Assembly (NCBI RefSeq): GCF_013348805.1
Contig: NZ_CP054690.1
Location: 1,860,001 to 1,924,000 of the forward strand
Direction of reading: 5' to 3'
Source of the DNA: Rhodococcus sp. W8901
GTDB lineage: Bacteria; Actinomycetota; Actinomycetes; Mycobacteriales; Mycobacteriaceae
DNA length: 64,000 bases
Shown here: positions 1-64,000 of the stretch, in pieces
How positions within the stretch are numbered: the stretch's first letter is position 1
How the letters are laid out: each line of letters begins with the position of its first letter
Notes under the pieces: generated by a model
Told to the model about the DNA's origin: nothing
Database searches by the model: none
Seen by the model: the letters and a program-made list of their open reading frames with translations, nothing else
Translations under genes and position numbers: made by a program

Positions 1-1
1 C

Positions 2-1648
2 GAGCGCCTGACGGACAGGTTCCGGCTCCTCACCGCGGGTAGCAGGGTCGCTCCGACGCGGCAGCAGACTCTGCGCTGTTCCGTCGACTGGAGTTACGAG
101 TTGTGCACGCCGAAGGAACGTCGGATGTGGACTCGGTTGGCGGTGTTCTCGGGTGGTTTCGAACTCGATGCTGCAGAGGGCATCTGCGTGGATGACGCCG
201 CGCCGGGGGAGGTTCTGGACGTCGTGGCCTCGCTGGTCGACAAGTCGATCCTCCTCGTGGAGGGTTCCGGCCCGGTGGTGCGGTACGGCATGTTCGAGAC
301 TCTGCGCGACTACGGCCTGGAGAAGCTCGAGGAATCCGGCGAGCAGGTGCGCTGTCGGCGGCACCACCGCGACTGGTTTCGTGGCTTCGCCGAGCGCGCG
401 GCGGCCGGCTGGATCGGGCCCCGACAACCGGAGTCGATCGCCCGACTCGACCGGGAACAGGCGAACCTGCGTGACGCGCTGGAGTTCTGCGTCACCGAAC
501 CGGGCGAGGCAGACGCGGGGGTGGGCATGGCGGTCGCGATCTTCCCGTTCTGGTTCTGTCGCGGGATGTTCGGCGAAGCCCGACGATGGCTCGCGCGGAC
601 GCTCGAGCGGGCCGAGGACCGTCCCGATCGGGTCCGGGTGGGGGCGATGTGTGCGGCGAGTCAACTGGCGGGCATGCAGGACGACTTCGCGGCGGGTGCG
701 GACTTGATCGCGCACGCCGCACACCTCGCCGAGCTCATCGGAGATCCGCTGGTCGACGCGACGGTCGCACACGCCTGTGGTCGCCAAGCGATGTTCCGGC
801 GTGAGTTCGAGCGCGCGACCGGCTTCTTCGAGCAGGCGGTCGGTCCGTTTCGGGAGGAAGCCGATCCGCATCGGCTGATCTGCGTCCTGCAGGGTCTCGG
901 ACTGGTCGGCGGCATGAGCGGCGACATCGCGCGAGCGAAGGCCTGTCACGAGGAGGTCGTCGCGATCACGGCCGCACGTGGTGAGTGCGAGTTCCGGGCG
1001 CGGGCGATGTTCATGCTGGGCGTGGCCCTGTGGTGGCAGGGCGACCGTGCTCGCGCGTCCGGATTGTTCGTCGAGGCGCTGCAACTGACCCGCCGGGTCG
1101 ACGATCACTTCGGGGGCGCGGGCTGCCTCGAGTCGATGGCGTGGGGGGCCGCGGCTCTCCGGGAAGGCGAGCGAGCGGCGATCCTGTCCGGTGCCGCGGA
1201 AGCCCTTCGGCAGTCCATGGGTGTGTCCGTCGCGCTGATAACGACCATGCTCGCCCCCCACGAGGAATGCCGGCGGTTGTGCCGTCAGATTCTCGGCGAC
1301 CGGGCGTTCGAGGCAGCGTTCGCGAACGGGGCGGCACTCGAGTTCGCCGAAGCCGTCGACTACGCGCTCGGCCGCCGGGACGGGTTCGAACTGTCCCGCG
1401 CCGAGATGGAGGCCCCGACGGCGCCGATGCGGATCGTGATGCCGACCCCCGAGACGCCGGCGCTGACCCGCCGCGAAAGTCAGGTCGCGGATCTCGTCGC
1501 CCGCGGGCTGACGAACCGCGAGATCGCGGAGAAGCTGGTGATCTCGCCGCGCACCGCGGAGGGTCACGTCGAACGCGTGCTCGCCAAGCTCGGATTCGGC
1601 TCACGCGCCCAGATCGCGGCCTGGGTGGCCGAACACGATCGAACCTGA
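2..1648 (+). CDS. LuxR-family ATPase transcriptional regulator, 5' truncated by window edge
   Basis: The open frame enters from the left edge, so the start and the P-loop are outside; 548 residues are visible. The first visible residues (ERLTDRFRLL, then RQQTLRCSVDWSYELC) match the end of the NB-ARC/AAA module of large LuxR regulators, followed by a winged-helix stretch (RLAVFSGGFELDAAE) and a helical TPR-like middle. The last ~65 residues form a LuxR-type helix-turn-helix: LTRRESQVADLVARGLTNREIAEKL, then ISPRTAEGHVERVL. Such STAND-type regulators sense an unknown ligand through the repeat region and bind DNA through the C-terminal HTH. It ends 140 bp before a co-directed hydrolase gene, which may be a target. 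The family call is firm; the target is unknown. Confidence 0.93.
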   Translation, partial: ERLTDRFRLLTAGSRVAPTRQQTLRCSVDWSYELCTPKERRMWTRLAVFSGGFELDAAEGICVDDAAPGEVLDVVASLVDKSILLVEGSGPVVRYGMFETLRDYGLEKLEESGEQVRCRRHHRDWFRGFAERAAAGWIGPRQPESIARLDREQANLRDALEFCVTEPGEADAGVGMAVAIFPFWFCRGMFGEARRWLARTLERAEDRPDRVRVGAMCAASQLAGMQDDFAAGADLIAHAAHLAELIGDPLVDATVAHACGRQAMFRREFERATGFFEQAVGPFREEADPHRLICVLQGLGLVGGMSGDIARAKACHEEVVAITAARGECEFRARAMFMLGVALWWQGDRARASGLFVEALQLTRRVDDHFGGAGCLESMAWGAAALREGERAAILSGAAEALRQSMGVSVALITTMLAPHEECRRLCRQILGDRAFEAAFANGAALEFAEAVDYALGRRDGFELSRAEMEAPTAPMRIVMPTPETPALTRRESQVADLVARGLTNREIAEKLVISPRTAEGHVERVLAKLGFGSRAQIAAWVAEHDRT

Positions 1649-1787
1649 CCTGGTCATTCCGTGTGTGGCGCGGATACCCGCCGTAGCGAAGCACGTATGG
1701 ATACCGGTAGATCTACCGTCCCCGACGGGACGATTCCAGGGCACGCTGCGACCTGTCCCATCCGGTTCCGGAAGTCGAGGTCGTCCT

Positions 1788-2648
1788 GTGCGCCAGTATC
1801 CACCCGTTCACAGTTCGATCGAGGCCCGCTCTGCGGAGGTCCGCTGGCGGGACGTCGTGGTGGACGGGCGGAACGCGCCGTACGGCGTGGCCGGATCGGG
1901 GTCACCGGTGGTGTTTCTCCACGGGTTCGGGCTCACCCACCGCACCTATGCGGGCGCAGTCGAGCGACTCGCGGCCACCGGTGTGCGCGTGTACGCGCCC
2001 GCGTTACCCGGCTTCGCCGGCACCGACGCGCTGCCCCCGCACCGGGACGGGTTCGGAGGCTACGCGCGGTGGCTGGACCGGTTCCTCGACACGGTCGGTG
2101 TCGACGGGCCCGTCATGCTCGTCGGGCACTCGTTCGGCGGCGGGGTGGGGATCGCGTCGACGCACGACCTCGGGGCGCGGGTGTCGAGGTTGGTGCTGGT
2201 CAACTCTGTGGGTGGTGGGGCCTGGGCGCCCGGTGGGCCGCCGCGCGAACTCCGCGAACGTCCCCTCTGGCGGTGGGGCGCATCCGCGGCCGTCGACGCT
2301 GTCCTCGCCCGGACCCCGGCGAGCGCGATCGCGTCGATCGCCGGCGACGCGCTGCGCAACGCGGTCCGCAGCCCGGCAACGCTGTGGCGGATCGGTGAAC
2401 TGGCCCGCGGCGCCGATCTGCGGGCCGAGGCGTCCCGGATCGCCGAGCGCGGCGTACCGACCACGATGGTGTGGAGCCACGGCGACACGTTCATCCCCCG
2501 CGCCAGCTTCGAGTCACTGCGGGGAGCGCTGCGCGACCCGCACGTGCACCGGGTCCCCGGCTGTCACGGCTGGCTGATCGGCGATCCGGACAGCTTCGGC
2601 CGGGCGATGACCACGGTGCTGGGGCTGCCGATCGCGCCGGCCGCGTGA
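1788..2648 (+). CDS. alpha/beta hydrolase
   Basis: A 286-residue alpha/beta-hydrolase. Seen directly: the oxyanion loop VVFLHGFGLTHRTY, the nucleophile elbow GHSFGGG, an acid region (WSHGDTF) and the C-terminal histidine in PGCHGWLIGD, so the Ser-Asp-His triad appears complete. The GTG at 1788 is chosen because GAGG lies seven bases upstream and the homologous part begins soon after; the frame stays open to a GTG at 1665, but those 41 residues look non-coding. Substrate is not predictable; ester, lactone or C-C bond hydrolysis are all possible in this fold. It is followed after 18 bp by a crotonase and may start a small acyl-CoA catabolic operon. Confidence 0.9.
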   Translation: MRQYPPVHSSIEARSAEVRWRDVVVDGRNAPYGVAGSGSPVVFLHGFGLTHRTYAGAVERLAATGVRVYAPALPGFAGTDALPPHRDGFGGYARWLDRFLDTVGVDGPVMLVGHSFGGGVGIASTHDLGARVSRLVLVNSVGGGAWAPGGPPRELRERPLWRWGASAAVDAVLARTPASAIASIAGDALRNAVRSPATLWRIGELARGADLRAEASRIAERGVPTTMVWSHGDTFIPRASFESLRGALRDPHVHRVPGCHGWLIGDPDSFGRAMTTVLGLPIAPAA

Positions 2649-2666
2649 CGGTGGCATTCTGTGCCC

Positions 2667-3485
2667 ATGACCGAACCTGACGCCCTGTCCGCCGCAGGAT
2701 CCCGTCCGACCCGACTCGAGCGCGTCATCACCGACGCCGGTGCCGAGATCGCGATCCTCACCTTCGCGCACGGGCCGCTGAACCTGTTCGACCGGGCCAT
2801 GTTCGACGCGGTCATCGCCGACATCGCGGACCTCACCGCCCGGCCGCCGCGGGCGGTGCTGTTGCGGGCCGAGGGCAAGGTGGTCTCGGGCGGCGTGGAT
2901 GTCCACGTGTTCGACGGGCTCACGGTGGAACAGGGCACCGCACTGTGGCAGTCGCTGTTCGCGCAGATCGGGCATCCACTCGAGGCGTTGCCGTGCCCCG
3001 TCGTCTTCGCCGCCCACGGGTTGACCCTCACCGCCGCGTTCGAGATCGCGCTCGCGTGCGACATCGTCATTGCCGGTCCGAAGGCGAAGTTCGGACTGGT
3101 CGAGACCGTTGTCGGGTTGACGCCCTCGATGGGCGGCCCGCAGCGTCTGGCCGAACGCGCCGGATCGGGACGCGCCCGGGAGTTGGTGATGACCGCGGAC
3201 CTGTACGACGCGGCGACCATGCACGAGTGGGGTGTCGTCAACTACGTCCACGAGGACGTCGACGGCGCGGCCCGGTCGCTGGTCGCGCGCCTCGCGGACG
3301 GTCCCACCCGCGCGCATGCCGCCACCAAGGAGATTGTCTCGGCGTGGCGTTCCGGCGGTGTCGCGCACGCGGATTCGATCACACCGGAGACCTCCGGTGC
3401 GCTGTTCGCGACGGCCGATCTGCAGGGGGCCGTCCGCAGCTTCCTCGACGTCGGGCCGGGGCACGCGACGTACACCGGGGAGTAG
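2667..3485 (+). CDS. enoyl-CoA hydratase/isomerase (crotonase) family protein
   Basis: A 272-residue crotonase-fold protein. The CoA-binding/oxyanion segments are recognisable: VVSGGVDVHVF in the first half and AAHGLTLTAAFEIALACD followed by KFGLVETVVGLTPSMGG in the second. The usual glutamates of true hydratases are not clear in the expected place, so it could be an isomerase, hydrolase or hydratase acting on an acyl-CoA. ATG 2667 is preferred over the in-frame GTG two codons upstream. It sits between an alpha/beta hydrolase and a (frameshifted) acyl-CoA ligase, with a second crotonase downstream, which fits a beta-oxidation-type cluster. Confidence 0.9.
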   Translation: MTEPDALSAAGSRPTRLERVITDAGAEIAILTFAHGPLNLFDRAMFDAVIADIADLTARPPRAVLLRAEGKVVSGGVDVHVFDGLTVEQGTALWQSLFAQIGHPLEALPCPVVFAAHGLTLTAAFEIALACDIVIAGPKAKFGLVETVVGLTPSMGGPQRLAERAGSGRARELVMTADLYDAATMHEWGVVNYVHEDVDGAARSLVARLADGPTRAHAATKEIVSAWRSGGVAHADSITPETSGALFATADLQGAVRSFLDVGPGHATYTGE

Positions 3486-3572
3486 CGGCGCGCCGAGGGT
3501 GCGGTTCGACGGACGCGAGTGTGACGGCGGTCATATAGTCGTGCTGGTGGAACCTACTCGGTGGAGGTGGGC

Positions 3573-5131
3573 ATGGCGTCGCTGCTCGAGTACTCGGCCG
3601 GGCCCGGTCGCCTGCGGGACGACCGCTTGGTGCGCGGTACGGACGGTCTGCTCCGATACACCGGGCTGACCTCCTCGCTCACCGAACTCCTCGACGTCGC
3701 CGCGCACCGCTTCGGCTCCCGGGAGGCCGTCGTCGAGGTCGGCGGTGCGCGCCTCACGCACGCACAGTTGTGGACGTCGGCGTCGCGGGTTGCCGGGGGT
3801 CTACTCCAGCAGGGGATCGACATCGGTGACCGTGTCGCGATCCGCATGCCGAACGGGGCCCGCTGGGTGCAGGCGTTTCTCGGTGTGCTGCTGGCCGGGG
3901 GAGTGCCGGTGCCGATCCATCCGGGCCACGGCGTCGAGGAGACGCGGCACATCATGGCCGACAGCGGCAGTGTCCTCGTGCTGGACGGCGAACTGCCGCA
4001 GGGGGTCCGTTCATCGACGACGGTGCGGGACCCGACGATTCGGCGCTGCTGTTCTATACCGGCGGCACGACGGGCCCGCCGAAGGGTGTCGAACTCTGCC
4101 ACGAGAACGTGCTCTCGACGATCGAGGCGGTGATCCGGGCCTGGGACCTGGATGTGGGAGCCGCCGGAGCCGTCGGCGGCGTACGCCACGCGATCGCGTT
4201 GCCGCTCAGCTCGGCGGCGGGCTGCGTATCGCAGTTGCTTCCGACGCTCGTCGTGGGCGGCACCGTCGTCCTGCAATCCCACGCCGACGTCGGCGGTCTG
4301 CTCCACGCGCTCGATGTCGAACGAGTCGAACGTCTTTCGGTGGCCGCGCCTCTCTACCGGCAGATGGTCCGGGCGCCCGGCCGCGAGTTCGATGCGGTGC
4401 GGTTCCTCGCACTCGACGACGAACCGCTCTCGACCCCGATGCTGCGTCGCCTGCGCGACCGCTTCCCGGCAGCCGACGTCGCCTCCGGCTGGGCGATGAC
4501 CGAGACGGGTGGTGCCGGACTGATCCAACGGGTCGGTGCCGCCTCCGGTGACGACCACCTACTCGAATCACCGCACGGGGGAATGGAGTTCGCGGTCGCC
4601 GAATCCGATCCGGGTATCGGCGAGTTGTGGTGCCGAGGCCCCAGCGTGATGCGGGGCTACTGGGGTGATCCCGCGACCACCGCCCGCACCACGGTCGGGG
4701 GATGGCTGCACACCGGTGACGTGATGCGGGTCGGTCGCAACGGTTCGTTCCGCATCGCGGGCCGTGCCGGGGATGCGATCGAGTTCCCCGGCGGGGTCGT
4801 CTACAGCCGAGAGGTCGAGGTCGCGCTGCTCGAATGCCCCGGGGTGTCCGAGGCCGCGGTGGTGGGGGTGACCACCGCCGGCGGGCCGGACCTGGGCGTG
4901 GCCGTCGTCCGGGAGTCCGGCGCCGACGTCGGTCTCGACACGGTCCGTGAGCACGTCCGAGCCGTGCTGTCGGGGTATCGCCCGTCACGTCGCCTGTGCG
5001 CGAGCGTGCCCATGCTGCCGCGCACGTCCACGGGACGCGTCGACCGGCGGTCGGTACGGTCTTGGCTGCAGGGTGTGCACGGTTCGCCAGGTTTCTGCTC
5101 CACGACGAAGGGATATGTCGATGTCGGATGA
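3573..5131 (+). pseudogene. acyl-CoA synthetase (AMP-binding family), interrupted by a frameshift
   Basis: Two frames together make one ANL-superfamily ligase of about 519 residues. The N-terminal part runs from ATG 3573 (RBS GGAGG 3563-3567) to about 4000. The frame then breaks at a run of five G (4001-4005), and the protein continues one frame back with LLFYTGGTTGPPKGVELCHEN (the P-loop), MTETGGAG, GELWCRGPSVMRGYWG, GGWLHTGDV and the C-terminal lid. Adding one base at the G run restores a continuous protein. Either this is a true single-base deletion or a homopolymer sequencing error. It would activate a carboxylic acid as its CoA thioester for the flanking crotonases. The last bases overlap the next gene's start. 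Confidence 0.85.
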
Positions 5132-5882
5132 GGTCCTGCTCGACCGCCGCGATCGGGTGCTCGTGATCACGATCAACCGTCCGGAGGCGCGCAACGCGAT
5201 CAACGGCGCGGTGAGCCGCGGTCTCGCCGCCGCCGTCGACGAGTTGGACGAGGATCCGGATCTGTCCCTCGCGATCCTGACCGGTGCCGGTGGGAACTTC
5301 TGCGCGGGTATGGATCTCAAGGCATTCGTGGCCGGCGAGAACGTCGTGGTGCCGGGCAGGGGCCTCGGCTTCACGGAGGCGCCGCCGCGCAAGCCGATCA
5401 TCTCGGCCGTGGAAGGGTATGCGCTGGCGGGCGGCACGGAACTGGTGCTCGCGACGGATCTGGTGGTGGCGTCGCGCGAGGCCAAGTTCGGCATTCCGGA
5501 GGTCAAGCGCGGGCTGGCCGCCGGGGCCGGTGGCCTGTTGCGGCTGCCCGAGCGGATTCCGTACCAGAAGGCGATGGAGTACGCCCTGACCGGCGATCCG
5601 TTCACGGCCGCGGAGGCCGCCGCGTACGGGTTCGTGAACACGCTGACCGAGCCGGGCTGCGCGCTCGACGGCGCGCTCGCGCTCGCCGACCGGATCACGG
5701 CCAACGGCCCGCTCGCCGTCGCCAAGACCAAGGAGGTGCTCGTCCGTGCCCGCGACTGGCCCGCCGACGAGGCGTTCACCCGGCAGCTCGAGGTGATCGG
5801 CCCCGTGTTCGGTTCCGAGGACGCGCGGGAGGGGGCCACCGCGTTCGCGGAGAAGCGGGCCCCCGTGTGGAAGGGGCGTTGA
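5121..5882 (+). CDS. enoyl-CoA hydratase/isomerase (crotonase) family protein
   Basis: A 253-residue crotonase. GAGGNFCAGMDLKAF and VEGYALAGGTELVLATDL give the two oxyanion-hole regions, and FGIPEVKRGLAAGAGGLLRL the catalytic helix. The start at ATG 5121 has GAAGGG eight bases upstream; an ATG at 5115 is in frame but too close to that site. The start lies 11 bp inside the end of the upstream acyl-CoA ligase frame, implying translational coupling. Probable role: hydration or isomerisation of an enoyl-CoA made by the ligase. It is not closely related to the crotonase at 2667, so the two probably act at different steps. Confidence 0.92.
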   Translation: MSDEVLLDRRDRVLVITINRPEARNAINGAVSRGLAAAVDELDEDPDLSLAILTGAGGNFCAGMDLKAFVAGENVVVPGRGLGFTEAPPRKPIISAVEGYALAGGTELVLATDLVVASREAKFGIPEVKRGLAAGAGGLLRLPERIPYQKAMEYALTGDPFTAAEAAAYGFVNTLTEPGCALDGALALADRITANGPLAVAKTKEVLVRARDWPADEAFTRQLEVIGPVFGSEDAREGATAFAEKRAPVWKGR

Positions 5883-5887
5883 CGAAC

Positions 5888-6856
5888 ATGGCCGCGTTGC
5901 CGTTCGCGGAGTTGCACATGCACATCGAGGGGGCTCTCGGCCCGGAGCTGATCTTCGCGTTGGCCGAGCGCAACCGCATGCACCTGCCCTACGTGGACCT
6001 GGCCGATCTCGAATCGCGCTACGAGTTCACCGATCTGCAGTCGTTCCTCGACCTGTACTACGCGAACATGGCGGTGCTGCGGACGGCGGAGGACTTCGCC
6101 GACCTCACCCGGGACTACCTGCGCCGTGCGGCCGCCGCGGGAGTGCGGCACGCGGAGATCTTCTTCGACCCGCAGGCCCACGTCTCGCGCGGTGTTCCGC
6201 TGCAGGTGGTGCTGGACGGGATCCTCGACGCGCTCGCCGCCAGTGAGCGGGAGTTCGGCGTGAGCAGCGGCCTGATCGCGGCGTTCCTGCGCGACCAACC
6301 CGTGCACGACGCGGAGGAGGTGCTCGCGGAGATCCTGAGACTGCAGGCGCCGATCATCGGCGTCGGACTCGATTCCGCGGAGGTCGGCTACCCGCCGACG
6401 CTGTTCGAGGACGTCTTCGCCCACGCCCGCGCCGAGGGTCTGCACGTGGTGGCGCACGCCGGCGAGGAGGGCCCGCCCGAATATATCTGGCAGGCATTGG
6501 ATCTCCTCGGCGCCGAGCGGATCGACCACGGTGTGCGCTGTCTCGAGGACCAGGCACTCGTGCAGCGTCTGGTGGACGAGGAGATCCCCCTGACCGTGTG
6601 CCCGCTGTCGAATGTCCGTCTGCGCGTGGTGGATACGATCGCCGAACATCCCCTGCGCACGATGCTGCGCGCGGGTCTGCGGGTGACCGTCAACTCCGAC
6701 GACCCCGCCTACTTCGGCGGTGACGTGGGCGAGAACTTCGCACAGCTGCGGGCCGGGATCGGGTTGACCGACGACGAGGTCGAGACGCTGGCACGCAACT
6801 CGATCGAGGCGTCCTTCGCGTCGCCCGCCCGCAAGGCCGAACTGCTCCGCACCTAG
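5888..6856 (+). CDS. adenine deaminase (adenosine-deaminase superfamily)
   Basis: A 322-residue TIM-barrel amidohydrolase that would convert adenine to hypoxanthine and ammonia in purine salvage. Zinc ligands and catalytic residues are visible: ELHMHIEG (HxH), VVAHAGEEGPPEYIW (His and Glu), RIDHGVR (His) and VTVNSDDPAYF (paired Asp). The wording around the barrel (ELxFALAERN, YANMAVLRTAEDFADL, FFDPQAH, GLDSAEVGYPP) is that of the Aah1/PA0148 adenine-deaminase branch rather than classical adenosine deaminases, which is why adenine is favoured as substrate. ATG 5888 follows GGAAGGGG by ten bases and lies five bases after the upstream crotonase stop. A strong hairpin terminator follows. Confidence 0.88.
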   Translation: MAALPFAELHMHIEGALGPELIFALAERNRMHLPYVDLADLESRYEFTDLQSFLDLYYANMAVLRTAEDFADLTRDYLRRAAAAGVRHAEIFFDPQAHVSRGVPLQVVLDGILDALAASEREFGVSSGLIAAFLRDQPVHDAEEVLAEILRLQAPIIGVGLDSAEVGYPPTLFEDVFAHARAEGLHVVAHAGEEGPPEYIWQALDLLGAERIDHGVRCLEDQALVQRLVDEEIPLTVCPLSNVRLRVVDTIAEHPLRTMLRAGLRVTVNSDDPAYFGGDVGENFAQLRAGIGLTDDEVETLARNSIEASFASPARKAELLRT

Positions 6857-6866
6857 GCGGACGGGC

Positions 6867-6897
6867 GGTCCGGGCGCCCCCGGCGGGCGCCCGGACC
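6867..6897. terminator. intrinsic terminator-like hairpin
   Basis: A perfect 12-bp stem (GGTCCGGGCGCC / GGCGCCCGGACC) with a 7-base loop lies between the convergent adenine deaminase and dps genes. It has no T-tract, as is common in high-GC actinobacteria, and could serve both strands. Confidence 0.75.
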
Positions 6898-6937
6898 GGG
6901 ATCTGGTGGATGCGCTGGTGCGTGTGGCGGGTACCGG

Positions 6938-7477
6938 TCAGCGCACGGCGGCCGCGGCCTTCTTCTCGGTGGGCTCGCCCTCGTTGGCCAGACGGCCCCC
7001 GGAGTTCTCGAGGTGGGCACGGACGAACCACTGGAACTTCTCCAGTTCCGCGGTCTGACCGATCAGCATGTCCTCGGTGATCGGGTCGATCTCGCCGACC
7101 TTCGCAATCGCCTTCCGATTGTGCTCGATCACGCCGGTGTACACGAGATCGAGAGCAGCGAGGTGCGCCTGGGCGCTGTCGCGCCCGACGGAGTAGTCGT
7201 CCCACGACCGGTCCTTCTCGATGGCGCCGGGCGTGCCCTGGGGGGAGGCACCCAACGCTGCGATCCGTTCGGCGACCGCGTCGGCGAAGCCGCGGACCAG
7301 GTCCACCTGCGGGTCGATCATCTCGTGGACGCCGATGAAGTTGGGGCCCACGACGTTCCAGTGGATGTGCTTGAGCGTCAGGTGGAGGTCGTTGTAGGCG
7401 CTGAGTCGATTCTGGAGCGTGTTCGCGACCGTGGCGCCCTGGTCTGCGGTCAGTCCGGGAACGGTGAAGTTCGTCAT
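6938..7477 (-). CDS. dps: Dps-family DNA-protecting ferritin-like protein
   Basis: A 179-residue four-helix Dps protein, which stores iron using peroxide and shields DNA in stress or stationary phase. Ferroxidase-site residues are visible at the dimer interface: LKHIHWNVVGPNFIGVHEMID (His, His, Asp) and DLVRGFADAVAERIAALG. The tail is short and basic/alanine-rich (EKKAAAAVR), a possible DNA-binding extension. ATG 7477 has AAAGGA seven bases upstream. It is a single-gene unit, convergent with the adenine deaminase gene and divergent from a coiled-coil gene, with a 183-bp AT-richer upstream region that should carry its promoter. Confidence 0.95.
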   Translation of the reverse strand: MTNFTVPGLTADQGATVANTLQNRLSAYNDLHLTLKHIHWNVVGPNFIGVHEMIDPQVDLVRGFADAVAERIAALGASPQGTPGAIEKDRSWDDYSVGRDSAQAHLAALDLVYTGVIEHNRKAIAKVGEIDPITEDMLIGQTAELEKFQWFVRAHLENSGGRLANEGEPTEKKAAAAVR

Positions 7478-7660
7478 CGTCTGTCCTTTCGATCCTGTGT
7501 CCACACCTGCCGGCCGATTCGAACTCTTTGTCGGCCGAGCGATGTTGTCCTGTTCAACGGTACTACAAAATCTATGTCCTGCACGGTAGATAAGTTGACG
7601 CAGGTGGGGCGAGAATTTCGAACCCTGGTCGGTGGGCGAGCGCGGTGTCAGGATCGACGC

Positions 7661-8518
7661 GTGGACGTCGAGGAAGTGGCCGACGAGCTGTACGGGCTGG
7701 ATCCGTCCGTGTTCGTCGCGGCCCGCACCGGCCGGGTCGCACAGGCGAAGGCGAGGAAGGATCGTGACGCGGCCCGGGCGCTGGCGGCGTTGAGGAAGCC
7801 CACGACCGTCGGGTGGCTCGTGAACCTGCTGGCCCGCGAGTCGCCCGACGACGTCTCCGCGGTGCTGGCGCTCGGGGATGCGCTGCGACAGGCGCAGCGA
7901 CGCCTCGACCCTACGGCGCTCCGCGAACTCTCCGATCAGCGGCAGCGGGTGGTGCGGGCGCTCGCGGAACGCGCGGGCCGGTTGGCTGCGGAGCGTGGCA
8001 GGGTGGTGGGCGAGGCGGCACTGCGAGAGGTCGCGCAGACGCTGCATGCCGCGATGGCGGACCCGGACCTGGCGCGCACCGTGGAGCGGGGACGGGTGCT
8101 CTGTGCCGCGAGGTACAGCGGTTTCGGGCCGGCCGTCCTGGAATCGGTGGGTCGCGGAGAGCGCTCGGCGGCGGGCGCCGCGGCGGCTCGGAAAGGCTCT
8201 GGCGCAGCGAGTCTCGGTGCGGACGCCCGGGAGGTCGCGCGGGCCGAGCTCACCGCCGCCCGCGCCTCGGCCGAGGCGGCGCGGGAGGCGACGGACGTCG
8301 CCGAGCGTGAGGTGTCCCGGCTCGATGCGGAAGCCGCGGAGATCGCGGACCGGATGGAGGTCCTGCGGCGCGACCTCGAACATCTGGAACAGCGCGACGC
8401 GTTCGTTCGGGAGTCGGCGCACGCGGCGAACGCGGCTGCGCGGTCGGCGCGAAGCGATCTCGAGCGTGCCCGCCGCTGGGAGTCGGAGGCGGAGGCGGCT
8501 GTCGAGGACGGCAACTGA
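7661..8518 (+). CDS. conserved hypothetical protein, predicted coiled coil
   Basis: No function recognised. The 285-residue product opens with a compact region (VEEVADELYGLDPSVFVAARTGRVAQAK, taken from 7664 on, shown here in two parts of the same helix-rich block) and is almost entirely helical afterwards. Residues ~195-280 are alternating Ala/Arg/Glu heptads (AREVARAELTAARASAE and later RRDLEHLEQRDAFV), strongly suggesting a coiled coil. There is no signal peptide or membrane span. GTG 7661 is chosen for the AGGAT eight bases upstream; the frame is open far upstream but that part is antisense to dps. It is divergent from dps, so a nucleoid or stress role is conceivable, but that is only context. 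Confidence 0.75.
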   Translation: MDVEEVADELYGLDPSVFVAARTGRVAQAKARKDRDAARALAALRKPTTVGWLVNLLARESPDDVSAVLALGDALRQAQRRLDPTALRELSDQRQRVVRALAERAGRLAAERGRVVGEAALREVAQTLHAAMADPDLARTVERGRVLCAARYSGFGPAVLESVGRGERSAAGAAAARKGSGAASLGADAREVARAELTAARASAEAAREATDVAEREVSRLDAEAAEIADRMEVLRRDLEHLEQRDAFVRESAHAANAAARSARSDLERARRWESEAEAAVEDGN

Positions 8519-8532
8519 GGTGCGTATTCTCG

Positions 8533-8554
8533 TATTCCAAGGAGTGATGGAATA
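8533..8554 (+). promoter_or_regulatory. inverted repeat enclosing the ribosome-binding site of the ArsR-rhodanese gene
   Basis: TATTCC (8533-8538) and GGAATA (8549-8554) form a 6-bp inverted repeat around AAGGAG and run into the ATG. A further TATTC copy sits just upstream at about 8525. In RNA the hairpin would bury the ribosome-binding site; in DNA it could be an ArsR operator. Which, if either, is inference. Confidence 0.4.
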
Positions 8555-9195
8555 TGAGTGAGTCCGATGCGGACATGTACGACCAACTCGCACGCACAGC
8601 GAAGGCGATGGCGAACGGCAAGAGGCTGGCACTACTCGAGTTGATGGCGCAGGGCGAGCAGTCCGTCGAGACCCTCGCTCGGGGAGCGTCGCTCAAGGTG
8701 ACGAGCGCGTCCTCGCACCTGCAGATCCTCAAGAGTGCCGGCCTGGTGCGCACGCGGCGCGAGGGCACCACGATCTTCTACCGGCTCGCCGGGCTCGACG
8801 TCGCGCGGCTGTACGTGTCGATGAAGGACGTCGGTGCGGCGCACCTGCCCGGACTCGCGCACGGCGAGGGGACCGAGTTCTCCGACGAGCTTGCGACGCA
8901 GATGCGTTCCGGATCCGTCGTCGTTCTCGACGTCCGGCCGCACGCGGAGTTCACGGCGGGACACCTGCCCGGCGCGGTATCCATCCCGCTCGACGAGCTC
9001 GGCGCGCGCGCCGATGAACTGCCGGTGAGGACGCACGTCGTCGTGTATTGCCGCGGTGAGCTGTGCGGAATGGCCCGCGACGCCGCCGACCTCCTCCGGC
9101 AGCGGGGACTGAGCGCGGCCGCGTTGGACGAGGGCATCCTCGAATGGCGGGCCTCGGGCATCGAACTCGCCGGGACCGCCGGAGACGCCTCGTGA
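8554..9195 (+). CDS. ArsR-type regulator fused to a rhodanese domain
   Basis: A 213-residue two-domain protein. Residues 1-95 are an ArsR/SmtB winged helix (ANGKRLALLELM, then LKVTSASSHLQILKSAGLV and the wing TRREGTTIFYRL). Residues 105-205 are a rhodanese domain with VVLDVRPHAEFTAGHLPGA and the active-site loop YCRGELCG (Cys166 as sulfur acceptor, Cys171 nearby). The metal-binding ELCVCDL motif of arsenic and zinc sensors is absent, so sensing probably goes through the rhodanese cysteine (persulfide or oxidants). The stop overlaps the GTG of an MFS transporter by four bases, so it very likely controls that transporter. RBS AAGGAG lies before ATG 8554. Confidence 0.93.
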   Translation: MSESDADMYDQLARTAKAMANGKRLALLELMAQGEQSVETLARGASLKVTSASSHLQILKSAGLVRTRREGTTIFYRLAGLDVARLYVSMKDVGAAHLPGLAHGEGTEFSDELATQMRSGSVVVLDVRPHAEFTAGHLPGAVSIPLDELGARADELPVRTHVVVYCRGELCGMARDAADLLRQRGLSAAALDEGILEWRASGIELAGTAGDAS

Positions 9196-10439
9196 CGGCG
9201 CAGCGGGCGCTCGTGACGCCGGACCTTGCCGCCAGTCAGCGCCGGATCCTCGCGGTCCTGGTCGCGGCGCAGATCCTCAGCGGTGCCGGCCTCGCCGCCG
9301 GGATCACCGTCGGCGCGCTGCTGGCCCAGGACATGTTGGGCGGCACCGGCCTCGCCGGTGTGCCGAGTGCCCTGTTCACGATCGGTTCCGCGGCCGCCGC
9401 GGTCTCCGTCGGCCGGATCTCGCAGCGCTTCGGCCGTCGACCCGGTCTCGCGCTCGGCTACGGCACCGGCGCGCTCGGCAGTGTGGGAGTGGTCGCGGCG
9501 GCGGTCGCCGACAATGTCGTGCTGTTGCTGATCTCGCTGTTCGTCTACGGCGCCGGAACGGCGACCAACCTGCAGGCGCGCTACGCCGGTGCCGACCTGG
9601 CCGCCCCGGCCCACCGGGGCCGCGCCGTGAGCACGGTGCTCGTGGCGACCACCGTCGGTGCGGTCGTCGGCCCGAACCTCGTCACGGTCATGGGTGATTT
9701 CGCCGAGGGGCTCGGAATCCCGGCACTCGCAGGACCGTTCATCCTGGCCGCAATCGCGTACGCGGCCGCCGGCGCGGTGCTGTGGGTGATGCTGCGCCCG
9801 GATCCGCTGTTGCTGGCGCGTGCGGCCGCCGCCGACACTGCGGACCACGCGGCCGGCCCTGACATCGAACCGTCCGCCGCGCGCACGTGGAATCCGTCCG
9901 TCGTGCTGGGCACGACCGTCATGGTCGTCACGCAGCTGGTCATGGTCGGTGTCATGACGATGACCCCGATCCACATGCAGCATCACGGGCACGGAACCGG
10001 GGCCGCAGGCCTGGTCATCGCGATCCATGTCGCCGCGATGTACCTGCCCTCGCCACTGTCGGGGAGGCTCGCGGACCGGTTCGGCCCGCGGGTCGTGGCC
10101 GCCGCGGCCGCGGTGACGATGCTGGCCGCGGGTGTCACGGCCGCCGCCGCTCCGGTGCACTCGGTGCCGGCGCTCGCGGTCGCGCTGGCGCTGCTCGGGC
10201 TGGGCTGGAACTTCGGGCTCATCAGCGGCACGGCGATCATCACCGATGCGGTCCCGCTGGCGACACGTGCCCGCACGCAGGGCACCGTCGATCTGACGAT
10301 CGCGATCGCCGGCGCGGGCGGCGGACTGTCGTCCGGTGTCATGGTCGCGGCCACCAGTTACGGCTGGCTGGCGCTGCTCGGGGCGGCGATCTCGTTGCTC
10401 ATCGTCCCCGCGCTCGCCCTGCACGCGCGCCGGGTCTGA
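9192..10439 (+). CDS. MFS transporter
   Basis: A 415-residue major-facilitator protein with about 12 hydrophobic spans. The loop after the second span reads GRISQRFGRRPGLALG (the MFS motif A region), repeated in weaker form as GRLADRFGPR between spans 8 and 9. A His-rich stretch HMQHHGHG occurs near the middle. GTG 9192 overlaps the upstream stop (GTGA), showing translational coupling to the ArsR-rhodanese regulator. Likely an efflux pump for the compound or stress sensed by that regulator; direction and substrate are inferred. A bidirectional hairpin terminator follows. Confidence 0.92.
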   Translation: MTAQRALVTPDLAASQRRILAVLVAAQILSGAGLAAGITVGALLAQDMLGGTGLAGVPSALFTIGSAAAAVSVGRISQRFGRRPGLALGYGTGALGSVGVVAAAVADNVVLLLISLFVYGAGTATNLQARYAGADLAAPAHRGRAVSTVLVATTVGAVVGPNLVTVMGDFAEGLGIPALAGPFILAAIAYAAAGAVLWVMLRPDPLLLARAAAADTADHAAGPDIEPSAARTWNPSVVLGTTVMVVTQLVMVGVMTMTPIHMQHHGHGTGAAGLVIAIHVAAMYLPSPLSGRLADRFGPRVVAAAAAVTMLAAGVTAAAAPVHSVPALAVALALLGLGWNFGLISGTAIITDAVPLATRARTQGTVDLTIAIAGAGGGLSSGVMVAATSYGWLALLGAAISLLIVPALALHARRV

Positions 10440-10446
10440 CGAAACT

Positions 10447-10482
10447 GAAGGCGGCCGGCTCCGAAAGGAACCGGCCGCCTTC
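10447..10482. terminator. bidirectional terminator hairpin
   Basis: A perfect 12-bp stem (GAAGGCGGCCGG / CCGGCCGCCTTC) with a 12-base loop lies between the convergent MFS and thiolase genes. Confidence 0.75.
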
Positions 10483-10499
10483 ACGACGTGCGGGAGGTG

Positions 10500-11672
10500 C
10501 TAGATGCGCTCGTAGATGGTGGCGTTCGCGGTGCCGCCACCCTCACACATGGTCTGCAGGCCGAAGCGGCCGCCGGTGCGCTGCAGGTGGTGGACCAGCG
10601 TGGCGGCCAGACGCGCACCGGAGCCACCGAGCGGGTGGCCGAGCGCGATCGCGCCGCCGAGCGGGTTCATCTTGTCCATCGACGCGCCGGTCTCGAGCTG
10701 CCACGCCAGCGGCACCGAACCGAACGCCTCGTTGACCTCGAACGCGTCGATGTCGTCGATCGACAGACCGGCCTTCTTCAGCGCGAGCGCGGTGGCCGGG
10801 ATGGGGCCGGTGAGCATCTTGACCGGGTCGTCGCCGGCGACGACGGCGGTGTGGATGCGAGCGAGCGGGGTCAGGCCCAGGGCCTTCGCCTTCTCGGACG
10901 TCATGACCAGCACGGCGGCCGCGCCGTCGGAGATCTGCGAGGCGCTGCCGGCGGTGATGACGCCGCCCTCGAGGAACGGGGACTTGAGCTGGCTGAGCTT
11001 CTCGGTGGTGGAGCCGCGGCGGATGCCCTCGTCGGCGGAGAAGACGGTGCCGTCCTCGAGGGTGACCGGGGCGATCTCCGCCTCGAACGCGCCGGCGTCC
11101 TGTGCGGCGGCGGCACGCTCGTGCGAGGCAACCGAGTACTCGTCGAGCTGCTCGCGGGAGATCCTCCACTCCTGCGCGATGAGCTCGGCGCCGACGCCCT
11201 GGTTGAAGCGGCCGTTGAAACCGGGTGCCTCGAGCTGGGCGGCGTAGCGAGTGCGGGCGGGACCTGCGGAGTCGCCGGTGCCCGGAACGTTCGAGGAGCC
11301 GAGCGGCACCGCGGTCATCATCTCCACGCCACCGGCGACGATGATGTCGGCCTGGCCCGAGATGACGGACGCGGCCGCCATCGAGATGGTCTGCTGCGAC
11401 GAACCGCACTGGCGGTCGACGGTCAGGCCCGGCACCGACTCGGGCCAGCCGGCGCCGAGGACGGCCATGCGGCCGATGTTGCCGGTCTGCATGCCGACGC
11501 TGTTGACGTTGCCCCAGTAGACGTCGTCGACGATCGCCGGGTCGATGCCGGTGCGCTGGGCAATCGAGCGCAGGACGTGGGCGGACAGCTCCACCGCGTG
11601 CACGTCCGCGAGCGAGCCCTTCCGCTTGCCGATGGGGGTACGAACTGCCTCGACGATCACTGCGTCACGCAT
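10500..11672 (-). CDS. acetyl-CoA C-acyltransferase (thiolase)
   Basis: A 390-residue thiolase that would cleave a 3-ketoacyl-CoA to acetyl-CoA and a shortened acyl-CoA. Catalytic residues are in place: the nucleophilic Cys in DRQCGSSQQT, NEAF, the His in GHPLGGSGAR, and the second Cys in TMCEGGGTANATI. The wording resembles degradative thiolases of the FadA6 branch used in actinobacterial steroid catabolism, but that assignment would need a tree. ATG 11672 starts at the conserved MRDAVIVEAVRTPIG. It is a one-gene unit: convergent terminator downstream, and an AT-richer 70-bp gap upstream that should hold its promoter. Confidence 0.94.
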   Translation of the reverse strand: MRDAVIVEAVRTPIGKRKGSLADVHAVELSAHVLRSIAQRTGIDPAIVDDVYWGNVNSVGMQTGNIGRMAVLGAGWPESVPGLTVDRQCGSSQQTISMAAASVISGQADIIVAGGVEMMTAVPLGSSNVPGTGDSAGPARTRYAAQLEAPGFNGRFNQGVGAELIAQEWRISREQLDEYSVASHERAAAAQDAGAFEAEIAPVTLEDGTVFSADEGIRRGSTTEKLSQLKSPFLEGGVITAGSASQISDGAAAVLVMTSEKAKALGLTPLARIHTAVVAGDDPVKMLTGPIPATALALKKAGLSIDDIDAFEVNEAFGSVPLAWQLETGASMDKMNPLGGAIALGHPLGGSGARLAATLVHHLQRTGGRFGLQTMCEGGGTANATIYERI

Positions 11673-11743
11673 GGCGCCTCACTCTCGATGAAGTCGGTCG
11701 AATCTAAAGAGTTAAACGAATGTACTTCATCGGTGGTGCGGCC

Positions 11744-13099
11744 TCAGGAGCGGGCGGCGATTCCGGTGCCGGCCATCCGGCCCGCCAGTGCGAGCAGGTC
11801 CCGGTCCCGGCCGGGTGGACCCACCAGGGACAGGCCCACCGGCAGGCCACCCGGCGAGGTCACGGGCACGGTCACCGTGGGCAGTCCCGCGACGGCCGCA
11901 ACTGCGACGAGCATCCCGGTGGTCCGAAGCTTCTCCGCGACAAGGACATTGCCGGGATCGTCGGCGGTCGACGGTGCCGGGGACGCCGCCGTTGGCATGA
12001 CGAGGACACGGGAGCCCAGGTAGTCGCGGACGGAGCGGCCCGCGGCGCCGAGTTCGTCGAGGCTGCGCCGATACGTGGATTCGGAGATCTTCGACGCCGC
12101 GAGGAAGTTCGCGCGGGCCTCGTCGCCGACCGACCCGACGGCCGTCGACACCCAGGCGCCGTGTTGCTGCCACGCCTCGTAGCCCTGCACGGTGGTCACG
12201 GCGTCGTACCAGTCGGGGAGTTCCGCGATGTCGAGGTCCTGCTCCGACAACGGCGGTAGCGCCGACCGCCTCCATGATGCGAGCGCCTCCCGGACCGCGG
12301 GTTGGACGTGCTCGTCGGCGACGGCGGTCACGCCGGGCGCCGTCACCGCCGCGCCGAACGGACTCGCCGACGCCGGGGGGAGCAGCGCGTCGCCGACGGC
12401 GATCAGGGTCGTCGGGTCGGCGCACACCCAACCGACCCGATCGAGGGTCTTCGAGAGCGGCATCATGCCGAGTACCGAGACGGTGCCGTGCGTCGGGCCG
12501 AAACCCCACAGCCCTTGATAGGAGGCAGGGATCAGGACGGATCCGATGGTGTCGGGGCCCAATCCGACGGACGCGCTGCCGAGCGCGACGGCGGTGGCCG
12601 CCCCCGAGGTCGCGCCTCCCGGAATGCGGCCGGACGCGGCGGGATTGGCCGGCGTCCCGTAGGCCGCGTTCACGCCGGAGTGGCCGAAGCCGAAGTCGAC
12701 GGTCTGCGTGATTCCGGCAACGGCGGCGCCCTGCCCGAGCAGGCGGGAGATGCTGTCGGCGGTGGTCGTCTCGGTGGGCGCCAGCCCCAGCCATCGGGGA
12801 TTGCCCGCGCCGACCCGCTGGCCCTCGACGGCGAACAGGTCGGTCACGGCGACCGTACGGCCCGCGAGCGGCCCGGAACCGCTACCTGCGATCAGCGGAT
12901 CGCCCTGGAGTCGCCACGTCGCGGTGTCGGCGGGCTTGGTGTCCCCGCCGGGTAGTGGCGGCACGCCGGGGTCGCGGAGGTCGTCGCCACATCCCGCGAG
13001 CAGCGTCGCGCCGCCCACCGCGGCGCCGAACGCGCCGGCCCGCAGGAACGAACGACGGTCGAGGCGAGGGGAGTTCGGTCCGGTCGGCACGCCGCTCAC
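11744..13099 (-). CDS. Tat-exported lipoprotein with degenerate amidase-signature domain
   Basis: A 451-residue member of the amidase-signature family. The N-terminus has a twin-arginine motif (RRSFLRAG, residues 15-22) and a lipobox (LLAGC, Cys37), so it is predicted to be exported folded and lipid-anchored outside the membrane. In the amidase domain the nucleophile Ser187 (TIGSVLIPAS) remains, but the catalytic Lys position is Thr86 (VAVTDLF instead of VAVKD) and the cis-Ser position is Ala163 (GGATSG instead of GGSSGG). The conserved Arg after the nucleophile is Leu189. The chain is otherwise full length, so it may be a binding protein rather than a hydrolase. GTG 13099 start; the ribosome-binding site is weak. 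Confidence 0.88.
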   Translation of the reverse strand: MSGVPTGPNSPRLDRRSFLRAGAFGAAVGGATLLAGCGDDLRDPGVPPLPGGDTKPADTATWRLQGDPLIAGSGSGPLAGRTVAVTDLFAVEGQRVGAGNPRWLGLAPTETTTADSISRLLGQGAAVAGITQTVDFGFGHSGVNAAYGTPANPAASGRIPGGATSGAATAVALGSASVGLGPDTIGSVLIPASYQGLWGFGPTHGTVSVLGMMPLSKTLDRVGWVCADPTTLIAVGDALLPPASASPFGAAVTAPGVTAVADEHVQPAVREALASWRRSALPPLSEQDLDIAELPDWYDAVTTVQGYEAWQQHGAWVSTAVGSVGDEARANFLAASKISESTYRRSLDELGAAGRSVRDYLGSRVLVMPTAASPAPSTADDPGNVLVAEKLRTTGMLVAVAAVAGLPTVTVPVTSPGGLPVGLSLVGPPGRDRDLLALAGRMAGTGIAARS

Positions 13100-13142
13100 A
13101 GTAGCGACGCGCCGACCGGATCCGGACGGTTCGAGCCCCGTG

Positions 13143-14453
13143 TCAGGCGAGAACCTGGCGGAGGTACTCGTTGTCGAACGTTCGCGACGGGTCGTGCTTG
13201 TCGCGGACCGTGCAGAAATCGTCGAACCGGGCGTACGTGGGGCGCAGGTCGTCCGCGGTGCGGCTGTGCATCTTGCCCCAGTGCGGACGGCCGTCGACCG
13301 CGCGGGCGATCGCCTCCACCGCGTCGAAGTACTCGCGGTGATCGCGGCGGTGGTACTGGTGCACGGCGATGTAGGCGCTGTCGCGGCCGTTCGCGGTGGA
13401 CATCCACACGTCGTCGCCGGGAGCGAAGCGGACCTCGACCGGGAACGCGATTTTGCAGTCGGACCGGTCGAGCCAGTTCGAGATCTCCCGGAGGGTGTCC
13501 TTCACGGCCTCCTGCGGCACCGCGTACTCCATCTCGCGGAACCGCACCCGGCGCGGCGACGCGAACACGCGGTAGCTGCGGTCGGTGAACTCGCGGGCCG
13601 ACAGTGCCCGCGCGCTGACCTGGTTGACCTGCGGAATCGTGGCAGGGAACGCCGACGTCAGCCGGTTGACGCCCTCAAAGAGCGTGTTCGACATCAGCTC
13701 GTCGTCGATGAAGCCGCGGATGCGGCCCACGGGTTCGAGCGGCGTGTCGCCGGGCAGTCGTGTGTTCCGCTTCGTCAGAACGCGATTGGTGTGCGGGAAC
13801 CAGTAGAACTCGAAGTGGTCGACGGTCTCGAGATCGTGCGCGAGTCCGTCGAGCGTCTCGTCGAGTCGCGCCGGTCCCTCGACGGCGCGCATCGCGTAGG
13901 CCTGGGTGACCGCGAGGTCGAGTTTGGTGATGATGCCGAACGCGCCGAGGCCGATTCGGGCGGCCTGGTAGAGCTCGGGGTTCTCGGCCTCGGAGCAATC
14001 CACGACCGACCCGTCCGCGAGCACGATCTGCAGTCCGCGGATCAGCGTCGCGAGCCCACCGAACCGCGCTCCCGTCCCGTGCGTGCCGGTCGAGAGCGCG
14101 CCGGCGATCGACTGGACGTCGATGTCACCGAGGTTGATCATCGCCAGCCCGCGCCCCCACAGCTGCTCGTTGAGGCTGCGCAGGCGAGTCCCGGCCATCA
14201 CCGTCGCGACCGGACCCGCCGGCGTCGTGCGGACGGATTCGATCCCGGCGAGGTTGTCGAGGCTCACCAGAACGCCGTCGGTGACAGCAACTCCGGTGAA
14301 CGAATGGCCCGCCCCCACGGCTTTGACGCGTAATCCCCGCTCGGTCGCATTCGCGACCAGCGTGCTCAGCTCGGCTACCGATCGCGGTGTTTCGAATCGG
14401 TGAGGTGTCGACGAGTGGGTCCCCGCCCAGTTGCGCCACGTGTCCTGTGCCAT
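13143..14453 (-). CDS. D-arabinono-1,4-lactone / L-gulono-1,4-lactone oxidase family FAD enzyme
   Basis: A 436-residue vanillyl-alcohol-oxidase-type flavoprotein, closest in wording to mycobacterial Rv1771 (L-gulono-1,4-lactone dehydrogenase). The FAD domain shows VGAGHSFTG, INLGDIDVQSIAGALSTGTHGTG and GLGAFGIITKLDL; the C-terminal ALO domain shows EFYWFPHTN, REMEYAVPQE, FPVEVRFAPGDD and HWGKMH. No signal peptide is seen. It would oxidise a sugar-1,4-lactone; the physiological substrate is inferred from the family only. ATG 14453 is chosen over an in-frame GTG three codons upstream. Divergent from a TetR gene, with a perfect palindrome between them. Confidence 0.92.
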   Translation of the reverse strand: MAQDTWRNWAGTHSSTPHRFETPRSVAELSTLVANATERGLRVKAVGAGHSFTGVAVTDGVLVSLDNLAGIESVRTTPAGPVATVMAGTRLRSLNEQLWGRGLAMINLGDIDVQSIAGALSTGTHGTGARFGGLATLIRGLQIVLADGSVVDCSEAENPELYQAARIGLGAFGIITKLDLAVTQAYAMRAVEGPARLDETLDGLAHDLETVDHFEFYWFPHTNRVLTKRNTRLPGDTPLEPVGRIRGFIDDELMSNTLFEGVNRLTSAFPATIPQVNQVSARALSAREFTDRSYRVFASPRRVRFREMEYAVPQEAVKDTLREISNWLDRSDCKIAFPVEVRFAPGDDVWMSTANGRDSAYIAVHQYHRRDHREYFDAVEAIARAVDGRPHWGKMHSRTADDLRPTYARFDDFCTVRDKHDPSRTFDNEYLRQVLA

Positions 14454-14468
14454 TCCCGTCACTATTCA

Positions 14469-14486
14469 CCTGGACGAGCGTCCAGG
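14469..14486. promoter_or_regulatory. perfect 18-bp palindrome, candidate TetR operator
   Basis: CCTGGACG-AG-CGTCCAGG is a perfect inverted repeat of 8-bp arms with a 2-base centre. It lies between the divergent lactone-oxidase and TetR genes, 16 bp from the former's start, which is the classical place for an autoregulatory TetR site. That the TetR at 14531 binds it is inference. Confidence 0.65.
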
Positions 14487-14530
14487 CAAATGAGACACGT
14501 TTTTTCCGTTTCGGGTTTTACGATCGGGGG

Positions 14531-15202
14531 ATGTTGAATCGGCTTCCAGCGGAAGAACGCCGCGCCCAACTCGTCGAAGCGGCGCTGTCCATCGCCGAAC
14601 GCGGCGGGATCGCAGCGGTGACGATCCGTGCTGTCGCGGAGGAAGCGGGCGTCTCGCTCGGCGTGGTGCACTACTGCTTCGAGAGCAAGGAAGCCCTGGT
14701 CGCGGCCATGGCCGAGAGTCTGGTGCTGCAGCTGAGCGCCGGGATGCGCGAGTCGTTCGCGTCGGTGTGGGACTCGCAGGAGTTGAACGGTCTGCGGGAT
14801 CTGCGCGAGGTGCTGCACACCGGGCTGACCGGGATGTGGCCGCTGGTCGAGGCCACCGCGGATCGCCAGTTGCTCACGTACGAGATCACCGCATACGCGC
14901 TGCGCCACCGCGCGGCGGGCGCGCCGCTCGCCGGGAGTGTCGCGGACGAGCAGTACCGAACCATGGACATCGAGGCCACGGTGTTCCTTCAGGAGAGCGC
15001 CCGCAGGACCGGGACCACGTGGACCGAACCGGTCGAGGCGATCGCGCGGTTCGCCCTCGCCGTCATCGACGGCATCGTCCTGCGCTGGCTCGTCGACCGC
15101 GACAGCAATGCCATCATCACCGAGCTCGACGATCTGGTGCGCATCGTCGCGAGCAAGGCGGTCGACGCGGACCCAGACCTGGACAATCGTTCAGGAGAGT
15201 GA
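14531..15202 (+). CDS. TetR-family transcriptional regulator
   Basis: A 223-residue TetR repressor. The DNA-binding region is AALSIAERGGIAAVTIRAVAEEAGV followed in the recognition helix by SLGVVHYCFESKEALV (residues ~14-60); the rest is an all-helical ligand domain. ATG 14531 is the first start giving the usual short N-terminus. It is divergent from the lactone oxidase, 36 bp upstream of a PLP aldolase-like gene on the same strand, and has a perfect palindrome in its upstream region. It probably represses itself and the lactone oxidase, and perhaps the aldolase-like gene. The ligand is unknown. Confidence 0.93.
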   Translation: MLNRLPAEERRAQLVEAALSIAERGGIAAVTIRAVAEEAGVSLGVVHYCFESKEALVAAMAESLVLQLSAGMRESFASVWDSQELNGLRDLREVLHTGLTGMWPLVEATADRQLLTYEITAYALRHRAAGAPLAGSVADEQYRTMDIEATVFLQESARRTGTTWTEPVEAIARFALAVIDGIVLRWLVDRDSNAIITELDDLVRIVASKAVDADPDLDNRSGE

Positions 15203-15238
15203 TCGACTGGTCCGAACGCCTACGACGAACGGACTGAT

Positions 15239-16417
15239 GTGACTGCTGCGATCGACCGACTCACCGCTGCCACGGCTCATCTCGATCCGCCGCTGGCGGC
15301 TCTGGACCTCGCCACACTGCACACCAATGCCGCCGACCTGGTGCGGCGTGCCGCCGGCACCCCGGTCCGGGTTGCCAGCAAGTCGGTGCGGTGCCGTGCG
15401 GTGCTCGAGGTGGCGCTCGGCTCCGGGCTCACCGCGTCCGGAGGGTTCCGCGGCATCATGTCCTACTCGCTGCGCGAGGCGATGTGGCTCGCGCAGCGAG
15501 GCGCCGAGGACGTGCTGATGGGTTATCCCACCGCCGATCGCGCGGCGCTGGCCGAACTCGGCGCCGACCGCACGCTCCTCGACCGCATCACCCTGATGGT
15601 CGACGACATCGCGCAACTGGACCTCATCCGGTCGGCGGTCGGATCCGAGAGCGTCCGGCCGCGGGTGTGTCTCGACGTCGACGCGTCGTTGCGCCTCGGC
15701 CCGGCCCATCTCGGGGTGCGCCGGTCGCCGCTGCGGGAACCGGGGCAGGTGGCACGGCTGGCTCGGCTGGCGGCCGACCGCGGCTTCGCCGTCGTCGGGG
15801 TGATGTTCTACGAGGCGCAGATCGCGGGCCTGCCCGACAGCAGTTTCGCCGTGCGCATGGTGAAGAAGGCGTCGGCCGCCGAACTCGCCACGCGCAGAGG
15901 CACAGTCGTGGACGCCGTCACCGAGGAAGTCGGGAAGCTCGAGATCGTCAACAGCGGCGGTACCGGCTCGCTCGAGGTCAGTTCGGCCGACTCGGTGGTC
16001 ACCGAGGTCACCGCCGGATCGGGGCTGTACGTGCCGACGCTGTTCGACCGCTACCACTCGTTCACGCCGCGTCCGGCGCTGTTCTTCGCCCTGCCGGCGG
16101 TCCGCAAGCCGACGCCGAGGATCACGACGTTGTTCGGTGGCGGCTACATCGCGTCGGGTCCCGCCGGGAACACGCGCGTGCCGGCTCCGGTGTGGCCGCG
16201 CGGGTTGAAGCTGCTGCGCAACGAGGGCGCCGGCGAGGTCCAGACGCCCGTCACCGGCGCGGCGGCCGCCGAGTTGGCTGTGGGCGACCGGGTCTGGTTC
16301 CGCCACGCGAAGGCCGGCGAGCTGTGTGAGCGTTTCACCGAGGTGCACCTCGTCGACGCCGACGGCACGGCCACGTCCACACCCACCTACCGCGGCGAGG
16401 GCAAGTGCTTCGGGTGA
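15239..16417 (+). CDS. PLP-dependent amino acid deaminase/aldolase (alanine-racemase N-terminal fold, D-threonine-aldolase-like)
   Basis: A 392-residue fold-type III PLP protein. The Schiff-base lysine is probably Lys48-region VRVASKSVRC; further barrel signatures are DVLMGYPT, LMVDDI, PRVCLDVDASLRLG and IVNSGGTGS (phosphate-binding). The C-terminal domain has FGGGYIASGP and, near the end, an H..C pair (FRHAKAGELCERF) that could hold the divalent metal used by D-threonine aldolase-like enzymes. GTG 15239 begins 36 bp after the TetR gene. Expected role: aldol cleavage or dehydration of a D-hydroxyamino acid. A related gene lies close to the Rv1771-type oxidase in mycobacteria, from memory, suggesting an old linkage. 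Confidence 0.88.
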   Translation: MTAAIDRLTAATAHLDPPLAALDLATLHTNAADLVRRAAGTPVRVASKSVRCRAVLEVALGSGLTASGGFRGIMSYSLREAMWLAQRGAEDVLMGYPTADRAALAELGADRTLLDRITLMVDDIAQLDLIRSAVGSESVRPRVCLDVDASLRLGPAHLGVRRSPLREPGQVARLARLAADRGFAVVGVMFYEAQIAGLPDSSFAVRMVKKASAAELATRRGTVVDAVTEEVGKLEIVNSGGTGSLEVSSADSVVTEVTAGSGLYVPTLFDRYHSFTPRPALFFALPAVRKPTPRITTLFGGGYIASGPAGNTRVPAPVWPRGLKLLRNEGAGEVQTPVTGAAAAELAVGDRVWFRHAKAGELCERFTEVHLVDADGTATSTPTYRGEGKCFG

Positions 16418-16424
16418 CCTCGGG

Positions 16425-19400
16425 TCACTCGCCCAGACGCGTGAACGCGCCCAGTTCGGTCAGCCCGGCAGGTGTCGTCGGAAGGTAGTGCGTGAGCAGC
16501 CGCGACCGCACGATCACCGCACACCACTTGCCGCGGGAGACCGCGACGTTGAGCCGGTTGCGGGACAACAGGAACGACATCCCGCGCGGCACGTCCTCGG
16601 CCGACGACGCCGTCATCGACACGAGCACCACGGCGGCCTCTCTGCCCTGGAACTTGTCGACCGTCCCGACGTGCACGTCGGCCAGTCCGGCGGCGGCCAG
16701 GTGCCGTCGGATCAGGCTCACCTGCGCGTTGTACGGCGCCACGACGAGGACGTCGGACTGTCCGAGCGGGCGGGTCCCGTCGAAGCCGGTCGGATCCGTC
16801 CACGCCCGGCCGAGCAGTGCCTGGATCCGCCGGACGACCTCGCGTGCCTCCTCGACGGATTCCGTTGCGTTGCCGCGGTGGTCGAGGACCGCGCTGTCCA
16901 CGCCGGGCTCGACACCGGCGAGGTGGCGCGCGGTCGTGACCGGTTCCTCGGACTGCAGGCGCCCGCCGTACGACAGCGCCGACACCCGGGCGCACAGCGC
17001 CGGATGCATCCGCCAGGTGCGCGCCAGGAAGTAGCCGTGTTCCGGTGGCAGCGCGTCGTGGCCGGCGGCGAGCCAGCCCAGCGCCGACTCGTCCACCGGT
17101 TCGGGGTGGGTGCCCTGACTGACCTGCGGTAGCTGCTGCGGGTCGCCGAGGAGCAGAAGATTGCGGGCCGACGCTCCCACCGCCACGGTGTTCGCGAGCG
17201 CGAACTGTCCGGCTTCGTCGATCACCAGCAGGTCGAGACTGCCGGGTGGGATCCGCTCGGCGTGCGCGAAGTCCCAGGCGGTCCCGCCGACGACGCACCC
17301 GGTCGCCGCGGCGTCGTCGAGGAACTGCGGGTAGGCGTTCGCGGTGATCCCCGTCCACGCGCGGTCCTCCGCGCGGCCGTCCTTCTTCGCGACCATCCGG
17401 CCGTCGAGTCCCGCCGCGACCACCGCGTCGAGCATGTTCTCCACCACCGAATGCGACTGTGCCACCAGGCCGATCCGCCAGCGGTGGTGTGTCACGAGGT
17501 GGGTGATCACGCGCGCGCCGGTGTGGGTCTTGCCGGTGCCGGGCGGGCCCTGCACCGCGAGGTACGAGTGGTCGAGGTCCAGCAGTGCCGAGACGATCGC
17601 GGCGGCGTGGTCACCGGCGCCGTCGGCCGTCGGCAGCCCCGCACCGCTCCGGGTACGCGGAGGGATCCGGCGCAGGACGTCGACGGCCGCGTCCGGCGGC
17701 ATCGCCGGCAGCATCGCAGCCATCTGCTCGGCCGCTGCCCCGATCGCGGTCTCCATCCGCACCGTAGCGATCGGGTGACCGGGCGCCACGGCCATCGGCA
17801 GTGCCGTGTATTCGTCCGGACCGGTGAGCAATTCCTCCACGACGATGACGTCGTCGAAGTTCTCGTCGGCGCCGACCGACAGCACCACCGCCGTCGCTGT
17901 CCCGCGTTGCGTGGGGGTCGATCCGGTCATCGCCTCCGCCGGTAGCGGCGGGTCGTACAGGGTGAACACCTCCGCACCGGGGACGACGGTGCTCCCGGTC
18001 CCGTACCGGCCCGTCAGCCGCAGATGGCGGCGCAGCTTCCGCTGACGAGGGGTGCTGCGGTGCCAGTCCTGCACCACCACGGCGTGGTCCACCTGCAGCA
18101 CGTCGCGGGTGTCGGCCCACTCGTCGACCACCTGTGTCAGCCGGTCGAAATGCGCCCACCAGAACGGTTTACGTTCCCGCCGGTGGTAGCCGACGGCGGC
18201 TGCCATCAGTGCGGCGGCCTGCTGGTCGGCGCTGCGGGACCCGCGTGCTTCGTCGCCGGCGAACCGTCGCAGAGCCTGCTCGGTGAGGTCGACCTCGCCC
18301 TCGTCCGGGACGGGCGGAGGGTCCTCGCGTCGATGCGGCGACACGTCGTGGTCCGCCGCGATCGCGAGCAGCCAGCTGCGCAACTCACGGGTCGAAACGC
18401 AGTCGTACTCGTTGTAGTCTCCGATCCCGCGCAACAGCTCGGCGGCCTCCGGCCGCCCCTGGTCGCGGAGGTCGCAGTAATCGGCATATGCCACAACGGA
18501 ATCGGCGGCGTTGGTGACGTCGCCGTCCCGCAAGCGGGTGCCCATGTAGAGCGGCTCGAGCTTCTTGATGCTGTACGACTGCGCGCCGACCCGCAGTGAT
18601 GCCCGGACGATCGGATAGAGGTCCACGAGCACCCCGTCCCGCAGGAGTTGGTCGACGGCCTCCTCGCCGACTCCGTGCCGACCGGACAACCGCAGCAGCG
18701 CGGACTTCTCGTACGCCGCGTAGTGGTAGATGTGCAGGCCCGGGTGCGCGGCGCGGCGGGCGGCGACGTAGTCGAGGAAATCGATCAGCGCCCGACGCTC
18801 CTGCGCTCGATCGTGGGCCCAGAACGGCCGGAACACCGGATCTCCGGCGCCGGTGGGCGGCTCTTCGAGCACGCCGAACAGGTACTCGAGCCCCCACTGC
18901 GCCGATCCCGCCTCGGCCCACAGCGGGTCGCCCTCGAAGTCGAAGAAGATGTCGCCGGCGTCCGGGCGGGGCAGGCCGGCGAGGGCGGTCGGGTCGAAGA
19001 CCTCGAAGGGGTGGCCGCCCTGCGCCTCCCGGCGCAGTTGGAGTGCGGCCTGCGAACGGAGGGCGGAGAGTGTTCGCGCCGACACGTCCGGGACCGGGTC
19101 GACTCGCTCCGCCAGGGCGTCGATGGTCGACACTCCCGCCGATACGAGGTGCTGGCGGGTGCTCGCGCGAATCCCCGCGACCAGCAGCAGATCTCGATGC
19201 GCCTCGACCTCGGCGGCGCAGGTCTCGCAACGCCCGCAGGACTGGCAGTTCGCGTCCTCCCACGCGACCGGGACGCCCCGGGATCGGTGGTCGTCGAGGA
19301 TGCGTTGCAGGCGTGTGCGGCGCGCGGTGTACACCGGGACGAGGTCGGCCAGCGCGTGTACCGAGTCGGAGCCGTCGCCCAGCAGGAGGTGTGCCCGCGG

Positions 19401-19898
19401 TGCCGGGCGCACACCGCCGGCCGCGAGGGCGTCGGCGTACGCAGCCAGTTGCAGCAGCGCGGGGACCTCGACATGGCGGGCCAGTTTGGTGTCGTACACC
19501 GCATACATGTCGCCGTCCGGATCGTCCTCACGGACGAGGAAGTCGCTGAAGCCGAGGAACCGGCCGTCGAAGAACGTGCCCTGGTAGATCACCGGAGCCC
19601 CGGACCGGGCGGCCGCGACGGTCGATCGGTGCGCGTCGTACAGGCCGACCGTCGTGTATTCGGGCCGCGCAATGGTCTCGATCCGTCCGAGGCGGCGCTC
19701 GAAGTCGTCCCGGACCCGTCGTTCGTGGGCCTCGCCGAGCAGGGAGGTCCGCTGCAGCATCGGATCGGCGGCCGAACCCGCCGCGGCCGGAGCGAATCCG
19801 AGCAGCCCGTCGAGGCGGCGCAGCAGAGCGAACTCGCACGTCGCGGCGAGCGTCAGATCGCCGGTGCTGTAGATCACCACATCGTCGAGCAGGAACAT
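16425..19898 (-). CDS. TM0106-type RecB-like nuclease fused to a superfamily I helicase
   Basis: A 1157-residue multidomain DNA enzyme. Residues 1-230 are a RecB/Cas4-like nuclease: GFSD (Asp119), DTK (Asp136, Lys138), QLAAY (Gln150, Tyr154), with Cys21 and CQSCGRCETC (Cys218-227), a plausible Fe-S or zinc cluster. Residues ~310-515 resemble an RNase-H-fold exonuclease (DIFFDFEGDP and YNEYDC). The C-terminal half is an UPF1/DNA2-like helicase: Walker A GPPGTGKTHTG (784-794), DEAG (~877), GDPQQLPQV, TVDKFQGRE and NVAVSRGK. The arrangement fits DNA end processing in repair or defence. ATG 19898 has AAAGGGG upstream; it is divergent from a lipase-like gene and stops 7 bp from the opposing aldolase gene. 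Confidence 0.92.
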   Translation of the reverse strand: MFLLDDVVIYSTGDLTLAATCEFALLRRLDGLLGFAPAAAGSAADPMLQRTSLLGEAHERRVRDDFERRLGRIETIARPEYTTVGLYDAHRSTVAAARSGAPVIYQGTFFDGRFLGFSDFLVREDDPDGDMYAVYDTKLARHVEVPALLQLAAYADALAAGGVRPAPRAHLLLGDGSDSVHALADLVPVYTARRTRLQRILDDHRSRGVPVAWEDANCQSCGRCETCAAEVEAHRDLLLVAGIRASTRQHLVSAGVSTIDALAERVDPVPDVSARTLSALRSQAALQLRREAQGGHPFEVFDPTALAGLPRPDAGDIFFDFEGDPLWAEAGSAQWGLEYLFGVLEEPPTGAGDPVFRPFWAHDRAQERRALIDFLDYVAARRAAHPGLHIYHYAAYEKSALLRLSGRHGVGEEAVDQLLRDGVLVDLYPIVRASLRVGAQSYSIKKLEPLYMGTRLRDGDVTNAADSVVAYADYCDLRDQGRPEAAELLRGIGDYNEYDCVSTRELRSWLLAIAADHDVSPHRREDPPPVPDEGEVDLTEQALRRFAGDEARGSRSADQQAAALMAAAVGYHRRERKPFWWAHFDRLTQVVDEWADTRDVLQVDHAVVVQDWHRSTPRQRKLRRHLRLTGRYGTGSTVVPGAEVFTLYDPPLPAEAMTGSTPTQRGTATAVVLSVGADENFDDVIVVEELLTGPDEYTALPMAVAPGHPIATVRMETAIGAAAEQMAAMLPAMPPDAAVDVLRRIPPRTRSGAGLPTADGAGDHAAAIVSALLDLDHSYLAVQGPPGTGKTHTGARVITHLVTHHRWRIGLVAQSHSVVENMLDAVVAAGLDGRMVAKKDGRAEDRAWTGITANAYPQFLDDAAATGCVVGGTAWDFAHAERIPPGSLDLLVIDEAGQFALANTVAVGASARNLLLLGDPQQLPQVSQGTHPEPVDESALGWLAAGHDALPPEHGYFLARTWRMHPALCARVSALSYGGRLQSEEPVTTARHLAGVEPGVDSAVLDHRGNATESVEEAREVVRRIQALLGRAWTDPTGFDGTRPLGQSDVLVVAPYNAQVSLIRRHLAAAGLADVHVGTVDKFQGREAAVVLVSMTASSAEDVPRGMSFLLSRNRLNVAVSRGKWCAVIVRSRLLTHYLPTTPAGLTELGAFTRLGE

Positions 19899-19999
19899 CG
19901 CGCCCCTTTCCCGGTCGGTTCGGGCCGATTGTGCCATCGGGCGGCGACAACCAGGGGAGGGCTCGCGGCCGCCGCAGCGTCCCCCACCACAATGGAGCC

Positions 20000-20626
20000 A
20001 TGCCGTTCTTCACCGGGGCGACCGGACAGATCCACTACCGTCGCTGGACCGTCGATCAACCGCGCGCCGTCGTGGTGTTCCTGCACGGGATGGGCCAGCA
20101 CACCGGGCACTATCACCGGTTCGCCGCCGGACTCGCCCGGCACGACATCGAGATGTGGGGGATCGACCAGGCCGGGCACGGGCTGTCGGAAGGCACTCCC
20201 GGTGTGCCCGGCGCGTTGGGGGATCTCGCGGACGACGCGGCCCTCCTCGCGACGACGGCGGCACAGGCGTGTCCCGGGGTGCCGCAGGTACTGATGGGCC
20301 ACTCGCTGGGCGCGGCCGTGTCGATCACGCTGCTGCGGCGCGGACCGGAGCGGTTCGCGGCAGCCGTCCTCTGTGGAACACCCAAATCCGTTGTGCAGCA
20401 AGCCGAGACATCGGACTTCGCGAGACCGGATCTTCCGGTGCTCGCGATCCACGGCGTCGACGACCGGTTGGCGCCGATCGACGGGGTGCGCGCGTGGACG
20501 TCCGGCCTGCCGGGAGTGACCGTGCGGGAGTACCCCGACACCGGCCACGACCTGCTGCACGAAAAGATCCACCGGGCAGTCACGAACGATGTCGCCGCCT
20601 TCGTGCTCGACGCTACGGTGTGCTGA
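20000..20626 (+). CDS. alpha/beta hydrolase, monoacylglycerol-lipase-like, compact
   Basis: A 208-residue serine hydrolase. The monoacylglycerol-lipase style HGMGQHTGHY loop, GIDQAGHGLSEG, nucleophile GHSLGAAV, Asp in HGVDDRLAP and His in PDTGHDLLHEK give a complete triad. It is about 70 residues shorter than typical monoacylglycerol lipases because the cap region between the nucleophile strand and the acid strand is very small. Probably cytosolic, acting on short lipid or other esters. Its stop overlaps the next ATG by one base (TGATG), so it is co-translated with the mycothiol-dependent protein. Confidence 0.88.
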   Translation: MPFFTGATGQIHYRRWTVDQPRAVVVFLHGMGQHTGHYHRFAAGLARHDIEMWGIDQAGHGLSEGTPGVPGALGDLADDAALLATTAAQACPGVPQVLMGHSLGAAVSITLLRRGPERFAAAVLCGTPKSVVQQAETSDFARPDLPVLAIHGVDDRLAPIDGVRAWTSGLPGVTVREYPDTGHDLLHEKIHRAVTNDVAAFVLDATVC

Positions 20627-21381
20627 TGGAATACACGCGTCTGCTGTCCGCTCTGCGCGACGAGGGTGAGACACTGGCTGCGACGCCGGTCGTTGCGCTG
20701 TCCGAACCTGTTCCCACGGTGCCGGACTGGACCGTCGAACACGTCGTACGACACACCGGCAAGATCCACCAGTGGGTGGTCGCCGCGTTGCAGGCCCCGC
20801 CGGAGGCATCGGTGTCGGAGGTCCGTCGCTCCGGCGACATGCCCCGAGGGCCGGAATGTCTTGCCGCCTACAGGGTTGCGCTCGAGGCGCTACTCGACGA
20901 GTTCACCCGACTCGACCCCGGGAAGCAGGTTCCGACGATGGTCGGCCCCGGCACCGTGGCGTGGTGGCTCCGCCGGCAGACGCACGAGGTCTCCGTGCAC
21001 CGGATGGACGTGTCCGACACGCTGCAGGCTGCCGGGGGTCCCAAGGTCGCCGAGCTGGATCCGGAGATCGCGGCCGACGGCGTCGACGAATGGGTGGACG
21101 TGTTCCTGGGCCGCCTCGCCGCCGGCGGCCGGCTGCCGGACTCGCTCGCCGGGCGCACCATCCACCTCCACGGCACCGACACCGACGCCGCGGAGTGGCA
21201 TCTCGCGTTCGCACCGGGAACGGTGGAGGTTACTCGCGAGCATTGCAAAGCCGATGTGGCGCTGCGTGGTCCGGCGCAGGACCTGCTGCTCACGCTGTGG
21301 CGGCGCCGCCCCCTGGTGGGCCTCGACGTGATCGGCGATTCCGCGGTGGCGCGGGCGCTGCTGGGCTCGGCGGCCCTGTAG
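20626..21381 (+). CDS. maleylpyruvate-isomerase-fold mycothiol-dependent protein
   Basis: A 251-residue member of the DinB-like MDMPI family that uses mycothiol in place of glutathione. Metal-site histidines are visible in the expected spots: TVEHVVRHTGKIHQWV near residues 40-55 and RRQTHEVSVHRMD near residue 125. The C-terminal half (GRTIHLHGTD, EWHLAF, DVALRGPAQDLLLTLWRR) is the usual MDMPI C-terminal domain. It starts within the upstream lipase stop, so the two are coupled. The reaction could be isomerisation, S-transfer or detoxification; the family is too broad to choose. It implies that the host makes mycothiol. Confidence 0.88.
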   Translation: MEYTRLLSALRDEGETLAATPVVALSEPVPTVPDWTVEHVVRHTGKIHQWVVAALQAPPEASVSEVRRSGDMPRGPECLAAYRVALEALLDEFTRLDPGKQVPTMVGPGTVAWWLRRQTHEVSVHRMDVSDTLQAAGGPKVAELDPEIAADGVDEWVDVFLGRLAAGGRLPDSLAGRTIHLHGTDTDAAEWHLAFAPGTVEVTREHCKADVALRGPAQDLLLTLWRRRPLVGLDVIGDSAVARALLGSAAL

Positions 21382-21413
21382 CGACGCGGGCAAATCCACC
21401 GACACTGACGACG

Positions 21414-21451
21414 GTCCGGGCCCGGGTGCGGTGTCGCACCCGGGCCCGGAC
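21414..21451. terminator. strong bidirectional terminator hairpin
   Basis: A perfect 17-bp stem (21414-21430 with 21435-21451) closes on the tetraloop GTGT. It lies between the convergent MDMPI and fadD15 genes. Confidence 0.85.
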
Positions 21452-21465
21452 GTGTCGTCGAACAA

Positions 21466-23253
21466 CTAGGAGTAGATCGCCTCGATCGCGACCGCGTGCT
21501 CCTGGTGGATGATGTTGCGCTTGAGCTTGAGCGTCGGGGTCAGCTCGCCCGAATCGACCGTGAAGTCGACCTCGAGGATGCGGTACTTCTTGATCTGCTC
21601 CGGGTTGGAGACCTTCTTGTTGCCCTCGGAGACCGCGGCGTCGATCTCGGCGACGAGGTCGGCATGCTTGACGAGTTCCGAGATCGGGGTGTCGGCAGGC
21701 AGGCCGTTGCGTTCCTTCCAGCCGGGTAGCGCCTCCGGGTCGAGCGTGATGAGGGCGCCGATGAACGGCTTCGCGTCGCCGACGACGAGGCACTGGCTGA
21801 TGAGCGCGTGCGCGCGGAGGGCGTCTTCGAGCACGGCCGGGGCGACATTCTTGCCGCCGGCGGTCACGATGATCTCCTTCTTGCGCCCGGTGATCGACAC
21901 GTACCCCTCGGCGTCGATGGACCCGAGGTCACCGGTGTGGAACCAGCCGTCGCGGATGGAATCGGCAGTGGCCTGGTCGTTGTGCCAGTAACCGTCGAAC
22001 ACGACCGGGCCGCGGACCAGGAGTTCGCCGTCCTCGGCGATCTTCGCGGCGTGACCGTTGATCGGCTTGCCGACGGTCCCCACCTTCTGGTCGCGGATGG
22101 TGTTGACCGTGACGGCAGCGCTGGTTTCGGTGAGGCCGTAGCCCTCGTAGACCGGAACGCCGATCCCGCGGAAGAAGTGACCCAGGCGCGCGCCGAGCGC
22201 GGCACCGCCCGAGACTGCACGGTCGCATTCACCGCCGAGCGCGGCGCGCAGCTTGGCGTAGACCAGCTTGTCGAACAGTGCGTGCCGCAGGCGCAGGCCG
22301 AGTCCGGGGCTGCCCTGCTCCTGCGCCTCGCTCCACGCGATTGCGGTCTCGGCGGCCTTCGCGAAGATCTTGCCCTTGCCGCCGTCCTCGGCCTTCTGCT
22401 TGGCCGAGTTGTAGACCTTCTCGAACACGCGGGGGACCGAGAGGATGAAGTTGGGCTTGAAGATCGCGAACTGGTCGATGAGTGTCGTCAGGTCGGCGGT
22501 GTGCGCGACGGTGACCTTGGCGTCGAACGCGCCGAACGAGATCGCGCGCGCGAACACGTGGGCCAGCGGCAGGAACATCAGGGTGCGATTGCCCTCCTGC
22601 AACGCGTCACCCAACGCAATCCTCACCGCGGCAGACTCGGCGTAGAAGTTCGAGTGGGTGAGCTGCACGCCCTTGGGCCGTCCGGTGGTGCCGGAGGTGT
22701 AGATGAGGGTCGCGGGCGAAGACGCGCGCACCTGCTGTCGGCGCTCGTGCAGTTCGTCGTCGCTGATACCGGCGCCACGGGTGATGAGCTCGTCGAGGGC
22801 TCCGGCCTCGATCTGCAGGACCTCGCGCAGCGCGGGGGCGGCCTCGGCGACGTCCTTCACGGTCTCGGCGTGCGTCGACGTCTCGACGATGAGTAAGGAC
22901 GTGGCCGAGTCCTCGAGGATCCACTGCGCCTGGTCGGAGGACGACGTCTCGTAGATCGCGACCGTGCATCCGCCGGCGGTCCAGATGGCGTAATCGAGAA
23001 CGGCCCACTCGTAGCGTGTGGCCGAGAGGATTGCGACGCGGTCGCCGAGTTCCACGCCGGACGCGATCAGTCCCTTCGCGATGGCCTTGACCTCGCCGGC
23101 GAACTGGGCCGCGGTGACGTCGACCCATCCACCGTTGCCCGGCTTCTTGAAGGGCACGAGATTCGGACACTCCGCTTCGTACCGGAACACGGTGTCGGCC
23201 ATGGACGCGTCTTCCGGAATGGTGAACGACTGTGGAACCGAATACTCACGCAC
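21466..23253 (-). CDS. fadD15: long-chain fatty-acid-CoA ligase, FadD15 type
   Basis: A 595-residue AMP-forming ligase that activates long-chain fatty acids to acyl-CoA. It matches mycobacterial FadD15 in wording and length: YTSGTTGRPKGVQLTHSN (P-loop), FLPLAHVFARAIS, SVPRVFEKVYN, YEGYGLTETSA, GYWHNDQAT, DGWFHTGDLG, TGRKKEIIVTAGGKNVAP and a lysine-rich C-terminus LKLKRNII. GTG 23253 is chosen: GGAGGGG lies five bases upstream and translation begins with VREYSVPQ as in FadD15. It is a monocistronic unit with a strong terminator and a 163-bp upstream gap. Confidence 0.94.
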   Translation of the reverse strand: MREYSVPQSFTIPEDASMADTVFRYEAECPNLVPFKKPGNGGWVDVTAAQFAGEVKAIAKGLIASGVELGDRVAILSATRYEWAVLDYAIWTAGGCTVAIYETSSSDQAQWILEDSATSLLIVETSTHAETVKDVAEAAPALREVLQIEAGALDELITRGAGISDDELHERRQQVRASSPATLIYTSGTTGRPKGVQLTHSNFYAESAAVRIALGDALQEGNRTLMFLPLAHVFARAISFGAFDAKVTVAHTADLTTLIDQFAIFKPNFILSVPRVFEKVYNSAKQKAEDGGKGKIFAKAAETAIAWSEAQEQGSPGLGLRLRHALFDKLVYAKLRAALGGECDRAVSGGAALGARLGHFFRGIGVPVYEGYGLTETSAAVTVNTIRDQKVGTVGKPINGHAAKIAEDGELLVRGPVVFDGYWHNDQATADSIRDGWFHTGDLGSIDAEGYVSITGRKKEIIVTAGGKNVAPAVLEDALRAHALISQCLVVGDAKPFIGALITLDPEALPGWKERNGLPADTPISELVKHADLVAEIDAAVSEGNKKVSNPEQIKKYRILEVDFTVDSGELTPTLKLKRNIIHQEHAVAIEAIYS

Positions 23254-23367
23254 TTTGACCCCTCCGAGAAATGACATGATGGATGTGCATTGCATCACAT
23301 TCAGGGTCTCTTTGCACTAAGTCTCGAGTCCGGTTTGCGCATTTCGGCTGTCGACCTGCGGAAATAA

Positions 23368-23383
23368 ATGTAACCGTATGTAA
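23368..23383. promoter_or_regulatory. AT-rich upstream region of fadD15 with a helically phased direct repeat
   Basis: ATGTAA occurs at 23368-23373 and again at 23378-23383, exactly ten bases (one helical turn) apart, within an AT-rich patch unusual for this window and about 115 bp upstream of the fadD15 start. It may be an activator or repressor site; this is inference. Confidence 0.3.
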
Positions 23384-23416
23384 TGCTAACTTTCTCCAGG
23401 TAGGGGGCTGTGCGAG

Positions 23417-24136
23417 TCACGCAACGGGATGAAAGTCGTCCTCGCGCGTGCATCGCCACCGCCGGACCGCGTGCTCGAGCGCGGCTGCCGGGACACCTAG
23501 GCAATCGGCGGCCGCGGCGAGGATTTCGGTCGGCGGAGCCGAGGGTGCGGAATCGCCGGGGGTGTCCGCGAGTGCAGACCGCACGAACTCGTCGGTGGCC
23601 GTGGCGGTGCCGGGCGAACCGGGTGCACCCGTCAGGGTCATCAGGTGCTGCCACATCGCGTCGTCGGGTCCGCCGCAGCACTCGTCCCACGCGGCGCGCA
23701 GGTCGCTGCGGGTGCGGTCGTCGCGGGTGGCGCCCACCAGGTCGCCGACCGAGTCGATGTGCAGGGCGTGCAGGCGTTCGGCGGTGCGCTGGATCTCGGC
23801 GGCGCGCAACGGGGCGGCGTTCTCGGAGTAGCGGCGCTTGTAGTTGCCGATCTTCCCGGCCCACTGATCGGAACTGCCCACTTCCTCGAACGTGCGCAGA
23901 AGTTCACGAGCGCCGTCGGTGACCCGGCCCGGAACGTGGGCCTGCCGGTACGCGCGGTAGCGGTCGACCACGGTTCCGGCGTCGGCGTACCGATCACCGG
24001 CTGCCTGGACCGACTCGATGATGCAGAGTGCGAGGCTGTCCCGATACTCGTCGGGCGGCACCCAGCCGGCCGGGTCGCCGAGTCTGTCGCGGCAGGCCTG
24101 GACCACCGTCTGCACTTGCCGTTCCGAGACGCTCAC
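23417..24136 (-). CDS. conserved hypothetical protein
   Basis: No function recognised. The 239-residue protein is soluble and mostly helical. It opens with VQTVVQACRDRLGDPAGW, PPDEYRDSLALCIIESVQAAG and a R-Y-R-A-Y-R segment, then FEEVGSSDQWAGKIGNYKRRYSENAAPLRA, quoted here as separate short motifs of one helical domain. The arrangement (D-S-L-A-L-C-I-I-E-S, then W-A-x-K-I-G-N) recalls a conserved actinobacterial family of unknown role. GTG 24136 is preceded by GGGAGGA. It lies 163 bp upstream of fadD15 on the same strand and 69 bp downstream of a phosphoribosyltransferase gene. Confidence 0.75.
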   Translation of the reverse strand: MSVSERQVQTVVQACRDRLGDPAGWVPPDEYRDSLALCIIESVQAAGDRYADAGTVVDRYRAYRQAHVPGRVTDGARELLRTFEEVGSSDQWAGKIGNYKRRYSENAAPLRAAEIQRTAERLHALHIDSVGDLVGATRDDRTRSDLRAAWDECCGGPDDAMWQHLMTLTGAPGSPGTATATDEFVRSALADTPGDSAPSAPPTEILAAAADCLGVPAAALEHAVRRWRCTREDDFHPVA

Positions 24137-24205
24137 GAATCCTCCCTCGCTGCGCAGGGCCTGACGAGACGTGTATCGGCGCTGCGGCGCCGAATGTTGC
24201 ACCGG

Positions 24206-24850
24206 TCACGTCCGGGGCTCGCCGGCGCGGGCGAGCAGCTCGGTGACCTCGCGGTCGTCCAGCTGGTGGAAGTCGACGTATGCGCCGCCCACACCACCGA
24301 GATTCACGGGCGTGAACGGGCACACCACCTCGTCCGCGGTGACCCGCAGCCGCGAGACGGCCTCCGGTGACGCCACCGGTATCGCGACGACGATCGTGGC
24401 CGCCCCCGCGGCACGGGCGACCTGACAGGCGACCGCTGCGGTGGCGCCGGTCGCCATGCCGTCGTCGACGAGTACGACGGTCCGTCCCGTCAGCGGTGTG
24501 CGTGCCCGCCCGCGGCGCAGGGCATCGGCGCGTCGCGTCAGTTCCTGCCGCTCCTTCGTGCGGACCGACTCGAGTGCCTGGCGCGTCACGCCTCCGCGAT
24601 GGATCACGTCGTCGTTGAGGACCTCCGCATCCCCCTCGCCGATCGCTCCCATCGCGAGTTCCGGCTGCCACGGCACACCGAGCTTGCGGACCAGGATGAC
24701 GTCGAGGGGAGCGCGGAGAGCCTGGGCGACCTCGTATGCCACCGGTACGCCGCCGCGGGGGAGTCCCAGAACCACCGGATCGGACCCGCGCAGATGGCTC
24801 AGCGACTTGGCCAGTGCCCGTCCGGCTCCGGCACGCGTCGCATAGTGCAT
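24206..24850 (-). CDS. phosphoribosyltransferase-domain protein
   Basis: A 214-residue type I phosphoribosyltransferase fold. The PRPP-binding loop VVLVDDGMATGATAAVA (about residues 123-139) is clear, and LGLPRGGVPVAYEVA with DVILVRKLGVP supply the pyrophosphate side. This branch (often annotated as a putative phosphoribosyltransferase of stress or dormancy regions) has no settled substrate. ATG 24850 has GGAG nine bases upstream. It is the same strand as the unknown gene downstream and the TrpB2 gene upstream. Confidence 0.88.
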   Translation of the reverse strand: MHYATRAGAGRALAKSLSHLRGSDPVVLGLPRGGVPVAYEVAQALRAPLDVILVRKLGVPWQPELAMGAIGEGDAEVLNDDVIHRGGVTRQALESVRTKERQELTRRADALRRGRARTPLTGRTVVLVDDGMATGATAAVACQVARAAGAATIVVAIPVASPEAVSRLRVTADEVVCPFTPVNLGGVGGAYVDFHQLDDREVTELLARAGEPRT

Positions 24851-24960
24851 GACGTGCTCCGTCGAAGAGATTCGATCTCGATTTCGACGATACGCCGCAG
24901 ACCGCGCACAGGTGCGGCGCCCGGAAACGGACTCCCGGGCGCCGCAACCACGAGTGCGAA

Positions 24961-26253
24961 CTATGCCGTCGAGACCAGGTTGCCGTCGATGTGCGCCTGG
25001 TAGGCGGGCAGGTCGAGCATGCCGTGACCGGACAGCCCGATCACCAGCACCTCGGGCTCGGTGAGCCCGCGCGCGTACTCGGCGGCGGCAGCGATCGCAT
25101 GCGCCGATTCGGGCGCGGGGACGATGCCCTGGGTCCGCGCGAACAGCACGCCCGCGTCGAACGAGTCGGTCTGGTCGACGGCCTGTCCCTTGACGTAACC
25201 GAGTTCGACGGTGTGACTGAGCAGCGGCGCCATGCCGTGGTAGCGCAGGCCGCCGGCGTGGATCGGGTCCGGGACGAAGTCCTGGCCGAGCGTGTGCATC
25301 TTGAGCAGCGGGGTCAGGCCCGCGACGTCGCCGTGGTCGTAGCGGTACTCGCCCTTGGTGATCGACGGGCAGGCGGCCGGCTCGGCAGCGATGATCCGGG
25401 TCTGTGCCTTGCCGTGCAGGACCTCCCGGATGAACGGGAATGCGAGGCCGGCGAGGTTGGAACCGCCACCTGCACAACCGAATACGACGTCGGCGTTCGC
25501 CTCACCGGCGGCGCGCAGCTGCTCCACGGCCTCGAGGCCGATCACCGTCTGGTGGAGCACCACGTGGTTGAGGACGCTGCCGAGTGCATAGCGTGCGTCG
25601 GGATCGTTCGCGGCGACCTCGACGGCCTCGGTGACGGCCATGCCGAGCGAGCCGGGGGTGTCGGGGAAGTCGGCGAGCATCTTGCGTCCCGACTCGGTGA
25701 GATCGGACGGGCTCGGGTGCACGATGCCGCCGTAGGTCTCCATCAGATGGCGGCGGTACGGCTTGGACTCGTACGACGCGCGCACCTGCCACACCTCGAG
25801 CTCGATGCCGAACTTGGCGCACGCGAACGACAACGCGCTGCCCCACTGGCCGGCGCCGGTTTCGGTGGTGATCTTCTTGACGCCGTCCTGGGCGTTGTAA
25901 TACGCCTGCGCGACCGCGGTGTTGGTCTTGTGGCTGCCGACCGGGCTCACGCCCTCGTACTTGACGTAGATCCGAGCGGGCGTCCCCAGCGCCTTCTCGA
26001 ACTCGCGCGCGCGGATCAGCGGTGCCGGCCGCCAGGTCCGGTAGGCCTCACGGATGGGTTCGGGGATCTCGATGTACTGCTCGGCCGTGGCCTCCTGCTC
26101 GATCAGTGCGCTGGGGAACAGCGCCGCCAGATCGGCGGGGGTCACCGGCTCCCTGGTGCCCGGGTGCAGGTGGGGCGGCGGGGCGACCGGCAGGTCCGCG
26201 ACGATGTTGTACCAGTGGGTGGGGATGGGTGTCGGGATACTCGACTCGGACAC
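24961..26253 (-). CDS. TrpB-like PLP enzyme (TrpB2 type)
   Basis: A 430-residue tryptophan-synthase beta-like protein of the TrpB2 class. The PLP lysine is in [14 protein letters not shown], followed by [15 protein letters not shown] and the phosphate loop [17 protein letters not shown]; a conserved Arg-rich start ([17 protein letters not shown]) is typical of TrpB2. It would condense indole with serine or phosphoserine. There is no trpA or other trp gene nearby, so it is probably a stand-alone indole-salvage or side-activity enzyme rather than the biosynthetic TrpB. GTG 26253 with GAGAGGA seven bases upstream. Confidence 0.92.
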
Positions 26254-26494
26254 TGCTGGTTCCTCTCCAGGGGTGACGGGCGGTCGTCCACATTGTGATG
26301 TCAGTCATTCCCGCGTTGCATTCGGGGTGCCGCCCATCCGCCACCGCTCATCTTCGGTGGCCGTGCGAGTGGCCATGCGCCGAACGGGAGTTCACGGCAC
26401 GCGCGGGGCCCGGAAACGGTCACCGAATTCCCGTTCAGGCGTCGGGGTATGGGCGGAGGGGAGGCGCGCCAGACGCGCGGCGTCGCGCATCGAC

Positions 26495-26500
26495 TAAACT
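26495..26500 (+). promoter_or_regulatory. candidate -10 element of deaD
   Basis: TAAACT ends ten bases before the deaD ATG at 26511, so transcription would begin almost at the start codon. No good -35 is visible and no Shine-Dalgarno precedes the ATG, which agrees with a leaderless or near-leaderless mRNA. Confidence 0.4.
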
Positions 26501-26510
26501 GACTGGTCAA

Positions 26511-28292
26511 ATGAGTGACACCGAGCGTGACCCGCAGTCCGACAACAATCCCATCACCTTCGCCGACCTCGAGATCGACGAACGTGTGCTGAAGGCCCTT
26601 TCCGACGTCGGATACGAGTCGCCCTCGCCTATCCAGGCCGCGACCATCCCGCCGCTGCTCGCCGGCAAGGACGTCGTGGGTCTCGCGCAGACCGGCACCG
26701 GCAAGACCGCCGCGTTCGCGATCCCGATCCTGTCTCGCCTGGACGTGGACCGGAAGGTCCCGCAGGCGCTCATCCTGGCCCCGACCCGCGAGCTCGCGCT
26801 GCAGGTCGCGGAGGCCTTCGGGAAGTACTCGGCCCACATCCCGGGTCTGCACGTGCTGCCGATCTACGGTGGTCAGGCGTACGGCGTGCAGCTGTCGGGT
26901 CTGCGTCGTGGCGCCCAGATCATCGTCGGAACTCCGGGTCGCGTCATCGACCACCTGGAGAAGGGCACGCTGGACCTGTCGAATCTCGAGTACCTCGTCC
27001 TCGACGAGGCGGACGAGATGCTCAAGATGGGTTTCCAGGACGACGTCGAGCGCATCCTCGCCGACACCCCGGAGTACAAGCAGGTGGCGCTGTTCTCGGC
27101 GACCATGCCGCCCGCGATCCGCAAGATCTCCAAGCAGTACCTGCACGATCCCGTCGAGATCACCGTCAAGTCGAAGACGGCTACCGCGTCGAACATCACC
27201 CAGCGGTGGGTGCAGGTGGCGCACCAGCGCAAGCTCGACGCGCTGACCCGGATCCTCGAGGTGGAGACCTTCGAGGCGATGATCATCTTCGTTCGGACCA
27301 AGCAGGCCACCGAGGACCTGGCCGAGCGGCTGCGGGCGCGCGGCTTCTCCGCCGCCGCGATCAACGGCGACATCGTCCAGGCACAGCGTGAGCGCACGAT
27401 CGGGCAGCTCAAGTCCGGTGCCCTGGACATCCTGGTCGCCACCGACGTCGCGGCCCGCGGTCTCGACGTCGATCGCATCTCGCACGTCGTGAACTACGAC
27501 ATCCCGCACGACACCGAGTCCTACGTGCACCGCATCGGTCGTACCGGCCGCGCCGGGCGCACCGGTGACGCGCTGCTGTTCGTGGCCCCGCGCGAGCGTC
27601 ACCTGCTCAAGTCGATCGAGCGCACCACGCGGCAGCCGCTCACCGAGATGCAGCTGCCCACCGTCGAGGACGTCAACGCGCAGCGTGTCGCGAAGTTCGG
27701 TGACTCCATCACCGCGAGCCTGAGCTCCGACAACCTGGCACTGTTCCGCAAGCTGATCGAGGACTACGAGCGTGAGCACGACGTGCCGCTCGCCGACATC
27801 GCTGCGGCGCTGGCGGTCCAGTCTCGGGACGGCGAGTCGTTCCTCATGTCGCCCGAGCCGCCGGCTCCGCCGCGTGCACCGCGTGAGCCGCGGGAGCGGC
27901 CCGCGCGCCGCTTCGACGACTGTCCGCCGCGCCAGAACCGCGACGGCCAGGAGTTGGCCACCTACCGCATCGCGGTCGGCAAGCGGCACAAGGTGGTTCC
28001 CGGCGCGATCGTCGGCGCCATCGCCAACGAGGGCGGGCTGCGCCGCAGCGACTTCGGGCACATCAGCATCCGGCCCGACCACAGCCTGGTCGAACTCCCG
28101 GCCGACCTGTCCAGCGAGACGGTCGAGGCGCTGCGCGCGACGCGCATCTCGGGTGTGCTGATCCAGCTGCAGCCCGACCAGGGCGCTCCCTCCGGTCGGC
28201 CCTCGCGCGGTGGTCGTGACGACCGCGCCGGCGGAAAGTACGGCCGCCCCAAGGGCGATCGGTCGTCGGACCGTCGTCGCCCGCGCGACTGA
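26511..28292 (+). CDS. deaD: DEAD-box ATP-dependent RNA helicase DeaD/CsdA
   Basis: A 593-residue RNA helicase. All core motifs are present: SPIQAATIPPLL (Q motif), AQTGTGKT (I), PTRELALQ (Ia), GTPGRV, VLDEADEM (II), FSATMP (III), IIFVRTKQATEDL (IV), VATDVAARGLDV (V) and HRIGRTGRAGR (VI). Residues ~475-550 form the DbpA-type RNA-binding domain (RIAVGKRHKVVPGAIVGAI), and the tail is Arg/Gly/Asp-rich and disordered. Its role is ribosome assembly and RNA unwinding in the cold. ATG 26511 starts at MSDTERD; the frame is open upstream but that stretch lacks conserved sequence. A strong hairpin terminator follows. Confidence 0.97.
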   Translation: MSDTERDPQSDNNPITFADLEIDERVLKALSDVGYESPSPIQAATIPPLLAGKDVVGLAQTGTGKTAAFAIPILSRLDVDRKVPQALILAPTRELALQVAEAFGKYSAHIPGLHVLPIYGGQAYGVQLSGLRRGAQIIVGTPGRVIDHLEKGTLDLSNLEYLVLDEADEMLKMGFQDDVERILADTPEYKQVALFSATMPPAIRKISKQYLHDPVEITVKSKTATASNITQRWVQVAHQRKLDALTRILEVETFEAMIIFVRTKQATEDLAERLRARGFSAAAINGDIVQAQRERTIGQLKSGALDILVATDVAARGLDVDRISHVVNYDIPHDTESYVHRIGRTGRAGRTGDALLFVAPRERHLLKSIERTTRQPLTEMQLPTVEDVNAQRVAKFGDSITASLSSDNLALFRKLIEDYEREHDVPLADIAAALAVQSRDGESFLMSPEPPAPPRAPREPRERPARRFDDCPPRQNRDGQELATYRIAVGKRHKVVPGAIVGAIANEGGLRRSDFGHISIRPDHSLVELPADLSSETVEALRATRISGVLIQLQPDQGAPSGRPSRGGRDDRAGGKYGRPKGDRSSDRRRPRD

Positions 28293-28329
28293 TTCGTCGG
28301 GCCCTCCGACAGGACAAATCGACGCCAGG

Positions 28330-28365
28330 ACGGGTGTCGGCGAGTGTGAACTCGCCGACACCCGT
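28330..28365 (+). terminator. strong intrinsic terminator after deaD
   Basis: ACGGGTGTCGGCGAGT and its exact complement form a perfect 16-bp stem closed by GTGA, followed by TTCCT, 38 bp after the deaD stop. Confidence 0.85.
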
Positions 28366-28472
28366 TTCCTGTGAATGCGAACGATCCTGTGACGGGAGTG
28401 ACGCCTGCTCTGTAACGTGCCTCACAGTTTGCGGTCGGGGATCGGCGCAATCTTCAGCAAGGAGGCACGAGC

Positions 28473-29012
28473 GTGGTCCACACGATTCGTCGAGGTCTCA
28501 TCGCGGCCGCCCTGATCGTGGGCGGTGCAGTCGGTCTGGCCGCACCAGCGGCGGCAGACCCGAGTTCGCTGTTCGGGAGTTCGGGCGGTAGCGGCAGCGC
28601 GAGCCTGTTCGCCGGCAGTGGCGACATCGCCATCCCCCTGCCCATCCCCAGCCCGCGCGGTATCGCCGCGCTGGCCGCGGCCACCACGCAGACCGGCAAG
28701 CCCTACCTGTGGGGCGGCAACGGTCCCGACTCGTGGGATTGCTCGGGACTGGTGCAGTGGGCGTTCCGCACGGTCGGGATCAATCTCCCGCGGACCAGTC
28801 AGGAGATGGCACGGTTCACCGGCGGCATGCTGGTCCCGCTGTCGGTGCTGCAACCCGGCGACGTCATCACGATGGACACCTACGACATCGCCGGGCACGT
28901 GGGGATCTACGCCGGCAACGGCATGGTCTTCAACGCCTACGGCACGGGTGTCCCGACCGGGCTGCGACCGCTGTCGGACTTCCGGATCCACAACATTCGC
29001 CGCTTCTTCTGA
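28473..29012 (+). CDS. secreted NlpC/P60 peptidoglycan hydrolase
   Basis: A 179-residue exported cysteine peptidase that cuts peptidoglycan stems. An N-terminal signal peptide (RRGLIAAALIVGGAVGLAAP, cleavage near PAAADP) precedes a Gly/Ser linker and an NlpC/P60 domain from about residue 70. The catalytic Cys is in SWDCSGLVQWAF and the His in GHVGIYAG; the third position is Asn in MVFNAYG. There is no coiled coil or SH3 targeting domain, so it resembles the short RipB/RipD-like forms. GTG 28473 has AAGGAGG eight bases upstream. It is convergent with the ABC exporter gene. Confidence 0.94.
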   Translation: MVHTIRRGLIAAALIVGGAVGLAAPAAADPSSLFGSSGGSGSASLFAGSGDIAIPLPIPSPRGIAALAAATTQTGKPYLWGGNGPDSWDCSGLVQWAFRTVGINLPRTSQEMARFTGGMLVPLSVLQPGDVITMDTYDIAGHVGIYAGNGMVFNAYGTGVPTGLRPLSDFRIHNIRRFF

Positions 29013-29025
29013 AGCGGCGCCGAGG

Positions 29026-30924
29026 TCAGCGCAGTACCTCGGTGAGGACCGGGGCTCCGGGCGTGCCGGTGTCGAACTGGGTCCGGTGCAGCTCGGCGTA
29101 GCGTCCGTCGGCCGCGAGCAGCTCGGAGTGGTTGCCGCGCTCGACGATTCGACCGTTCTCGACCACGAGGATGAGGTCGGCCGCGCGAATGGTGGACAGC
29201 CGATGCGCGATCACGATCGCGGTCCTGCCGTCGAGCGCCTCGGTCAAGGCTTCCTGGACTGCGGCCTCGGAGGTCGAGTCGAGGTGGGCGGTGGCCTCGT
29301 CGAGGATCACGACCCGCGGCTGCGCGAGGAGTAGACGGGCGATGGTGAGTCGTTGCCGTTCACCGCCGGACAACCGGTAGCCCCGCTCGCCGACGACGGT
29401 GTCGAGGCCGTCGGGCAGTGACTCGATCAGGGCGGTGAGGCGCGCCCGTCGCAGAACCTCCCACAGCTCCGCCTCGGTCGCTTCGGGCCGGGCGAGCAGC
29501 AGGTTGGACCGCACGGATTCGTGGAACAGGTGGCCGTCCTGCGTCACCATTCCGACGGTCCGTCGAATCGAATCGGTGGTCAGATCCTTCACGTCCACGC
29601 CGCCGATGAGGACGGACCCGGCGTCGACGTCGTACAGCCGTGGAACGAGCTGCGCGATGGTGGACTTCCCGGCACCGGAGGACCCGACCAGCGCGACCAT
29701 CCGGCCCGGTTCCAGTCGGAAGCTGACGTCGTGCAGGACCGTCGACCCGGTACGGGTGTCGAGTCCGGCGACCTCCTCGAGCGACGCGAGCGACACCTTG
29801 TCGGGGGAGGGGTACGCGAAGTCGACGGACCGGAACTCGACCGACGCCGGGCCTGCCGGGAGGTCGACGGCGTCGGGCTTCTCCGTGATGAGCGGCTTCA
29901 GGTCGAGGATCTCGAAAACCCGCTCGAAGCTGACCATCGCGCTCATGACGTCCACTCGGGCACTGGCCAGCGATGTGAGGGGCGAGTACAGCCGGGTGAG
30001 CAGGAGCGCCAGGGAGACGACCGCGCCCGCCTCGAGTTGGCCGCGCAGCGCGTAGAAACCACCCAGCCCGTACACCAGTGCGAGTGCCAGCGCCGACACC
30101 AGCGTCAGCGCGGTGACGAACACCGACTGCAGCATCGCGGTGCGGACACCGATGTCGCGGACCCGCCGGGCGCGGACCGCGAACTCGGCGGACTCCTGGG
30201 CTGGGCGGCCGAACAGCTTGACCAGTGTGGCCCCCGGCGCCGAGAACCGCTCGGTCATCTGCGTGCTCATCACGGAGTTGTGGTTGGCGGCTTCGCGGCT
30301 GAGCTGGGCGAGGCGTGCGCCCATCCGGCGGGCAGGCAGGACGAAGATGGGAAGCAGTAGCAACGACAGCAGCGTGATCTGCCATGAGATGCCGATCATC
30401 ACGATCAGCGTGATCACCAGTGTCACGAGGTTTCCGACGACGCCGGACAGGGTGTCGCTGAACGCGCGTTGCGCGCCGATCACGTCGTTGTTGAGTCGGC
30501 TGACCAGCGCGCCGGTGCGCGTGCGGGTGAAGAACGCGACCGGCATCCGTTGCACGTGGTCGAACACGGCTCGGCGCAGATCGAGGATGAGGTCCTCTCC
30601 GATGCTCGAGGACAGCCATCGGGTGACGATCGCGAGACCCGCCTCGAACACGGCGATCGCGGCGATGAGCAGCGCAAGCCGCACCACGACGTCGGCCGAG
30701 TCGCCGGCCACGATCGCGTCGACGACGCGGCCGGCGAGAACTGGGGTGGCCACCGCCAGCGCCGCGGTGACGACGCTGAGCAGCAGATACCACGCGATGT
30801 GGCTACGGTGTGGGCGCGCGTAGCCGGCCACCCGGCGCAGCGTGGCGCGGGAGAAGGGACGACGGTCCTGCTGCGCGTGCATCGCGTTGTACATCGCGTT
30901 CCACGCGGTGACCTCCATGCTCAT
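29026..30924 (-). CDS. ABC exporter, fused permease and ATPase
   Basis: A 632-residue half-transporter. Residues ~25-330 carry six transmembrane helices (for example IAWYLLLSVVTAALAVATPVLA and VTLVITLIVMIGISW) and an EAA-like coupling region. The ATPase domain has Walker A GSSGAGKST, Q-loop VTQDGHLF, signature YRLSGGERQR, Walker B VVILDEATAHLD and the H-loop IAHRLSTI. It would work as a homodimer or with a partner to export a lipid or drug; no partner ABC gene lies next to it, so a homodimer is likely. ATG 30924 with GAGAGGGG eight bases upstream. Confidence 0.95.
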   Translation of the reverse strand: MSMEVTAWNAMYNAMHAQQDRRPFSRATLRRVAGYARPHRSHIAWYLLLSVVTAALAVATPVLAGRVVDAIVAGDSADVVVRLALLIAAIAVFEAGLAIVTRWLSSSIGEDLILDLRRAVFDHVQRMPVAFFTRTRTGALVSRLNNDVIGAQRAFSDTLSGVVGNLVTLVITLIVMIGISWQITLLSLLLLPIFVLPARRMGARLAQLSREAANHNSVMSTQMTERFSAPGATLVKLFGRPAQESAEFAVRARRVRDIGVRTAMLQSVFVTALTLVSALALALVYGLGGFYALRGQLEAGAVVSLALLLTRLYSPLTSLASARVDVMSAMVSFERVFEILDLKPLITEKPDAVDLPAGPASVEFRSVDFAYPSPDKVSLASLEEVAGLDTRTGSTVLHDVSFRLEPGRMVALVGSSGAGKSTIAQLVPRLYDVDAGSVLIGGVDVKDLTTDSIRRTVGMVTQDGHLFHESVRSNLLLARPEATEAELWEVLRRARLTALIESLPDGLDTVVGERGYRLSGGERQRLTIARLLLAQPRVVILDEATAHLDSTSEAAVQEALTEALDGRTAIVIAHRLSTIRAADLILVVENGRIVERGNHSELLAADGRYAELHRTQFDTGTPGAPVLTEVLR

Positions 30925-31017
30925 GGTGCGCCCCTCTCGTCGGCCCGGTCACGATACGACCGGGGTCCGACACCGAAGGTAAGACCTCAACATTGCTCGA
31001 GGTCAAGGCGCGGGCAG

Positions 31018-31647
31018 TCAGTGAGCGATGTCGACGACCAGTCGGGTGGGATCGCTCAGGGTGTAGACGCGGTAACCGACATCCCGCTGGGACAGCCCGA
31101 TCAGCGTCTGCGCCCGACCCTCGAAGACGCCCGCGTCGCGGACCTCGGTCACGACACCGCCGGACCCGACCTCCAGCGGATTGGGTCCCGCATACGGCTC
31201 GACACCGGACTGGGGCTGCATGGTCGACCCCTCGATGAGAACCTGGAGGATGCCCTGGCCCGCGACCGCGAGGGGCTTGCCGCTGCCCTGCTGATTCGCG
31301 GTGGACACGATCTCGGCCTGCCACCCGGGCGTGCCGACGCCGCCGAACTCGTACACCACCCGGTCGAAGCCGTCGTGCCTGCCGACTCGCATGTCGGTGA
31401 TGGTCAGCGCGGCGTCGGGGGAGGCCTGCCCGGTCTGCGGGGCAACCTCGGTCGGGGCGTCGGTCATCGTGCCGTCGGCTGCCGCGAGCGGCGCGATGTT
31501 CGTCGGAGAGGCCTCGGACGTCGACGTGGTGATCGAGGTCGTCGACGCGGTCTGCTCGGCGTCGGTGCTCGAGCAACCGGCGAGCGTGAGCGCCGCGACG
31601 GCGACGGAGGAGATGGCGAGCGTGCGGCGGGACCGAAGGTACGTCAT
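31018..31647 (-). CDS. lipoprotein with AMIN-like domain
   Basis: A 209-residue membrane-anchored protein. The signal peptide is basic then hydrophobic (YLRSRRTLAISSVAVAALTL) and ends in the lipobox LAGC. A Thr/Ser-rich linker follows. Residues ~90-209 look like the AMIN-like domain found in actinobacterial lipoproteins: MRVGRHDGFDRVVYEFGG at its start and YRVYTLSDPTRLVVDIAH at its end. AMIN domains bind cell-wall polymers or partner proteins; function here is unknown. ATG 31647 is chosen because the signal peptide starts there; the ribosome-binding site is poor. Confidence 0.88.
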   Translation of the reverse strand: MTYLRSRRTLAISSVAVAALTLAGCSSTDAEQTASTTSITTSTSEASPTNIAPLAAADGTMTDAPTEVAPQTGQASPDAALTITDMRVGRHDGFDRVVYEFGGVGTPGWQAEIVSTANQQGSGKPLAVAGQGILQVLIEGSTMQPQSGVEPYAGPNPLEVGSGGVVTEVRDAGVFEGRAQTLIGLSQRDVGYRVYTLSDPTRLVVDIAH

Positions 31648-31744
31648 GAGTGGCGATGGTAGGTCGGGCACGTTCCGCGGTCGCGGTCCGACGCGGCGTC
31701 GTGTCCGATTCGGTATGTGTGACGTCCGACGCGCTCAGTCGCGC

Positions 31745-32521
31745 TCAGTCGCCGGCGAGGGCGTCGCGCAGGTAGGCCAGATCGTCGGCGATGCCGTCGG
31801 CGGGGGTCTCGAGGATGACGGGGGCGCCGGCCGCGGACGCGACGGCGGTGAGCATCGCGGGGTCGATCAGGCCGGTGGTGAGGTTCGCGTGCCGGTCGCG
31901 GGCGGAGTCGAACTCGTCGCGCGAGTTGTTCAGGTGGACCAGGTCGATGCGCCCGGTGATCGCGCGGATCCGCTCGACGATGCCGAGCAGTTCCTCGCCG
32001 CCCGCCCACGCATGGCAGGTGTCGAGGCAGAATCCCGCGCCGAATTCGCCGACCGCGTCCCACAGGCGTCCGATCGCGTCGAGGTGGCGGGCCATCGCGA
32101 AGTCGCCGCCGGCCGTGTTCTCGATCAGGATCGGGACCGGGAAACCGCCCTTGTCCTGCTGGCGCTCGAACAACTTGCGCCAGTTCTCGACGCCCGCGGC
32201 CGGATCCTCGCCGTCGCGCACGTGACCGCCGTGGACGACGAGGCCGACTGCCCCGATGTCGGCGGCAGCGGCTGCCTGGTCTGCGACGGCCTTGCGGGAC
32301 GGCATCCGGAGTCGGTTGTTGAGGCTCGCGACGTTGATGACGTACGACGAATGGACGACGACATCGATCGGGCTCGCGAGGATCTGCTCGGTCTGTGGGT
32401 GGGGCTCGGGCTTGTCCCACTTCTGGGGGTCGGTGAGGAACAGTTGGACGATGTCCGCGCCGAGACGCTCGCCGGCCCCGATGGGGTCGGCGTCCTGCCG
32501 GACATGGGCTCCGATCCGCAT
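31745..32521 (-). CDS. nfo: endonuclease IV (AP endonuclease, deoxyribonuclease IV)
   Basis: A 258-residue TIM-barrel AP endonuclease that nicks DNA at abasic sites in base-excision repair. It closely follows mycobacterial End/Nfo: MRIGAHVR, VQLFLTDPQKW, VHSSYVINVASLNNRLR, VVHGGHV, PILIENTAGGD, GFCLDTCHAWAGG, DLVHLNNSRDEFDSARDRHAN and PVILETP. The three-zinc site ligands (His, Glu, Asp, His) are therefore all accounted for. ATG 32521. It is divergent from an SDR gene and 97 bp downstream of the AMIN-like lipoprotein gene. Confidence 0.95.
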   Translation of the reverse strand: MRIGAHVRQDADPIGAGERLGADIVQLFLTDPQKWDKPEPHPQTEQILASPIDVVVHSSYVINVASLNNRLRMPSRKAVADQAAAAADIGAVGLVVHGGHVRDGEDPAAGVENWRKLFERQQDKGGFPVPILIENTAGGDFAMARHLDAIGRLWDAVGEFGAGFCLDTCHAWAGGEELLGIVERIRAITGRIDLVHLNNSRDEFDSARDRHANLTTGLIDPAMLTAVASAAGAPVILETPADGIADDLAYLRDALAGD

Positions 32522-32635
32522 GTCCCGAGAGTAGCCGTGGGGCGGTCCCGGTCATCGAGAAACGCCCGCCGTGGATGGACGCCGCCTGGTTATGTGGCTG
32601 TCAGCACACCGACAGATGCGGGAGATTGAGACCAC

Positions 32636-33397
32636 ATGGGCAAGTTGGACGGAAAGGTCGCGCTCATCACGGGCGCCGGCCAGGGCGTCGGTCAGGGAAT
32701 TGCGTTCGCACTCGCCAAGGAGGGCGCGAGGATCGCCGTGTCCGGGCGGACGGAGTCGAAGCTGATCGACACGTGCGAGGCGATCGCGGCGTTCGGCGGG
32801 ATCGCCGAGCCGGTCGTCGCGGACGTGTCGAGCGCCGACGACATCACGCGTTCGGTGGACACGACCGCGGCGCTCTTCGGCGGCGTCGACATCCTGGTCA
32901 ACAATGCCAGCCTCAACCCGCTGGGTCCGATCAACGATCTCGAGGCGGGTCTCCTCGAGCGCGCGTACACGTCGGGTCCGGTTGCGGCCCTGCGCACGAT
33001 GCAGGCTTGCTACCCGCACATGAAGGAGCGTGGCGGCGGAGCGATCGTCAACATGGTCTCGTCGGTCGCGGTGCGCTGGGATGCGAGCGGTTACGGCGGC
33101 TACGCGTCGGTGAAGGAGGCCGTCCGGTCGCTCACCCGCGCCGCCGCCTGCGAGTGGGGTGTCGATAACATTCGCGTCAATGCTGTTGCACCGCATGCAA
33201 TGTCGCCGGGTCTGCAGCGTTGGGCGGACGCCCGTCCGGAGGAGGCCGCCGCCTTCGTTGCGAGCATTCCGATGCGACGGATCGGTGACGCCGAGACCGA
33301 CATCGGCAGCGCGGTCGCGTTCCTGGTCGGACCCGATGCGGCCTATCTGACGGGTGCCACGATTCCGCTCGACGGTGGGCAGGCCCGCTGGGCCTGA
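32636..33397 (+). CDS. short-chain dehydrogenase/reductase (SDR)
   Basis: A 253-residue classical SDR. Cofactor loop TGAGQGVGQG, the D-V-S acidic stretch (VVADVSSADD), NNAS (with the usual NNAG altered), catalytic Ser in MVSSVAV and YGGYASVKEA (Tyr-x3-Lys), then GATIPLDGGQARWA at the end. It would oxidise or reduce a hydroxyl/keto group with NAD(P); substrate unknown. ATG 32636 follows GGGAG. It is divergent from nfo and separated from the downstream arylsulfatase by a large imperfect dyad. Confidence 0.93.
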   Translation: MGKLDGKVALITGAGQGVGQGIAFALAKEGARIAVSGRTESKLIDTCEAIAAFGGIAEPVVADVSSADDITRSVDTTAALFGGVDILVNNASLNPLGPINDLEAGLLERAYTSGPVAALRTMQACYPHMKERGGGAIVNMVSSVAVRWDASGYGGYASVKEAVRSLTRAAACEWGVDNIRVNAVAPHAMSPGLQRWADARPEEAAAFVASIPMRRIGDAETDIGSAVAFLVGPDAAYLTGATIPLDGGQARWA

Positions 33398-33413
33398 GCC
33401 TGTCGAAGGCGAT

Positions 33414-33506
33414 GCGGGCCGATCGGACGTCGTGGACTTTCCGGACTGCACAGGCGGTTTCGGCGTCGTGACGGAAAGTCGAACGTAGTCCGACGATCCG
33501 GCCCGC
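33414..33506. repeat. large imperfect inverted repeat between the SDR and arylsulfatase genes
   Basis: Outer arms GCGGGCCG (33414-33421) and CGGCCCGC (33499-33506), a middle pair GATCGGAC / GTCCGACGATC, and inner arms GACTTTCCG (33435-33443) and CGGAAAGTC (33472-33480) stack into one ~93-bp dyad with a 28-base loop. It could be a terminator for the SDR, an operator or a structured leader for the sulfatase. Confidence 0.55.
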
Positions 33507-33561
33507 GGTCCTCCCGGTGCGTGTGATGATGAGAGTCTCACCGCATCGGGAGGACCCGGTT

Positions 33562-35934
33562 ATGGCTGCGGAATTCACGGGCAAGGTTTCGGTCGACATT
33601 CGGGATTCGACGCCGGACTGGGCGCCGTTCGCGGAACCTCGTGCCCCCGAGGGGGCGCCGAACGTGCTGTACGTCGTGTGGGACGACACCGGAATCGGTA
33701 CGTGGGACATGTACGGCGGGCTGGTCGAAATGCCCAATCTGAAGCGGATCGCCGACCGCGGCCTGCTGCTCAGCCAGTTCCACACGACGGCACTGTGTTC
33801 ACCGACCCGCGCGTCGCTGCTGACCGGTCGCAACGCGACGTCGGTCGGAATGGCCACGATCGAGGAATTCACCGACGGGTTCACCAACGCGAGTGGTCGC
33901 ATACCGGCCGACTGCGCGCTGTTGTCGGAGGTCCTGGGTGAGCGCGGCTGGAACACCTACGCGGTGGGCAAGTGGCACCTGACACCGCTCGAGGAGGCGA
34001 ATCTCGCCGCGACCAAACGGAACTGGCCGTTGGCGCGGGGATTCGAGAGGTTCTACGGGTTTCTCGGCGGTGAGGCCGACCAGTGGTACCCGAACCTCGT
34101 CTACGACAACCATCCGGTCGAGCCGCCGTACGCGCCCGAGGACGGGTACCACCTGTCGAAGGACCTGGCGGACAAGTCGATCGAGTTCATCCGGGACTCC
34201 AAGGTGATCGCTCCCGACAAGCCGTGGTTCATGTACCTTTGTCCGGGTTGCGGGCATGCGCCGCACCATGTCTCGAAGGAATGGGCGGACCGGTACCGGG
34301 GTCGCTTCGACATGGGCTACGAGAAGTACCGGGAGATCGTCCTCGAGAATCAGAAGCGGCTCGGCCTGATCCCGGCGGACACCGAACTGTCCCCGATGAA
34401 CCCGTATTCCGGGGAGGTCAGCGCGGAGGGCCTGCCTTGGCCGCCGCTCGACACGGTCCGCCCGTGGGACTCCCTCGGCGACGACGAGAAGCGGCTGTTC
34501 TGCCGGATGGCCGAGGTGTTCGCCGGGTTCCAGAGCTACACCGATGCCCAGCTCGGCCGGCTGCTGGACTACCTGGAGGAATCGGGTCAGCTGGACAACA
34601 CCATGATCGTGCTGCTGTCCGACAACGGTGCCAGCGGTGAGGGCGGGCCCAACGGGTCGGTCAACGAGTACAAGTTCTTCAACGGGTACGCCGACAAGGT
34701 CGAGGACGGACTGGAGAAGATCGACCAGTTGGGCAGCCCGGAGACGTACAACCACTACTGCCTCGGCTGGGCGATGGCGTTCAACACCCCGTACAAGCTG
34801 TTCAAGCGGTACGCGTCGCACGAGGGCGGGATCGCGGACCCGTGCCTGATCTCGTGGCCCGACGGCATCGCGGCCCGCGGCGAGATCCGCGACCACTACA
34901 TCAGCGTCTCCGACATCACGCCGACCGTCTACGAGTGCCTCGGTATCGATCCGCCGCTTCTGGTCGGCGGTGTTCCGCAGCGGCCGCTCGAGGGCACCAG
35001 CTTCAGGCCGATCCTCGACGACCCCGATGCGGCGACCGGGAAGTTGACCCAGTTCTATTCGATGCTCGGGACCCGCGGGATCTGGCACGACGGCTGGTTC
35101 GCGAACACCGTCCACCCCGCGGCGCCGTCGAACTGGTCGCACTTCGACGACGACCGGTGGGAGCTGTTCCACATCGCGCGCGATCGCAGCCAGGTCCACG
35201 ACCTCGCCGCCGCGCGGCCGGACAGACTCGACGAGATGCGCGCGCTGTGGTTCGAGGAGGCGGAGAAGTACGGCGGGCTGCCGCTCAACGACCTCGACAT
35301 GGTGTCGGCGTTCCTGCGGTATCGGCCGTACCTCACCGGTGCCCGCGAGTCGTTCGTCTACTACCCCGATGCCGCGGAGGTGGGTCCGGGTGCGGCACTG
35401 GAGATGCGGGGCCGGTCGTTCTCGGTGCTCGCGGAGGTCAGCATCGAGGCCCGCGACGGCGGACCCGCCGCCGGTGCCGCCGAGGGTGTGCTGTTCGCGC
35501 ACGGCGGCCGGCTCGGTGGGCACACGCTGTTCGTGCAGGACGGGTTCCTGAAGTACGTCTACAACTTCCTGGGCGAGGAGGAACAGGTGGTGGTGTCGAC
35601 GGAACCGGTGACGGCCGGCGACCACGTGCTCGGCGTCCGGTTCGTCCGGACCGGCGCGGCCGACGACCAGTTCACGCCGCTCGGCGACACGACTCTGTAC
35701 ATCGATGATCGTGCGGTGGGCTCGCTCACCGGGATGCGACTGCAACCGGCGATGTTCTCGGGGGTCGGGCAGGGCATCCGCATCGGTCGCGACCCCGGAC
35801 AGTCCGTCTCGGCTCTCTACCGGGCGCCCTTCCGGTTCCGTGGTGGCACCATCGCCAAGGTGGTGGCCGACGTCTCCGGTGAGCCGTATCTGGATCTCGC
35901 GCGGGAGATCGCCCGCGCGTTCTCCCATGACTGA
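33562..35934 (+). CDS. arylsulfatase (type I sulfatase family)
   Basis: A 790-residue type I sulfatase that hydrolyses sulfate esters. The formylglycine motif CSPTRASLLTGR starts at Cys79, the residue oxidised to formylglycine; VVWDD (Asp41, Asp42) and LLSDNGAS supply calcium ligands, and GKWHLTP the conserved Lys/His. After the ~550-residue sulfatase core there is an extra beta-rich C-terminal part (~residues 590-790), as in AtsA-like enzymes. There is no signal peptide, so it is probably cytosolic. The formylglycine-generating enzyme is not in the window. ATG 33562 has GGGAGGA upstream; an earlier in-frame GTG is unsupported. Confidence 0.94.
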   Translation: MAAEFTGKVSVDIRDSTPDWAPFAEPRAPEGAPNVLYVVWDDTGIGTWDMYGGLVEMPNLKRIADRGLLLSQFHTTALCSPTRASLLTGRNATSVGMATIEEFTDGFTNASGRIPADCALLSEVLGERGWNTYAVGKWHLTPLEEANLAATKRNWPLARGFERFYGFLGGEADQWYPNLVYDNHPVEPPYAPEDGYHLSKDLADKSIEFIRDSKVIAPDKPWFMYLCPGCGHAPHHVSKEWADRYRGRFDMGYEKYREIVLENQKRLGLIPADTELSPMNPYSGEVSAEGLPWPPLDTVRPWDSLGDDEKRLFCRMAEVFAGFQSYTDAQLGRLLDYLEESGQLDNTMIVLLSDNGASGEGGPNGSVNEYKFFNGYADKVEDGLEKIDQLGSPETYNHYCLGWAMAFNTPYKLFKRYASHEGGIADPCLISWPDGIAARGEIRDHYISVSDITPTVYECLGIDPPLLVGGVPQRPLEGTSFRPILDDPDAATGKLTQFYSMLGTRGIWHDGWFANTVHPAAPSNWSHFDDDRWELFHIARDRSQVHDLAAARPDRLDEMRALWFEEAEKYGGLPLNDLDMVSAFLRYRPYLTGARESFVYYPDAAEVGPGAALEMRGRSFSVLAEVSIEARDGGPAAGAAEGVLFAHGGRLGGHTLFVQDGFLKYVYNFLGEEEQVVVSTEPVTAGDHVLGVRFVRTGAADDQFTPLGDTTLYIDDRAVGSLTGMRLQPAMFSGVGQGIRIGRDPGQSVSALYRAPFRFRGGTIAKVVADVSGEPYLDLAREIARAFSHD

Positions 35935-36015
35935 GGCTTCATCCGCAGGTCGGGGTCCAAGATCAGGGATGTCCCCGATGGTCTTCTGTCGGGCCCGCGG
36001 GTGAGGATGGTGGGC

Positions 36016-36774
36016 ATGCCAACCGAAACCGAGTTGCCCACCGAAACCACAGTCGCCGCTCGCGCGGTCAACCTGACGAAGGTCTACGGGTCGGGGGACA
36101 CCCAGGTCCACGCGCTCGCGGGCGTGTCCGCGGAGTTCGAGCGGGGGGAGTTCACCGCCATCATGGGGCCGTCCGGCTCCGGCAAGTCGACGCTCATGCA
36201 CTGCCTGGCCGGCCTCGACGAGGCGTCGTCGGGTTCGGTGTTGATCGGAGCCACCGATCTCACCACGCTCTCGGACAAGCAGATGACCCAGCTGCGCCGC
36301 GACCGGATCGGGTTCGTGTTCCAGGCGTTCAACCTGGTGCCGACGCTCACCGCCCTCGAGAACATCACGTTGCCGCTCGACATCGCCGGCCGCCGCGCCG
36401 ACCAGCAGTGGCTCGACACCGTGATCGACCGGCTAGGGCTGCGGGACCGGCTGGACCACCGGCCCGGTGAGTTGTCCGGCGGGCAGCAGCAGCGTGTCGC
36501 ATGCGCGCGGGCGCTGGCCGGGCAGCCGGAGATCATCTTCGGTGACGAGCCGACCGGCAACCTGGACTCGAGTTCCTCGGGTGAGGTCCTGTCGATCCTG
36601 CGAGCCGCGGTCGACGAGTTCGGCCAGACCGTCGTCATCGTCACGCACGACCCGCGTGCCGCGAGCTTCGCGGACCGCGTGGTCTTCCTGGCGGACGGCC
36701 GGATCGTCGACGAGTTGCGCGAGCCCACCGCGGAGTCGGTGCTGGACCGCATGAAGAACCTCGAGACGGTCTGA
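36016..36774 (+). CDS. ABC transporter ATPase, MacB/LolD type
   Basis: A 252-residue ATP-binding protein. Walker A GPSGSGKSTL, Q-loop FVFQAFNLVPTLTALEN, signature LSGGQQQRVACARAL, Walker B IIFGDEPTGNLD and H-loop VTHDPRAA are all present; the NLVPTLTALEN and EPTGNLD wording is that of the MacB/FtsE/LolD branch, which powers mechanotransmission rather than translocation. Four bases separate its stop from the permease start, so the pair form one transporter. ATG 36016 is preferred for GTGAGG nine bases upstream. Confidence 0.94.
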   Translation: MPTETELPTETTVAARAVNLTKVYGSGDTQVHALAGVSAEFERGEFTAIMGPSGSGKSTLMHCLAGLDEASSGSVLIGATDLTTLSDKQMTQLRRDRIGFVFQAFNLVPTLTALENITLPLDIAGRRADQQWLDTVIDRLGLRDRLDHRPGELSGGQQQRVACARALAGQPEIIFGDEPTGNLDSSSSGEVLSILRAAVDEFGQTVVIVTHDPRAASFADRVVFLADGRIVDELREPTAESVLDRMKNLETV

Positions 36775-36778
36775 CGCC

Positions 36779-39304
36779 ATGGCAGTGACCAGTTCCCCGA
36801 TGCGCAAGGTTTCGCTGCGCAATCTCGCCGCCCACAAGGTGCGGCTCGTCCTGACTGTGTTGTCGGTGGTGCTCGGCACGGCGTTCGTGGCCGGTTCGTT
36901 CGTCTTCACCGACACCCTGCAGAAGACCTTCGACAGCATCTTCGACGGCACCGCGCAGGGCGTCGACGTCCGCGTCAGTCCCGAGGAGCAGGGTTCGAGC
37001 GGCGTCCCCCTCGCGGACGTCGACACGATCCGCTCCGTCGACGGTGTCCGCACCGTCGCGCCGTCAGTGGGTGGCCAGATCGTTGTTCTCAACTCGGCCG
37101 GCAAGCCGATGCAGAACGGTGGCGCACCCAGTATCGGTTCGTCGTATCTGCCGCCGGATCAGGCACTGGGAGAGCCGACGGTCTTCGTCACGGGTACCCC
37201 GCCGGAGCAGCCGAACCAGATCGCGCTCAACGAGGGTGCCGCGAACCGGGCCGGCCTCGAGGTCGGCTCCGCCACGCGCGTCCTGACGATGCGCGGCTGG
37301 AACGACGTCACTGTGTCGGGCATCTACGCGCCCGAGACCGACACGGGTGGATATGTCGGCGCGCTATTCACCGACGCGCAGGCGCGCGAGCTGTTCACCG
37401 ACGGCGGCCACGTCGGGTACATCGACGTCGCCGGGACGGGAGTGTCGCAGGACGAGCTGCGTGATCGGATCGCGGCGGCGTTGCCCGACACCAAGGTTCA
37501 GACCGGCGCCGAGGTCAAGCAGGAGACCAAGGACGAGATCGGTGAGGCCCTCAGCTTCGTCAACTACTTCCTGCTGGCCTTCGGCGCCATCGCACTGCTC
37601 GTCGGCACGTTCATCATCTACAACACGTTCTCGATGATCGTCGCGCAGCGCCTGCGCGAGCTGGCCCTGCTGCGTGCGATCGGTGCCAGCCGCAAGCAGG
37701 TGGGCCGGTCGGTCGTGTTCGAGGCGCTCATCGTCGGCGTGATCGGCAGCGCGCTGGGCATCGCCGCGGGCATCGGGCTCGCGTACGGCCTGCGGGGTCT
37801 GCTCAACGCGTTCGATCTCGGCCTGCCCGACGGCCCGCTGCAGGTGGCGCCGCGCACGATCATCGTGGCTCTCGTGCTCGGTGTGATCGTCACGGTCGTC
37901 AGCGCGTACGCGCCGGCTCGCCGGGCCGCCAAGGTTCCGCCGGTTGCGGCGATGCGTGAGGAGTTCGCCTCCACGGGTGACACCCTGCGGGTGCGCACGT
38001 TGATCGGCGCGATCGCGGCCGTGCTGGGTGTCCTTGCGCTGGTCGTCGGAGCACAATCCACCGGTGGCGGAGCGGCCGCCGTCGTCGGGCTCGGGGCGCT
38101 CGCCCTGGTTCTCGCGGTGCTGCTGGCCGCTCCGGCGCTGTCGCGTCCGGTGGTGGGTGCGCTCGGTGCCGTGTTCGCCAAGCCGTTCGGTCCGGTCGGG
38201 CGTCTGGCCCGCACCAACGCGGTCCGCAATCCGCGCCGCACCGCGGCGACGGCGTTCGCGCTCACCCTCGGGCTGATGCTCGTGTCGGTGATCGGGGTGT
38301 TCGGTGCATCCGCCAAGGCGAGCGTGAACTCGCTCGTCGACAAGGGCGTGGAGGCCGACTTCGTGCTCACCGGCCCCCAGGGGATCGGGGTGCCGGCCGG
38401 CGCCGCCGGCGCCGCCGCGCGGGTGAACGGCGTCACCGACGCGATCTCGCTGCACGGTGTCGCCGCGAAGATCGGCGACGCCGATGTCTACGGCACCGCG
38501 CTGAGCGGGTCGCCGGAAGGCGTGCTCGCCTACACGATGAAGGAAGGGGCCTCGTCGGTGTCCGGCACCGACATGCTGGTCAGTGCCACCGAGGCTGCCG
38601 ACCGCGGGTGGGCGATGGGCACCCCGGTGACCCTCACCGACCGCGACGGCGAGCAGGTCGTCACGACTGTCACCGGTATCTACGAGGACAACCAGCTGCT
38701 GGGTCCGTGGCTCGTCTCGGACCAGGTGTACCAGGAGATGACGGCGCCGAACATGCGCACCGAGTGGGCGGTGCTGATCAAGGCGGCGCCCGGTGCCGAC
38801 CTCACGGCGATGGCGACCGACCTTGCCACCGCGACCGACCCGTTCGTCGTGGTCCAGGTCCAGGACCGCGAACAGTTCAAGGGCACGCAGGGCCAGCAGA
38901 TCGATGCGCTGCTCGCCGTGCTGTACGGCCTGCTCGCGCTCGCGGTCGTCATCGCGATCCTCGGCATCGTGAACACCCTCGCGCTCTCGGTCGTGGAGCG
39001 GCGCCGGGAGATCGGCATGCTGCGAGCGGTGGGTATGCAGCGGGCGCAGGTTCGCCGCACCATCTACCTCGAGTCGGTTCTGATCGCGGTGTTCGGTGCC
39101 CTGGTGGGCGTCATCCTCGGTGTCGTGTTCGGGTGGGGCTTCGTCCGGACGCTCGCCGACCAGGGCCTCGACCAGATCTCGGTGCCGTGGGGACAGGTGC
39201 TGGGGATGCTGCTGGGTTCCGCGGTCGTGGGCGTCCTGGCCGCACTGTGGCCCGCCAACCGGGCGGCCCGCACCCGGGCGCTCGAGGCCATCGCCGACAT
39301 GTAG
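36779..39304 (+). CDS. FtsX/MacB-type ABC permease
   Basis: An 841-residue permease partner of the preceding ATPase. It has a tandem FtsX arrangement: an N-terminal span (VRLVLTVLSVVLGTAFVAGS), a ~220-residue extracytoplasmic domain, three spans around residues 260-390, a second signal-like span at ~490-510 (TAFALTLGLMLVSVIGVFG), another extracytoplasmic domain, and three C-terminal spans. Conserved cytoplasmic loops are RLRELALLRAIGASRKQV and ERRREIGMLRAVGMQRAQV. Such systems extract lipoproteins, lipids or peptides from the outer leaflet; the cargo is unknown. Confidence 0.94.
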   Translation: MAVTSSPMRKVSLRNLAAHKVRLVLTVLSVVLGTAFVAGSFVFTDTLQKTFDSIFDGTAQGVDVRVSPEEQGSSGVPLADVDTIRSVDGVRTVAPSVGGQIVVLNSAGKPMQNGGAPSIGSSYLPPDQALGEPTVFVTGTPPEQPNQIALNEGAANRAGLEVGSATRVLTMRGWNDVTVSGIYAPETDTGGYVGALFTDAQARELFTDGGHVGYIDVAGTGVSQDELRDRIAAALPDTKVQTGAEVKQETKDEIGEALSFVNYFLLAFGAIALLVGTFIIYNTFSMIVAQRLRELALLRAIGASRKQVGRSVVFEALIVGVIGSALGIAAGIGLAYGLRGLLNAFDLGLPDGPLQVAPRTIIVALVLGVIVTVVSAYAPARRAAKVPPVAAMREEFASTGDTLRVRTLIGAIAAVLGVLALVVGAQSTGGGAAAVVGLGALALVLAVLLAAPALSRPVVGALGAVFAKPFGPVGRLARTNAVRNPRRTAATAFALTLGLMLVSVIGVFGASAKASVNSLVDKGVEADFVLTGPQGIGVPAGAAGAAARVNGVTDAISLHGVAAKIGDADVYGTALSGSPEGVLAYTMKEGASSVSGTDMLVSATEAADRGWAMGTPVTLTDRDGEQVVTTVTGIYEDNQLLGPWLVSDQVYQEMTAPNMRTEWAVLIKAAPGADLTAMATDLATATDPFVVVQVQDREQFKGTQGQQIDALLAVLYGLLALAVVIAILGIVNTLALSVVERRREIGMLRAVGMQRAQVRRTIYLESVLIAVFGALVGVILGVVFGWGFVRTLADQGLDQISVPWGQVLGMLLGSAVVGVLAALWPANRAARTRALEAIADM

Positions 39305-39323
39305 GCGCGGCGAAACCAGGGGC

Positions 39324-39356
39324 GGTACCTTCGTCGGCTTCGGCCGCGAAGGTACC
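39324..39356 (+). terminator. hairpin after the ABC permease gene
   Basis: GGTACCTTCG (39324-39333) pairs perfectly with CGAAGGTACC (39347-39356) across a 13-base loop, 19 bp after the permease stop and 8 bp before the next start. It may terminate, or fold in the leader of the next gene. Confidence 0.55.
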
Positions 39357-39364
39357 GTCTTCGC

Positions 39365-39808
39365 GTGAGCAACCTGCAGGAAATCGGTGATCGTGACGGC
39401 TGGCGCTGTTGGCTGTGCGACGAGCCGGTCGACCCGGACATGTCGGTCAACGATCCGCGCGGACCGAGCGTCGACGGCATCAGCACCGCGAAGAAGAGCA
39501 AGGGCAAGTCGGTCCAGGAGCGCCTCGCGCACCGTGCCTGCAATACCAAGAAGGGCGCAATCAAGCCGGTCGTCGCGTGGCCCGACGAACTGTTCGTGGT
39601 GGACCCGGCGCCGATCATCGGTGTCGTCGAGCAGTTGACGCGCAAGGGCGGCCGGGTCGCGGTGGCACGCTGTCCCGGCGAGGCGGATGCGCGGGCGGCC
39701 GGTGAGTGGCTCCTCGACCGCCTCTCGCGGCTTGCACCGGACCTGGATCTGACCACCCGGGTCGACTCCGGTGGCGGAGGCGCTCTGCTGGTTCTCGAGA
39801 CTCGCTAG
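39365..39808 (+). CDS. small HNH-like / zinc-binding protein
   Basis: A 147-residue protein. It begins RDGWRCWLCDEPVDPD, a CxxC zinc knuckle, followed by PSVDGISTAKK and HRACNTKKG, a layout close to HNH endonucleases (two Cys, a D/H catalytic strand, then HxxCNxxKG). The first His of a strict HNH is replaced by the D-x-I-S segment, so nuclease activity is uncertain. The C-terminal ~75 residues are a compact alpha/beta part without a recognised match. GTG 39365 start. It may be a nuclease-derived zinc protein; no restriction or toxin partner is seen beside it. Confidence 0.75.
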   Translation: MSNLQEIGDRDGWRCWLCDEPVDPDMSVNDPRGPSVDGISTAKKSKGKSVQERLAHRACNTKKGAIKPVVAWPDELFVVDPAPIIGVVEQLTRKGGRVAVARCPGEADARAAGEWLLDRLSRLAPDLDLTTRVDSGGGGALLVLETR

Positions 39809-39899
39809 GCGCCGCGGCAAAGCGCCGTTCACCGCCCTACATGGGAGTACCGTTCGCATCGAGGACCCGGATCCGGTTCAGGTGTGGAGGGAATCATCG

Positions 39900-41075
39900 A
39901 TGAATCTGGCGTTGACCGCGGACGAGCGCGCGTTCCGCGACGAGATGCGCACCTTCTTCCGGAGCGAGGTCCCGGCGGAGATTCGTGAGCGGGTGGCGTC
40001 GGGTGCCACACTCGGCCGCGACGACGTGGTCACGACGCAGCGCATCCTGAACGCCGCGGGTCTCGCGGTACCGCACTGGCCCGTCCGGTGGGGTGGCCGG
40101 GACTGGACCGCGGTGCAGCGGCACATCTGGCTCGACGAGATGCAGTTGGCGGCGGTCCCGGAGCCGCTGGCGTTCAACGCCAACATGGTCGGTCCGGTGA
40201 TCGCGGCGTTCGGCTCGGACGAGCAGAAGGCGCGGTTCCTGCCCGCGACGGCCAACCTCGACATCTGGTGGTGTCAGGGCTTCTCGGAGCCGGGATCGGG
40301 GTCGGACCTCGCTTCGCTGCAGACCCGCGCCGTCCGCGACGGTGACAGCTACGTGATCAACGGGCAGAAGACGTGGACCACGCTGGCGCAGTACGCCGAC
40401 TGGATCTTCTGCCTCGTGCGCACCGATCCGGACGCTCCGAAGAAGCAGGCGGGCATCTCGTTCATCCTGGTGAACCTGACGTCCCCGGGCGTGACGGTGC
40501 GACCGATCCGCCTCATCGACGGCAGCTACGAGGTCAACGAGGTCTTCTTCGACGATGTCCGCGTGCCGGCCGAGAACCTGGTGGGGGAGGAGAACGCCGG
40601 CTGGAGTTACGCGAAGTTCCTCCTCGGCAACGAGCGCACCGGCGTCACCGGTGTCGGCCGCACCAAGATCAAGCTGGCGCGCGCGAAGGAGCACGCGGCG
40701 CGCACTCCGCTCGGTGCGGGCACTCTGCTCGACGATCCGCTGTTCGCGGCCCGCGTCGCGGAACTCGAGAATGAACTGCTCGCACTCGAACTCACGCAGC
40801 TGCGGGTGGTCGCCAGTTCGGTGCACGGCAAGCCGGACCCGGCGTCGTCGCTGTTGAAGCTGCGAGGTTCCGAATTGCAGCAGGCCGCAACCGAACTGCT
40901 CGTCGACATCGCGGGCCCGGACTCGTTGCCGTTCGAGGCCGGCGCCGACATCGAGAGCCCACTGTGGGCGCAGCGAGCCGCGCCCGCGTATCTGAACTAC
41001 CGCAAGGTGTCGATCTACAGCGGGTCGAGCGAGGTGCAGCGCACCATCATCGCGTCGTCGATCCTCGGATTGTGA
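39900..41075 (+). CDS. acyl-CoA dehydrogenase, canonical subunit of an adjacent pair
   Basis: A 391-residue acyl-CoA dehydrogenase that would introduce an alpha,beta double bond into an acyl-CoA. FAD/substrate signatures are canonical: CQGFSEPGSGSDLASLQT, INGQKTWTT and the C-terminal YSGSSEVQRTIIASSILGL. The start at ATG 39900 follows GGAGGG. The next gene (8 bp away) encodes a second, diverged acyl-CoA dehydrogenase. Such pairs in actinobacteria commonly form alpha2beta2 enzymes acting on steroid or other bulky acyl-CoAs; that assembly is inferred from context. Confidence 0.93.
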   Translation: MNLALTADERAFRDEMRTFFRSEVPAEIRERVASGATLGRDDVVTTQRILNAAGLAVPHWPVRWGGRDWTAVQRHIWLDEMQLAAVPEPLAFNANMVGPVIAAFGSDEQKARFLPATANLDIWWCQGFSEPGSGSDLASLQTRAVRDGDSYVINGQKTWTTLAQYADWIFCLVRTDPDAPKKQAGISFILVNLTSPGVTVRPIRLIDGSYEVNEVFFDDVRVPAENLVGEENAGWSYAKFLLGNERTGVTGVGRTKIKLARAKEHAARTPLGAGTLLDDPLFAARVAELENELLALELTQLRVVASSVHGKPDPASSLLKLRGSELQQAATELLVDIAGPDSLPFEAGADIESPLWAQRAAPAYLNYRKVSIYSGSSEVQRTIIASSILGL

Positions 41076-41083
41076 GGCGTGGC

Positions 41084-42217
41084 ATGGACTTCGAACTCGA
41101 CGACGAACAGAAGCTGCTGCGCGACACGACGCGGGAACTCCTCGGCCGCAGCTACGACCCCGAGGCACTCGCGGCGGTCAAGGCGACGCCGCGCGGTTGG
41201 AGCGAGGACGTGTGGCGGAGGCTGGCCGAGACCGGACTGCTCGGGCTCGGATTCTCCGACGAGGACGGCGGCTCGGATGCCGGCCCGGTCGAGGTCGGAC
41301 TCGTGATGTCCGAACTGGGCCGACGGCTCGCGCCGGAACCGCTGCTGGATGCAGTGCTGGTGCCCGGTTCGTTGATTGCCGACGTCGGCAGCGAGGCGCA
41401 GCGGCGGAAGATCCTCCCGAGTGTCCTCGGCGGCGCGGTGCTGCTCGCGTTCGCCCACGCCGAGTCGGGGACCCGGTGGCCGGCGGTCGAGGTGGGCACC
41501 AGTGCTGTGCGGCAGGGAGATTCGTGGACCCTCACCGGCACCAAGAATCCGGTGCCGCACGGTGACTGCGCCGACTCGGTCGTCGTGTCCGCGGCGTTGC
41601 CCGACGGCGGCGTCGGCCTGTTCCTGGTGGATGGGGACGCGCCCGGCGTCGCTCGACAGCGATATGCGACGCACGACGGCTTGCGGGCCGCGCAGATCGA
41701 ATTCCGGGACGCCCCCGCCGAGCCGTTGGGCGACGGCGGCGATGTCGTCGCCGCGATCCACGCCGCGCAGGTCCGCGCGCAGGCCGCGCTGTGTGCCGAG
41801 GCGGTGGGCGCGATGGAGGAGACCCTGCGGCTGACCACCGAGTACCTGCGGACCCGCAAACAGTTCGGTGTGCCGCTGGCGAGCTTCCAGACTCTCACTC
41901 AACGCGCGGCCGACATGTATGTCTCGTTGGAACTGGCCCGCAGCATGAGTCTGTACGCGACGATGTCGCTCGCCGACGGCGTGATCGATCCGGTCATCGC
42001 ATCGCGGGTGAAATTGCGGATCGGCCGGTCGGCCAGGCACATCGGGCAGGAAGCGATCCAGATGCACGGCGGCATCGGTATGACCGCCGAATACGTGGTG
42101 GGGCACTACGTGTCCCGACTGACCGCGATCGAACACACCCTCGGCTCGACCGACGATCACCTGCGGGTCCTCGTCGCCGACGTCGCGGGGCACGACATGG
42201 TCGACGTCGCGGGCTGA
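41084..42217 (+). CDS. acyl-CoA dehydrogenase, diverged partner subunit
   Basis: A 377-residue acyl-CoA dehydrogenase homologue. The middle FAD/substrate loop is degenerate (FAHAESGTRW where EPGSGSD is usual, GTKNPVPHGD for the ITNG region), while the C-terminal domain keeps TRKQFGVPLASFQ, QMHGGIGMTAEY and the helical bundle. This complementary loss matches the beta subunit of two-gene alpha2beta2 acyl-CoA dehydrogenases, with the 39900 gene as the other subunit. ATG 41084 lies eight bases after the first gene's stop. Probably inactive alone. Confidence 0.9.
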   Translation: MDFELDDEQKLLRDTTRELLGRSYDPEALAAVKATPRGWSEDVWRRLAETGLLGLGFSDEDGGSDAGPVEVGLVMSELGRRLAPEPLLDAVLVPGSLIADVGSEAQRRKILPSVLGGAVLLAFAHAESGTRWPAVEVGTSAVRQGDSWTLTGTKNPVPHGDCADSVVVSAALPDGGVGLFLVDGDAPGVARQRYATHDGLRAAQIEFRDAPAEPLGDGGDVVAAIHAAQVRAQAALCAEAVGAMEETLRLTTEYLRTRKQFGVPLASFQTLTQRAADMYVSLELARSMSLYATMSLADGVIDPVIASRVKLRIGRSARHIGQEAIQMHGGIGMTAEYVVGHYVSRLTAIEHTLGSTDDHLRVLVADVAGHDMVDVAG

Positions 42218-42252
42218 CGGCGTCCGCCCGGACGGCGCGAAGGGAGTGACCG

Positions 42253-45129
42253 ATGGCGAACGGAATCGAGTTCGCGGTCCTGGGTCCCGTCACGGCCGTG
42301 CGCGGGGGCAAACCGGTCTTGCTCGATCAGCAGCAGCGCGCACTGCTCGCGGCACTGCTGGTGGCCTTCCCCTACTCCGTCGACGTCGAACGTCTCCGCG
42401 CACAGGTCCGGCACACGCGGGCGGCGGCCGAGAGGAACGGGCAGCCCGGTGGCGGGGAGACCGATCCACTCGAGCAGGCGCTGGTGGGGTTGCGGAGTCG
42501 GCTCGACGGTGACCGCCCGGCACCCGGCGGCAGCATCCTGGTGCGTGAGGGCACCCGGTACCAGCTCGCCGTCGAGCGTGATGCCGTGGATTCGGCCCGG
42601 TTCGTCGACCACGTCCGCCAGGGCGACGCGATGCTGCAACACTCGTCGGTCGCGGCCGCCCACTCCTACCAGGAGAGCCTCCGTGAGTGGCGCGGCCTCG
42701 CCTATGCGGGAATTCCGTCGTCCGCGTTCACCGAGACCGTGTTCATCGAGAGCGAGGTGGCACGGCTGACCTCGATGAGGTACCACGCGCGGATGTCGTT
42801 GGCGACGGCGCACCTCGAAGGCGCTGCGCCGGCGTCGGCGGTGGTCGAGGCCGAAGCGCTGGTGGCGGATCATCCGCTCGACGAACGGGCGTGGGAGTTG
42901 CTGGTGCTGGGGTTGTGCCAGTCGGGTCAGCTGCCGCATGCGCTCGCGGCGATCCGCCGTTGCCGCGCCATCGTCGACGACCGGCTCGGCACCGAGATCA
43001 GCGCGGGTCTGCGACGCATCGAATCCGCGATCCTGACGAACGACAGCGTGTATCTGGAGTCGGCGCGGGTGTCGCCGCCGCCGCAGAAGGCGGGGTCGAA
43101 TCTGGTGGTGCCGCGGACTCGTCTGGTCGATCGTGAACGGGACGTCTCGGCGGTCGTGCAGTTGCTCGACGAGCGGCGGATGGTCACCCTGGTCGGTCCC
43201 AGTGGCGTCGGCAAGACCAGGCTCGCGGTCGAGGTGTGTCGTCGGCGCGACGATCCGGACGGGCCGTGGGTCGTGGATCTGACCAAGGTGACGGACGGGG
43301 CGCTGATCCCGTCGACGATCGCGACCCTGTTGTCGCTACCGGGGGTGGGTTCGGCGACGCACCTGGCGGAGGTGATGGCGGTTCGATCGTGCGTGCTCGT
43401 CCTCGACAACTGTGAGCACGTCGCCGACTATGCGGCCGACGTCGCGCGAGCGATCGTCGCCAGGTGCCCGCAGATTCACGTGATCGTCACGGGCACAGCA
43501 CGGCTCGGGGTCACCGGTGAGGTCGTGTACGAGGTCGAGCCGTTGCCTGTGGACGACGTCGCGGGCGAACTCTTCGCCGAGCGGGCGGGCGGTGTCACCG
43601 CCGGATGGGAGTTGGATCCGAAGAACACCGAGGCCGTGCACACGATCTGTCGTGCGGTCGACGGGCTGCCACTGGGCATCGAACTTGCTGCGGCGCAGTT
43701 GCGGTGGATGCGTGAGGACCAGATAGCGGCCGGGCTCGTGGACCGGTACACGCTGCAGCACGGGAACTTGACGGAGACCATCGGTACTCGCGGTCGATTG
43801 TGGGACACGATCGACTGGGCGAACCGGCTCATGTCAGACGAGGAGGCCCGTCTTCTGCGTCGGGTCGCGGTGTTCGCCGGGTCGTTCGACGTGGAGGGTG
43901 CTGCGGCGATGTGCCTGCTGGGCACCACCGCGGAGGTGTCCGGGGTACTGACCTCGCTGGTCCGCCGCTCGCTGGTCCGCGTGGTTCCCGGAAGCTCACC
44001 TACCCGCTACCGGATGCTGGCGACCGTGCGACGGTTTGCGCGTCAGCAGGCCGACGACGCCGAGACGATCGCGATCCACGCGGCGCACCGGGCTTTCGTG
44101 CTTGCACGCGTCCAGTCTGTCGCGGGTGCTTTGCGGAGTGCTCGGGCGGGGCAGGCAATGAACATGCTCGGACGGGACCAGGCGGAGCATCGAGCAGCGC
44201 TCGAGTCGGCCTTCGCGGTGGACGACGCGCACTATGCGCTGGAACTGGCCGGTGGTCTCGCCTGGTACTGGTATCGCGTCGGCAACATCGGGGAGGGGCT
44301 GCAATTCCTGCGCACAGCGCTGGATCTTGTTGCGGGGGACTGGCGTCCACCGGAGCCCCGCGTCATGGCGCGGGCACTGGACGGGCTCGCGTCGCTCACC
44401 TACCTGACCGGTGATGCTCCCACGGCGGAGGACGCGGTGCGGCGCGGTGCGCAGCTGTGGTCCTCGATCGGTGAGACCGGCGAGGTGGCGCGTGACGACG
44501 CCTGGCGCGCGCATTTCGTGGCGATGCAGGGCCGGCCCGAGGTGGCGGTCGAGTTGGCCCGCCACGCAGTGCAGTTGGCGGCCGAGCACGACGCGGTGTG
44601 GGCGGAGGCGGAGGGTCGGATGGTGCTCGGCATGCTGCTGCGTTCGGTGGGCGAGCTCGAGGATGCTCGTAACGAACTGCGGGAGGCGATCCGTGTTGCG
44701 GAGCGGTGCGGTCACCGGTGGGCTGTGACGTCGTCGACGTGGGCGCTGATGAAGGCGGCTGCGGATGCCGGCGATGTCGAAGGTGCACTGGCGACGATGC
44801 GGGTGCTGCGGGCCGATCTCCAGGAGGAGGGTGATGTGACGTCGTGGCTGGTCATGATCCACTCGACTGCTGCGGTTCTGGCGGCGGCGGGGCGTCCCAC
44901 CGACGGTGCGGTGTTGTTGGGGGCCGTCGATGCGCTGGGCGCGCAGGCCGGTTTCCTGCCGGCGTGGCTCGACGCTGTGGATGGGCCGATCGAGGCCGCC
45001 GTCGTCCACGACGCCCTGGACGACGAGGAGTACGAGCAGTACGCGGCCGTCGGCTCGCACCTCACTCGCGAAGAGGTCAACCGGTTGGTGGGCGAGCTCG
45101 TCGAGGGGCCGGTTCCGGAATCACATTAG
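42253..45129 (+). CDS. AfsR/SARP-type STAND transcriptional regulator (BTAD, NB-ARC, TPR)
   Basis: A 958-residue regulator. Residues 1-100 resemble the SARP winged-helix domain (FAVLGPVTAVRGGKPVLL) with a diverged second half; residues 110-255 are the bacterial transcriptional activation domain (AYAGIPSSAFTET, ERAWELLVLGLCQSGQ, LGTEISAGLRRIE). The NB-ARC ATPase follows: Walker A GPSGVGKTRL (315-324), LVLDNCEHV, GLPLGIELAA. The C-terminal ~350 residues are TPR-like. No C-terminal LuxR HTH is seen, so DNA binding relies on the N-terminus. ATG 42253 has GGGAGTG upstream. It may control the acyl-CoA dehydrogenase pair 35 bp upstream. Confidence 0.9.
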   Translation: MANGIEFAVLGPVTAVRGGKPVLLDQQQRALLAALLVAFPYSVDVERLRAQVRHTRAAAERNGQPGGGETDPLEQALVGLRSRLDGDRPAPGGSILVREGTRYQLAVERDAVDSARFVDHVRQGDAMLQHSSVAAAHSYQESLREWRGLAYAGIPSSAFTETVFIESEVARLTSMRYHARMSLATAHLEGAAPASAVVEAEALVADHPLDERAWELLVLGLCQSGQLPHALAAIRRCRAIVDDRLGTEISAGLRRIESAILTNDSVYLESARVSPPPQKAGSNLVVPRTRLVDRERDVSAVVQLLDERRMVTLVGPSGVGKTRLAVEVCRRRDDPDGPWVVDLTKVTDGALIPSTIATLLSLPGVGSATHLAEVMAVRSCVLVLDNCEHVADYAADVARAIVARCPQIHVIVTGTARLGVTGEVVYEVEPLPVDDVAGELFAERAGGVTAGWELDPKNTEAVHTICRAVDGLPLGIELAAAQLRWMREDQIAAGLVDRYTLQHGNLTETIGTRGRLWDTIDWANRLMSDEEARLLRRVAVFAGSFDVEGAAAMCLLGTTAEVSGVLTSLVRRSLVRVVPGSSPTRYRMLATVRRFARQQADDAETIAIHAAHRAFVLARVQSVAGALRSARAGQAMNMLGRDQAEHRAALESAFAVDDAHYALELAGGLAWYWYRVGNIGEGLQFLRTALDLVAGDWRPPEPRVMARALDGLASLTYLTGDAPTAEDAVRRGAQLWSSIGETGEVARDDAWRAHFVAMQGRPEVAVELARHAVQLAAEHDAVWAEAEGRMVLGMLLRSVGELEDARNELREAIRVAERCGHRWAVTSSTWALMKAAADAGDVEGALATMRVLRADLQEEGDVTSWLVMIHSTAAVLAAAGRPTDGAVLLGAVDALGAQAGFLPAWLDAVDGPIEAAVVHDALDDEEYEQYAAVGSHLTREEVNRLVGELVEGPVPESH

Positions 45130-45171
45130 AGCCCAACGGTATACGGACGAACAGTCCCTCGAGTGTGGCTG

Positions 45172-46490
45172 CTACGCCGCCCGCGGTCCGGCCCGGTTGT
45201 GGGCGGGGATGGGCTTCTTGTGGGGGTCGACGGTGCTTGGTGGTGTGAACCACGGTTGCCGGTCGGGGCCGATCTCGACGTCCCAGTGCGAGTGGTGGAG
45301 TAGTCGGTGGTGGTAGTGGCACAGGAGTACGAGGTTGTCGAGGTCGGTGGGTCCGCCGTCGGCCCAGTGTTTGACGTGGTGGCCTTCGCAGTGTGCGGGT
45401 GGTGCGCCGCAGCCGGGGAAGGCGCAGCCGTTGTCGCGGGCGGCGAGGGCTCGGCGTTGTTGCTTGGATACGGTGCGGGTGGTGCGGCCGAGGTCGAGTG
45501 GTACCCCGTCCTTCATGACGATCGGGGTGAGGTCGCAGTCGCAGGCGATCCGGCGGGCGGTTGCGATGGTGAGCGGCCCCATCCACGGCATCCAGGCGAC
45601 GTCCTTGTCTCCCACCATGTCCGCGTGATCGGCGGGCGTGCTGCTGCCTGTGTCGGTGTGGTCGTCAGTGTTCGGCTCGGTGCGGGCGAGGTCGCGGGCG
45701 TTCACGTGTAGTGACAGGTGTGGCCGTTCGCCGCCTTCGACAGGAGCTGCGCCGGAGTTGAGGTAGTGCCGCAGGATCTCGGTGAATGCTTCGGCGCGCC
45801 GTTGTCCGGGGTGCGCATGCCGGCGGGGTCGTCGACCGGGTTCCTCGGTTTGGTGAGGGCCGATAGTGCGGTGAGGAGCATTTCGCCTGTGATCGAGTCG
45901 AAGTCGCCTTTGACGGCGACGCGCCCGTTGAGGGTTTTGGAGGCGTGGAGTTCGTTGCGGTCGGTGTCTTCGCTGGCGGGCAGTTCGTCGGATTCGAAGA
46001 TCCGCTCGAGTTTCGCTATCGCGCCACGGACGGTGTCGGTGGTGGCTGTGGTGCCGGTGGCGCAGTCGAGCAGCACGTTGCGGCAGGAATCGAGGGCTTC
46101 GTCGGGCATGCCGCGGGGTGGGCGCTCGCAGAATTTGGCGATCAACCCGGCGTGGTCGGCGGAGATGCGCAGATTGTCGTAGGCGTCGGCGATCTCGGGT
46201 TGGCGGCGGAGGGCTGTGCCGAGGGCGAGGATCCGGGCGGCGGCGGGTACTTCGAGGAGGGTCGTCGATGCGAGCCAGAGTTTGACGCTGCGGAAGCCGA
46301 TCGCGTCGAACGAGATTGCGCGCTCGTCGATTTCGGCGACCGCGGCGACGCGGAGTGTTTCGAGTCGTTCGATCTCGCGGGAGATGTCGACCGCGGCGGC
46401 GAGGAGCTCGGATTCGGGGAGTCGGCGCACGTCGTCGGCGTGCAGCGGTAAGGCAGCTGCGCCTGGTTCGATGATTCCCCCCGGATTCAT
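45172..46490 (-). pseudogene. DUF222 / 13E12-family HNH endonuclease, interrupted by a frameshift
   Basis: Two frames together give one ~439-residue DUF222-HNH protein. The N-terminal DUF222 part (SREIERLETLRVAAVAEIDER) runs from ATG 46490 to about 45810; the frame then breaks in the GC run at 45805-45811, and the protein resumes one frame over with RRAEAFTEILRHYL and the HNH domain CAFPGCGAPPAHCEGHHVKHW, GGPTDLDNLVLLCHYHH. Restoring one base rejoins them. Only one base is missing and both halves are otherwise intact, so the break is recent or a sequencing error. The gene has an SOS box inside its promoter, as 13E12 genes do in Mycobacterium tuberculosis. Confidence 0.85.
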
Positions 46491-46496
46491 GCTGCA

Positions 46497-46525
46497 AGTT
46501 TATTTCGAACTGATGTTCGAGTCAA
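46497..46525 (-). promoter_or_regulatory. sigma70-type promoter with embedded LexA/SOS box, leaderless start
   Basis: On the minus strand TTGACT (46525-46520) and TAAACT (46502-46497) are spaced by 17 bp. The spacer holds TCGAAC-ATCA-GTTCGA (46520-46505), a perfect match to the actinobacterial LexA palindrome TCGAAC-N4-GTTCGA, overlapping the last base of the -35. The -10 ends six bases before the ATG at 46490, so the transcript should start at or next to the start codon. Confidence 0.85.
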
Positions 46526-46558
46526 TGGTCTTCTAGTTGTACCGCCCAGGCGGGGCGC

Positions 46559-46575
46559 CCGGCCGGATCGGCCGG
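46559..46575 (-). terminator. possible terminator hairpin of the unknown gene at 46608
   Basis: CCGGCCG-GAT-CGGCCGG forms a 7-bp stem with a 3-base loop about 35 bp downstream of the stop at 46608. Confidence 0.35.
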
Positions 46576-46607
46576 CCGACGACGAGCTGGAGCGAAAACG
46601 TCTCCTC

Positions 46608-47195
46608 TCAGCAGTAATACGGTGGTTCTTTGTCGGGATCGTCGACTACAACGTCGACGTGAGGGTTGATCACGAGCTGAGCGATCGCGTCGGACCCAGC
46701 GCCAATCGACGCGAAATGGGGATCGACGTCGCACGTCACACACCACGCATGATCGGCCGGCCACACGAACGCTGGGGTTGGGGCTTCGATGTCGTGCAGA
46801 AGCGTCTTGATCTGGACCTCCCATTCGGCGAAGTCGGCAAGTGCTCCGTGGAACAGAAAGTAGTCGCGGTTCGGTATCGAGACCTTCGGCATCGGATCGT
46901 CGATGTGGAAGCTTGGCCATCCATCCCAAATGCAGAAGTAGCAATCATCAGGCGTGCCGGTGCATCGGGCCAGCTGGGTCAGGACGACACCGAGTTGTTC
47001 GTTGTCGGATAGCGCGTCCGGAGCGGCGTGGACATTGTTGGCGCTTTGTCCCGGATGGCCCGGGTCCGGGATGAACCTCAGACGTGCGTACTTGTCGAAG
47101 CAGCGGGGCCCGCGAGCGGCCAGTCGCCGCCAGTCCTCGTCTCGATGTTCGAGCCAGAGCGCAGCCGATAGATCGACACACCGTGTGATGGTCAT
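46608..47195 (-). CDS. conserved hypothetical protein
   Basis: No family recognised with certainty. The 195-residue protein is soluble, tryptophan- and aspartate-rich, without signal peptide or membrane span. Notable short motifs are CFDKYARLRFIPDP, ANNVHAAPDALSD, CYFCIWDGWPSF, FLFHGALADFAEW and FVWPADHAWCVTCDVDPHFASIG. The pattern (C-Y-F-C-x-W-D-G-W and D-H-A-W-x-V-x-x-D-x-D) resembles small actinobacterial proteins of unknown function that flank mobile or accessory regions. ATG 47195. It is lower in GC than its neighbours. It has 127 bp of non-coding DNA upstream, AT-richer and likely to hold a promoter. Confidence 0.72.
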   Translation of the reverse strand: MTITRCVDLSAALWLEHRDEDWRRLAARGPRCFDKYARLRFIPDPGHPGQSANNVHAAPDALSDNEQLGVVLTQLARCTGTPDDCYFCIWDGWPSFHIDDPMPKVSIPNRDYFLFHGALADFAEWEVQIKTLLHDIEAPTPAFVWPADHAWCVTCDVDPHFASIGAGSDAIAQLVINPHVDVVVDDPDKEPPYYC

Positions 47196-47322
47196 TCGAG
47201 CAGTATGTCCGCCCCTGAATTGTCGAGCAATCAGCGAAGCTGACCCAGCAACCTCCTTCTCGGCTGACGCGGATTCATATCGCTCTAGGGGACTTGGAAG
47301 ATTCCGATTCCTCGGCCCCGCG

Positions 47323-47757
47323 TCAGTCGTCCGAGTCCGTGGCGGTGGTGTGCACCGCTCGTCGCGGCTCGTACCACACGTCGCCTGCCGGTTCGCCCGC
47401 CATGTTCCAACTCCACGACACTGTCGGGATGATCCGTGAGTACAGTCCGGCGCCGACGATCCCGACGCGTTCGATCGGCGGGTCCGCGATCCCGTAGACC
47501 CGGATGCACTTGGCGGTGAGGGGGTCGAGCGACATCAGTTCGTCGACGACGAGTGCCACCCTGTCGTGGCCGCCGAGTATGTTTCGGAACTTTCTGGTGT
47601 GAAGCACGGGCTCGCCGGTCCCACCGATCCAGAAGTGGGTGCCGTCGAACTCGAAGGCGAGTGGGACGACATCGGGTTGGCCGTCGTCGGACGTGGTCGC
47701 CAGTCGAGCGAGCGGTTGTGACCGCAGGAACTCGACCTCGTCGTCAGTGAAGGACAT
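47323..47757 (-). CDS. PPOX-class F420-dependent flavin/deazaflavin oxidoreductase
   Basis: A 144-residue split-barrel protein of the PPOX/F420 family. The N-terminus (EVEFLRSQPLARLATTSDDGQPDVVPLAFEF) is the classical FMN/F420-binding strand pair, and LGGHDRVALVVDEL, CIRVYGIADPPIE and the C-terminal W-x-W region complete the barrel. It would reduce a substrate using F420H2 or FMN; the exact substrate is unpredictable. ATG 47757 has AGAGGAAG upstream. It lies 18 bp downstream of the HMG-CoA-lyase-like gene on the same strand and may be in its operon. Confidence 0.9.
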   Translation of the reverse strand: MSFTDDEVEFLRSQPLARLATTSDDGQPDVVPLAFEFDGTHFWIGGTGEPVLHTRKFRNILGGHDRVALVVDELMSLDPLTAKCIRVYGIADPPIERVGIVGAGLYSRIIPTVSWSWNMAGEPAGDVWYEPRRAVHTTATDSDD

Positions 47758-47775
47758 GGGCTCTTCCTCTCGTGA

Positions 47776-48711
47776 TCACCCGCCCGGGCGCACCCACTCG
47801 AAAGCGTGTGCCGCGGAGCGTGTTCCCTCTGCGGTGCGGGAGCGGTTGGGCTCGCCGAGTTCGGCGAGCATCGGAGTCGCGATGTCGACGAGGCCGGTCA
47901 GTGCGGCCGGTGTCAGCCACCCGGGGCGGGTTGCGAACGCGATGTCCTCGCTGGAGGTGTTGCCGCTGGCGCCGGGGGCGAACGGACAGCCGCCGAGACC
48001 GCCGAGCGAGCCGTCCACGACCGATGCCCCGGTGGCGATCGCGGCGAGTGTGTTCGCGACACCGAGCCCCCACGTGTCGTGGCCGTGGAAGACGATGCGC
48101 CGCTCGGGGCTTTCGGTCGCGACCCGGCCGATCAACGCCGCCACCTGCGCGGGCACCGCCTGGCCGAGCGTGTCGGCGAGGACGATGTCGTCCGCGCCGT
48201 CCGCGCGGGGATCGTTCGCGATCGACAGCACCCGATCGGCCGGGACGTCGCCCTCGAACGGGCACGTGAACGACGTTGCGATACACAGCTGGATGCGCCC
48301 GCCGACGGCGCGGGTCAACTCGATCGCCGCCGGCATCGCGGCCAGGCTGTCGTCGGTGGAGCGGCCGATATTGGCGCGGTTGTGGGATTCGGATGCGGAG
48401 AAGCAGTACTGGAAGTTGCGGGCGCCGGCAGCCGCGGCCTTCTCGACGTGGCGTGGGGTGGCCACCCACACCCAGCAGCGGTCGAGTTCCTCGGGCGTCA
48501 GTTCCCCGATCACCTCGAGGGTGTTCGCCATGGGCGGCACCAGGTCCGGCCGCGCCATCGACCCGATCTCGAGTTCGGGTACGCCCAGTGCGAGGAGCCC
48601 GCGCGCGATCTCCAGCTTGCGGTCGGTGGGCAGCACCTTGCCGGTGAGTTGCAGTCCGTCGCGCAGCGTCACGTCGCGCAGGATCGATTGCGGTGCAAAC
48701 GAGTAGCTCAT
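47776..48711 (-). CDS. hydroxymethylglutaryl-CoA lyase-like TIM-barrel enzyme
   Basis: A 311-residue HMGL-family protein. LRDVTLRDGLQL carries the metal-binding Asp and catalytic Arg, HGHDTWGLGVANTL the metal His-x-His, and GGLGGCPFAPGASGN the active-site Cys loop. It would split a 3-hydroxy-3-methyl-type acyl-CoA into a ketone or ketoacid and acetyl-CoA (or related acyl-CoA). Its ATG overlaps the stop of the CoA-transferase gene (TGATG), strongly suggesting that the transferase makes its substrate thioester. True HMG-CoA, citramalyl-CoA and related hydroxyacyl-CoAs are all possible. Confidence 0.92.
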   Translation of the reverse strand: MSYSFAPQSILRDVTLRDGLQLTGKVLPTDRKLEIARGLLALGVPELEIGSMARPDLVPPMANTLEVIGELTPEELDRCWVWVATPRHVEKAAAAGARNFQYCFSASESHNRANIGRSTDDSLAAMPAAIELTRAVGGRIQLCIATSFTCPFEGDVPADRVLSIANDPRADGADDIVLADTLGQAVPAQVAALIGRVATESPERRIVFHGHDTWGLGVANTLAAIATGASVVDGSLGGLGGCPFAPGASGNTSSEDIAFATRPGWLTPAALTGLVDIATPMLAELGEPNRSRTAEGTRSAAHAFEWVRPGG

Positions 48712-49946
48712 CAGTCCTCCGTCTCGGCGATGATCCGCTCGATCTCGGCGTCGGATCTGCCGAGCACGCTCGCCAGTACCTCGCGGGTGTGCTCGCCGAG
48801 GTCGGGGCCGACGTGATCGATCGGGAGCGACCTGTCGCCGATCACCGGCACGATGCCGGGGAACCCGACCGGCTGCGGTGAGTCCGCGCCGGTATCCACG
48901 TCGAAGGTCTGAATCATGTTGCGCGCGTTGTACTGATCGTCATCGACGATGTCGGCGGCGGTGTAGATCGGCCCGGACGGGACGTTCGCCGCGTCGAGGA
49001 TGCGCAGCGCATCGTCGCGGGTGTGGCGGGACGTCCACTCGCCGATCGCGGCGTCGAGTTCGTCGCGGCGCGCCCAGCGTCCGGCGTTGGTCTGCAGTTC
49101 CTCGTCGGCGGCGAGGTCAGGGCGTTCGATCGTCTCCATGTAGCGCTGGAAGATCGCGTCGCCGTTGCCGGAGATGATGATGCTGGTGCCGTCGTTGCAC
49201 GGGTACGCGTTGGACGGCGCGATGCCTTCCATGCGGCCGCCGACGCGTTCGCGTTTGACGCCGTACGCGAGGTAGTCGGGGATCAGTGACTCCATCATCG
49301 ACAGGATCGACTCGTTGAGCGCGACGTCGATGATCCGCTGCGACAGCGCGAGCGATTCGCCCGTGCGGGACTGGCGTTGGAACAGCGCCATCACCGAGCC
49401 GAAGGCGGCGTACAGGCCGGCGATGGAGTCGCCGATCGACACACCCACCCGGACCGGCGGACGGTCCGGGTCGCCGACGAGTTCCCGGAATCCGCCGAGC
49501 GCCTCGGCGACCGCGGCGAAGCCGGGCCGTTCGGCGAGCGGGCCGGTCTGACCGAACGCGGAGATCCGGGTGATCACCAGATCGGGATTGACCGCGTCCA
49601 ACTGCTCGGGGCCGATGCCCCACTTCTCGAGCGTGCCGGGCCGGAAGTTCTCGAGCAGGATGTCGCACTGCGCGGCGAGGTCGAGCACCAGCTGCCGGCC
49701 TTCCTCGGTCCGCAGGTCCAGCACGATCGACTTCTTGTTGCGGTTGATCGTGCGGTAGAGCATCGACGTGGTGCCCGAATACAGACGCCAGTTGCGCAGT
49801 TCGTCGCCGGTGCGGGGCCTCTCGACCTTGATCACCTCGGCGCCGAAATCGGCGAGCAGCCGACCGGCGGTGGGGGCCGCGATGTAGTTGCCCAGCTCGA
49901 GCACGCGCACGCCCTCGAGGGGCCGGGTCGGGATGTCCTGCGTCAT
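48711..49946 (-). CDS. CaiB/BaiF family (class III) CoA-transferase
   Basis: A 411-residue type III CoA-transferase. LEGVRVLELGNYIAAPTAGRLLADFGAEVIKVE opens the fold (split here between LELGNYIAAP and LLADFGAEVIKVE), NKKSIVLDLRTEEGR and ENFRPGTLEKWGI follow, and the catalytic Asp is in VGVSIGDSIAGLYA. It transfers CoA from a donor such as succinyl-CoA to a carboxylic acid. One-base overlap with the downstream HMG-CoA-lyase-like gene. ATG 49946 starts at MTQDIPTRPLEG. The pair parallels human SUGCT with HMG-CoA lyase and bacterial citramalate systems. Confidence 0.93.
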   Translation of the reverse strand: MTQDIPTRPLEGVRVLELGNYIAAPTAGRLLADFGAEVIKVERPRTGDELRNWRLYSGTTSMLYRTINRNKKSIVLDLRTEEGRQLVLDLAAQCDILLENFRPGTLEKWGIGPEQLDAVNPDLVITRISAFGQTGPLAERPGFAAVAEALGGFRELVGDPDRPPVRVGVSIGDSIAGLYAAFGSVMALFQRQSRTGESLALSQRIIDVALNESILSMMESLIPDYLAYGVKRERVGGRMEGIAPSNAYPCNDGTSIIISGNGDAIFQRYMETIERPDLAADEELQTNAGRWARRDELDAAIGEWTSRHTRDDALRILDAANVPSGPIYTAADIVDDDQYNARNMIQTFDVDTGADSPQPVGFPGIVPVIGDRSLPIDHVGPDLGEHTREVLASVLGRSDAEIERIIAETED

Positions 49947-50087
49947 CCCTCGATTCAAGCAGTTTCCGGCGCGTCGTGGTTCTCCCGTCCAGCGGGAAAT
50001 GACATGCGGATACGCCAGCGCATACGGTGTGCTGAATGAGACGTGGGCCATATTCGATGTGTGGTCGCCCGACGACGGATGGAGTGC

Positions 50088-50954
50088 ATGGTGGGTCTGA
50101 GTTCGGATCGGATCGTGGTGGTGACCGGAGCCAGCCGCGGTGCCGGCAAGGGAATCGCGCTCGCGCTCGGGGCGACCGGCGCGAAGGTGTACGTCACCGG
50201 ACGGACGCAGACCGAGGGCGACGCACCCCTGCCGGGCACCGTGTTCGCCACCGCCGAGGAGATCACCCGCCGCGGCGGTGAGGGAGTTCCCGTCGTCCTC
50301 GACCACAGCGACGACGCCCAGGTGGAGGCGTTCTTCGCGCAGCTCCGCGAGGAGCACGGACGCCTCGACATCCTGGTCAACAACGCGCTCAACGTGCCGG
50401 ACGAGCTGACCAAGAAGGGCCCGTTCTGGGAGAAGTCGCTGTCGCTGCTCGACGTGCTCGACGTCGGCATGCGGTCCAGCTACGTGTCGAGCTACTACGC
50501 CGCACCGCTGCTCGCCGCCAACGGTGAGGGCCTCGTCGTCAACACCTCGTCGTTCGGCGGTACCTGCTACATGCACGGCCCCGCGTACGGCGCCGGCAAG
50601 GCCGCGGTCGACAAGATGGCCCACGACATGGCTGTCGACTTCCGGCCGTTCAACGTCGCGGTCGTCTCGCTCTGGATGGGTCTGCTCCTGACCGAGCGCA
50701 CCAAGGCCGGGTTCGATGCGAACCCGGGCGCGTACGACGGACTGGCGGCGACCGCGGAGTCGGCGGAGTTCCCCGGACGCGTCATCGACGCGTTGGCCCG
50801 TGACCCCCAGCTGATGAAGCGCAGCGGCCAGGTGCTCGTCGGCGCCGAGGTCGCGGAGGAACTCGGGGTCAAGGACCTCGAGGGGAAGCAGCCGCCGTCG
50901 CATCGCCAGTTCCTCGGTAACCCGCCGGTGTTCTCCGACGCCGTCATCGACTGA
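50088..50954 (+). CDS. short-chain dehydrogenase/reductase
   Basis: A 288-residue SDR. TGASRGAGKGIALALG is the cofactor loop, NNALN the N-N-A region, NTSSFGGTCYMHG the catalytic Ser, YGAGKAAVDKM the Tyr-x3-Lys. The sequence has a long insert-free C-terminus ending PPSHRQFLGNPPVF, a tail seen in DHRS1-like SDRs. ATG 50088 has GGAG four bases upstream; an ATG at 50079 is also in frame. Divergent from the CoA-transferase gene, 141 bp between starts, so the two units may share control. Confidence 0.92.
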   Translation: MVGLSSDRIVVVTGASRGAGKGIALALGATGAKVYVTGRTQTEGDAPLPGTVFATAEEITRRGGEGVPVVLDHSDDAQVEAFFAQLREEHGRLDILVNNALNVPDELTKKGPFWEKSLSLLDVLDVGMRSSYVSSYYAAPLLAANGEGLVVNTSSFGGTCYMHGPAYGAGKAAVDKMAHDMAVDFRPFNVAVVSLWMGLLLTERTKAGFDANPGAYDGLAATAESAEFPGRVIDALARDPQLMKRSGQVLVGAEVAEELGVKDLEGKQPPSHRQFLGNPPVFSDAVID

Positions 50955-51129
50955 CACCGATCTGCAGCGGACACGTATCGGATCGGTATCGACTTCGCGG
51001 ACCCGACGTGTCGTCCCGGTGGGGGCGACCGTCGGGTCTAGCGTTCGCGGCGGACGTGAACTACCGCGTAGCCGTCGTTGTCCGCACACCCGAGTCGAAA
51101 TCACGCGCCTGGGACGTGAGGGAGTCGTC

Positions 51130-51330
51130 ATGGAGTCCACCGCAATCAAGTTCGTTCTGCTGAGTCTGTTCCTGGTAGGTCTGGTCGTGGCCGGTGTCGG
51201 GGTGGCCGAACTGCACGTGCACGCCACGGTCGCGGCGCTGATCGTCGCGTCGGTGTCGGGGCTGCTGCTGCTCCGCATCCGGGCCGAATCGCACGGCCGC
51301 CTCGAGCCGCGAGGCCGAATCGCAGGCTGA
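51130..51330 (+). CDS. small membrane protein, two predicted spans
   Basis: A 66-residue hydrophobic protein. Two likely transmembrane helices, KFVLLSLFLVGLVVAGVG and ATVAALIVASVSGLLLL, are separated by AELHVH and followed by a basic tail (RIRAESHGRLEPRGR). No family recognised. ATG 51130 with GAGGGAG upstream is the natural start. Gene-like GC pattern supports coding. It stands alone between an SDR and a large unknown gene. Confidence 0.65.
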   Translation: MESTAIKFVLLSLFLVGLVVAGVGVAELHVHATVAALIVASVSGLLLLRIRAESHGRLEPRGRIAG

Positions 51331-51402
51331 CGGCGTCGTCGTCGCCACGCAGTTTCCGGATTTCTGGGACAGTGGTGGGCAGGAGCCCTTCGAGGAGGCG
51401 CG

Positions 51403-52581
51403 ATGCCTGCACCCGACCCGTCCGCCGCCGTGACCGAACGGCGCGCCCGTATCAACGACCAGGTCCGCCGCTGGTGTGAGCGTGCCCGGCTCGACGGCCG
51501 GCACCCGCCGCTGTCCGACGTCGCCGCGCTGTTGATCGCGGCGGGCCGAGTGGACGGGCCGACGCGGCAAGCCCTGACCGCCCGTCGTCGTGCGGGCCGG
51601 ACGATTCCGTCGATCGGCGGTTTCGGTGGTCTTCGCCTGCTCACCGACGAGCACGCCCGGCTTGCCACCCGGGCGGCGTCGTTGCGGCCCGGCCCGGTCC
51701 AGCTGGCGCACCGCTATCGCGCCGCGGAGCTGGCGAAACGTATAGACGGGCTGCGTTCGGCGGTGACGATGTCGAACATGCACTACGGCGGTGGCGTCCG
51801 GGCTATTCGCCGCGAGCGCCGTGACGGGGTGCATCTGGACCCCGGACAGCGCGACGCGCTGTTCGCGGCGTTGCAGCACACCCCCGCTCCGTTGCCGGTC
51901 GAACGGCGGCATCTGCACGAGTTCCGCAACGCGGTCCTCGAGTCGACGGCGCAGCGTGTGGCCCGGCTGTCCGAGCACACCCGGGCCGAGGACGTGGGTC
52001 GACGGGCGGTCGACGCGCTCGAACGTGCCGTGGAACCCGACGACGATCGGTTCGCCGACCGCTACGACACCCTGCTGTTCCTCGCCGGCTCGCTCTACGA
52101 CCGGATCGAGGGTTCTCCCGCATGGCATTCGGAGCACTTCGTGGTGCAGCGCGCGCAGCTGGATCTCGCGGAGGAGCTCACGCAGATTGCGGTCGACACC
52201 GTTGCGCTGCAAGGCATCCTCGGTGAACTCGACAACGCGCTCACCTCCACACCGGGTGCGCGCGACCACGTGCAGTCCCGCCACGACGCGTTGGTGCCGG
52301 TGTGGGACCAGCTGGTCGACCGGGTCGCTGCACTGGCCCGGATCGGGGACCTGTTGTCGCAGGCCGAGACCCAGCTCCAAGCAATGGCGTCGATGCGCTG
52401 GGCCACGAGCCTCGATACCCGGATCGACGATCTGATCGCCCGTTCCGGCAACCGCGAACTGTCGGCGGACAACACGCACCAGGTCGGCGATCAGTTCGGT
52501 GGCGTCGAGGAACTGATGGGCACGTATCGGAGCGCGTTGGGCGGGGACATCGCCGCGCTCACCGCCCGAGGTGAGTCGTGA
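51403..52581 (+). CDS. conserved hypothetical protein, helical
   Basis: No function recognised. A 392-residue soluble, mainly helical protein: VTERRARINDQVRRWCERARLDGR at the N-terminus (as two short helices), RVARLSEHTRAEDVG, DLAEELTQIAVDTVALQGIL and AGSLYDRIEG later on. A high helix content and Arg/Glu heptads between residues 150 and 340 suggest coiled-coil assembly. No signal peptide, no catalytic motif. GAGGAGG lies before ATG 51403. A short hairpin follows. It could be an actinobacterial cytosolic scaffold protein, but this is guesswork. Confidence 0.72.
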   Translation: MPAPDPSAAVTERRARINDQVRRWCERARLDGRHPPLSDVAALLIAAGRVDGPTRQALTARRRAGRTIPSIGGFGGLRLLTDEHARLATRAASLRPGPVQLAHRYRAAELAKRIDGLRSAVTMSNMHYGGGVRAIRRERRDGVHLDPGQRDALFAALQHTPAPLPVERRHLHEFRNAVLESTAQRVARLSEHTRAEDVGRRAVDALERAVEPDDDRFADRYDTLLFLAGSLYDRIEGSPAWHSEHFVVQRAQLDLAEELTQIAVDTVALQGILGELDNALTSTPGARDHVQSRHDALVPVWDQLVDRVAALARIGDLLSQAETQLQAMASMRWATSLDTRIDDLIARSGNRELSADNTHQVGDQFGGVEELMGTYRSALGGDIAALTARGES

Positions 52582-52624
52582 CCACCGGCATCAGGCCGTT
52601 GCCTCGCCGTCGAACCAGTCCCAT

Positions 52625-52644
52625 TGCCCTCCTGTCGGAGGGCA
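52625..52644 (+). terminator. possible intrinsic terminator
   Basis: TGCCCTCC-TGTC-GGAGGGCA, an 8-bp stem with a 4-base loop, 44 bp after the stop at 52581. Confidence 0.5.
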
Positions 52645-52675
52645 TTGACTGACTCGCAGACGCCCATGTATCCAG

Positions 52676-52687
52676 TGTTTTAAAACA
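52676..52687. promoter_or_regulatory. AT-rich perfect palindrome upstream of the unknown gene at 52761
   Basis: TGTTTTAAAACA is a perfect 12-bp palindrome in an AT-rich patch 73 bp before the next gene's start. It may be an operator; there is no matching regulator next door. Confidence 0.35.
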
Positions 52688-52760
52688 TTTGCAAGAAAAG
52701 GTCCAGGGGAGGTCCCCCGCATCAGGATCCCGCCCACCGCGTCTGCGAAATGGAGTCGAG

Positions 52761-53267
52761 ATGAATCCCAGTGGAATCGAGGCGTACCGCCTCGGCCGCA
52801 GCTTCGACGTCATGCCGATCCCGATGGATCTCGAGCACTGCGTCGAGGTGCCGGCAGGCCCGCTCACCTTCGTCGTCGAGTCGCGACGTCTCACCGACGA
52901 GGCCATCAACTCGAACGCGCGCGATCGGGGCCGTCCCGATGCCACGTACGACAGCGGCATCGACGACGGCGGCGCATGTGTCCACGTGCTCGGCACGGCA
53001 GATCGGCTGGAGCGCTTGCGCTTCGACTGTTTCGACAACGAACCGCACTACCACTACATCCATCAGTCCGAGCAGGTCAACGTCGTTGTGCGCTTCGACC
53101 AGTTCGCCGAGGGGGATCCCCGGGAATGGACTCTCGAACGTCTGCGCTCCCGCCTGCCCCACATGCTCGAACACCTCGGTTCGGTGGGACTGGCCGATGA
53201 GGTGCGGGCCGTGGATCTCAGCCCGGCGGTGGACGAGGTGGCGCGACTCCTCGACGTCGCCGGGTAG
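52761..53267 (+). CDS. conserved hypothetical protein
   Basis: No function recognised with confidence. A 168-residue protein with a beta-rich first half (FTFVVESR-like: PAGPLTFVVESRRLTDEAI) and the striking stretch RFDCFDNEPHYHYIH near residues 92-106, three His with Tyr that could bind metal, then VRFDQFAEGDPREW. It ends in an amphipathic helix that mirrors VDLSPAVDEVARLLDVAG. No signal peptide. ATG 52761 has GGAG upstream. Standing alone, it may belong to a family of small metal-binding proteins; that is inference from the His cluster only. Confidence 0.7.
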   Translation: MNPSGIEAYRLGRSFDVMPIPMDLEHCVEVPAGPLTFVVESRRLTDEAINSNARDRGRPDATYDSGIDDGGACVHVLGTADRLERLRFDCFDNEPHYHYIHQSEQVNVVVRFDQFAEGDPREWTLERLRSRLPHMLEHLGSVGLADEVRAVDLSPAVDEVARLLDVAG

Positions 53268-53378
53268 ACCCCGGCGGTCGCGCCCCGAGCCGATAGCGCG
53301 GACAGCGGGTGCAGCGCTACCGGTTTCGCGGCCGGCCGCATGCCAACCTGAGCACATGGCGTCGCGATTCGAGGAGAG

Positions 53379-53758
53379 ATGACGATGTTCGATCCCACCT
53401 GGGAATCGGTGTCCGGTCGACCGCTTCCGGGCTGGTACGACGGCGCCAAGCTCGGAATCTTCGTGCGGTGATCGGCAGCCGGCCGTAGACGACTGTTGCC
53501 GGAACGACGTCCGGGGGCACTCAGGTGCGGTACACCCGCAAGGGCTCCGACGTGTTCGTGTTCCTGCTGGAACTACCCGGAACCCGGCGCTTCACGCTGC
53601 GCGGAGTCGACATTCGTGACGTGGACGGGGTCGAACTGCTCGGCGACCCCGCCGCACTGGACTTCTCCACGATCGACGGCCAGCTTTCCGTCGAACTTCC
53701 TCCGCAGGTGTCCGTCTCGGCCACATACGTGCTTCGATTGGCGGGCGCGGCCGGCTAG
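53379..53758 (+). pseudogene. remnant of an alpha-L-fucosidase (GH29), internally deleted
   Basis: The 5' end is a 30-codon frame (53379-53471, RBS GAGGAGAG) reading [19 protein letters not shown] then AKLGIFV, exactly the start of bacterial GH29 alpha-L-fucosidases, and it breaks off where FVHWG would follow. The 3' part (53525-53758, another frame) reads VRYTRKGSDVFVFLLELPG and ends VSATYVLRLAG, the beta-rich fucosidase C-terminus. Some 350 codons including the catalytic nucleophile are missing, so this is a dead gene left by a deletion near 53466-53520. Confidence 0.8.
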
Positions 53759-53774
53759 CCGGCCACGTGCGGGT

Positions 53775-53927
53775 TCACCAGCCGCGCTCGGCGAGGCAGT
53801 GCGGCTGCGGGATGTCGTCGACGTTGATGCCGACCATGGCCTCGCCGAGTCCGCGGGAGACCTTCGCGAGCACGTCGGGGTCGTCGTGGAAAGTGGTGGC
53901 CTTGACTATCGCGCCGGCGTCCTCGGC
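53775..53927 (-). pseudogene. pdxS: 3' remnant of pdxS (pyridoxal 5'-phosphate synthase subunit)
   Basis: On the minus strand about 48 codons read [20 protein letters not shown], then [14 protein letters not shown] and [11 protein letters not shown] before the native stop. This is the unmistakable C-terminus of PdxS (family members have ~300 residues); everything before AIVKATTF is gone. It is the 3' end only, convergent with and 16 bp from the fucosidase remnant, and so cannot make the enzyme. Either a lost local pdxS or a fragment brought in with the neighbouring rearrangement; a working copy must exist elsewhere if the strain makes PLP this way. Confidence 0.85.
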
Positions 53928-54004
53928 CCCGTGGGGATGGTGTCGGGGGTGCTCCCAGCCGCTTCCTTCTTCGTTGGAACAGATTGGGGGAGTGGGAAAA
54001 ACGT

Positions 54005-54598
54005 TCAGCGCTCGGGGCGCGCAGCCATGCCGTCGAGGAAGACGGACATGCAGTCTTCGGAGAGTTCGCCGAGAGTGTAGGGGTCGTCCGGCCGGCGCCA
54101 GTAGACGGTGAACCACACCGAATCTCGAAGGAACCGGTGGAACACCTTGGAGGGTACGTCCTTTCGGAGAACGTCTGCGTCCTTGCCCGCCTCGATGGCG
54201 TCGAGCCAGATCGTCTGGATCTCGTCGGCGAGCGCGTTGGCTTCGGTGAAGTCGCGCAGCTTGCGAAGGTTGGGGAACTCGGCGTGATAGACCTTCGTCG
54301 CATCGGGACGGGCGGCGCCCATCGCGAGGGAGACGTCGACAATCGCCTTCAGCCGTGCGCGCGGCTCGAGCTGCTCGAGGCCGGTCACCCGATAGTTCGC
54401 GAGGAGATCCGAGAGGAACACCGTGACCAACTTGTTGACGATGGCGCCCTTCGACCGGAAGTAGTGGTAGAGCGCGCCCGCATTGATGCCGACCTCGTCA
54501 CCGATCTCGCGCATCGAGGTTCCGGGGATCCCGCGCGCGGCGAACAGGACGGCGGCGGCGTCGAGTATTTCGGACCTCCTGTCGGGGGCTTCGGGCAC
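54005..54598 (-). CDS. TetR-family regulator of the 54-61 kb cluster
   Basis: A 197-residue TetR repressor. The HTH is [17 protein letters not shown] then [21 protein letters not shown] (residues ~7-45); the rest is a helical ligand domain with [19 protein letters not shown] 54598 is preferred over a TTG further up, because AAAGGAA precedes it by six bases. It is divergent from the DegT-family gene. Its own promoter TTGACC-N18-TATGGT (54660-54631, minus strand) is followed at once by a site matched in the DegT promoter, so it should repress both. Related repressors respond to CoA thioesters; the ligand here is unknown. Confidence 0.93.
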
Positions 54599-54613
54599 GC
54601 GTGTTCCTTTCGT

Positions 54614-54629
54614 ATTGAACAATCATTCA
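54614..54629 (-). promoter_or_regulatory. TetR-type operator at the TetR promoter
   Basis: On the minus strand TGAATGATTGTTCAAT lies one base after the -10 TATGGT (54636-54631) of the TetR promoter, whose -35 TTGACC is at 54660-54655 with 18-bp spacing. It shares 14 of 16 bases with the site at 54760-54775. Confidence 0.75.
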
Positions 54630-54725
54630 AACCATAGTGCTGCCCGATGCTGCCGGTCAAAAGGAGGGTGGCGCGAGTGCTGTGACCGGCGCCTGCGCTC
54701 CTCCGGGGCTCGATTTCGTTTCGTC

Positions 54726-54775
54726 TTGACTGCTTCGGAAGGCCGTTCTATATTCGGCCTGAATGAACGTTCAAT
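54726..54775 (+). promoter_or_regulatory. promoter and TetR-type operator of the DegT-family gene
   Basis: TTGACT (54726-54731), 17 bp, TATATT (54749-54754) is a near-consensus sigma70 promoter. TGAATGAACGTTCAAT (54760-54775), containing the palindrome TGAACGTTCA, covers the expected start site. A matching site stands at the divergent TetR promoter. Confidence 0.82.
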
Positions 54776-54970
54776 GAGCGCCGTTCGGATATTGATCTGG
54801 CCTTCGCGGGCCCGGGCCGCTGCCGGAGTCGCCACCTCAGCCTGTGCGAATGGTGTAGGTGCGCAGAGTCTTCCGCGGCGTCCTGCGCTGCGACCGCCAC
54901 ACGAGGGTGTGCGAGGTGCCGAAACCCGACACCGCCGGACGCCTTCCGAGAAATCAACCGAGGAGATCCC
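54776..54970 (+). other. long untranslated leader of the DegT-family gene
   Basis: About 200 bp between the operator and the DegT start holds no convincing gene. A 66-codon frame (54774-54974) exists, but its composition is unlike coding sequence and it has no ribosome-binding site. No known riboswitch fold is recognised. Confidence 0.4.
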
Positions 54971-56194
54971 ATGACCAGGGTTGTCTACGCCCGAAGTGTT
55001 CACGACGAGCGCGAGATCGAGGCCTGCCTCGAGGTGCTGAGGGGAGGCCCGTTCGCCCTCAAGATCGGCAAGAACGTCGCCGAGATGGAGCGCAGGGTCG
55101 CTGATCTCTACGGCAAGAAGCTGGGCCTGATGTGCAACTCGGGTTCGTCCGCGCTGTACCTGGCGCTCGAACTGCTCGATCTGCCCAAGGGCTCCGAGGT
55201 GATCACCTCGCCGCTGACGTTCTCCACGGACGTCTCGCCGATCGTCCGCGGAGGCTGGATTCCGGTGTTCGTCGATGTCGAGCCGGACACGTACAACGTC
55301 GATGCGTCCAAGATCGAGGCGTTGATCACCGACAAGACCAAGGCGATCCTGGTCCCGAACCTGGCGGGCAATGCCCCCGACTGGGACGCGATCCGCGAGA
55401 TCGCCGACCGTCACGACCTCAAGGTCATCGAGGATTCGTGCGACTGCATCGGAACGACCCTCAACGGCACCAAGACCGGTTCGCGGTCCGACATCACCGT
55501 CACCAGCTTCGCGATGTCGCACATCATCACGTGCGCCGGTAACGGCGGCATGGTGTGCCTCGACGACGAGAAGCTGCGCGACAAGGGCCTCATGCTGCGG
55601 CGTTGGGGTCGCCGATCCGAGCCACACCTGTTCGGGTCCGAGCAGGCGCGGACCGGACGTGTGTTCCGCGAGAGCCTCGACGGCGTCGCGTACGACAACG
55701 ACTTCATCTTCGACGTCCTGCCCTGGAACTTCGAGCCGTCCGAGCTGGGCTCCGCGTTCGGCCTGGTCCAGCTGAGCAAGCTCGACGTGAACTACAAACG
55801 CCGCCACGAGATCTTCGATGCGTTCACTGCGGCCTTCGGCGCCTACCCGTCGCTGTTCCGTCTCCCCAAGCCGCTCCCGGGCTTCTATACCGCGTGGCTG
55901 TGCTACCCCGTCACGATCCGCGAGGATGCCGGGTTCGAGCGTTCGGACCTGCAGGAGTCGCTCGAGGGTGCGGGTATCGACACCCGAACGGTGTGGAGTG
56001 GCAATGTCACTCGACACCCGATGATGCGCAATGTCGAGTACCGCATTCCTGAGGACGGCCTGCCCTTCGCGGACGAGGTGTTCGAGCGTGGCATGTCCCT
56101 CGGGATGAGCCACGGCACGACGGACGAGGAACTCGATCATGTGGTGGCGAGCATCCACGCGTTCGCGTCCAAGTTCGTCGCGCCGCAGACGTAG
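54971..56194 (+). CDS. DegT/DnrJ/EryC1 family protein, 3-dehydrase-like (Lys replaced by His)
   Basis: A 407-residue fold-type I B6 enzyme. It follows the CDP-4-keto-6-deoxyhexose-3-dehydrase (E1/RfbH) branch: LMCNSGSSALYLALELL, PVFVDVEPDTYNVDA, KVIEDSCDCIG, and the active-site segment SFAMSHIITCAGNGGM, where the PLP-binding lysine is replaced by His184. That change is diagnostic of PMP-dependent dehydratases (E1, ColD) in place of transaminases. The Cys-rich loop binding [2Fe-2S] in E1 is absent here (RRSEPHLFGSE instead). GAGGAG precedes ATG 54971. It sits with catabolic genes, not sugar genes, so the substrate is an open question. Confidence 0.9.
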   Translation: MTRVVYARSVHDEREIEACLEVLRGGPFALKIGKNVAEMERRVADLYGKKLGLMCNSGSSALYLALELLDLPKGSEVITSPLTFSTDVSPIVRGGWIPVFVDVEPDTYNVDASKIEALITDKTKAILVPNLAGNAPDWDAIREIADRHDLKVIEDSCDCIGTTLNGTKTGSRSDITVTSFAMSHIITCAGNGGMVCLDDEKLRDKGLMLRRWGRRSEPHLFGSEQARTGRVFRESLDGVAYDNDFIFDVLPWNFEPSELGSAFGLVQLSKLDVNYKRRHEIFDAFTAAFGAYPSLFRLPKPLPGFYTAWLCYPVTIREDAGFERSDLQESLEGAGIDTRTVWSGNVTRHPMMRNVEYRIPEDGLPFADEVFERGMSLGMSHGTTDEELDHVVASIHAFASKFVAPQT

Positions 56195-56238
56195 CGCATA
56201 TAGGCGCCATTTCCGCCTGCGCAGAGTCCGTTCGTACC

Positions 56239-56268
56239 CGAGCCCCCGACTTCCGAGTCGGGGGCTCG
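56239..56268 (+). terminator. terminator after the DegT-family gene
   Basis: A 13-bp stem (CGAGCCCCCGACT / AGTCGGGGGCTCG) with loop TCCG, 45 bp after the DegT stop. Confidence 0.82.
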
Positions 56269-56343
56269 TCGCGTTCTCCGGGCCCGCGGTCCCGGAGATT
56301 CCCTGGTGTGGAACTGCGTTCTAGATGACCGCGAGACTTCCGC

Positions 56344-56371
56344 TTGACATTTGCATCTACCTCGCTAATCT
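56344..56371 (+). promoter_or_regulatory. promoter of the amidohydrolase-ACAD operon
   Basis: TTGACA (56344-56349), 16 bp, TAATCT (56366-56371): a consensus -35 with a good -10, 60 bp upstream of the GTG at 56431. It follows the DegT terminator, so the downstream operon is a separate transcription unit. No copy of the TGAATGA-type operator is seen here. Confidence 0.7.
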
Positions 56372-56430
56372 CGAAGGCAATCATATAGAACACGGTTTCA
56401 CATCGAGTAGTTTCATCAGGAGTGTCCATC

Positions 56431-57666
56431 GTGACGAACGAAACGCCCTACATCCTCATTTCAGCTGACAGTCATGCCGGTGCCGACCACGCCACCTACC
56501 GCTCGTACCTCGAATCGAAGTGGCACGAGGAGTTCGACACGTGGCGCGGAAAGTACAAGAACCCCTACCGTGACCTCGTCGACGACGGCCGAACCCGCAA
56601 CTGGGACAACGTGCGTCGACTGCGCGAGACGCAGGGTGACGGCACGGTCGGTGAGGTGCTGTTCCCCAACACGGTGCCCCCGTTCTTCCCGAGTGCCGCC
56701 GTGCTGGCGGGTCCGCCGCGGGCCGAGGACTTCGACAAGCGTCTCGCGGGCGTGCGCGCCCACAACCGCTGGCTGAAGGACTTCTGCAACGACGCTCCCG
56801 CCCAGCGTGCCGGCGTTGCGCAGGTGTTCCTCAACGACGTCGACGAGGCGATCAAGGACGTCGAGTGGGTCAAGGAGAACGGACTGCGCGGCGGCATCCT
56901 GCTGCCGAACCTGGCGCCCGACATCAAGTGGGTCAAGCCGCTGTACGACCCCGAGTACGACCGGTTGTGGAAGGTCTGCGAGGACCTCGGCGTCCCGGTG
57001 AACAGCCATGCCGGCACCGGTCTGCCGGACTACGGCCGCTACAAGACGTCGTCACTGCTCTACATCAACGAGGTCGGCTTCTACTCGATGCGTCCGCTGG
57101 TGCAGATGATCCTCTCGGGTGTGTTCGAGCGGTTCCCGAAGCTCAAGTTCGCGGTGTCCGAGCAGGGTTGTGCGTGGGCGCCGGATCTGATGCGTCAGCT
57201 CGACACGGTGGACCTGCGGGTCAAGCGCACCGGCCGGATCGGCGAGCTGTTCTACAGCGAGGACGAGCAGCTTCCGTTGCGTCCGAGCGAGTACTTCCGG
57301 CGCAATGTGTGGGTCGGTGCGACGATGCCGTCGGCGCAGGACATGGCGTCGCGCGACACGCTCGGCGAGGGCAAGTTCATGTGGGGCAGCGACTACCCGC
57401 ACAACGAGGGCACGTACCCGTTCACGCGCGAGTGCATCCGTCAGGTGATGCACGACGTCGACGAGACCGAGCTGCGGAAGCTGTTCGCGGCGAACGCTGC
57501 CGAGTTGTACGACTTCGACCTGGACGCGCTGGCCCCGCTGGCGGCGAAGTACGGCCCCACGCCGTCCGAGGTCGCCCAGCCGCTGACCGAGTTGCCCGAG
57601 AACCCCAACGACGTCCTGCTGCGTGAGTCCTTCGCCAAGCAGCTCGAAGCCGAGCTGAGCGCGTGA
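56431..57666 (+). CDS. amidohydrolase-family (PF04909-like) metal-dependent hydrolase, first copy
   Basis: A 411-residue TIM-barrel amidohydrolase of the ACMSD/COG2159 group. ISADSHAG (Asp13, His15) stands for the N-terminal metal motif, VNSHAGTG for the middle His, and FMWGSDYPHNEG for the C-terminal metal Asp, so a single metal site looks intact. These enzymes hydrolyse, hydrate or decarboxylate cyclic or aromatic acids. GTG 56431 is used because AGGAG lies eight bases upstream; the GTG at 56422 overlaps that site. Its stop overlaps the next GTG (GTGA). First gene of a coupled four-gene operon. Confidence 0.92.
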   Translation: MTNETPYILISADSHAGADHATYRSYLESKWHEEFDTWRGKYKNPYRDLVDDGRTRNWDNVRRLRETQGDGTVGEVLFPNTVPPFFPSAAVLAGPPRAEDFDKRLAGVRAHNRWLKDFCNDAPAQRAGVAQVFLNDVDEAIKDVEWVKENGLRGGILLPNLAPDIKWVKPLYDPEYDRLWKVCEDLGVPVNSHAGTGLPDYGRYKTSSLLYINEVGFYSMRPLVQMILSGVFERFPKLKFAVSEQGCAWAPDLMRQLDTVDLRVKRTGRIGELFYSEDEQLPLRPSEYFRRNVWVGATMPSAQDMASRDTLGEGKFMWGSDYPHNEGTYPFTRECIRQVMHDVDETELRKLFAANAAELYDFDLDALAPLAAKYGPTPSEVAQPLTELPENPNDVLLRESFAKQLEAELSA

Positions 57667-58523
57667 CTCGGCGGTTCGAGGGCCGTCGGGCGATCGTCAC
57701 CGGTGCCAGCCGCGGCATCGGCGCGGGTATCGCGCAGCGGCTGGCGGCGGAGGGCGCGGCCGTCGCGATCGTGGCCCGCACGGTCGACGAACCCGATCGC
57801 GGCTTCGACGGCACCCTGGCCCGGACAGCCGAGGTGATCCGCTCGGCCGGTGGCACGGCCGTGATCGTCCCGGCCGCGCTCGAGGATGCGGACTCCCGGG
57901 CCCGCATCGTCCCCGAGGCGGAGAAGGCACTGGGCGGGCCGATCGACATCCTCGTCAACAACGCGGCGGCGGCGATCTTCCAGCCGCTGCGGGATTACCC
58001 GTCCAGGCGTGCGCACCTGACGTTCGAGGTGAACGTCCATGCGCCGCTGGACCTCGCGCAGCGGGTGATCCCCGGCATGCGGGAGCGCGGCGCGGGGTGG
58101 ATCGTCAACATCACCAGCGGCACCGCCCGGATCCGGCCCGTCGAACCGCTCCCCGCGGGGGAGACCGACCTGGATGCCGACATCCACGGCACGACGCTCT
58201 ACGGCATGAGCAAGGCCGCCCAGGATCGGATGACAGCGGGGCTGGCCGCCGAACTGAACGGGACCGGGATCCGTGTCAACGCGGTGCGCCCACGCTCGGC
58301 CGTCGCGACGGCGGGGGCGCTGTCGGTGGCGTCGAACATGGTCGGTTCCAAGTGGTTCGTGCCCGAGTCGCTCGAGGAAATGGTCGAGGCGGTGACGTGG
58401 TTGTGCGACGCCGCAGCGCACTACACCGGCAACGTCGAGGCGAGCCTGGACATCCTCGAACGTGAAAGCATCACGGTCCGTGATCTGAATGGCAGGCCGA
58501 TCCTCAAGGAGCAGACCGTATGA
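57663..58523 (+). CDS. short-chain dehydrogenase/reductase in the catabolic operon
   Basis: A 286-residue SDR with TGASRGIGAGIAQRL, IDILVNNAAAAIF, catalytic Ser in NITSGTARI, YGMSKAAQDRM (Tyr-x3-Lys) and RVNAVRPRSAVAT. A ~20-residue insertion (PVEPLPAGETDLDADIHG) lies between the Ser and Tyr strands. Start GTG 57663 overlaps the amidohydrolase stop, and its own stop overlaps the next ATG, so translation is continuous. It would interconvert hydroxyl and keto groups of the pathway intermediate; its length and insert resemble hydroxyacyl-CoA-type SDRs of steroid pathways. Confidence 0.92.
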   Translation: MTRRFEGRRAIVTGASRGIGAGIAQRLAAEGAAVAIVARTVDEPDRGFDGTLARTAEVIRSAGGTAVIVPAALEDADSRARIVPEAEKALGGPIDILVNNAAAAIFQPLRDYPSRRAHLTFEVNVHAPLDLAQRVIPGMRERGAGWIVNITSGTARIRPVEPLPAGETDLDADIHGTTLYGMSKAAQDRMTAGLAAELNGTGIRVNAVRPRSAVATAGALSVASNMVGSKWFVPESLEEMVEAVTWLCDAAAHYTGNVEASLDILERESITVRDLNGRPILKEQTV

Positions 58524-59386
58524 CCCCCTACGACGGAATCCCGATCATCGACACCCACATCGGGTTTCGCGAGGCCGGGTACGACGAGTACGCCTTCATC
58601 ACGCGTCAGACCAAGGACCGGGAGAGTCGCGCCGAGTTCAGCATGCCCGCCCAGTACATGTTCAAGGGCGTGCCGGACGACCTCGACACCGACGATCCGA
58701 TCTCGGCGACGCTGCGGGAGATGGACAAGCACGGCATCGAGATCGGCATGGTCAGCATGGCCAAGGAGTCCGGGCAGAAGGCGGTTCGGCTGTTCCCGGA
58801 TCGCTTCGTTCCGCAGGGCTCCGCGGTGGACCCCAACGACATCATGGGCACGCTGACGCGGATGACGCGCGAGTACGAGGAGTTCGGCATCGTCTCGGTG
58901 AGTTCGTTTGCGGCGGGTACGTTCCCGCAGGTCGCGCTCAACGCGCCGCAGATGTACCCGATCTACGCCAAGTGCGTCGAACTCGACATCCCTATCTTCG
59001 CGTGTGCCGGGATCGCCGGACCGCGGGTCAAGTCCGCGGTGCAGCACGTCGAACTGATCGACGGCGTGATGTTCGACTTCCCGGACCTGGTGTTCGTCAC
59101 GCGGCACGGCTGCGAGCCGTGGGAGGACCTGGCGATCAAACTGATGCTCAAGTGGCCCAACCTCTACTACTCGACGTCCGCGTTCGCACCCAAGCACTAC
59201 CCGCAGGCCATCGTCGACTACGCCAACACCCGCGGCGCCGACAAGATTATCTACGCCGGGTACTTTCCGGCCGGACTGACGCTGGACCGGATCTTCGGCG
59301 ACATGCCGCACGTGCTGTTCAACGCCGACGTCTGGCCCAAGTTCCTGCACGAGAACGCCCGCAAGGTGTTGAAACTGAAAGGTTGA
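58520..59386 (+). CDS. amidohydrolase-family protein, second copy, altered metal site
   Basis: A 288-residue COG2159-type TIM barrel. IIDTHIGF (Asp11, His13) and VTRHGCEPWEDLAIKLM keep the first metal ligands, but at the C-terminal Asp position (GSDYP in the first copy) the sequence reads IYAGYFPAGL, with Tyr. It is 120 residues shorter than the upstream copy. It could bind metal differently, be inactive and act as a partner of the first copy, or catalyse hydration or decarboxylation. ATG 58520 overlaps the SDR stop (ATGA). Six bases separate it from the acyl-CoA dehydrogenase. Confidence 0.88.
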   Translation: MTPYDGIPIIDTHIGFREAGYDEYAFITRQTKDRESRAEFSMPAQYMFKGVPDDLDTDDPISATLREMDKHGIEIGMVSMAKESGQKAVRLFPDRFVPQGSAVDPNDIMGTLTRMTREYEEFGIVSVSSFAAGTFPQVALNAPQMYPIYAKCVELDIPIFACAGIAGPRVKSAVQHVELIDGVMFDFPDLVFVTRHGCEPWEDLAIKLMLKWPNLYYSTSAFAPKHYPQAIVDYANTRGADKIIYAGYFPAGLTLDRIFGDMPHVLFNADVWPKFLHENARKVLKLKG

Positions 59387-59392
59387 TCGGAC

Positions 59393-61594
59393 ATGCCGAT
59401 CGGTATCGGAGCCGACCACGACGCGCTCGCCGACTCCCTCGCGCGGTTCGCCGCGCGGACCACGCCCGTCGAGCAGACCCGCCTGCAGATCGCGGAACTC
59501 GGGAGAGGGGAGCGACCCGCCCACTGGGACCAGTTGGTGGGCATGGGTATTCCGTCCCTGCACATCGCCGAGGAATTCGACGGTGCCGGCGCCGGTCTCC
59601 TCGAACTGGCCGTTGCCCTCGAACAATCGGGCCACGGGCTGATTCCGGGCCCGCTGCTGCCGACGGTCACCGCGAGCGCCGTGATCCAGGCACACGGCAC
59701 CGACGCGGCGCGCAAGGCGTTGCTGCCGCGCTTCGCAGCGGGCGCGATCGGTGCGTGCGCTCTCGAACCCGGAACCGTCACGCTCGAGGGGGACGGCGAC
59801 GAGGTGATCGCTTCCGGGGCCACGGTTCCGATCCTGGGCGCCGTCGGTGCAGACATCCTGGTGCTGGCGGGTCAGTGCGGTGCGACGCCGGTGTGGTTCG
59901 TGCTCCCCGCCGACGCCGCCGGGATCGACCGAACCCCCGCAGAGGGCGTCGATCTCACCCGCGACATCGGACGGATCCATCTGTCGGAGGCCAGGATTCC
60001 TGCCGACCACATCCTCGGCGCGCTACCCGAGGAGGTGGCGTCGCTCGCAACTGTCCTGCAGTGCGCCGAGGCCGTCGGCATCGCCCGATGGGCACAGGAG
60101 ACGAGCCTGGCGTACGCGAAGATCCGCGAGCAGTTCGGACGACCGATCGGCTCGTTCCAGGCGATCAAACACAAGTGCGCCCAACTGTTCGTCCGTCTCG
60201 AGGTGATGACCAGTTCGGTGTGGGATGCGGCGATGGCCGCGGACAGCGACGACCCGCAACAGCTGGCACTCGCGGTGGCACGAACCGCGACGGTGTGCCG
60301 GCGCGAGGCCGTCGACGTGGTCCTGGACAGCCTGACGCTGCTCGGCGGCATCGGCAACACGTGGGAACACGACATTCACCTGTACTGGCGGCGGGCAGCG
60401 AGCCTGCTGGCACTCGGTGGTGCACAGGACGAGTGGGCGCGGCGCGCCGGCGAACTGGCGCTCACTACCGAGCGTCGGGCGGCTCTCGGCATCGAGCACC
60501 GTCCGGAATTCCGGGCCGGGGTGGCCGCGACGATCGCGGCGGCGGCCGCGCTGGATCCGCTGTCGGCACGGGTGTTGCTGGCCGACCGTGGTCTGGTGGC
60601 GCCGCACTATCCCGCGCCGTACGGGCTGGGTTCGGACACTGCCGGACAGCTCGTCATCGCCGAGGAGTTCGACCGCGCGGGGATGGTCCAGCCCACCACC
60701 GTCATCGGCGAGTGGGCGCTGCCGTCGATCCTCCAGTACGGCACCGGTGACCAGATGGAGCGGCTCGTCGCGCCGACCCTGCGCGGCGAGATCGTGTGGT
60801 GCCAGTTGTTCTCCGAGCCCGGTGCCGGCTCCGACCTGGCGTCGCTGACGACGTTCGCCACCAAGGTGGACGGCGGCTGGCGGATCGACGGTCGGAAGGT
60901 GTGGAACTCCAAGGCGCACGAGGCGCACTGGGGAATCTGCCTGGCCCGCACCGATCGCGACGTGCCCAAGCATCGGGGCATCAGCTTCTTCCTCGTCGAC
61001 ATGTCGGCGCCGGGCGTGGAGGTGCGGCCGTTGCGCGAGGCCAATGGCGACAGCATGTTCAACGAGGTCACGCTCGACGGAGTGTTCGTGCCCGACGCCG
61101 ACCTCGTCGGCACACCGGGGGAGGGCTGGAAGGTGGCCCGCACGACGCTCGCGAACGAGCGGGTAGCGATGGGCACCGCCCCGGTCGCCGGTGGCCACCG
61201 CTTCGATCCGGTCGAGGTTGTCCGTGCCCTCGACCCCGCAGCTCGGTCCGCGGCACTGCCCGCGCTCGGCCGGATCACCTCCGGGACAGGCGCTCTCGAT
61301 GCCCTCGCGCACCGGAGCATCCTCAAGCGGCTGTCGGGCCTGAATCCGGGGGTCGAGGCCAGCGCACTCAAGGCGGCGTCCGCGCGGCACATCACCGACG
61401 CCGCCGCGCAGGTGTTCGAGTGGTTCGGGCCCGAGGCCGCCGTCGGCAGCCTGGGGCCCGAGGTGGTGGGTGGAGGACGGGCCGCCAAGGCGTACCTTTC
61501 GACGCCGTCGCTGCTCATCGGCGGCGGCACGCTCGAGATCCAGCTCAACGTCATCGCCGAGCAGATCCTCGGGCTGCCGAGGGAACCTCGATGA
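59393..61594 (+). CDS. fused two-domain acyl-CoA dehydrogenase (FadE34-like)
   Basis: A 733-residue protein with two acyl-CoA-dehydrogenase modules. Residues ~1-355 have a degenerate middle domain but retain YAKIREQFGRPIGSFQAIKHK and LLGGIGNTWEHDIHLYWRR. Residues ~380-733 have the canonical LFSEPGAGSDLASL, IDGRKVWNSKAH, SMFNEVTLDGVFVP and GGTLEIQLNVIAEQILGLP. In actinobacteria this internal fusion, FadE34 being the best known, replaces the alpha/beta subunit pair and acts on bulky side-chain acyl-CoAs of sterols and bile acids. AAAGG precedes ATG 59393. The stop overlaps the ATG of a truncated SDR remnant. Confidence 0.92.
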   Translation: MPIGIGADHDALADSLARFAARTTPVEQTRLQIAELGRGERPAHWDQLVGMGIPSLHIAEEFDGAGAGLLELAVALEQSGHGLIPGPLLPTVTASAVIQAHGTDAARKALLPRFAAGAIGACALEPGTVTLEGDGDEVIASGATVPILGAVGADILVLAGQCGATPVWFVLPADAAGIDRTPAEGVDLTRDIGRIHLSEARIPADHILGALPEEVASLATVLQCAEAVGIARWAQETSLAYAKIREQFGRPIGSFQAIKHKCAQLFVRLEVMTSSVWDAAMAADSDDPQQLALAVARTATVCRREAVDVVLDSLTLLGGIGNTWEHDIHLYWRRAASLLALGGAQDEWARRAGELALTTERRAALGIEHRPEFRAGVAATIAAAAALDPLSARVLLADRGLVAPHYPAPYGLGSDTAGQLVIAEEFDRAGMVQPTTVIGEWALPSILQYGTGDQMERLVAPTLRGEIVWCQLFSEPGAGSDLASLTTFATKVDGGWRIDGRKVWNSKAHEAHWGICLARTDRDVPKHRGISFFLVDMSAPGVEVRPLREANGDSMFNEVTLDGVFVPDADLVGTPGEGWKVARTTLANERVAMGTAPVAGGHRFDPVEVVRALDPAARSAALPALGRITSGTGALDALAHRSILKRLSGLNPGVEASALKAASARHITDAAAQVFEWFGPEAAVGSLGPEVVGGGRAAKAYLSTPSLLIGGGTLEIQLNVIAEQILGLPREPR

Positions 61595-61674
61595 GCGCAC
61601 CGCCCCTCGCCGGCCGCGTCGCGATCGTCACGACATCCTCGCTACCGGTCTGTCACGGGACCGGCACAAGCTAG
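61591..61674 (+). pseudogene. 5' stub of a short-chain dehydrogenase
   Basis: A 27-codon stub starting MSAPPLAGRVAIVT, the usual SDR N-terminus up to the first strand, then unrelated sequence and a stop. The ATG overlaps the acyl-CoA dehydrogenase stop (ATGA), exactly as the operon's other genes are joined, so a fifth SDR gene was once cotranslated here. The break falls at about 61631, where an alcohol-dehydrogenase fragment begins. Confidence 0.7.
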
Positions 61675-62058
61675 GCCTCGCAACGGAATTCGGTGCCGAC
61701 GTGGTCATGGACGTCGAGACCGAGGATCTACGGGAGGTCGCTCGGCAGACGACCGGCGTCCGCAGATTCGACGTCGTGCTCGACACCTCGCCGCACGCCA
61801 CCGGTCCGCTGCTCGACGCGCTCGAGATCGTCCGTCACGCTCGAGAACATCCGGCTGATCCGGTGCGGCGGATCGAATGTGCAGGCCTGTCAGCAGGCGG
61901 CGGGAACTGTCGTATCCGGCCGATTCCCGCTCAGCCGCATGCGCACCCACGTCCTCGGCTTCGATCGGATCGAGTGCGGGATCGAACTGCTCCGCGGCGA
62001 CCACCCGGAGGAGTGTCCGATCAACATCGTGATCACCCCGACCGAGAGTGGTGCCTGA
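61632..62058 (+). pseudogene. decayed zinc-type (MDR) alcohol dehydrogenase fragment
   Basis: Two frames carry pieces of the cofactor domain and C-terminus of a medium-chain dehydrogenase. The first (61632-~61840) reads DILATGLSRDRHKLGLATEF then FDVVLDTSPHATGPLLDALE; the second (~61845-62058) reads GRFPLSRMRTHVLGFDRIEC, then EECPINIVITPTE. The catalytic N-terminal half is missing, and the join between the pieces lacks the expected middle. The near-duplicate CTCGAGATCGTCCG / CTCGAGAACATCCG at the switch hints at slippage. Non-functional. Confidence 0.8.
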
Positions 62059-62068
62059 CGGTCCGGGT

Positions 62069-62142
62069 TCCGTCCCGCGCGCAAGTTCGTCTGCCGCCCG
62101 CGCAATTGTGCGCGCGGGAGGCCGATTCGCGCGCGGGACGGA
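62069..62142. terminator. nested inverted repeats, probable bidirectional terminator
   Basis: A perfect 14-bp pair (TCCGTCCCGCGCGC at 62069-62082 and its complement at 62129-62142) encloses a second 7-bp pair (CCCGCGC / GCGCGGG). It separates the dead dehydrogenase fragment from the convergent excalibur gene. Confidence 0.6.
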
Positions 62143-62148
62143 TGCGGA

Positions 62149-62667
62149 CTATTCGCAGGCGATTCCGTCGTTGTCGCGATCCAGGTGTGGCGCATATCCG
62201 GCCTGGCCGCGGTAGATCGGAGTGACACCGGCATTGCGCGCCTCGGTGCAGTTCTTGTAGCCGGCTCGCGGCGCGGGAGCCGGCGCGGGTGCCGGAGCCA
62301 CGCGCGGACTGGCCTGGGGCGCGGGCGCGGGCGCGGGAGCAGGGGCAGGAGCAGGAGCCGGGGCGGGTGGTGCCGGTGCCGGCACGGGAGCGCCGACGAC
62401 ATGACCTGGAACCGGCGGCAGGACAGGGCGCAGCGCATCGGCGGATCCTGTGGGGATCATATTGGCGACCTCCAGCGGCAGAAAGTCGTGGATGGTGCTG
62501 GGGCGCATCGGCGTACCGGGGGGCCGGGGGCAACAACGGCTGCACGGCGTCGGCGATGAACTGCGGCACCACGGAGGCGCCCGGGGCGGGAAGGAAGTCG
62601 TGGATCGTTGTTGCCTGCGCCGCCGGTGGTTTCGGTGCGGCCGGTGATGTACGCTCTCGCGGTTCAT
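62149..62667 (-). pseudogene. excalibur calcium-binding protein gene, frameshifted and lacking its signal peptide
   Basis: The 3' part reads cleanly: a Pro-Ala repeat (PAPAPAP, ~30 residues) then YKNCTEARNAGVTPIYRG and HLDRDNDGIACE, the extracellular excalibur calcium-binding domain (DxDxDG) with its two Cys. Upstream, TTIHDFLPAPGASVVPQFIA and IADAVQPLLPPAP lie in a different frame; the switch falls in the G-runs at 62518-62530, and the two frames repeat the phrase IHDFLP. No signal peptide or good start exists in either frame. So the 5' end is broken or the homopolymers were misread. Confidence 0.7.
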
Positions 62668-62707
62668 ACGATGTCCGGCAGGGGGCCGGTTATTGGGGGA
62701 GTCTCAA

Positions 62708-63202
62708 GTGGCTGTCATTTCTTCGAAGAGTGTTCTCGTGCGGTCGACTGCCGTCGGCGTAAGCGCAGTGGTGATCGGTGTACTTGCTGGATGTGGTTCG
62801 GGAGAAACGAGTTCCGCGTCTGCAACGTCGACCACGGCCACGACCATGGCCGCCACTACGACGACGTCGGTCGTCGCTCCGGCACCCAGTGTTTCCGCGC
62901 CACCCGCCGCGGTCGTGACGCCGGAGGTCACACTGTCCACTCCCGTGGCGCCTCCGGCCCCAGCGCCGACACGGGTGCTCATGCCGGACGTGATGTGCAT
63001 GAACCTGCAGGACGCGCAGGATCTCATTCAGGCGAACGGTGTGTTCTTCTCCCGCAGCGCCGACGCGTCCGGCAAGGGCCGCAAGCAGGTACTCGACGCG
63101 AACTGGATCGTCGTCGGTCAGCAGCCGTCCGTGGGAGCGCCCGTCGGCGAGGCGGAGGCCGTGCTGTCCGTCGTGAAGATCGGAGAGCCGAGCCCCTGCT
63201 GA
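62708..63202 (+). CDS. lipoprotein with a PASTA-like domain
   Basis: A 164-residue lipoprotein. A basic start and hydrophobic stretch (RSTAVGVSAVVIGVLAGC) end in the lipobox LAGC. A ~60-residue Thr/Pro/Ala-rich linker leads to a C-terminal domain: LMPDVMCMNLQDAQDLIQANG, then NWIVVGQQPSVGAPVGEAEAV, the pattern of PASTA domains (VPDVxGxxxxxAxxxL, QxPxxGxxV), with an extra Cys pair (VMCMN and the final PC). PASTA domains bind peptidoglycan fragments. GTG 62708 has GGGGGAG six bases upstream. Confidence 0.88.
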   Translation: MAVISSKSVLVRSTAVGVSAVVIGVLAGCGSGETSSASATSTTATTMAATTTTSVVAPAPSVSAPPAAVVTPEVTLSTPVAPPAPAPTRVLMPDVMCMNLQDAQDLIQANGVFFSRSADASGKGRKQVLDANWIVVGQQPSVGAPVGEAEAVLSVVKIGEPSPC

Positions 63203-63210
63203 TCCCAGCT

Positions 63211-63237
63211 ACTGCGGTGCGCCGCTGCTACCGCAGT
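63211..63237. terminator. convergent terminator hairpin
   Basis: ACTGCGGT (63211-63218) pairs with ACCGCAGT (63230-63237) over an 11-base loop, overlapping the stop of the minus-strand gene. Confidence 0.5.
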
Positions 63238-64000
63238 TCGTCGGGGTCGTCGAACAGCGACGGCTGGACCGGGTCGTCGAACAGTTCCATCTGTTCGGGC
63301 GGGCTCCCCGGCTCCGGTTCCGGCACGAATGCCTCGGGAACCGTGTCGGCGCCCGATGTCTCGGGTGCCGTGGCCGGTTCGGCGGGCGGGAAGTGCAGCA
63401 CGCCGCCGAAATGCGCCGCGAACTCTTCGTCGACGCCGCCGAGGAAGTCCGACAGGTGCTCGACCATGTCGGCGAGGTGCTGCGGGACGAACGGGTCGGC
63501 GAGCATGTCGATCATGACGCGCAGCCGATCCTCGAAGAGGGCGAAGCGGAGATACGGCCAGCGCCGATTGAGGTCGGTGATGAGCTCGGATGCTCGTGTG
63601 CGGCCACTGATGTCGCGGACCAGGGGCGCCCACAGCTGCACCTCGGGTGTGCTCTCGTTCGCGATGACGAGAGCGAGTGCGGAGCCGAAGCGCAGGACCA
63701 CGTCACCGTCCGCGTCCAGTTCCGGCGCCTGCCCGTAGATGTCGGTCAGGGTGTGCGCGATCACCTCGCGCAGGTGGGCGGTGTCGCGGGGGCGGATCGA
63801 CACGTGCCGGTCGAGCGGTGTCCGGATGGGGGTGACGGCCGGATCCGCTGCCGGTTCGGGATCGCCCCCGAGATGGTGCAGGGCAAGGAATGCGGGGTGT
63901 GGCACGTCCCAGGTGTCCCGCAGGACCGACACCGCCATCGAGGCCAGCTGATCGGCCCAGCGCGCCGCCTTCTCGACGACGAGCGAGGGTACGTCGCCCA
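63228..64000 (-). CDS. YbjN/T3SS-chaperone-like protein, truncated by window edge
   Basis: The frame runs off the right edge, so only the C-terminal ~257 codons are seen and the start is outside. A mixed alpha/beta region (VVLRFGSALALVIAN, VQLWAPLVRDISGR, ELITDLNRRWPYLRFALFEDRLRVMIDM, cited as short segments of one domain) has the layout of YbjN / type III secretion chaperone-like domains in actinobacteria: beta strands, a long helix, then further strands. The tail is acidic and proline-rich (EPEPGSPPEQ, LFDDPVQPSLFDDPDE). Function unknown. An internal ATG at 63938 is not the likely start because the frame is open and protein-like beyond it. Confidence 0.75.
   Translation of the reverse strand, partial: GDVPSLVVEKAARWADQLASMAVSVLRDTWDVPHPAFLALHHLGGDPEPAADPAVTPIRTPLDRHVSIRPRDTAHLREVIAHTLTDIYGQAPELDADGDVVLRFGSALALVIANESTPEVQLWAPLVRDISGRTRASELITDLNRRWPYLRFALFEDRLRVMIDMLADPFVPQHLADMVEHLSDFLGGVDEEFAAHFGGVLHFPPAEPATAPETSGADTVPEAFVPEPEPGSPPEQMELFDDPVQPSLFDDPDELR

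Follow-up and report, generated by a model that had tools for sequence, protein, structure and literature searches.

What would a DegT-fold protein with histidine in place of the PLP lysine do among genes of CoA-linked catabolism? The question is raised by a cluster in Rhodococcus sp. W8901, within the 64,000-nucleotide stretch of contig NZ_CP054690.1 that we analysed (the window). We propose that the protein is probably, if far from certainly, a ColD-like, PMP-dependent enzyme that would take a hydroxyl from the carbon adjacent to a ring ketone during catabolism of oxygenated steroids or closely similar polycycles. The genes have the families and positions given in an initial annotation of the window: the open frames match, and Pfam agrees for all six proteins.

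54005..54622, minus strand: TetR-family regulator of the TetR/DegT unit (Pfam TetR_N 61 bits, TetR_C_24 37 bits)
54971..56194, plus strand: DegT-fold protein of the His type, a candidate PMP alpha-dehydroxylase, 407 aa (Pfam DegT_DnrJ_EryC1, 273 bits)
55520..55522, plus strand: codon of His184, which replaces the PLP lysine (from the alignment)
56431..57666, plus strand: AH1, the first PF04909 protein, a candidate dinuclear (PtmU3/SfbO-type) oxygenase (Amidohydro_2; best PDB match PtmU3)
57663..58523, plus strand: short-chain dehydrogenase/reductase, SDR (Pfam adh_short)
58520..59386, plus strand: AH2, the second PF04909 protein (Pfam Amidohydro_2)
59393..61594, plus strand: fused acyl-CoA dehydrogenase, 733 aa, with acyl-CoA dehydrogenase domains in each half of the chain

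The stop/start overlaps and tiny gap described from AH1 through the fused dehydrogenase are real: 4-base overlaps join AH1 to SDR (57663/57666) and SDR to AH2 (58520/58523), and a 6-base gap precedes the fused dehydrogenase (59386/59393). In the list of open reading frames AH1 begins earlier, with the GTG at 56422, a codon that overlaps an AGGAG.

Alignment bears out the histidine that the initial annotation placed at the PLP-lysine site. His184 aligns with the first, catalytic His of ‘HHIT’ in the E1 chain 3bcx, and with Lys in 3bb8, which we take to be the H220K variant of E1. His occupies the site in 71 of 71 alignment rows, none of which has Lys there, and D155 is retained in 72 of 72. The stretch that carries the Fe-S cysteines in E1 (window protein positions 208-236) is free of cysteine in all 71 rows; at positions 150-170, two cysteines occur in 30 rows, one in 36 and none in 5. 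According to excerpts of PMC8987622, this His sets E1, ColD and SpnQ apart from aminotransferases, ColD is without [2Fe-2S], and the PMP-dependent 3-dehydratases named there use nucleotide sugars. Regeneration of PMP by glutamate in a C3-dehydratase is described in an excerpt of PMC10440746. ColD-like chemistry would be expected of the window protein because His is invariant in these rows and the E1 Fe-S cysteines are missing from every one.

The window protein is like E1/RfbH (CDP-4-keto-6-deoxyglucose 3-dehydrase) in that its catalytic His aligns and its best sequence match is E1 (3bcx, 200 bits). It is unlike E1/RfbH in having no cysteine-rich Fe-S stretch and no CDP-sugar genes nearby, and in scoring 264 bits with the RfbH equivalog model NF011936, under the curated cut-off of 423. 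With ColD (GDP-4-keto-6-deoxymannose 3-dehydratase) it shares the His for Lys, the lack of an Fe-S cluster (as in the PMC8987622 excerpts) and a predicted need for glutamate only, whereas the match to ColD is weaker (131 bits) and the ColD substrate is a nucleotide sugar. It is improbable, in our judgement, that we are dealing with a genuine aminotransferase, or with an inactive relative retained for binding or regulation. The fold family consists mostly of aminotransferases, and non-catalytic transamination by E1 H220K is reported (PMC8987622), but the absence of Lys from the PLP site and the conservation of D155 speak against both ideas, and such strong conservation across families argues for an active enzyme.

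If the protein is a dehydratase, is its substrate a sugar? By eye, no nucleotide-sugar gene was recognised among the open reading frames of 51000-64000, in agreement with the initial annotation. We also searched the flanks of related loci for marker genes with tblastn; scripted gene calls were home-made. Because the loci were found with two peptide patterns, not all relatives will have been recovered; several loci lie on short contigs, and many Rhodococcus rows are close kin. The DegT tree holds 72 rows (the window, 70 loci and one outgroup); L079 and L080 were too short to include, and the positions of L072, L073 and L074 are unsure. All of six alphaproteobacterial relatives (48-50% identity) have rfbF/rfbG in their flanks, and in the tree they make up a clade of their own, set off by a long branch with full support. 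Neither gene was found in the flanks fetched for the remaining 66 loci. A deoxysugar-cluster setting for DegT homologues, which the initial annotation named as the outcome that would count against its proposal, is therefore true of that clade and unsupported in the flanks of the other 66 loci. The protein could still act on a CDP-sugar made by enzymes elsewhere in the genome, or on the sugar of a plant glycoside; the nearest characterised families are nucleotide-sugar 3-dehydratases, and in a Rhodococcus erythropolis plasmid locus (L009) an inositol-type sugar cluster lies ~7.5 kb upstream of DegT, which counts against a steroid substrate. In view of the clade structure, the lack of rfbF/rfbG in the fetched flanks and the low RfbH score, we give a sugar substrate little credence.

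The neighbours of DegT in the non-sugar loci point to steroids instead of sugar acids. In 27 of the 66, a gene for an Ltp2-type aldolase lies within 130 bp of DegT, and these Ltp2-linked loci, which span six named actinobacterial families plus Tomitella, also hold genes for a FadA5-type thiolase (27 loci), a fused acyl-CoA dehydrogenase (27), and ChsH2-like (26) and ChsH1-like (25) proteins, all by tblastn. Curated cut-offs were scanned in one such locus, that of R. globerulus (L051), and were passed there: neighbours score 654 bits with PRK07855 (cut-off 469) and 593 bits with ‘steroid 3-ketoacyl-CoA thiolase’ (cut-off 515). There is also a match of 563 bits to the lipid-transfer protein 6ok1, presumably Ltp2 of T. 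curvata. At least two over-cut-off Ltp2 copies occur in 9 of 10 genomes of Ltp2-linked loci. In this gene content the loci are like the igr and casL-P steroid side-chain operons, and unlike them in that a DegT gene adjoins the aldolase. The gene table for R. jostii bile-acid catabolism (PMC8399759, section 6) lists no DegT gene. The suggestion that a homologue of PMP-type 3-dehydrases stands among genes of CoA-linked catabolism thus holds; of the two substrate classes put forward with it, non-sugar or sugar acid, the setting does not favour the second.

Evidence from the remaining loci is less uniform. In 22 of 29 loci of other context, the fetched flanks contain neither KstD nor KshA, which counts against a steroid substrate; one or the other is found in 7. 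Some of these loci carry a gene of Baeyer-Villiger type (297 bits to PtlE, under the cut-off of 1100) or one of F420 type (225 bits, cut-off 213). These observations, together with AH1, whose nearest structural relatives PtmU3 and DitZ are diterpenoid enzymes, favour the idea that DegT dehydroxylates another non-sugar ring, such as a diterpenoid, a triterpenoid or some other cyclic alpha-ketol, and that the adjacent steroid genes are partly shared general machinery. We consider this unlikely, if worth serious attention, given the adjacency of Ltp2 and FadA5 in 27 of 27 Ltp2-linked loci, the scores in R. globerulus and, in genome G009, a KshA-like gene 272 bp from DegT. An SDR encoded on the same strand within 100 bp of DegT is found in 33 of 66 loci by tblastn, against 56 of 592 background genes in home-made gene calls, and an SDR of ~50% identity adjoins DegT in many Ltp2-linked loci. 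We considered a universal DegT-SDR module converting diol to ketone; by these counts the SDR is enriched, not universal.

Among 14 genomes of the window's genus, 9 have both DegT (92-100% identity; fragmented in G004) and the orthologue of the fused dehydrogenase (83-100%), and 5 have neither, so that presence tracks in all 14. (Loci L015, L016, L017, L019, L040 and L080 are genomes G002, G005, G001, G003, G007 and G004, respectively.) The initial annotation proposed a neighbourhood search for DegT with both amidohydrolases. That linkage is conserved and narrow: AH1 lies near DegT in 10 of 66 non-sugar loci, and AH1, AH2 and DegT occur together in 8. Five genomes of the genus (L015, L016, L123, L124 and G009) have a KshA-like gene in the vicinity of the cluster. 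The copy in L124 is a contig-edge fragment; L124 is not counted apart from L040 because both are on one contig. The L015 protein scores 631 bits against 4qdf, a 3-ketosteroid 9alpha-hydroxylase. Several results from the genus count against steroids: the L015 protein stays below every NCBIfam cut-off; the window, L017, L018, L019 and L122 showed no KshA gene close to the cluster; and the window's own cluster contains no Ltp2, KshA or KstD. The window genome has two over-cut-off Ltp2-type copies, both in operons away from the cluster.

Both amidohydrolases of the initial annotation belong to PF04909, and AH1 looks more like a dinuclear oxygenase than like a hydrolase. Its best PDB match is PtmU3 (95 bits). 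H18, H196, H327, E217, E247 and D324 (counting residues from the 56422 GTG) are identical in 10 of 10 loci; five match identical PtmU3 residues, and H18 lies outside that alignment. These three His and three carboxylates are the predicted metal ligands, in likeness to the amidohydrolase-related dinuclear oxygenases PtmU3, AibH2 and SfbO; three of each is the ligand count of SfbO in an excerpt of PMC10811679. No small Rieske partner of the AibG type was recognised by eye in the window cluster. AH2 best matches the uncharacterised 3irs (62 bits), and its predicted model is poor (mean pLDDT 44). In the fused dehydrogenase, the first half matches Tcur3481 and 4x28_D and the second half Tcur3483 and 4x28_A; several other dehydrogenases match as well or better, and the best PDB match, 8hk0 (127 bits), is no steroid enzyme by name, which counts against a steroid substrate.

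How might steroid dehydroxylation by DegT proceed? PMP bound to the protein would form an imine with the ring ketone, His184 would remove a proton, and the hydroxyl on the adjacent carbon would depart. Hydrolysis would then yield the deoxy-ketone, and glutamate would convert PLP to PMP, with no Fe-S reductase required. In Ltp2-linked operons the retro-aldol step would generate a C17 ketone, and therefore a C16 hydroxyl would be the most economical target; the position is a guess. Such hydroxyls could come from plant spirostanes, steroidal alkaloids, and 16-hydroxylated animal steroids or bile acids. The full scheme, in which DegT takes off the 16-hydroxyl after the Ltp2 retro-aldol, with glutamate as electron source, and so directs 16-oxygenated plant and animal steroids to the androstenedione pathway, is possible and rather doubtful in its detail.

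We know of no earlier E1/ColD-type enzyme that acts on anything but a nucleotide sugar, and the window protein, if our proposal is correct, would be the first as far as is known. A branch in steroid catabolism would broaden the reach of PMP-dependent dehydratase chemistry. It would also offer a route for steroids with extra ring hydroxyls (diosgenin-type saponins, steroidal alkaloids, 16-hydroxylated bile acids) and point to an enzyme that might serve as a biocatalyst to deoxygenate steroids regioselectively. Our literature searches, in which few subscription journals were covered, recognised no paper that puts a DegT gene in steroid catabolism. By term count, ‘DegT’ and ‘aminotransferase’ are absent from the main text of PMC7807495, PMC10398937, PMC8399759, PMC8708139, PMC9782250, PMC10653915 and PMC8281962.

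In the window's genus, DegT would be under its own TetR switch and would act with the separately controlled operon of AH1, SDR, AH2 and the fused dehydrogenase. The single TetR-controlled cluster of the initial annotation is in fact two transcription units, TetR/DegT and an operon from AH1 to the fused dehydrogenase with its own promoter and operators. We reject a single operon governed by one TetR on two grounds: the DegT-AH1 interval contains a hairpin, a promoter and operator-like sites unlike those of the TetR/DegT unit, and in G009, where TetR still adjoins DegT, the two units are ~60 kb apart.

54615..54630, minus strand: second operator-like site, at the TetR start (palindrome match)
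54726..54754, plus strand: DegT promoter TTGACT-17-TATATT (10/12 consensus bases)
54759..54774, plus strand: predicted palindromic operator CTGAATGAACGTTCAA, directly downstream of the -10 (window and all 7 aligned relatives)
56239..56268, plus strand: hairpin after DegT, 13 pairs, terminator-like without a T run
56309..56323, no strand: operator-like palindrome TGGAACTGCGTTCTA of the second operon (conserved in aligned gaps)
56343..56371, plus strand: second-operon promoter CTTGAC-17-TAATCT (CTTGAC in 9/9 aligned gaps)
56386..56400, no strand: operator-like palindrome TAGAACACGGTTTCA of the second operon (conserved in aligned gaps)

The operon that holds the window genome's second side-chain gene set (L112) carries an exact TAGAACACGTTCTA, which fits the KstR motif TnnAACnnGTTnnA (a string found by term count in PMC1995591); exact matches number 4 in the genome, and 24 sites have at most one mismatch (control, 6). 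No regulatory tie of the window genes to this operon was found, and the DegT promoter has another palindrome. That palindrome has three sites with at most two mismatches in the 5.7 Mb genome, against none for the reversed pattern. One of the three is the site at the TetR start; the third (5260340) falls where a large regulator-like gene ends, and no steroid gene was recognised by eye near it. CTTGAC and TATATTC-type blocks at the DegT promoter are common to the window and 7 aligned relatives. The operator in the window and L079 is one base off TTGAATGAACGTTCAA, and it recurs in L009 (1 mismatch), L022 and L029 (2), and L021 and L052 (3, possibly by chance).

Between DegT and AH1, the 61-nt stretch with the hairpin folds at -36.2 kcal/mol (z -5.2). 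A scan for T-run terminators did not select it; a similar hairpin is visible by eye in 7 of 9 aligned DegT-AH1 gaps. The second-operon promoter is absent from the list of a stricter promoter scan. The palindrome of this operon has 4 genome sites with at most one mismatch, 2 of them at this locus (reversed control, 2). Its upstream form, TRRAACNNNGTTCTA, occurs in 6 of 9 aligned gaps including the window and is 1-2 bases off in L016, L079 and L121, and TAGAACNNNGTTTCA occurs in 9 of 9, the window included.

The six genes of the cluster lie in open frames where the initial annotation had placed them, and Pfam bears out the families it had claimed (AH1 and AH2, first and second PF04909 proteins; ACAD, acyl-CoA dehydrogenase):

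54005-54622, minus strand, TetR
54971-56194, plus strand, DegT
56431-57666, AH1
57663-58523, SDR
58520-59386, AH2
59393-61594, fused ACAD

Upstream, outside the conserved set, 52752-53267 encodes a DUF7700 protein (114 bits).

The genome has two near-full-length DegT_DnrJ_EryC1 matches, one of them the DegT gene of the cluster. Genes 95-99% identical to this gene occur in Prescottella and Rhodococcus records, including R. hoagii, and it is accessory in the order, since only 9 of 298 genomes, its own counted, have a match at E ≤1e-100. The top solved relatives of the protein are the E1 chains 3bcx (200 bits) and 3bb8 (197 bits), with perosamine synthetase (161 bits) and ColD-type chains (131 bits) scoring lower; RfbH is the top NCBIfam model, at 264 bits, below its cut-off of 423. 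His184, which replaces the PLP lysine, aligns with the active-site His of E1. When the window protein was aligned with 70 loci and one outgroup, all 71 non-outgroup rows had His at this position and none had a Cys at window positions 208-236, which are cysteine-rich in E1; positions 150-170 hold two Cys in 30 rows, one in 36 and none in 5. Excerpts of published work state that this His sets E1, ColD and SpnQ apart from aminotransferases, that the four-cysteine Fe-S site is absent from ColD (PMC8987622), and that glutamate recycles PMP in a C3-dehydratase of E1/ColD type (PMC10440746). Together, these observations lead us to expect ColD-like chemistry.

The initial annotation had held that homologues residing mostly in deoxysugar clusters without the amidohydrolases would speak against its catabolic reading. 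Among 72 loci (66 from a scan of a species-genome collection and six on plasmids), such a context was found in six, all alphaproteobacterial (four plasmids, two genomes), in which rfbG and rfbF adjoin DegT by annotation or tblastn; by the same searches, neither gene occurs in the fetched flanks of the other 66. The six relatives are 48-50% identical to the window DegT and form a single, fully supported clade. They too (L011, L012, L013, L014, L075 and L076, located in CDP-glucose clusters) are without the cysteine-rich stretch of E1. They may therefore include a 3-dehydratase that acts on CDP sugars in the ColD manner, needing no reductase. L058 (Rhodococcus sp. IEGM 1379) bears a cyanobacterium label in the tree data, probably a database slip.

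An Ltp2-type aldolase gene lies no more than 130 bp from DegT in 27 of the 66 loci without rfbF/rfbG. The flanks of these Ltp2-linked loci hold a FadA5-type thiolase (27), a fused ACAD (27), and ChsH2-like (26) and ChsH1-like (25) genes. In the tree they form one clade, save for one row within it, L037, from the other-context loci (neither Ltp2-linked nor with AH1). Their hosts are Nocardiaceae, Nocardioidaceae, Geodermatophilaceae, Streptosporangiaceae, Thermomonosporaceae, Nakamurellaceae and Tomitella. Curated NCBIfam cut-offs were checked at one such locus, L051 of Rhodococcus globerulus, which runs TetR (divergent), ChsH1-like, ChsH2-like, MaoC-like, Ltp2-like, DegT, SDR, thiolase, fused ACAD, ACAD, ACAD. 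Its lipid-transfer protein matches PRK07855 (654 bits, cut-off 469), its thiolase the steroid 3-ketoacyl-CoA thiolase model (593 bits, cut-off 515), and its aldolase 6ok1 (563 bits), which we take to be the Ltp2 complex of T. curvata. The locus also encodes zinc-ribbon and OB domains of the ChsH2 kind and a dehydratase of FAS1 type. At least two over-cut-off Ltp2 copies occur in 9 of 10 Ltp2-linked genomes (Geodermatophilus chilensis has one), and these counts per genome point to a second side-chain aldolase, beyond the DegT-linked one, in most carriers tested. An R. jostii bile-acid gene table, as excerpted, includes casL-P and no aminotransferase-type gene (PMC8399759), whereas the Ltp2-linked loci have DegT. 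Within the limited coverage of our literature search, we recognised no earlier report of a DegT gene in steroid catabolism.

On balance, we lean towards DegT performing a PMP-dependent alpha-dehydroxylation of a steroid-type substrate. A specific case, removal of a hydroxyl on C16 beside a C17 ketone, is a speculative and rather improbable version of this reading; its sole basis is that DegT adjoins the 17-ketone-making type of aldolase and that the chemistry requires a hydroxyl next to a ketone. Steroids of the C16-hydroxyl/C17-ketone kind are common.

The linkage of DegT to both amidohydrolases held in part. AH1 sits beside DegT in 10 of the 66 loci, eight in Nocardiaceae and two in Acidimicrobiaceae MAGs (53-54% identity, AH1 divergent from DegT-SDR). 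Seven of the eight Nocardiaceae loci have the full AH1-SDR-AH2-fused ACAD set; the eighth, L079, in which DegT is in pieces, has too little space for the full set on its contig. A supported clade of 26 unites eight AH1 rows, the window counted, with 18 of 28 other-context rows; its non-AH1 members, mostly Nocardia and Saccharopolyspora, are 79-91% identical to the window DegT. The flanks of 29 other-context loci contain SDR (21), VOC (12), IclR (10), one MFS type (9), KstD or KshA (7) and sulfatase-like genes (2). One KstD among them scores 1032 bits (cut-off 793), and the SDR of L052 belongs to the carveol dehydrogenase family (5ej2, 246 bits). L080 (Prescottella equi DSM 20307) has VOC and SDR genes followed by the start of a DegT gene (47 aa at 98%), near a sulfatase-like gene, and the VOC-SDR-DegT set begins at a contig end. 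DegT pieces occur at three contig places in this genome, perhaps from two gene copies.

Steroid-type genes recur within the genus. A KshA-like gene is present in L015 and L016, ~7 kb away from DegT, in L123 and L124 on the far side of the fused ACAD (in L124 as a fragment at a contig edge), and in genome G009 (L120, 85% identical), where 272 bp separate it from DegT; around the clusters of the window, L017, L018, L019 and L122, no such gene was found. The L015 protein scores 631 bits against 4qdf, a 3-ketosteroid 9alpha-hydroxylase, and is over none of the NCBIfam cut-offs. The two halves of the fused ACAD resemble Tcur3481/Tcur3483 and both chain types of 4x28, presumably steroid enzymes, and other dehydrogenases score equal or higher (e.g. 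8hk0, 127 bits). The window's own genome has two Ltp2 copies over cut-off. One belongs to an operon (L112, G000:C1:841974-851550, outside the window) that also has ChsH-like genes, ACADs and a fused ACAD; an exact KstR-type palindrome immediately precedes this operon, and a sulfatase-like gene (95 bits against a cut-off of 481) follows it. Genes of L112 are 83-93% identical to genes of L080. The second copy lies amid genes that, by eye, resemble the usual cholesterol side-chain set. No regulatory tie between the window genes and these Ltp2 operons was found. Outside the window, a flavoprotein encoded some 12.6 kb past the downstream end of the cluster (G000:C1:1934158-1935696; L114:18159-19697) matches the PRK12837 'FAD-binding protein' model at 982 bits (cut-off 675), and KstD models match it under their cut-offs. 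Nearer, at 61470-62225, a frame resembles by eye a fragment of a disrupted alcohol-dehydrogenase-type gene, so the downstream edge of the cluster looks rearranged relative to L015 and L016.

AH1 is best matched in the PDB by PtmU3 (95 bits), followed by DitZ (78), the putative hydrolase 4dzi (60), 5-carboxyvanillate decarboxylase (43) and SfbO (8sm6, 34). One source, seen in excerpt, includes PtmU3, AibH2 and SfbO among the PF04909 'AROs', and describes two metals bound via three His and three carboxylates in SfbO and one metal or none in other PF04909 enzymes (PMC10811679). H18, H196, H327, E217, E247 and D324 of AH1 are kept in 10 of 10 relatives, and five of the six fall on identical PtmU3 residues, which makes AH1 a candidate oxygenase. 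A comparable ligand set was not seen in the AH2 sequence.

The cluster had been described as TetR-controlled. The gene set is real, and DegT and an orthologous fused ACAD agree in presence or absence across all 14 genus genomes (nine both, five neither; G004, the P. equi genome, scored among the nine, has DegT in pieces only), but the genes form two transcription units with different palindromes. The DegT-AH1 gap holds a 13-pair hairpin (z -5.2); CTTGAC and the palindrome TAGAACNNNGTTTCA occur in 9 of 9 aligned gaps, and a second palindrome, TRRAACNNNGTTCTA, in 6 of 9. TAGAACNNNGTTTCA has four sites at ≤1 mismatch in the window's genome, two at the cluster, against two for the reversed pattern. 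In G009, TetR-DegT lies ~60 kb from AH1-SDR-AH2-ACAD, each with a separate control region. The TetR-DegT gap carries a promoter and the palindrome TTGAATGAACGTTCAA in the window and 7 of 7 aligned relatives; the copies of the window and L079 differ from it by a single base. TTGAATGAACGTTCAA has three sites at ≤2 mismatches in the window's genome, two at the cluster, and the reversed pattern none. It also occurs near DegT-group genes of L021 and L052 at three mismatches, where chance is possible, and of L009 (one mismatch), L022 and L029 (two).
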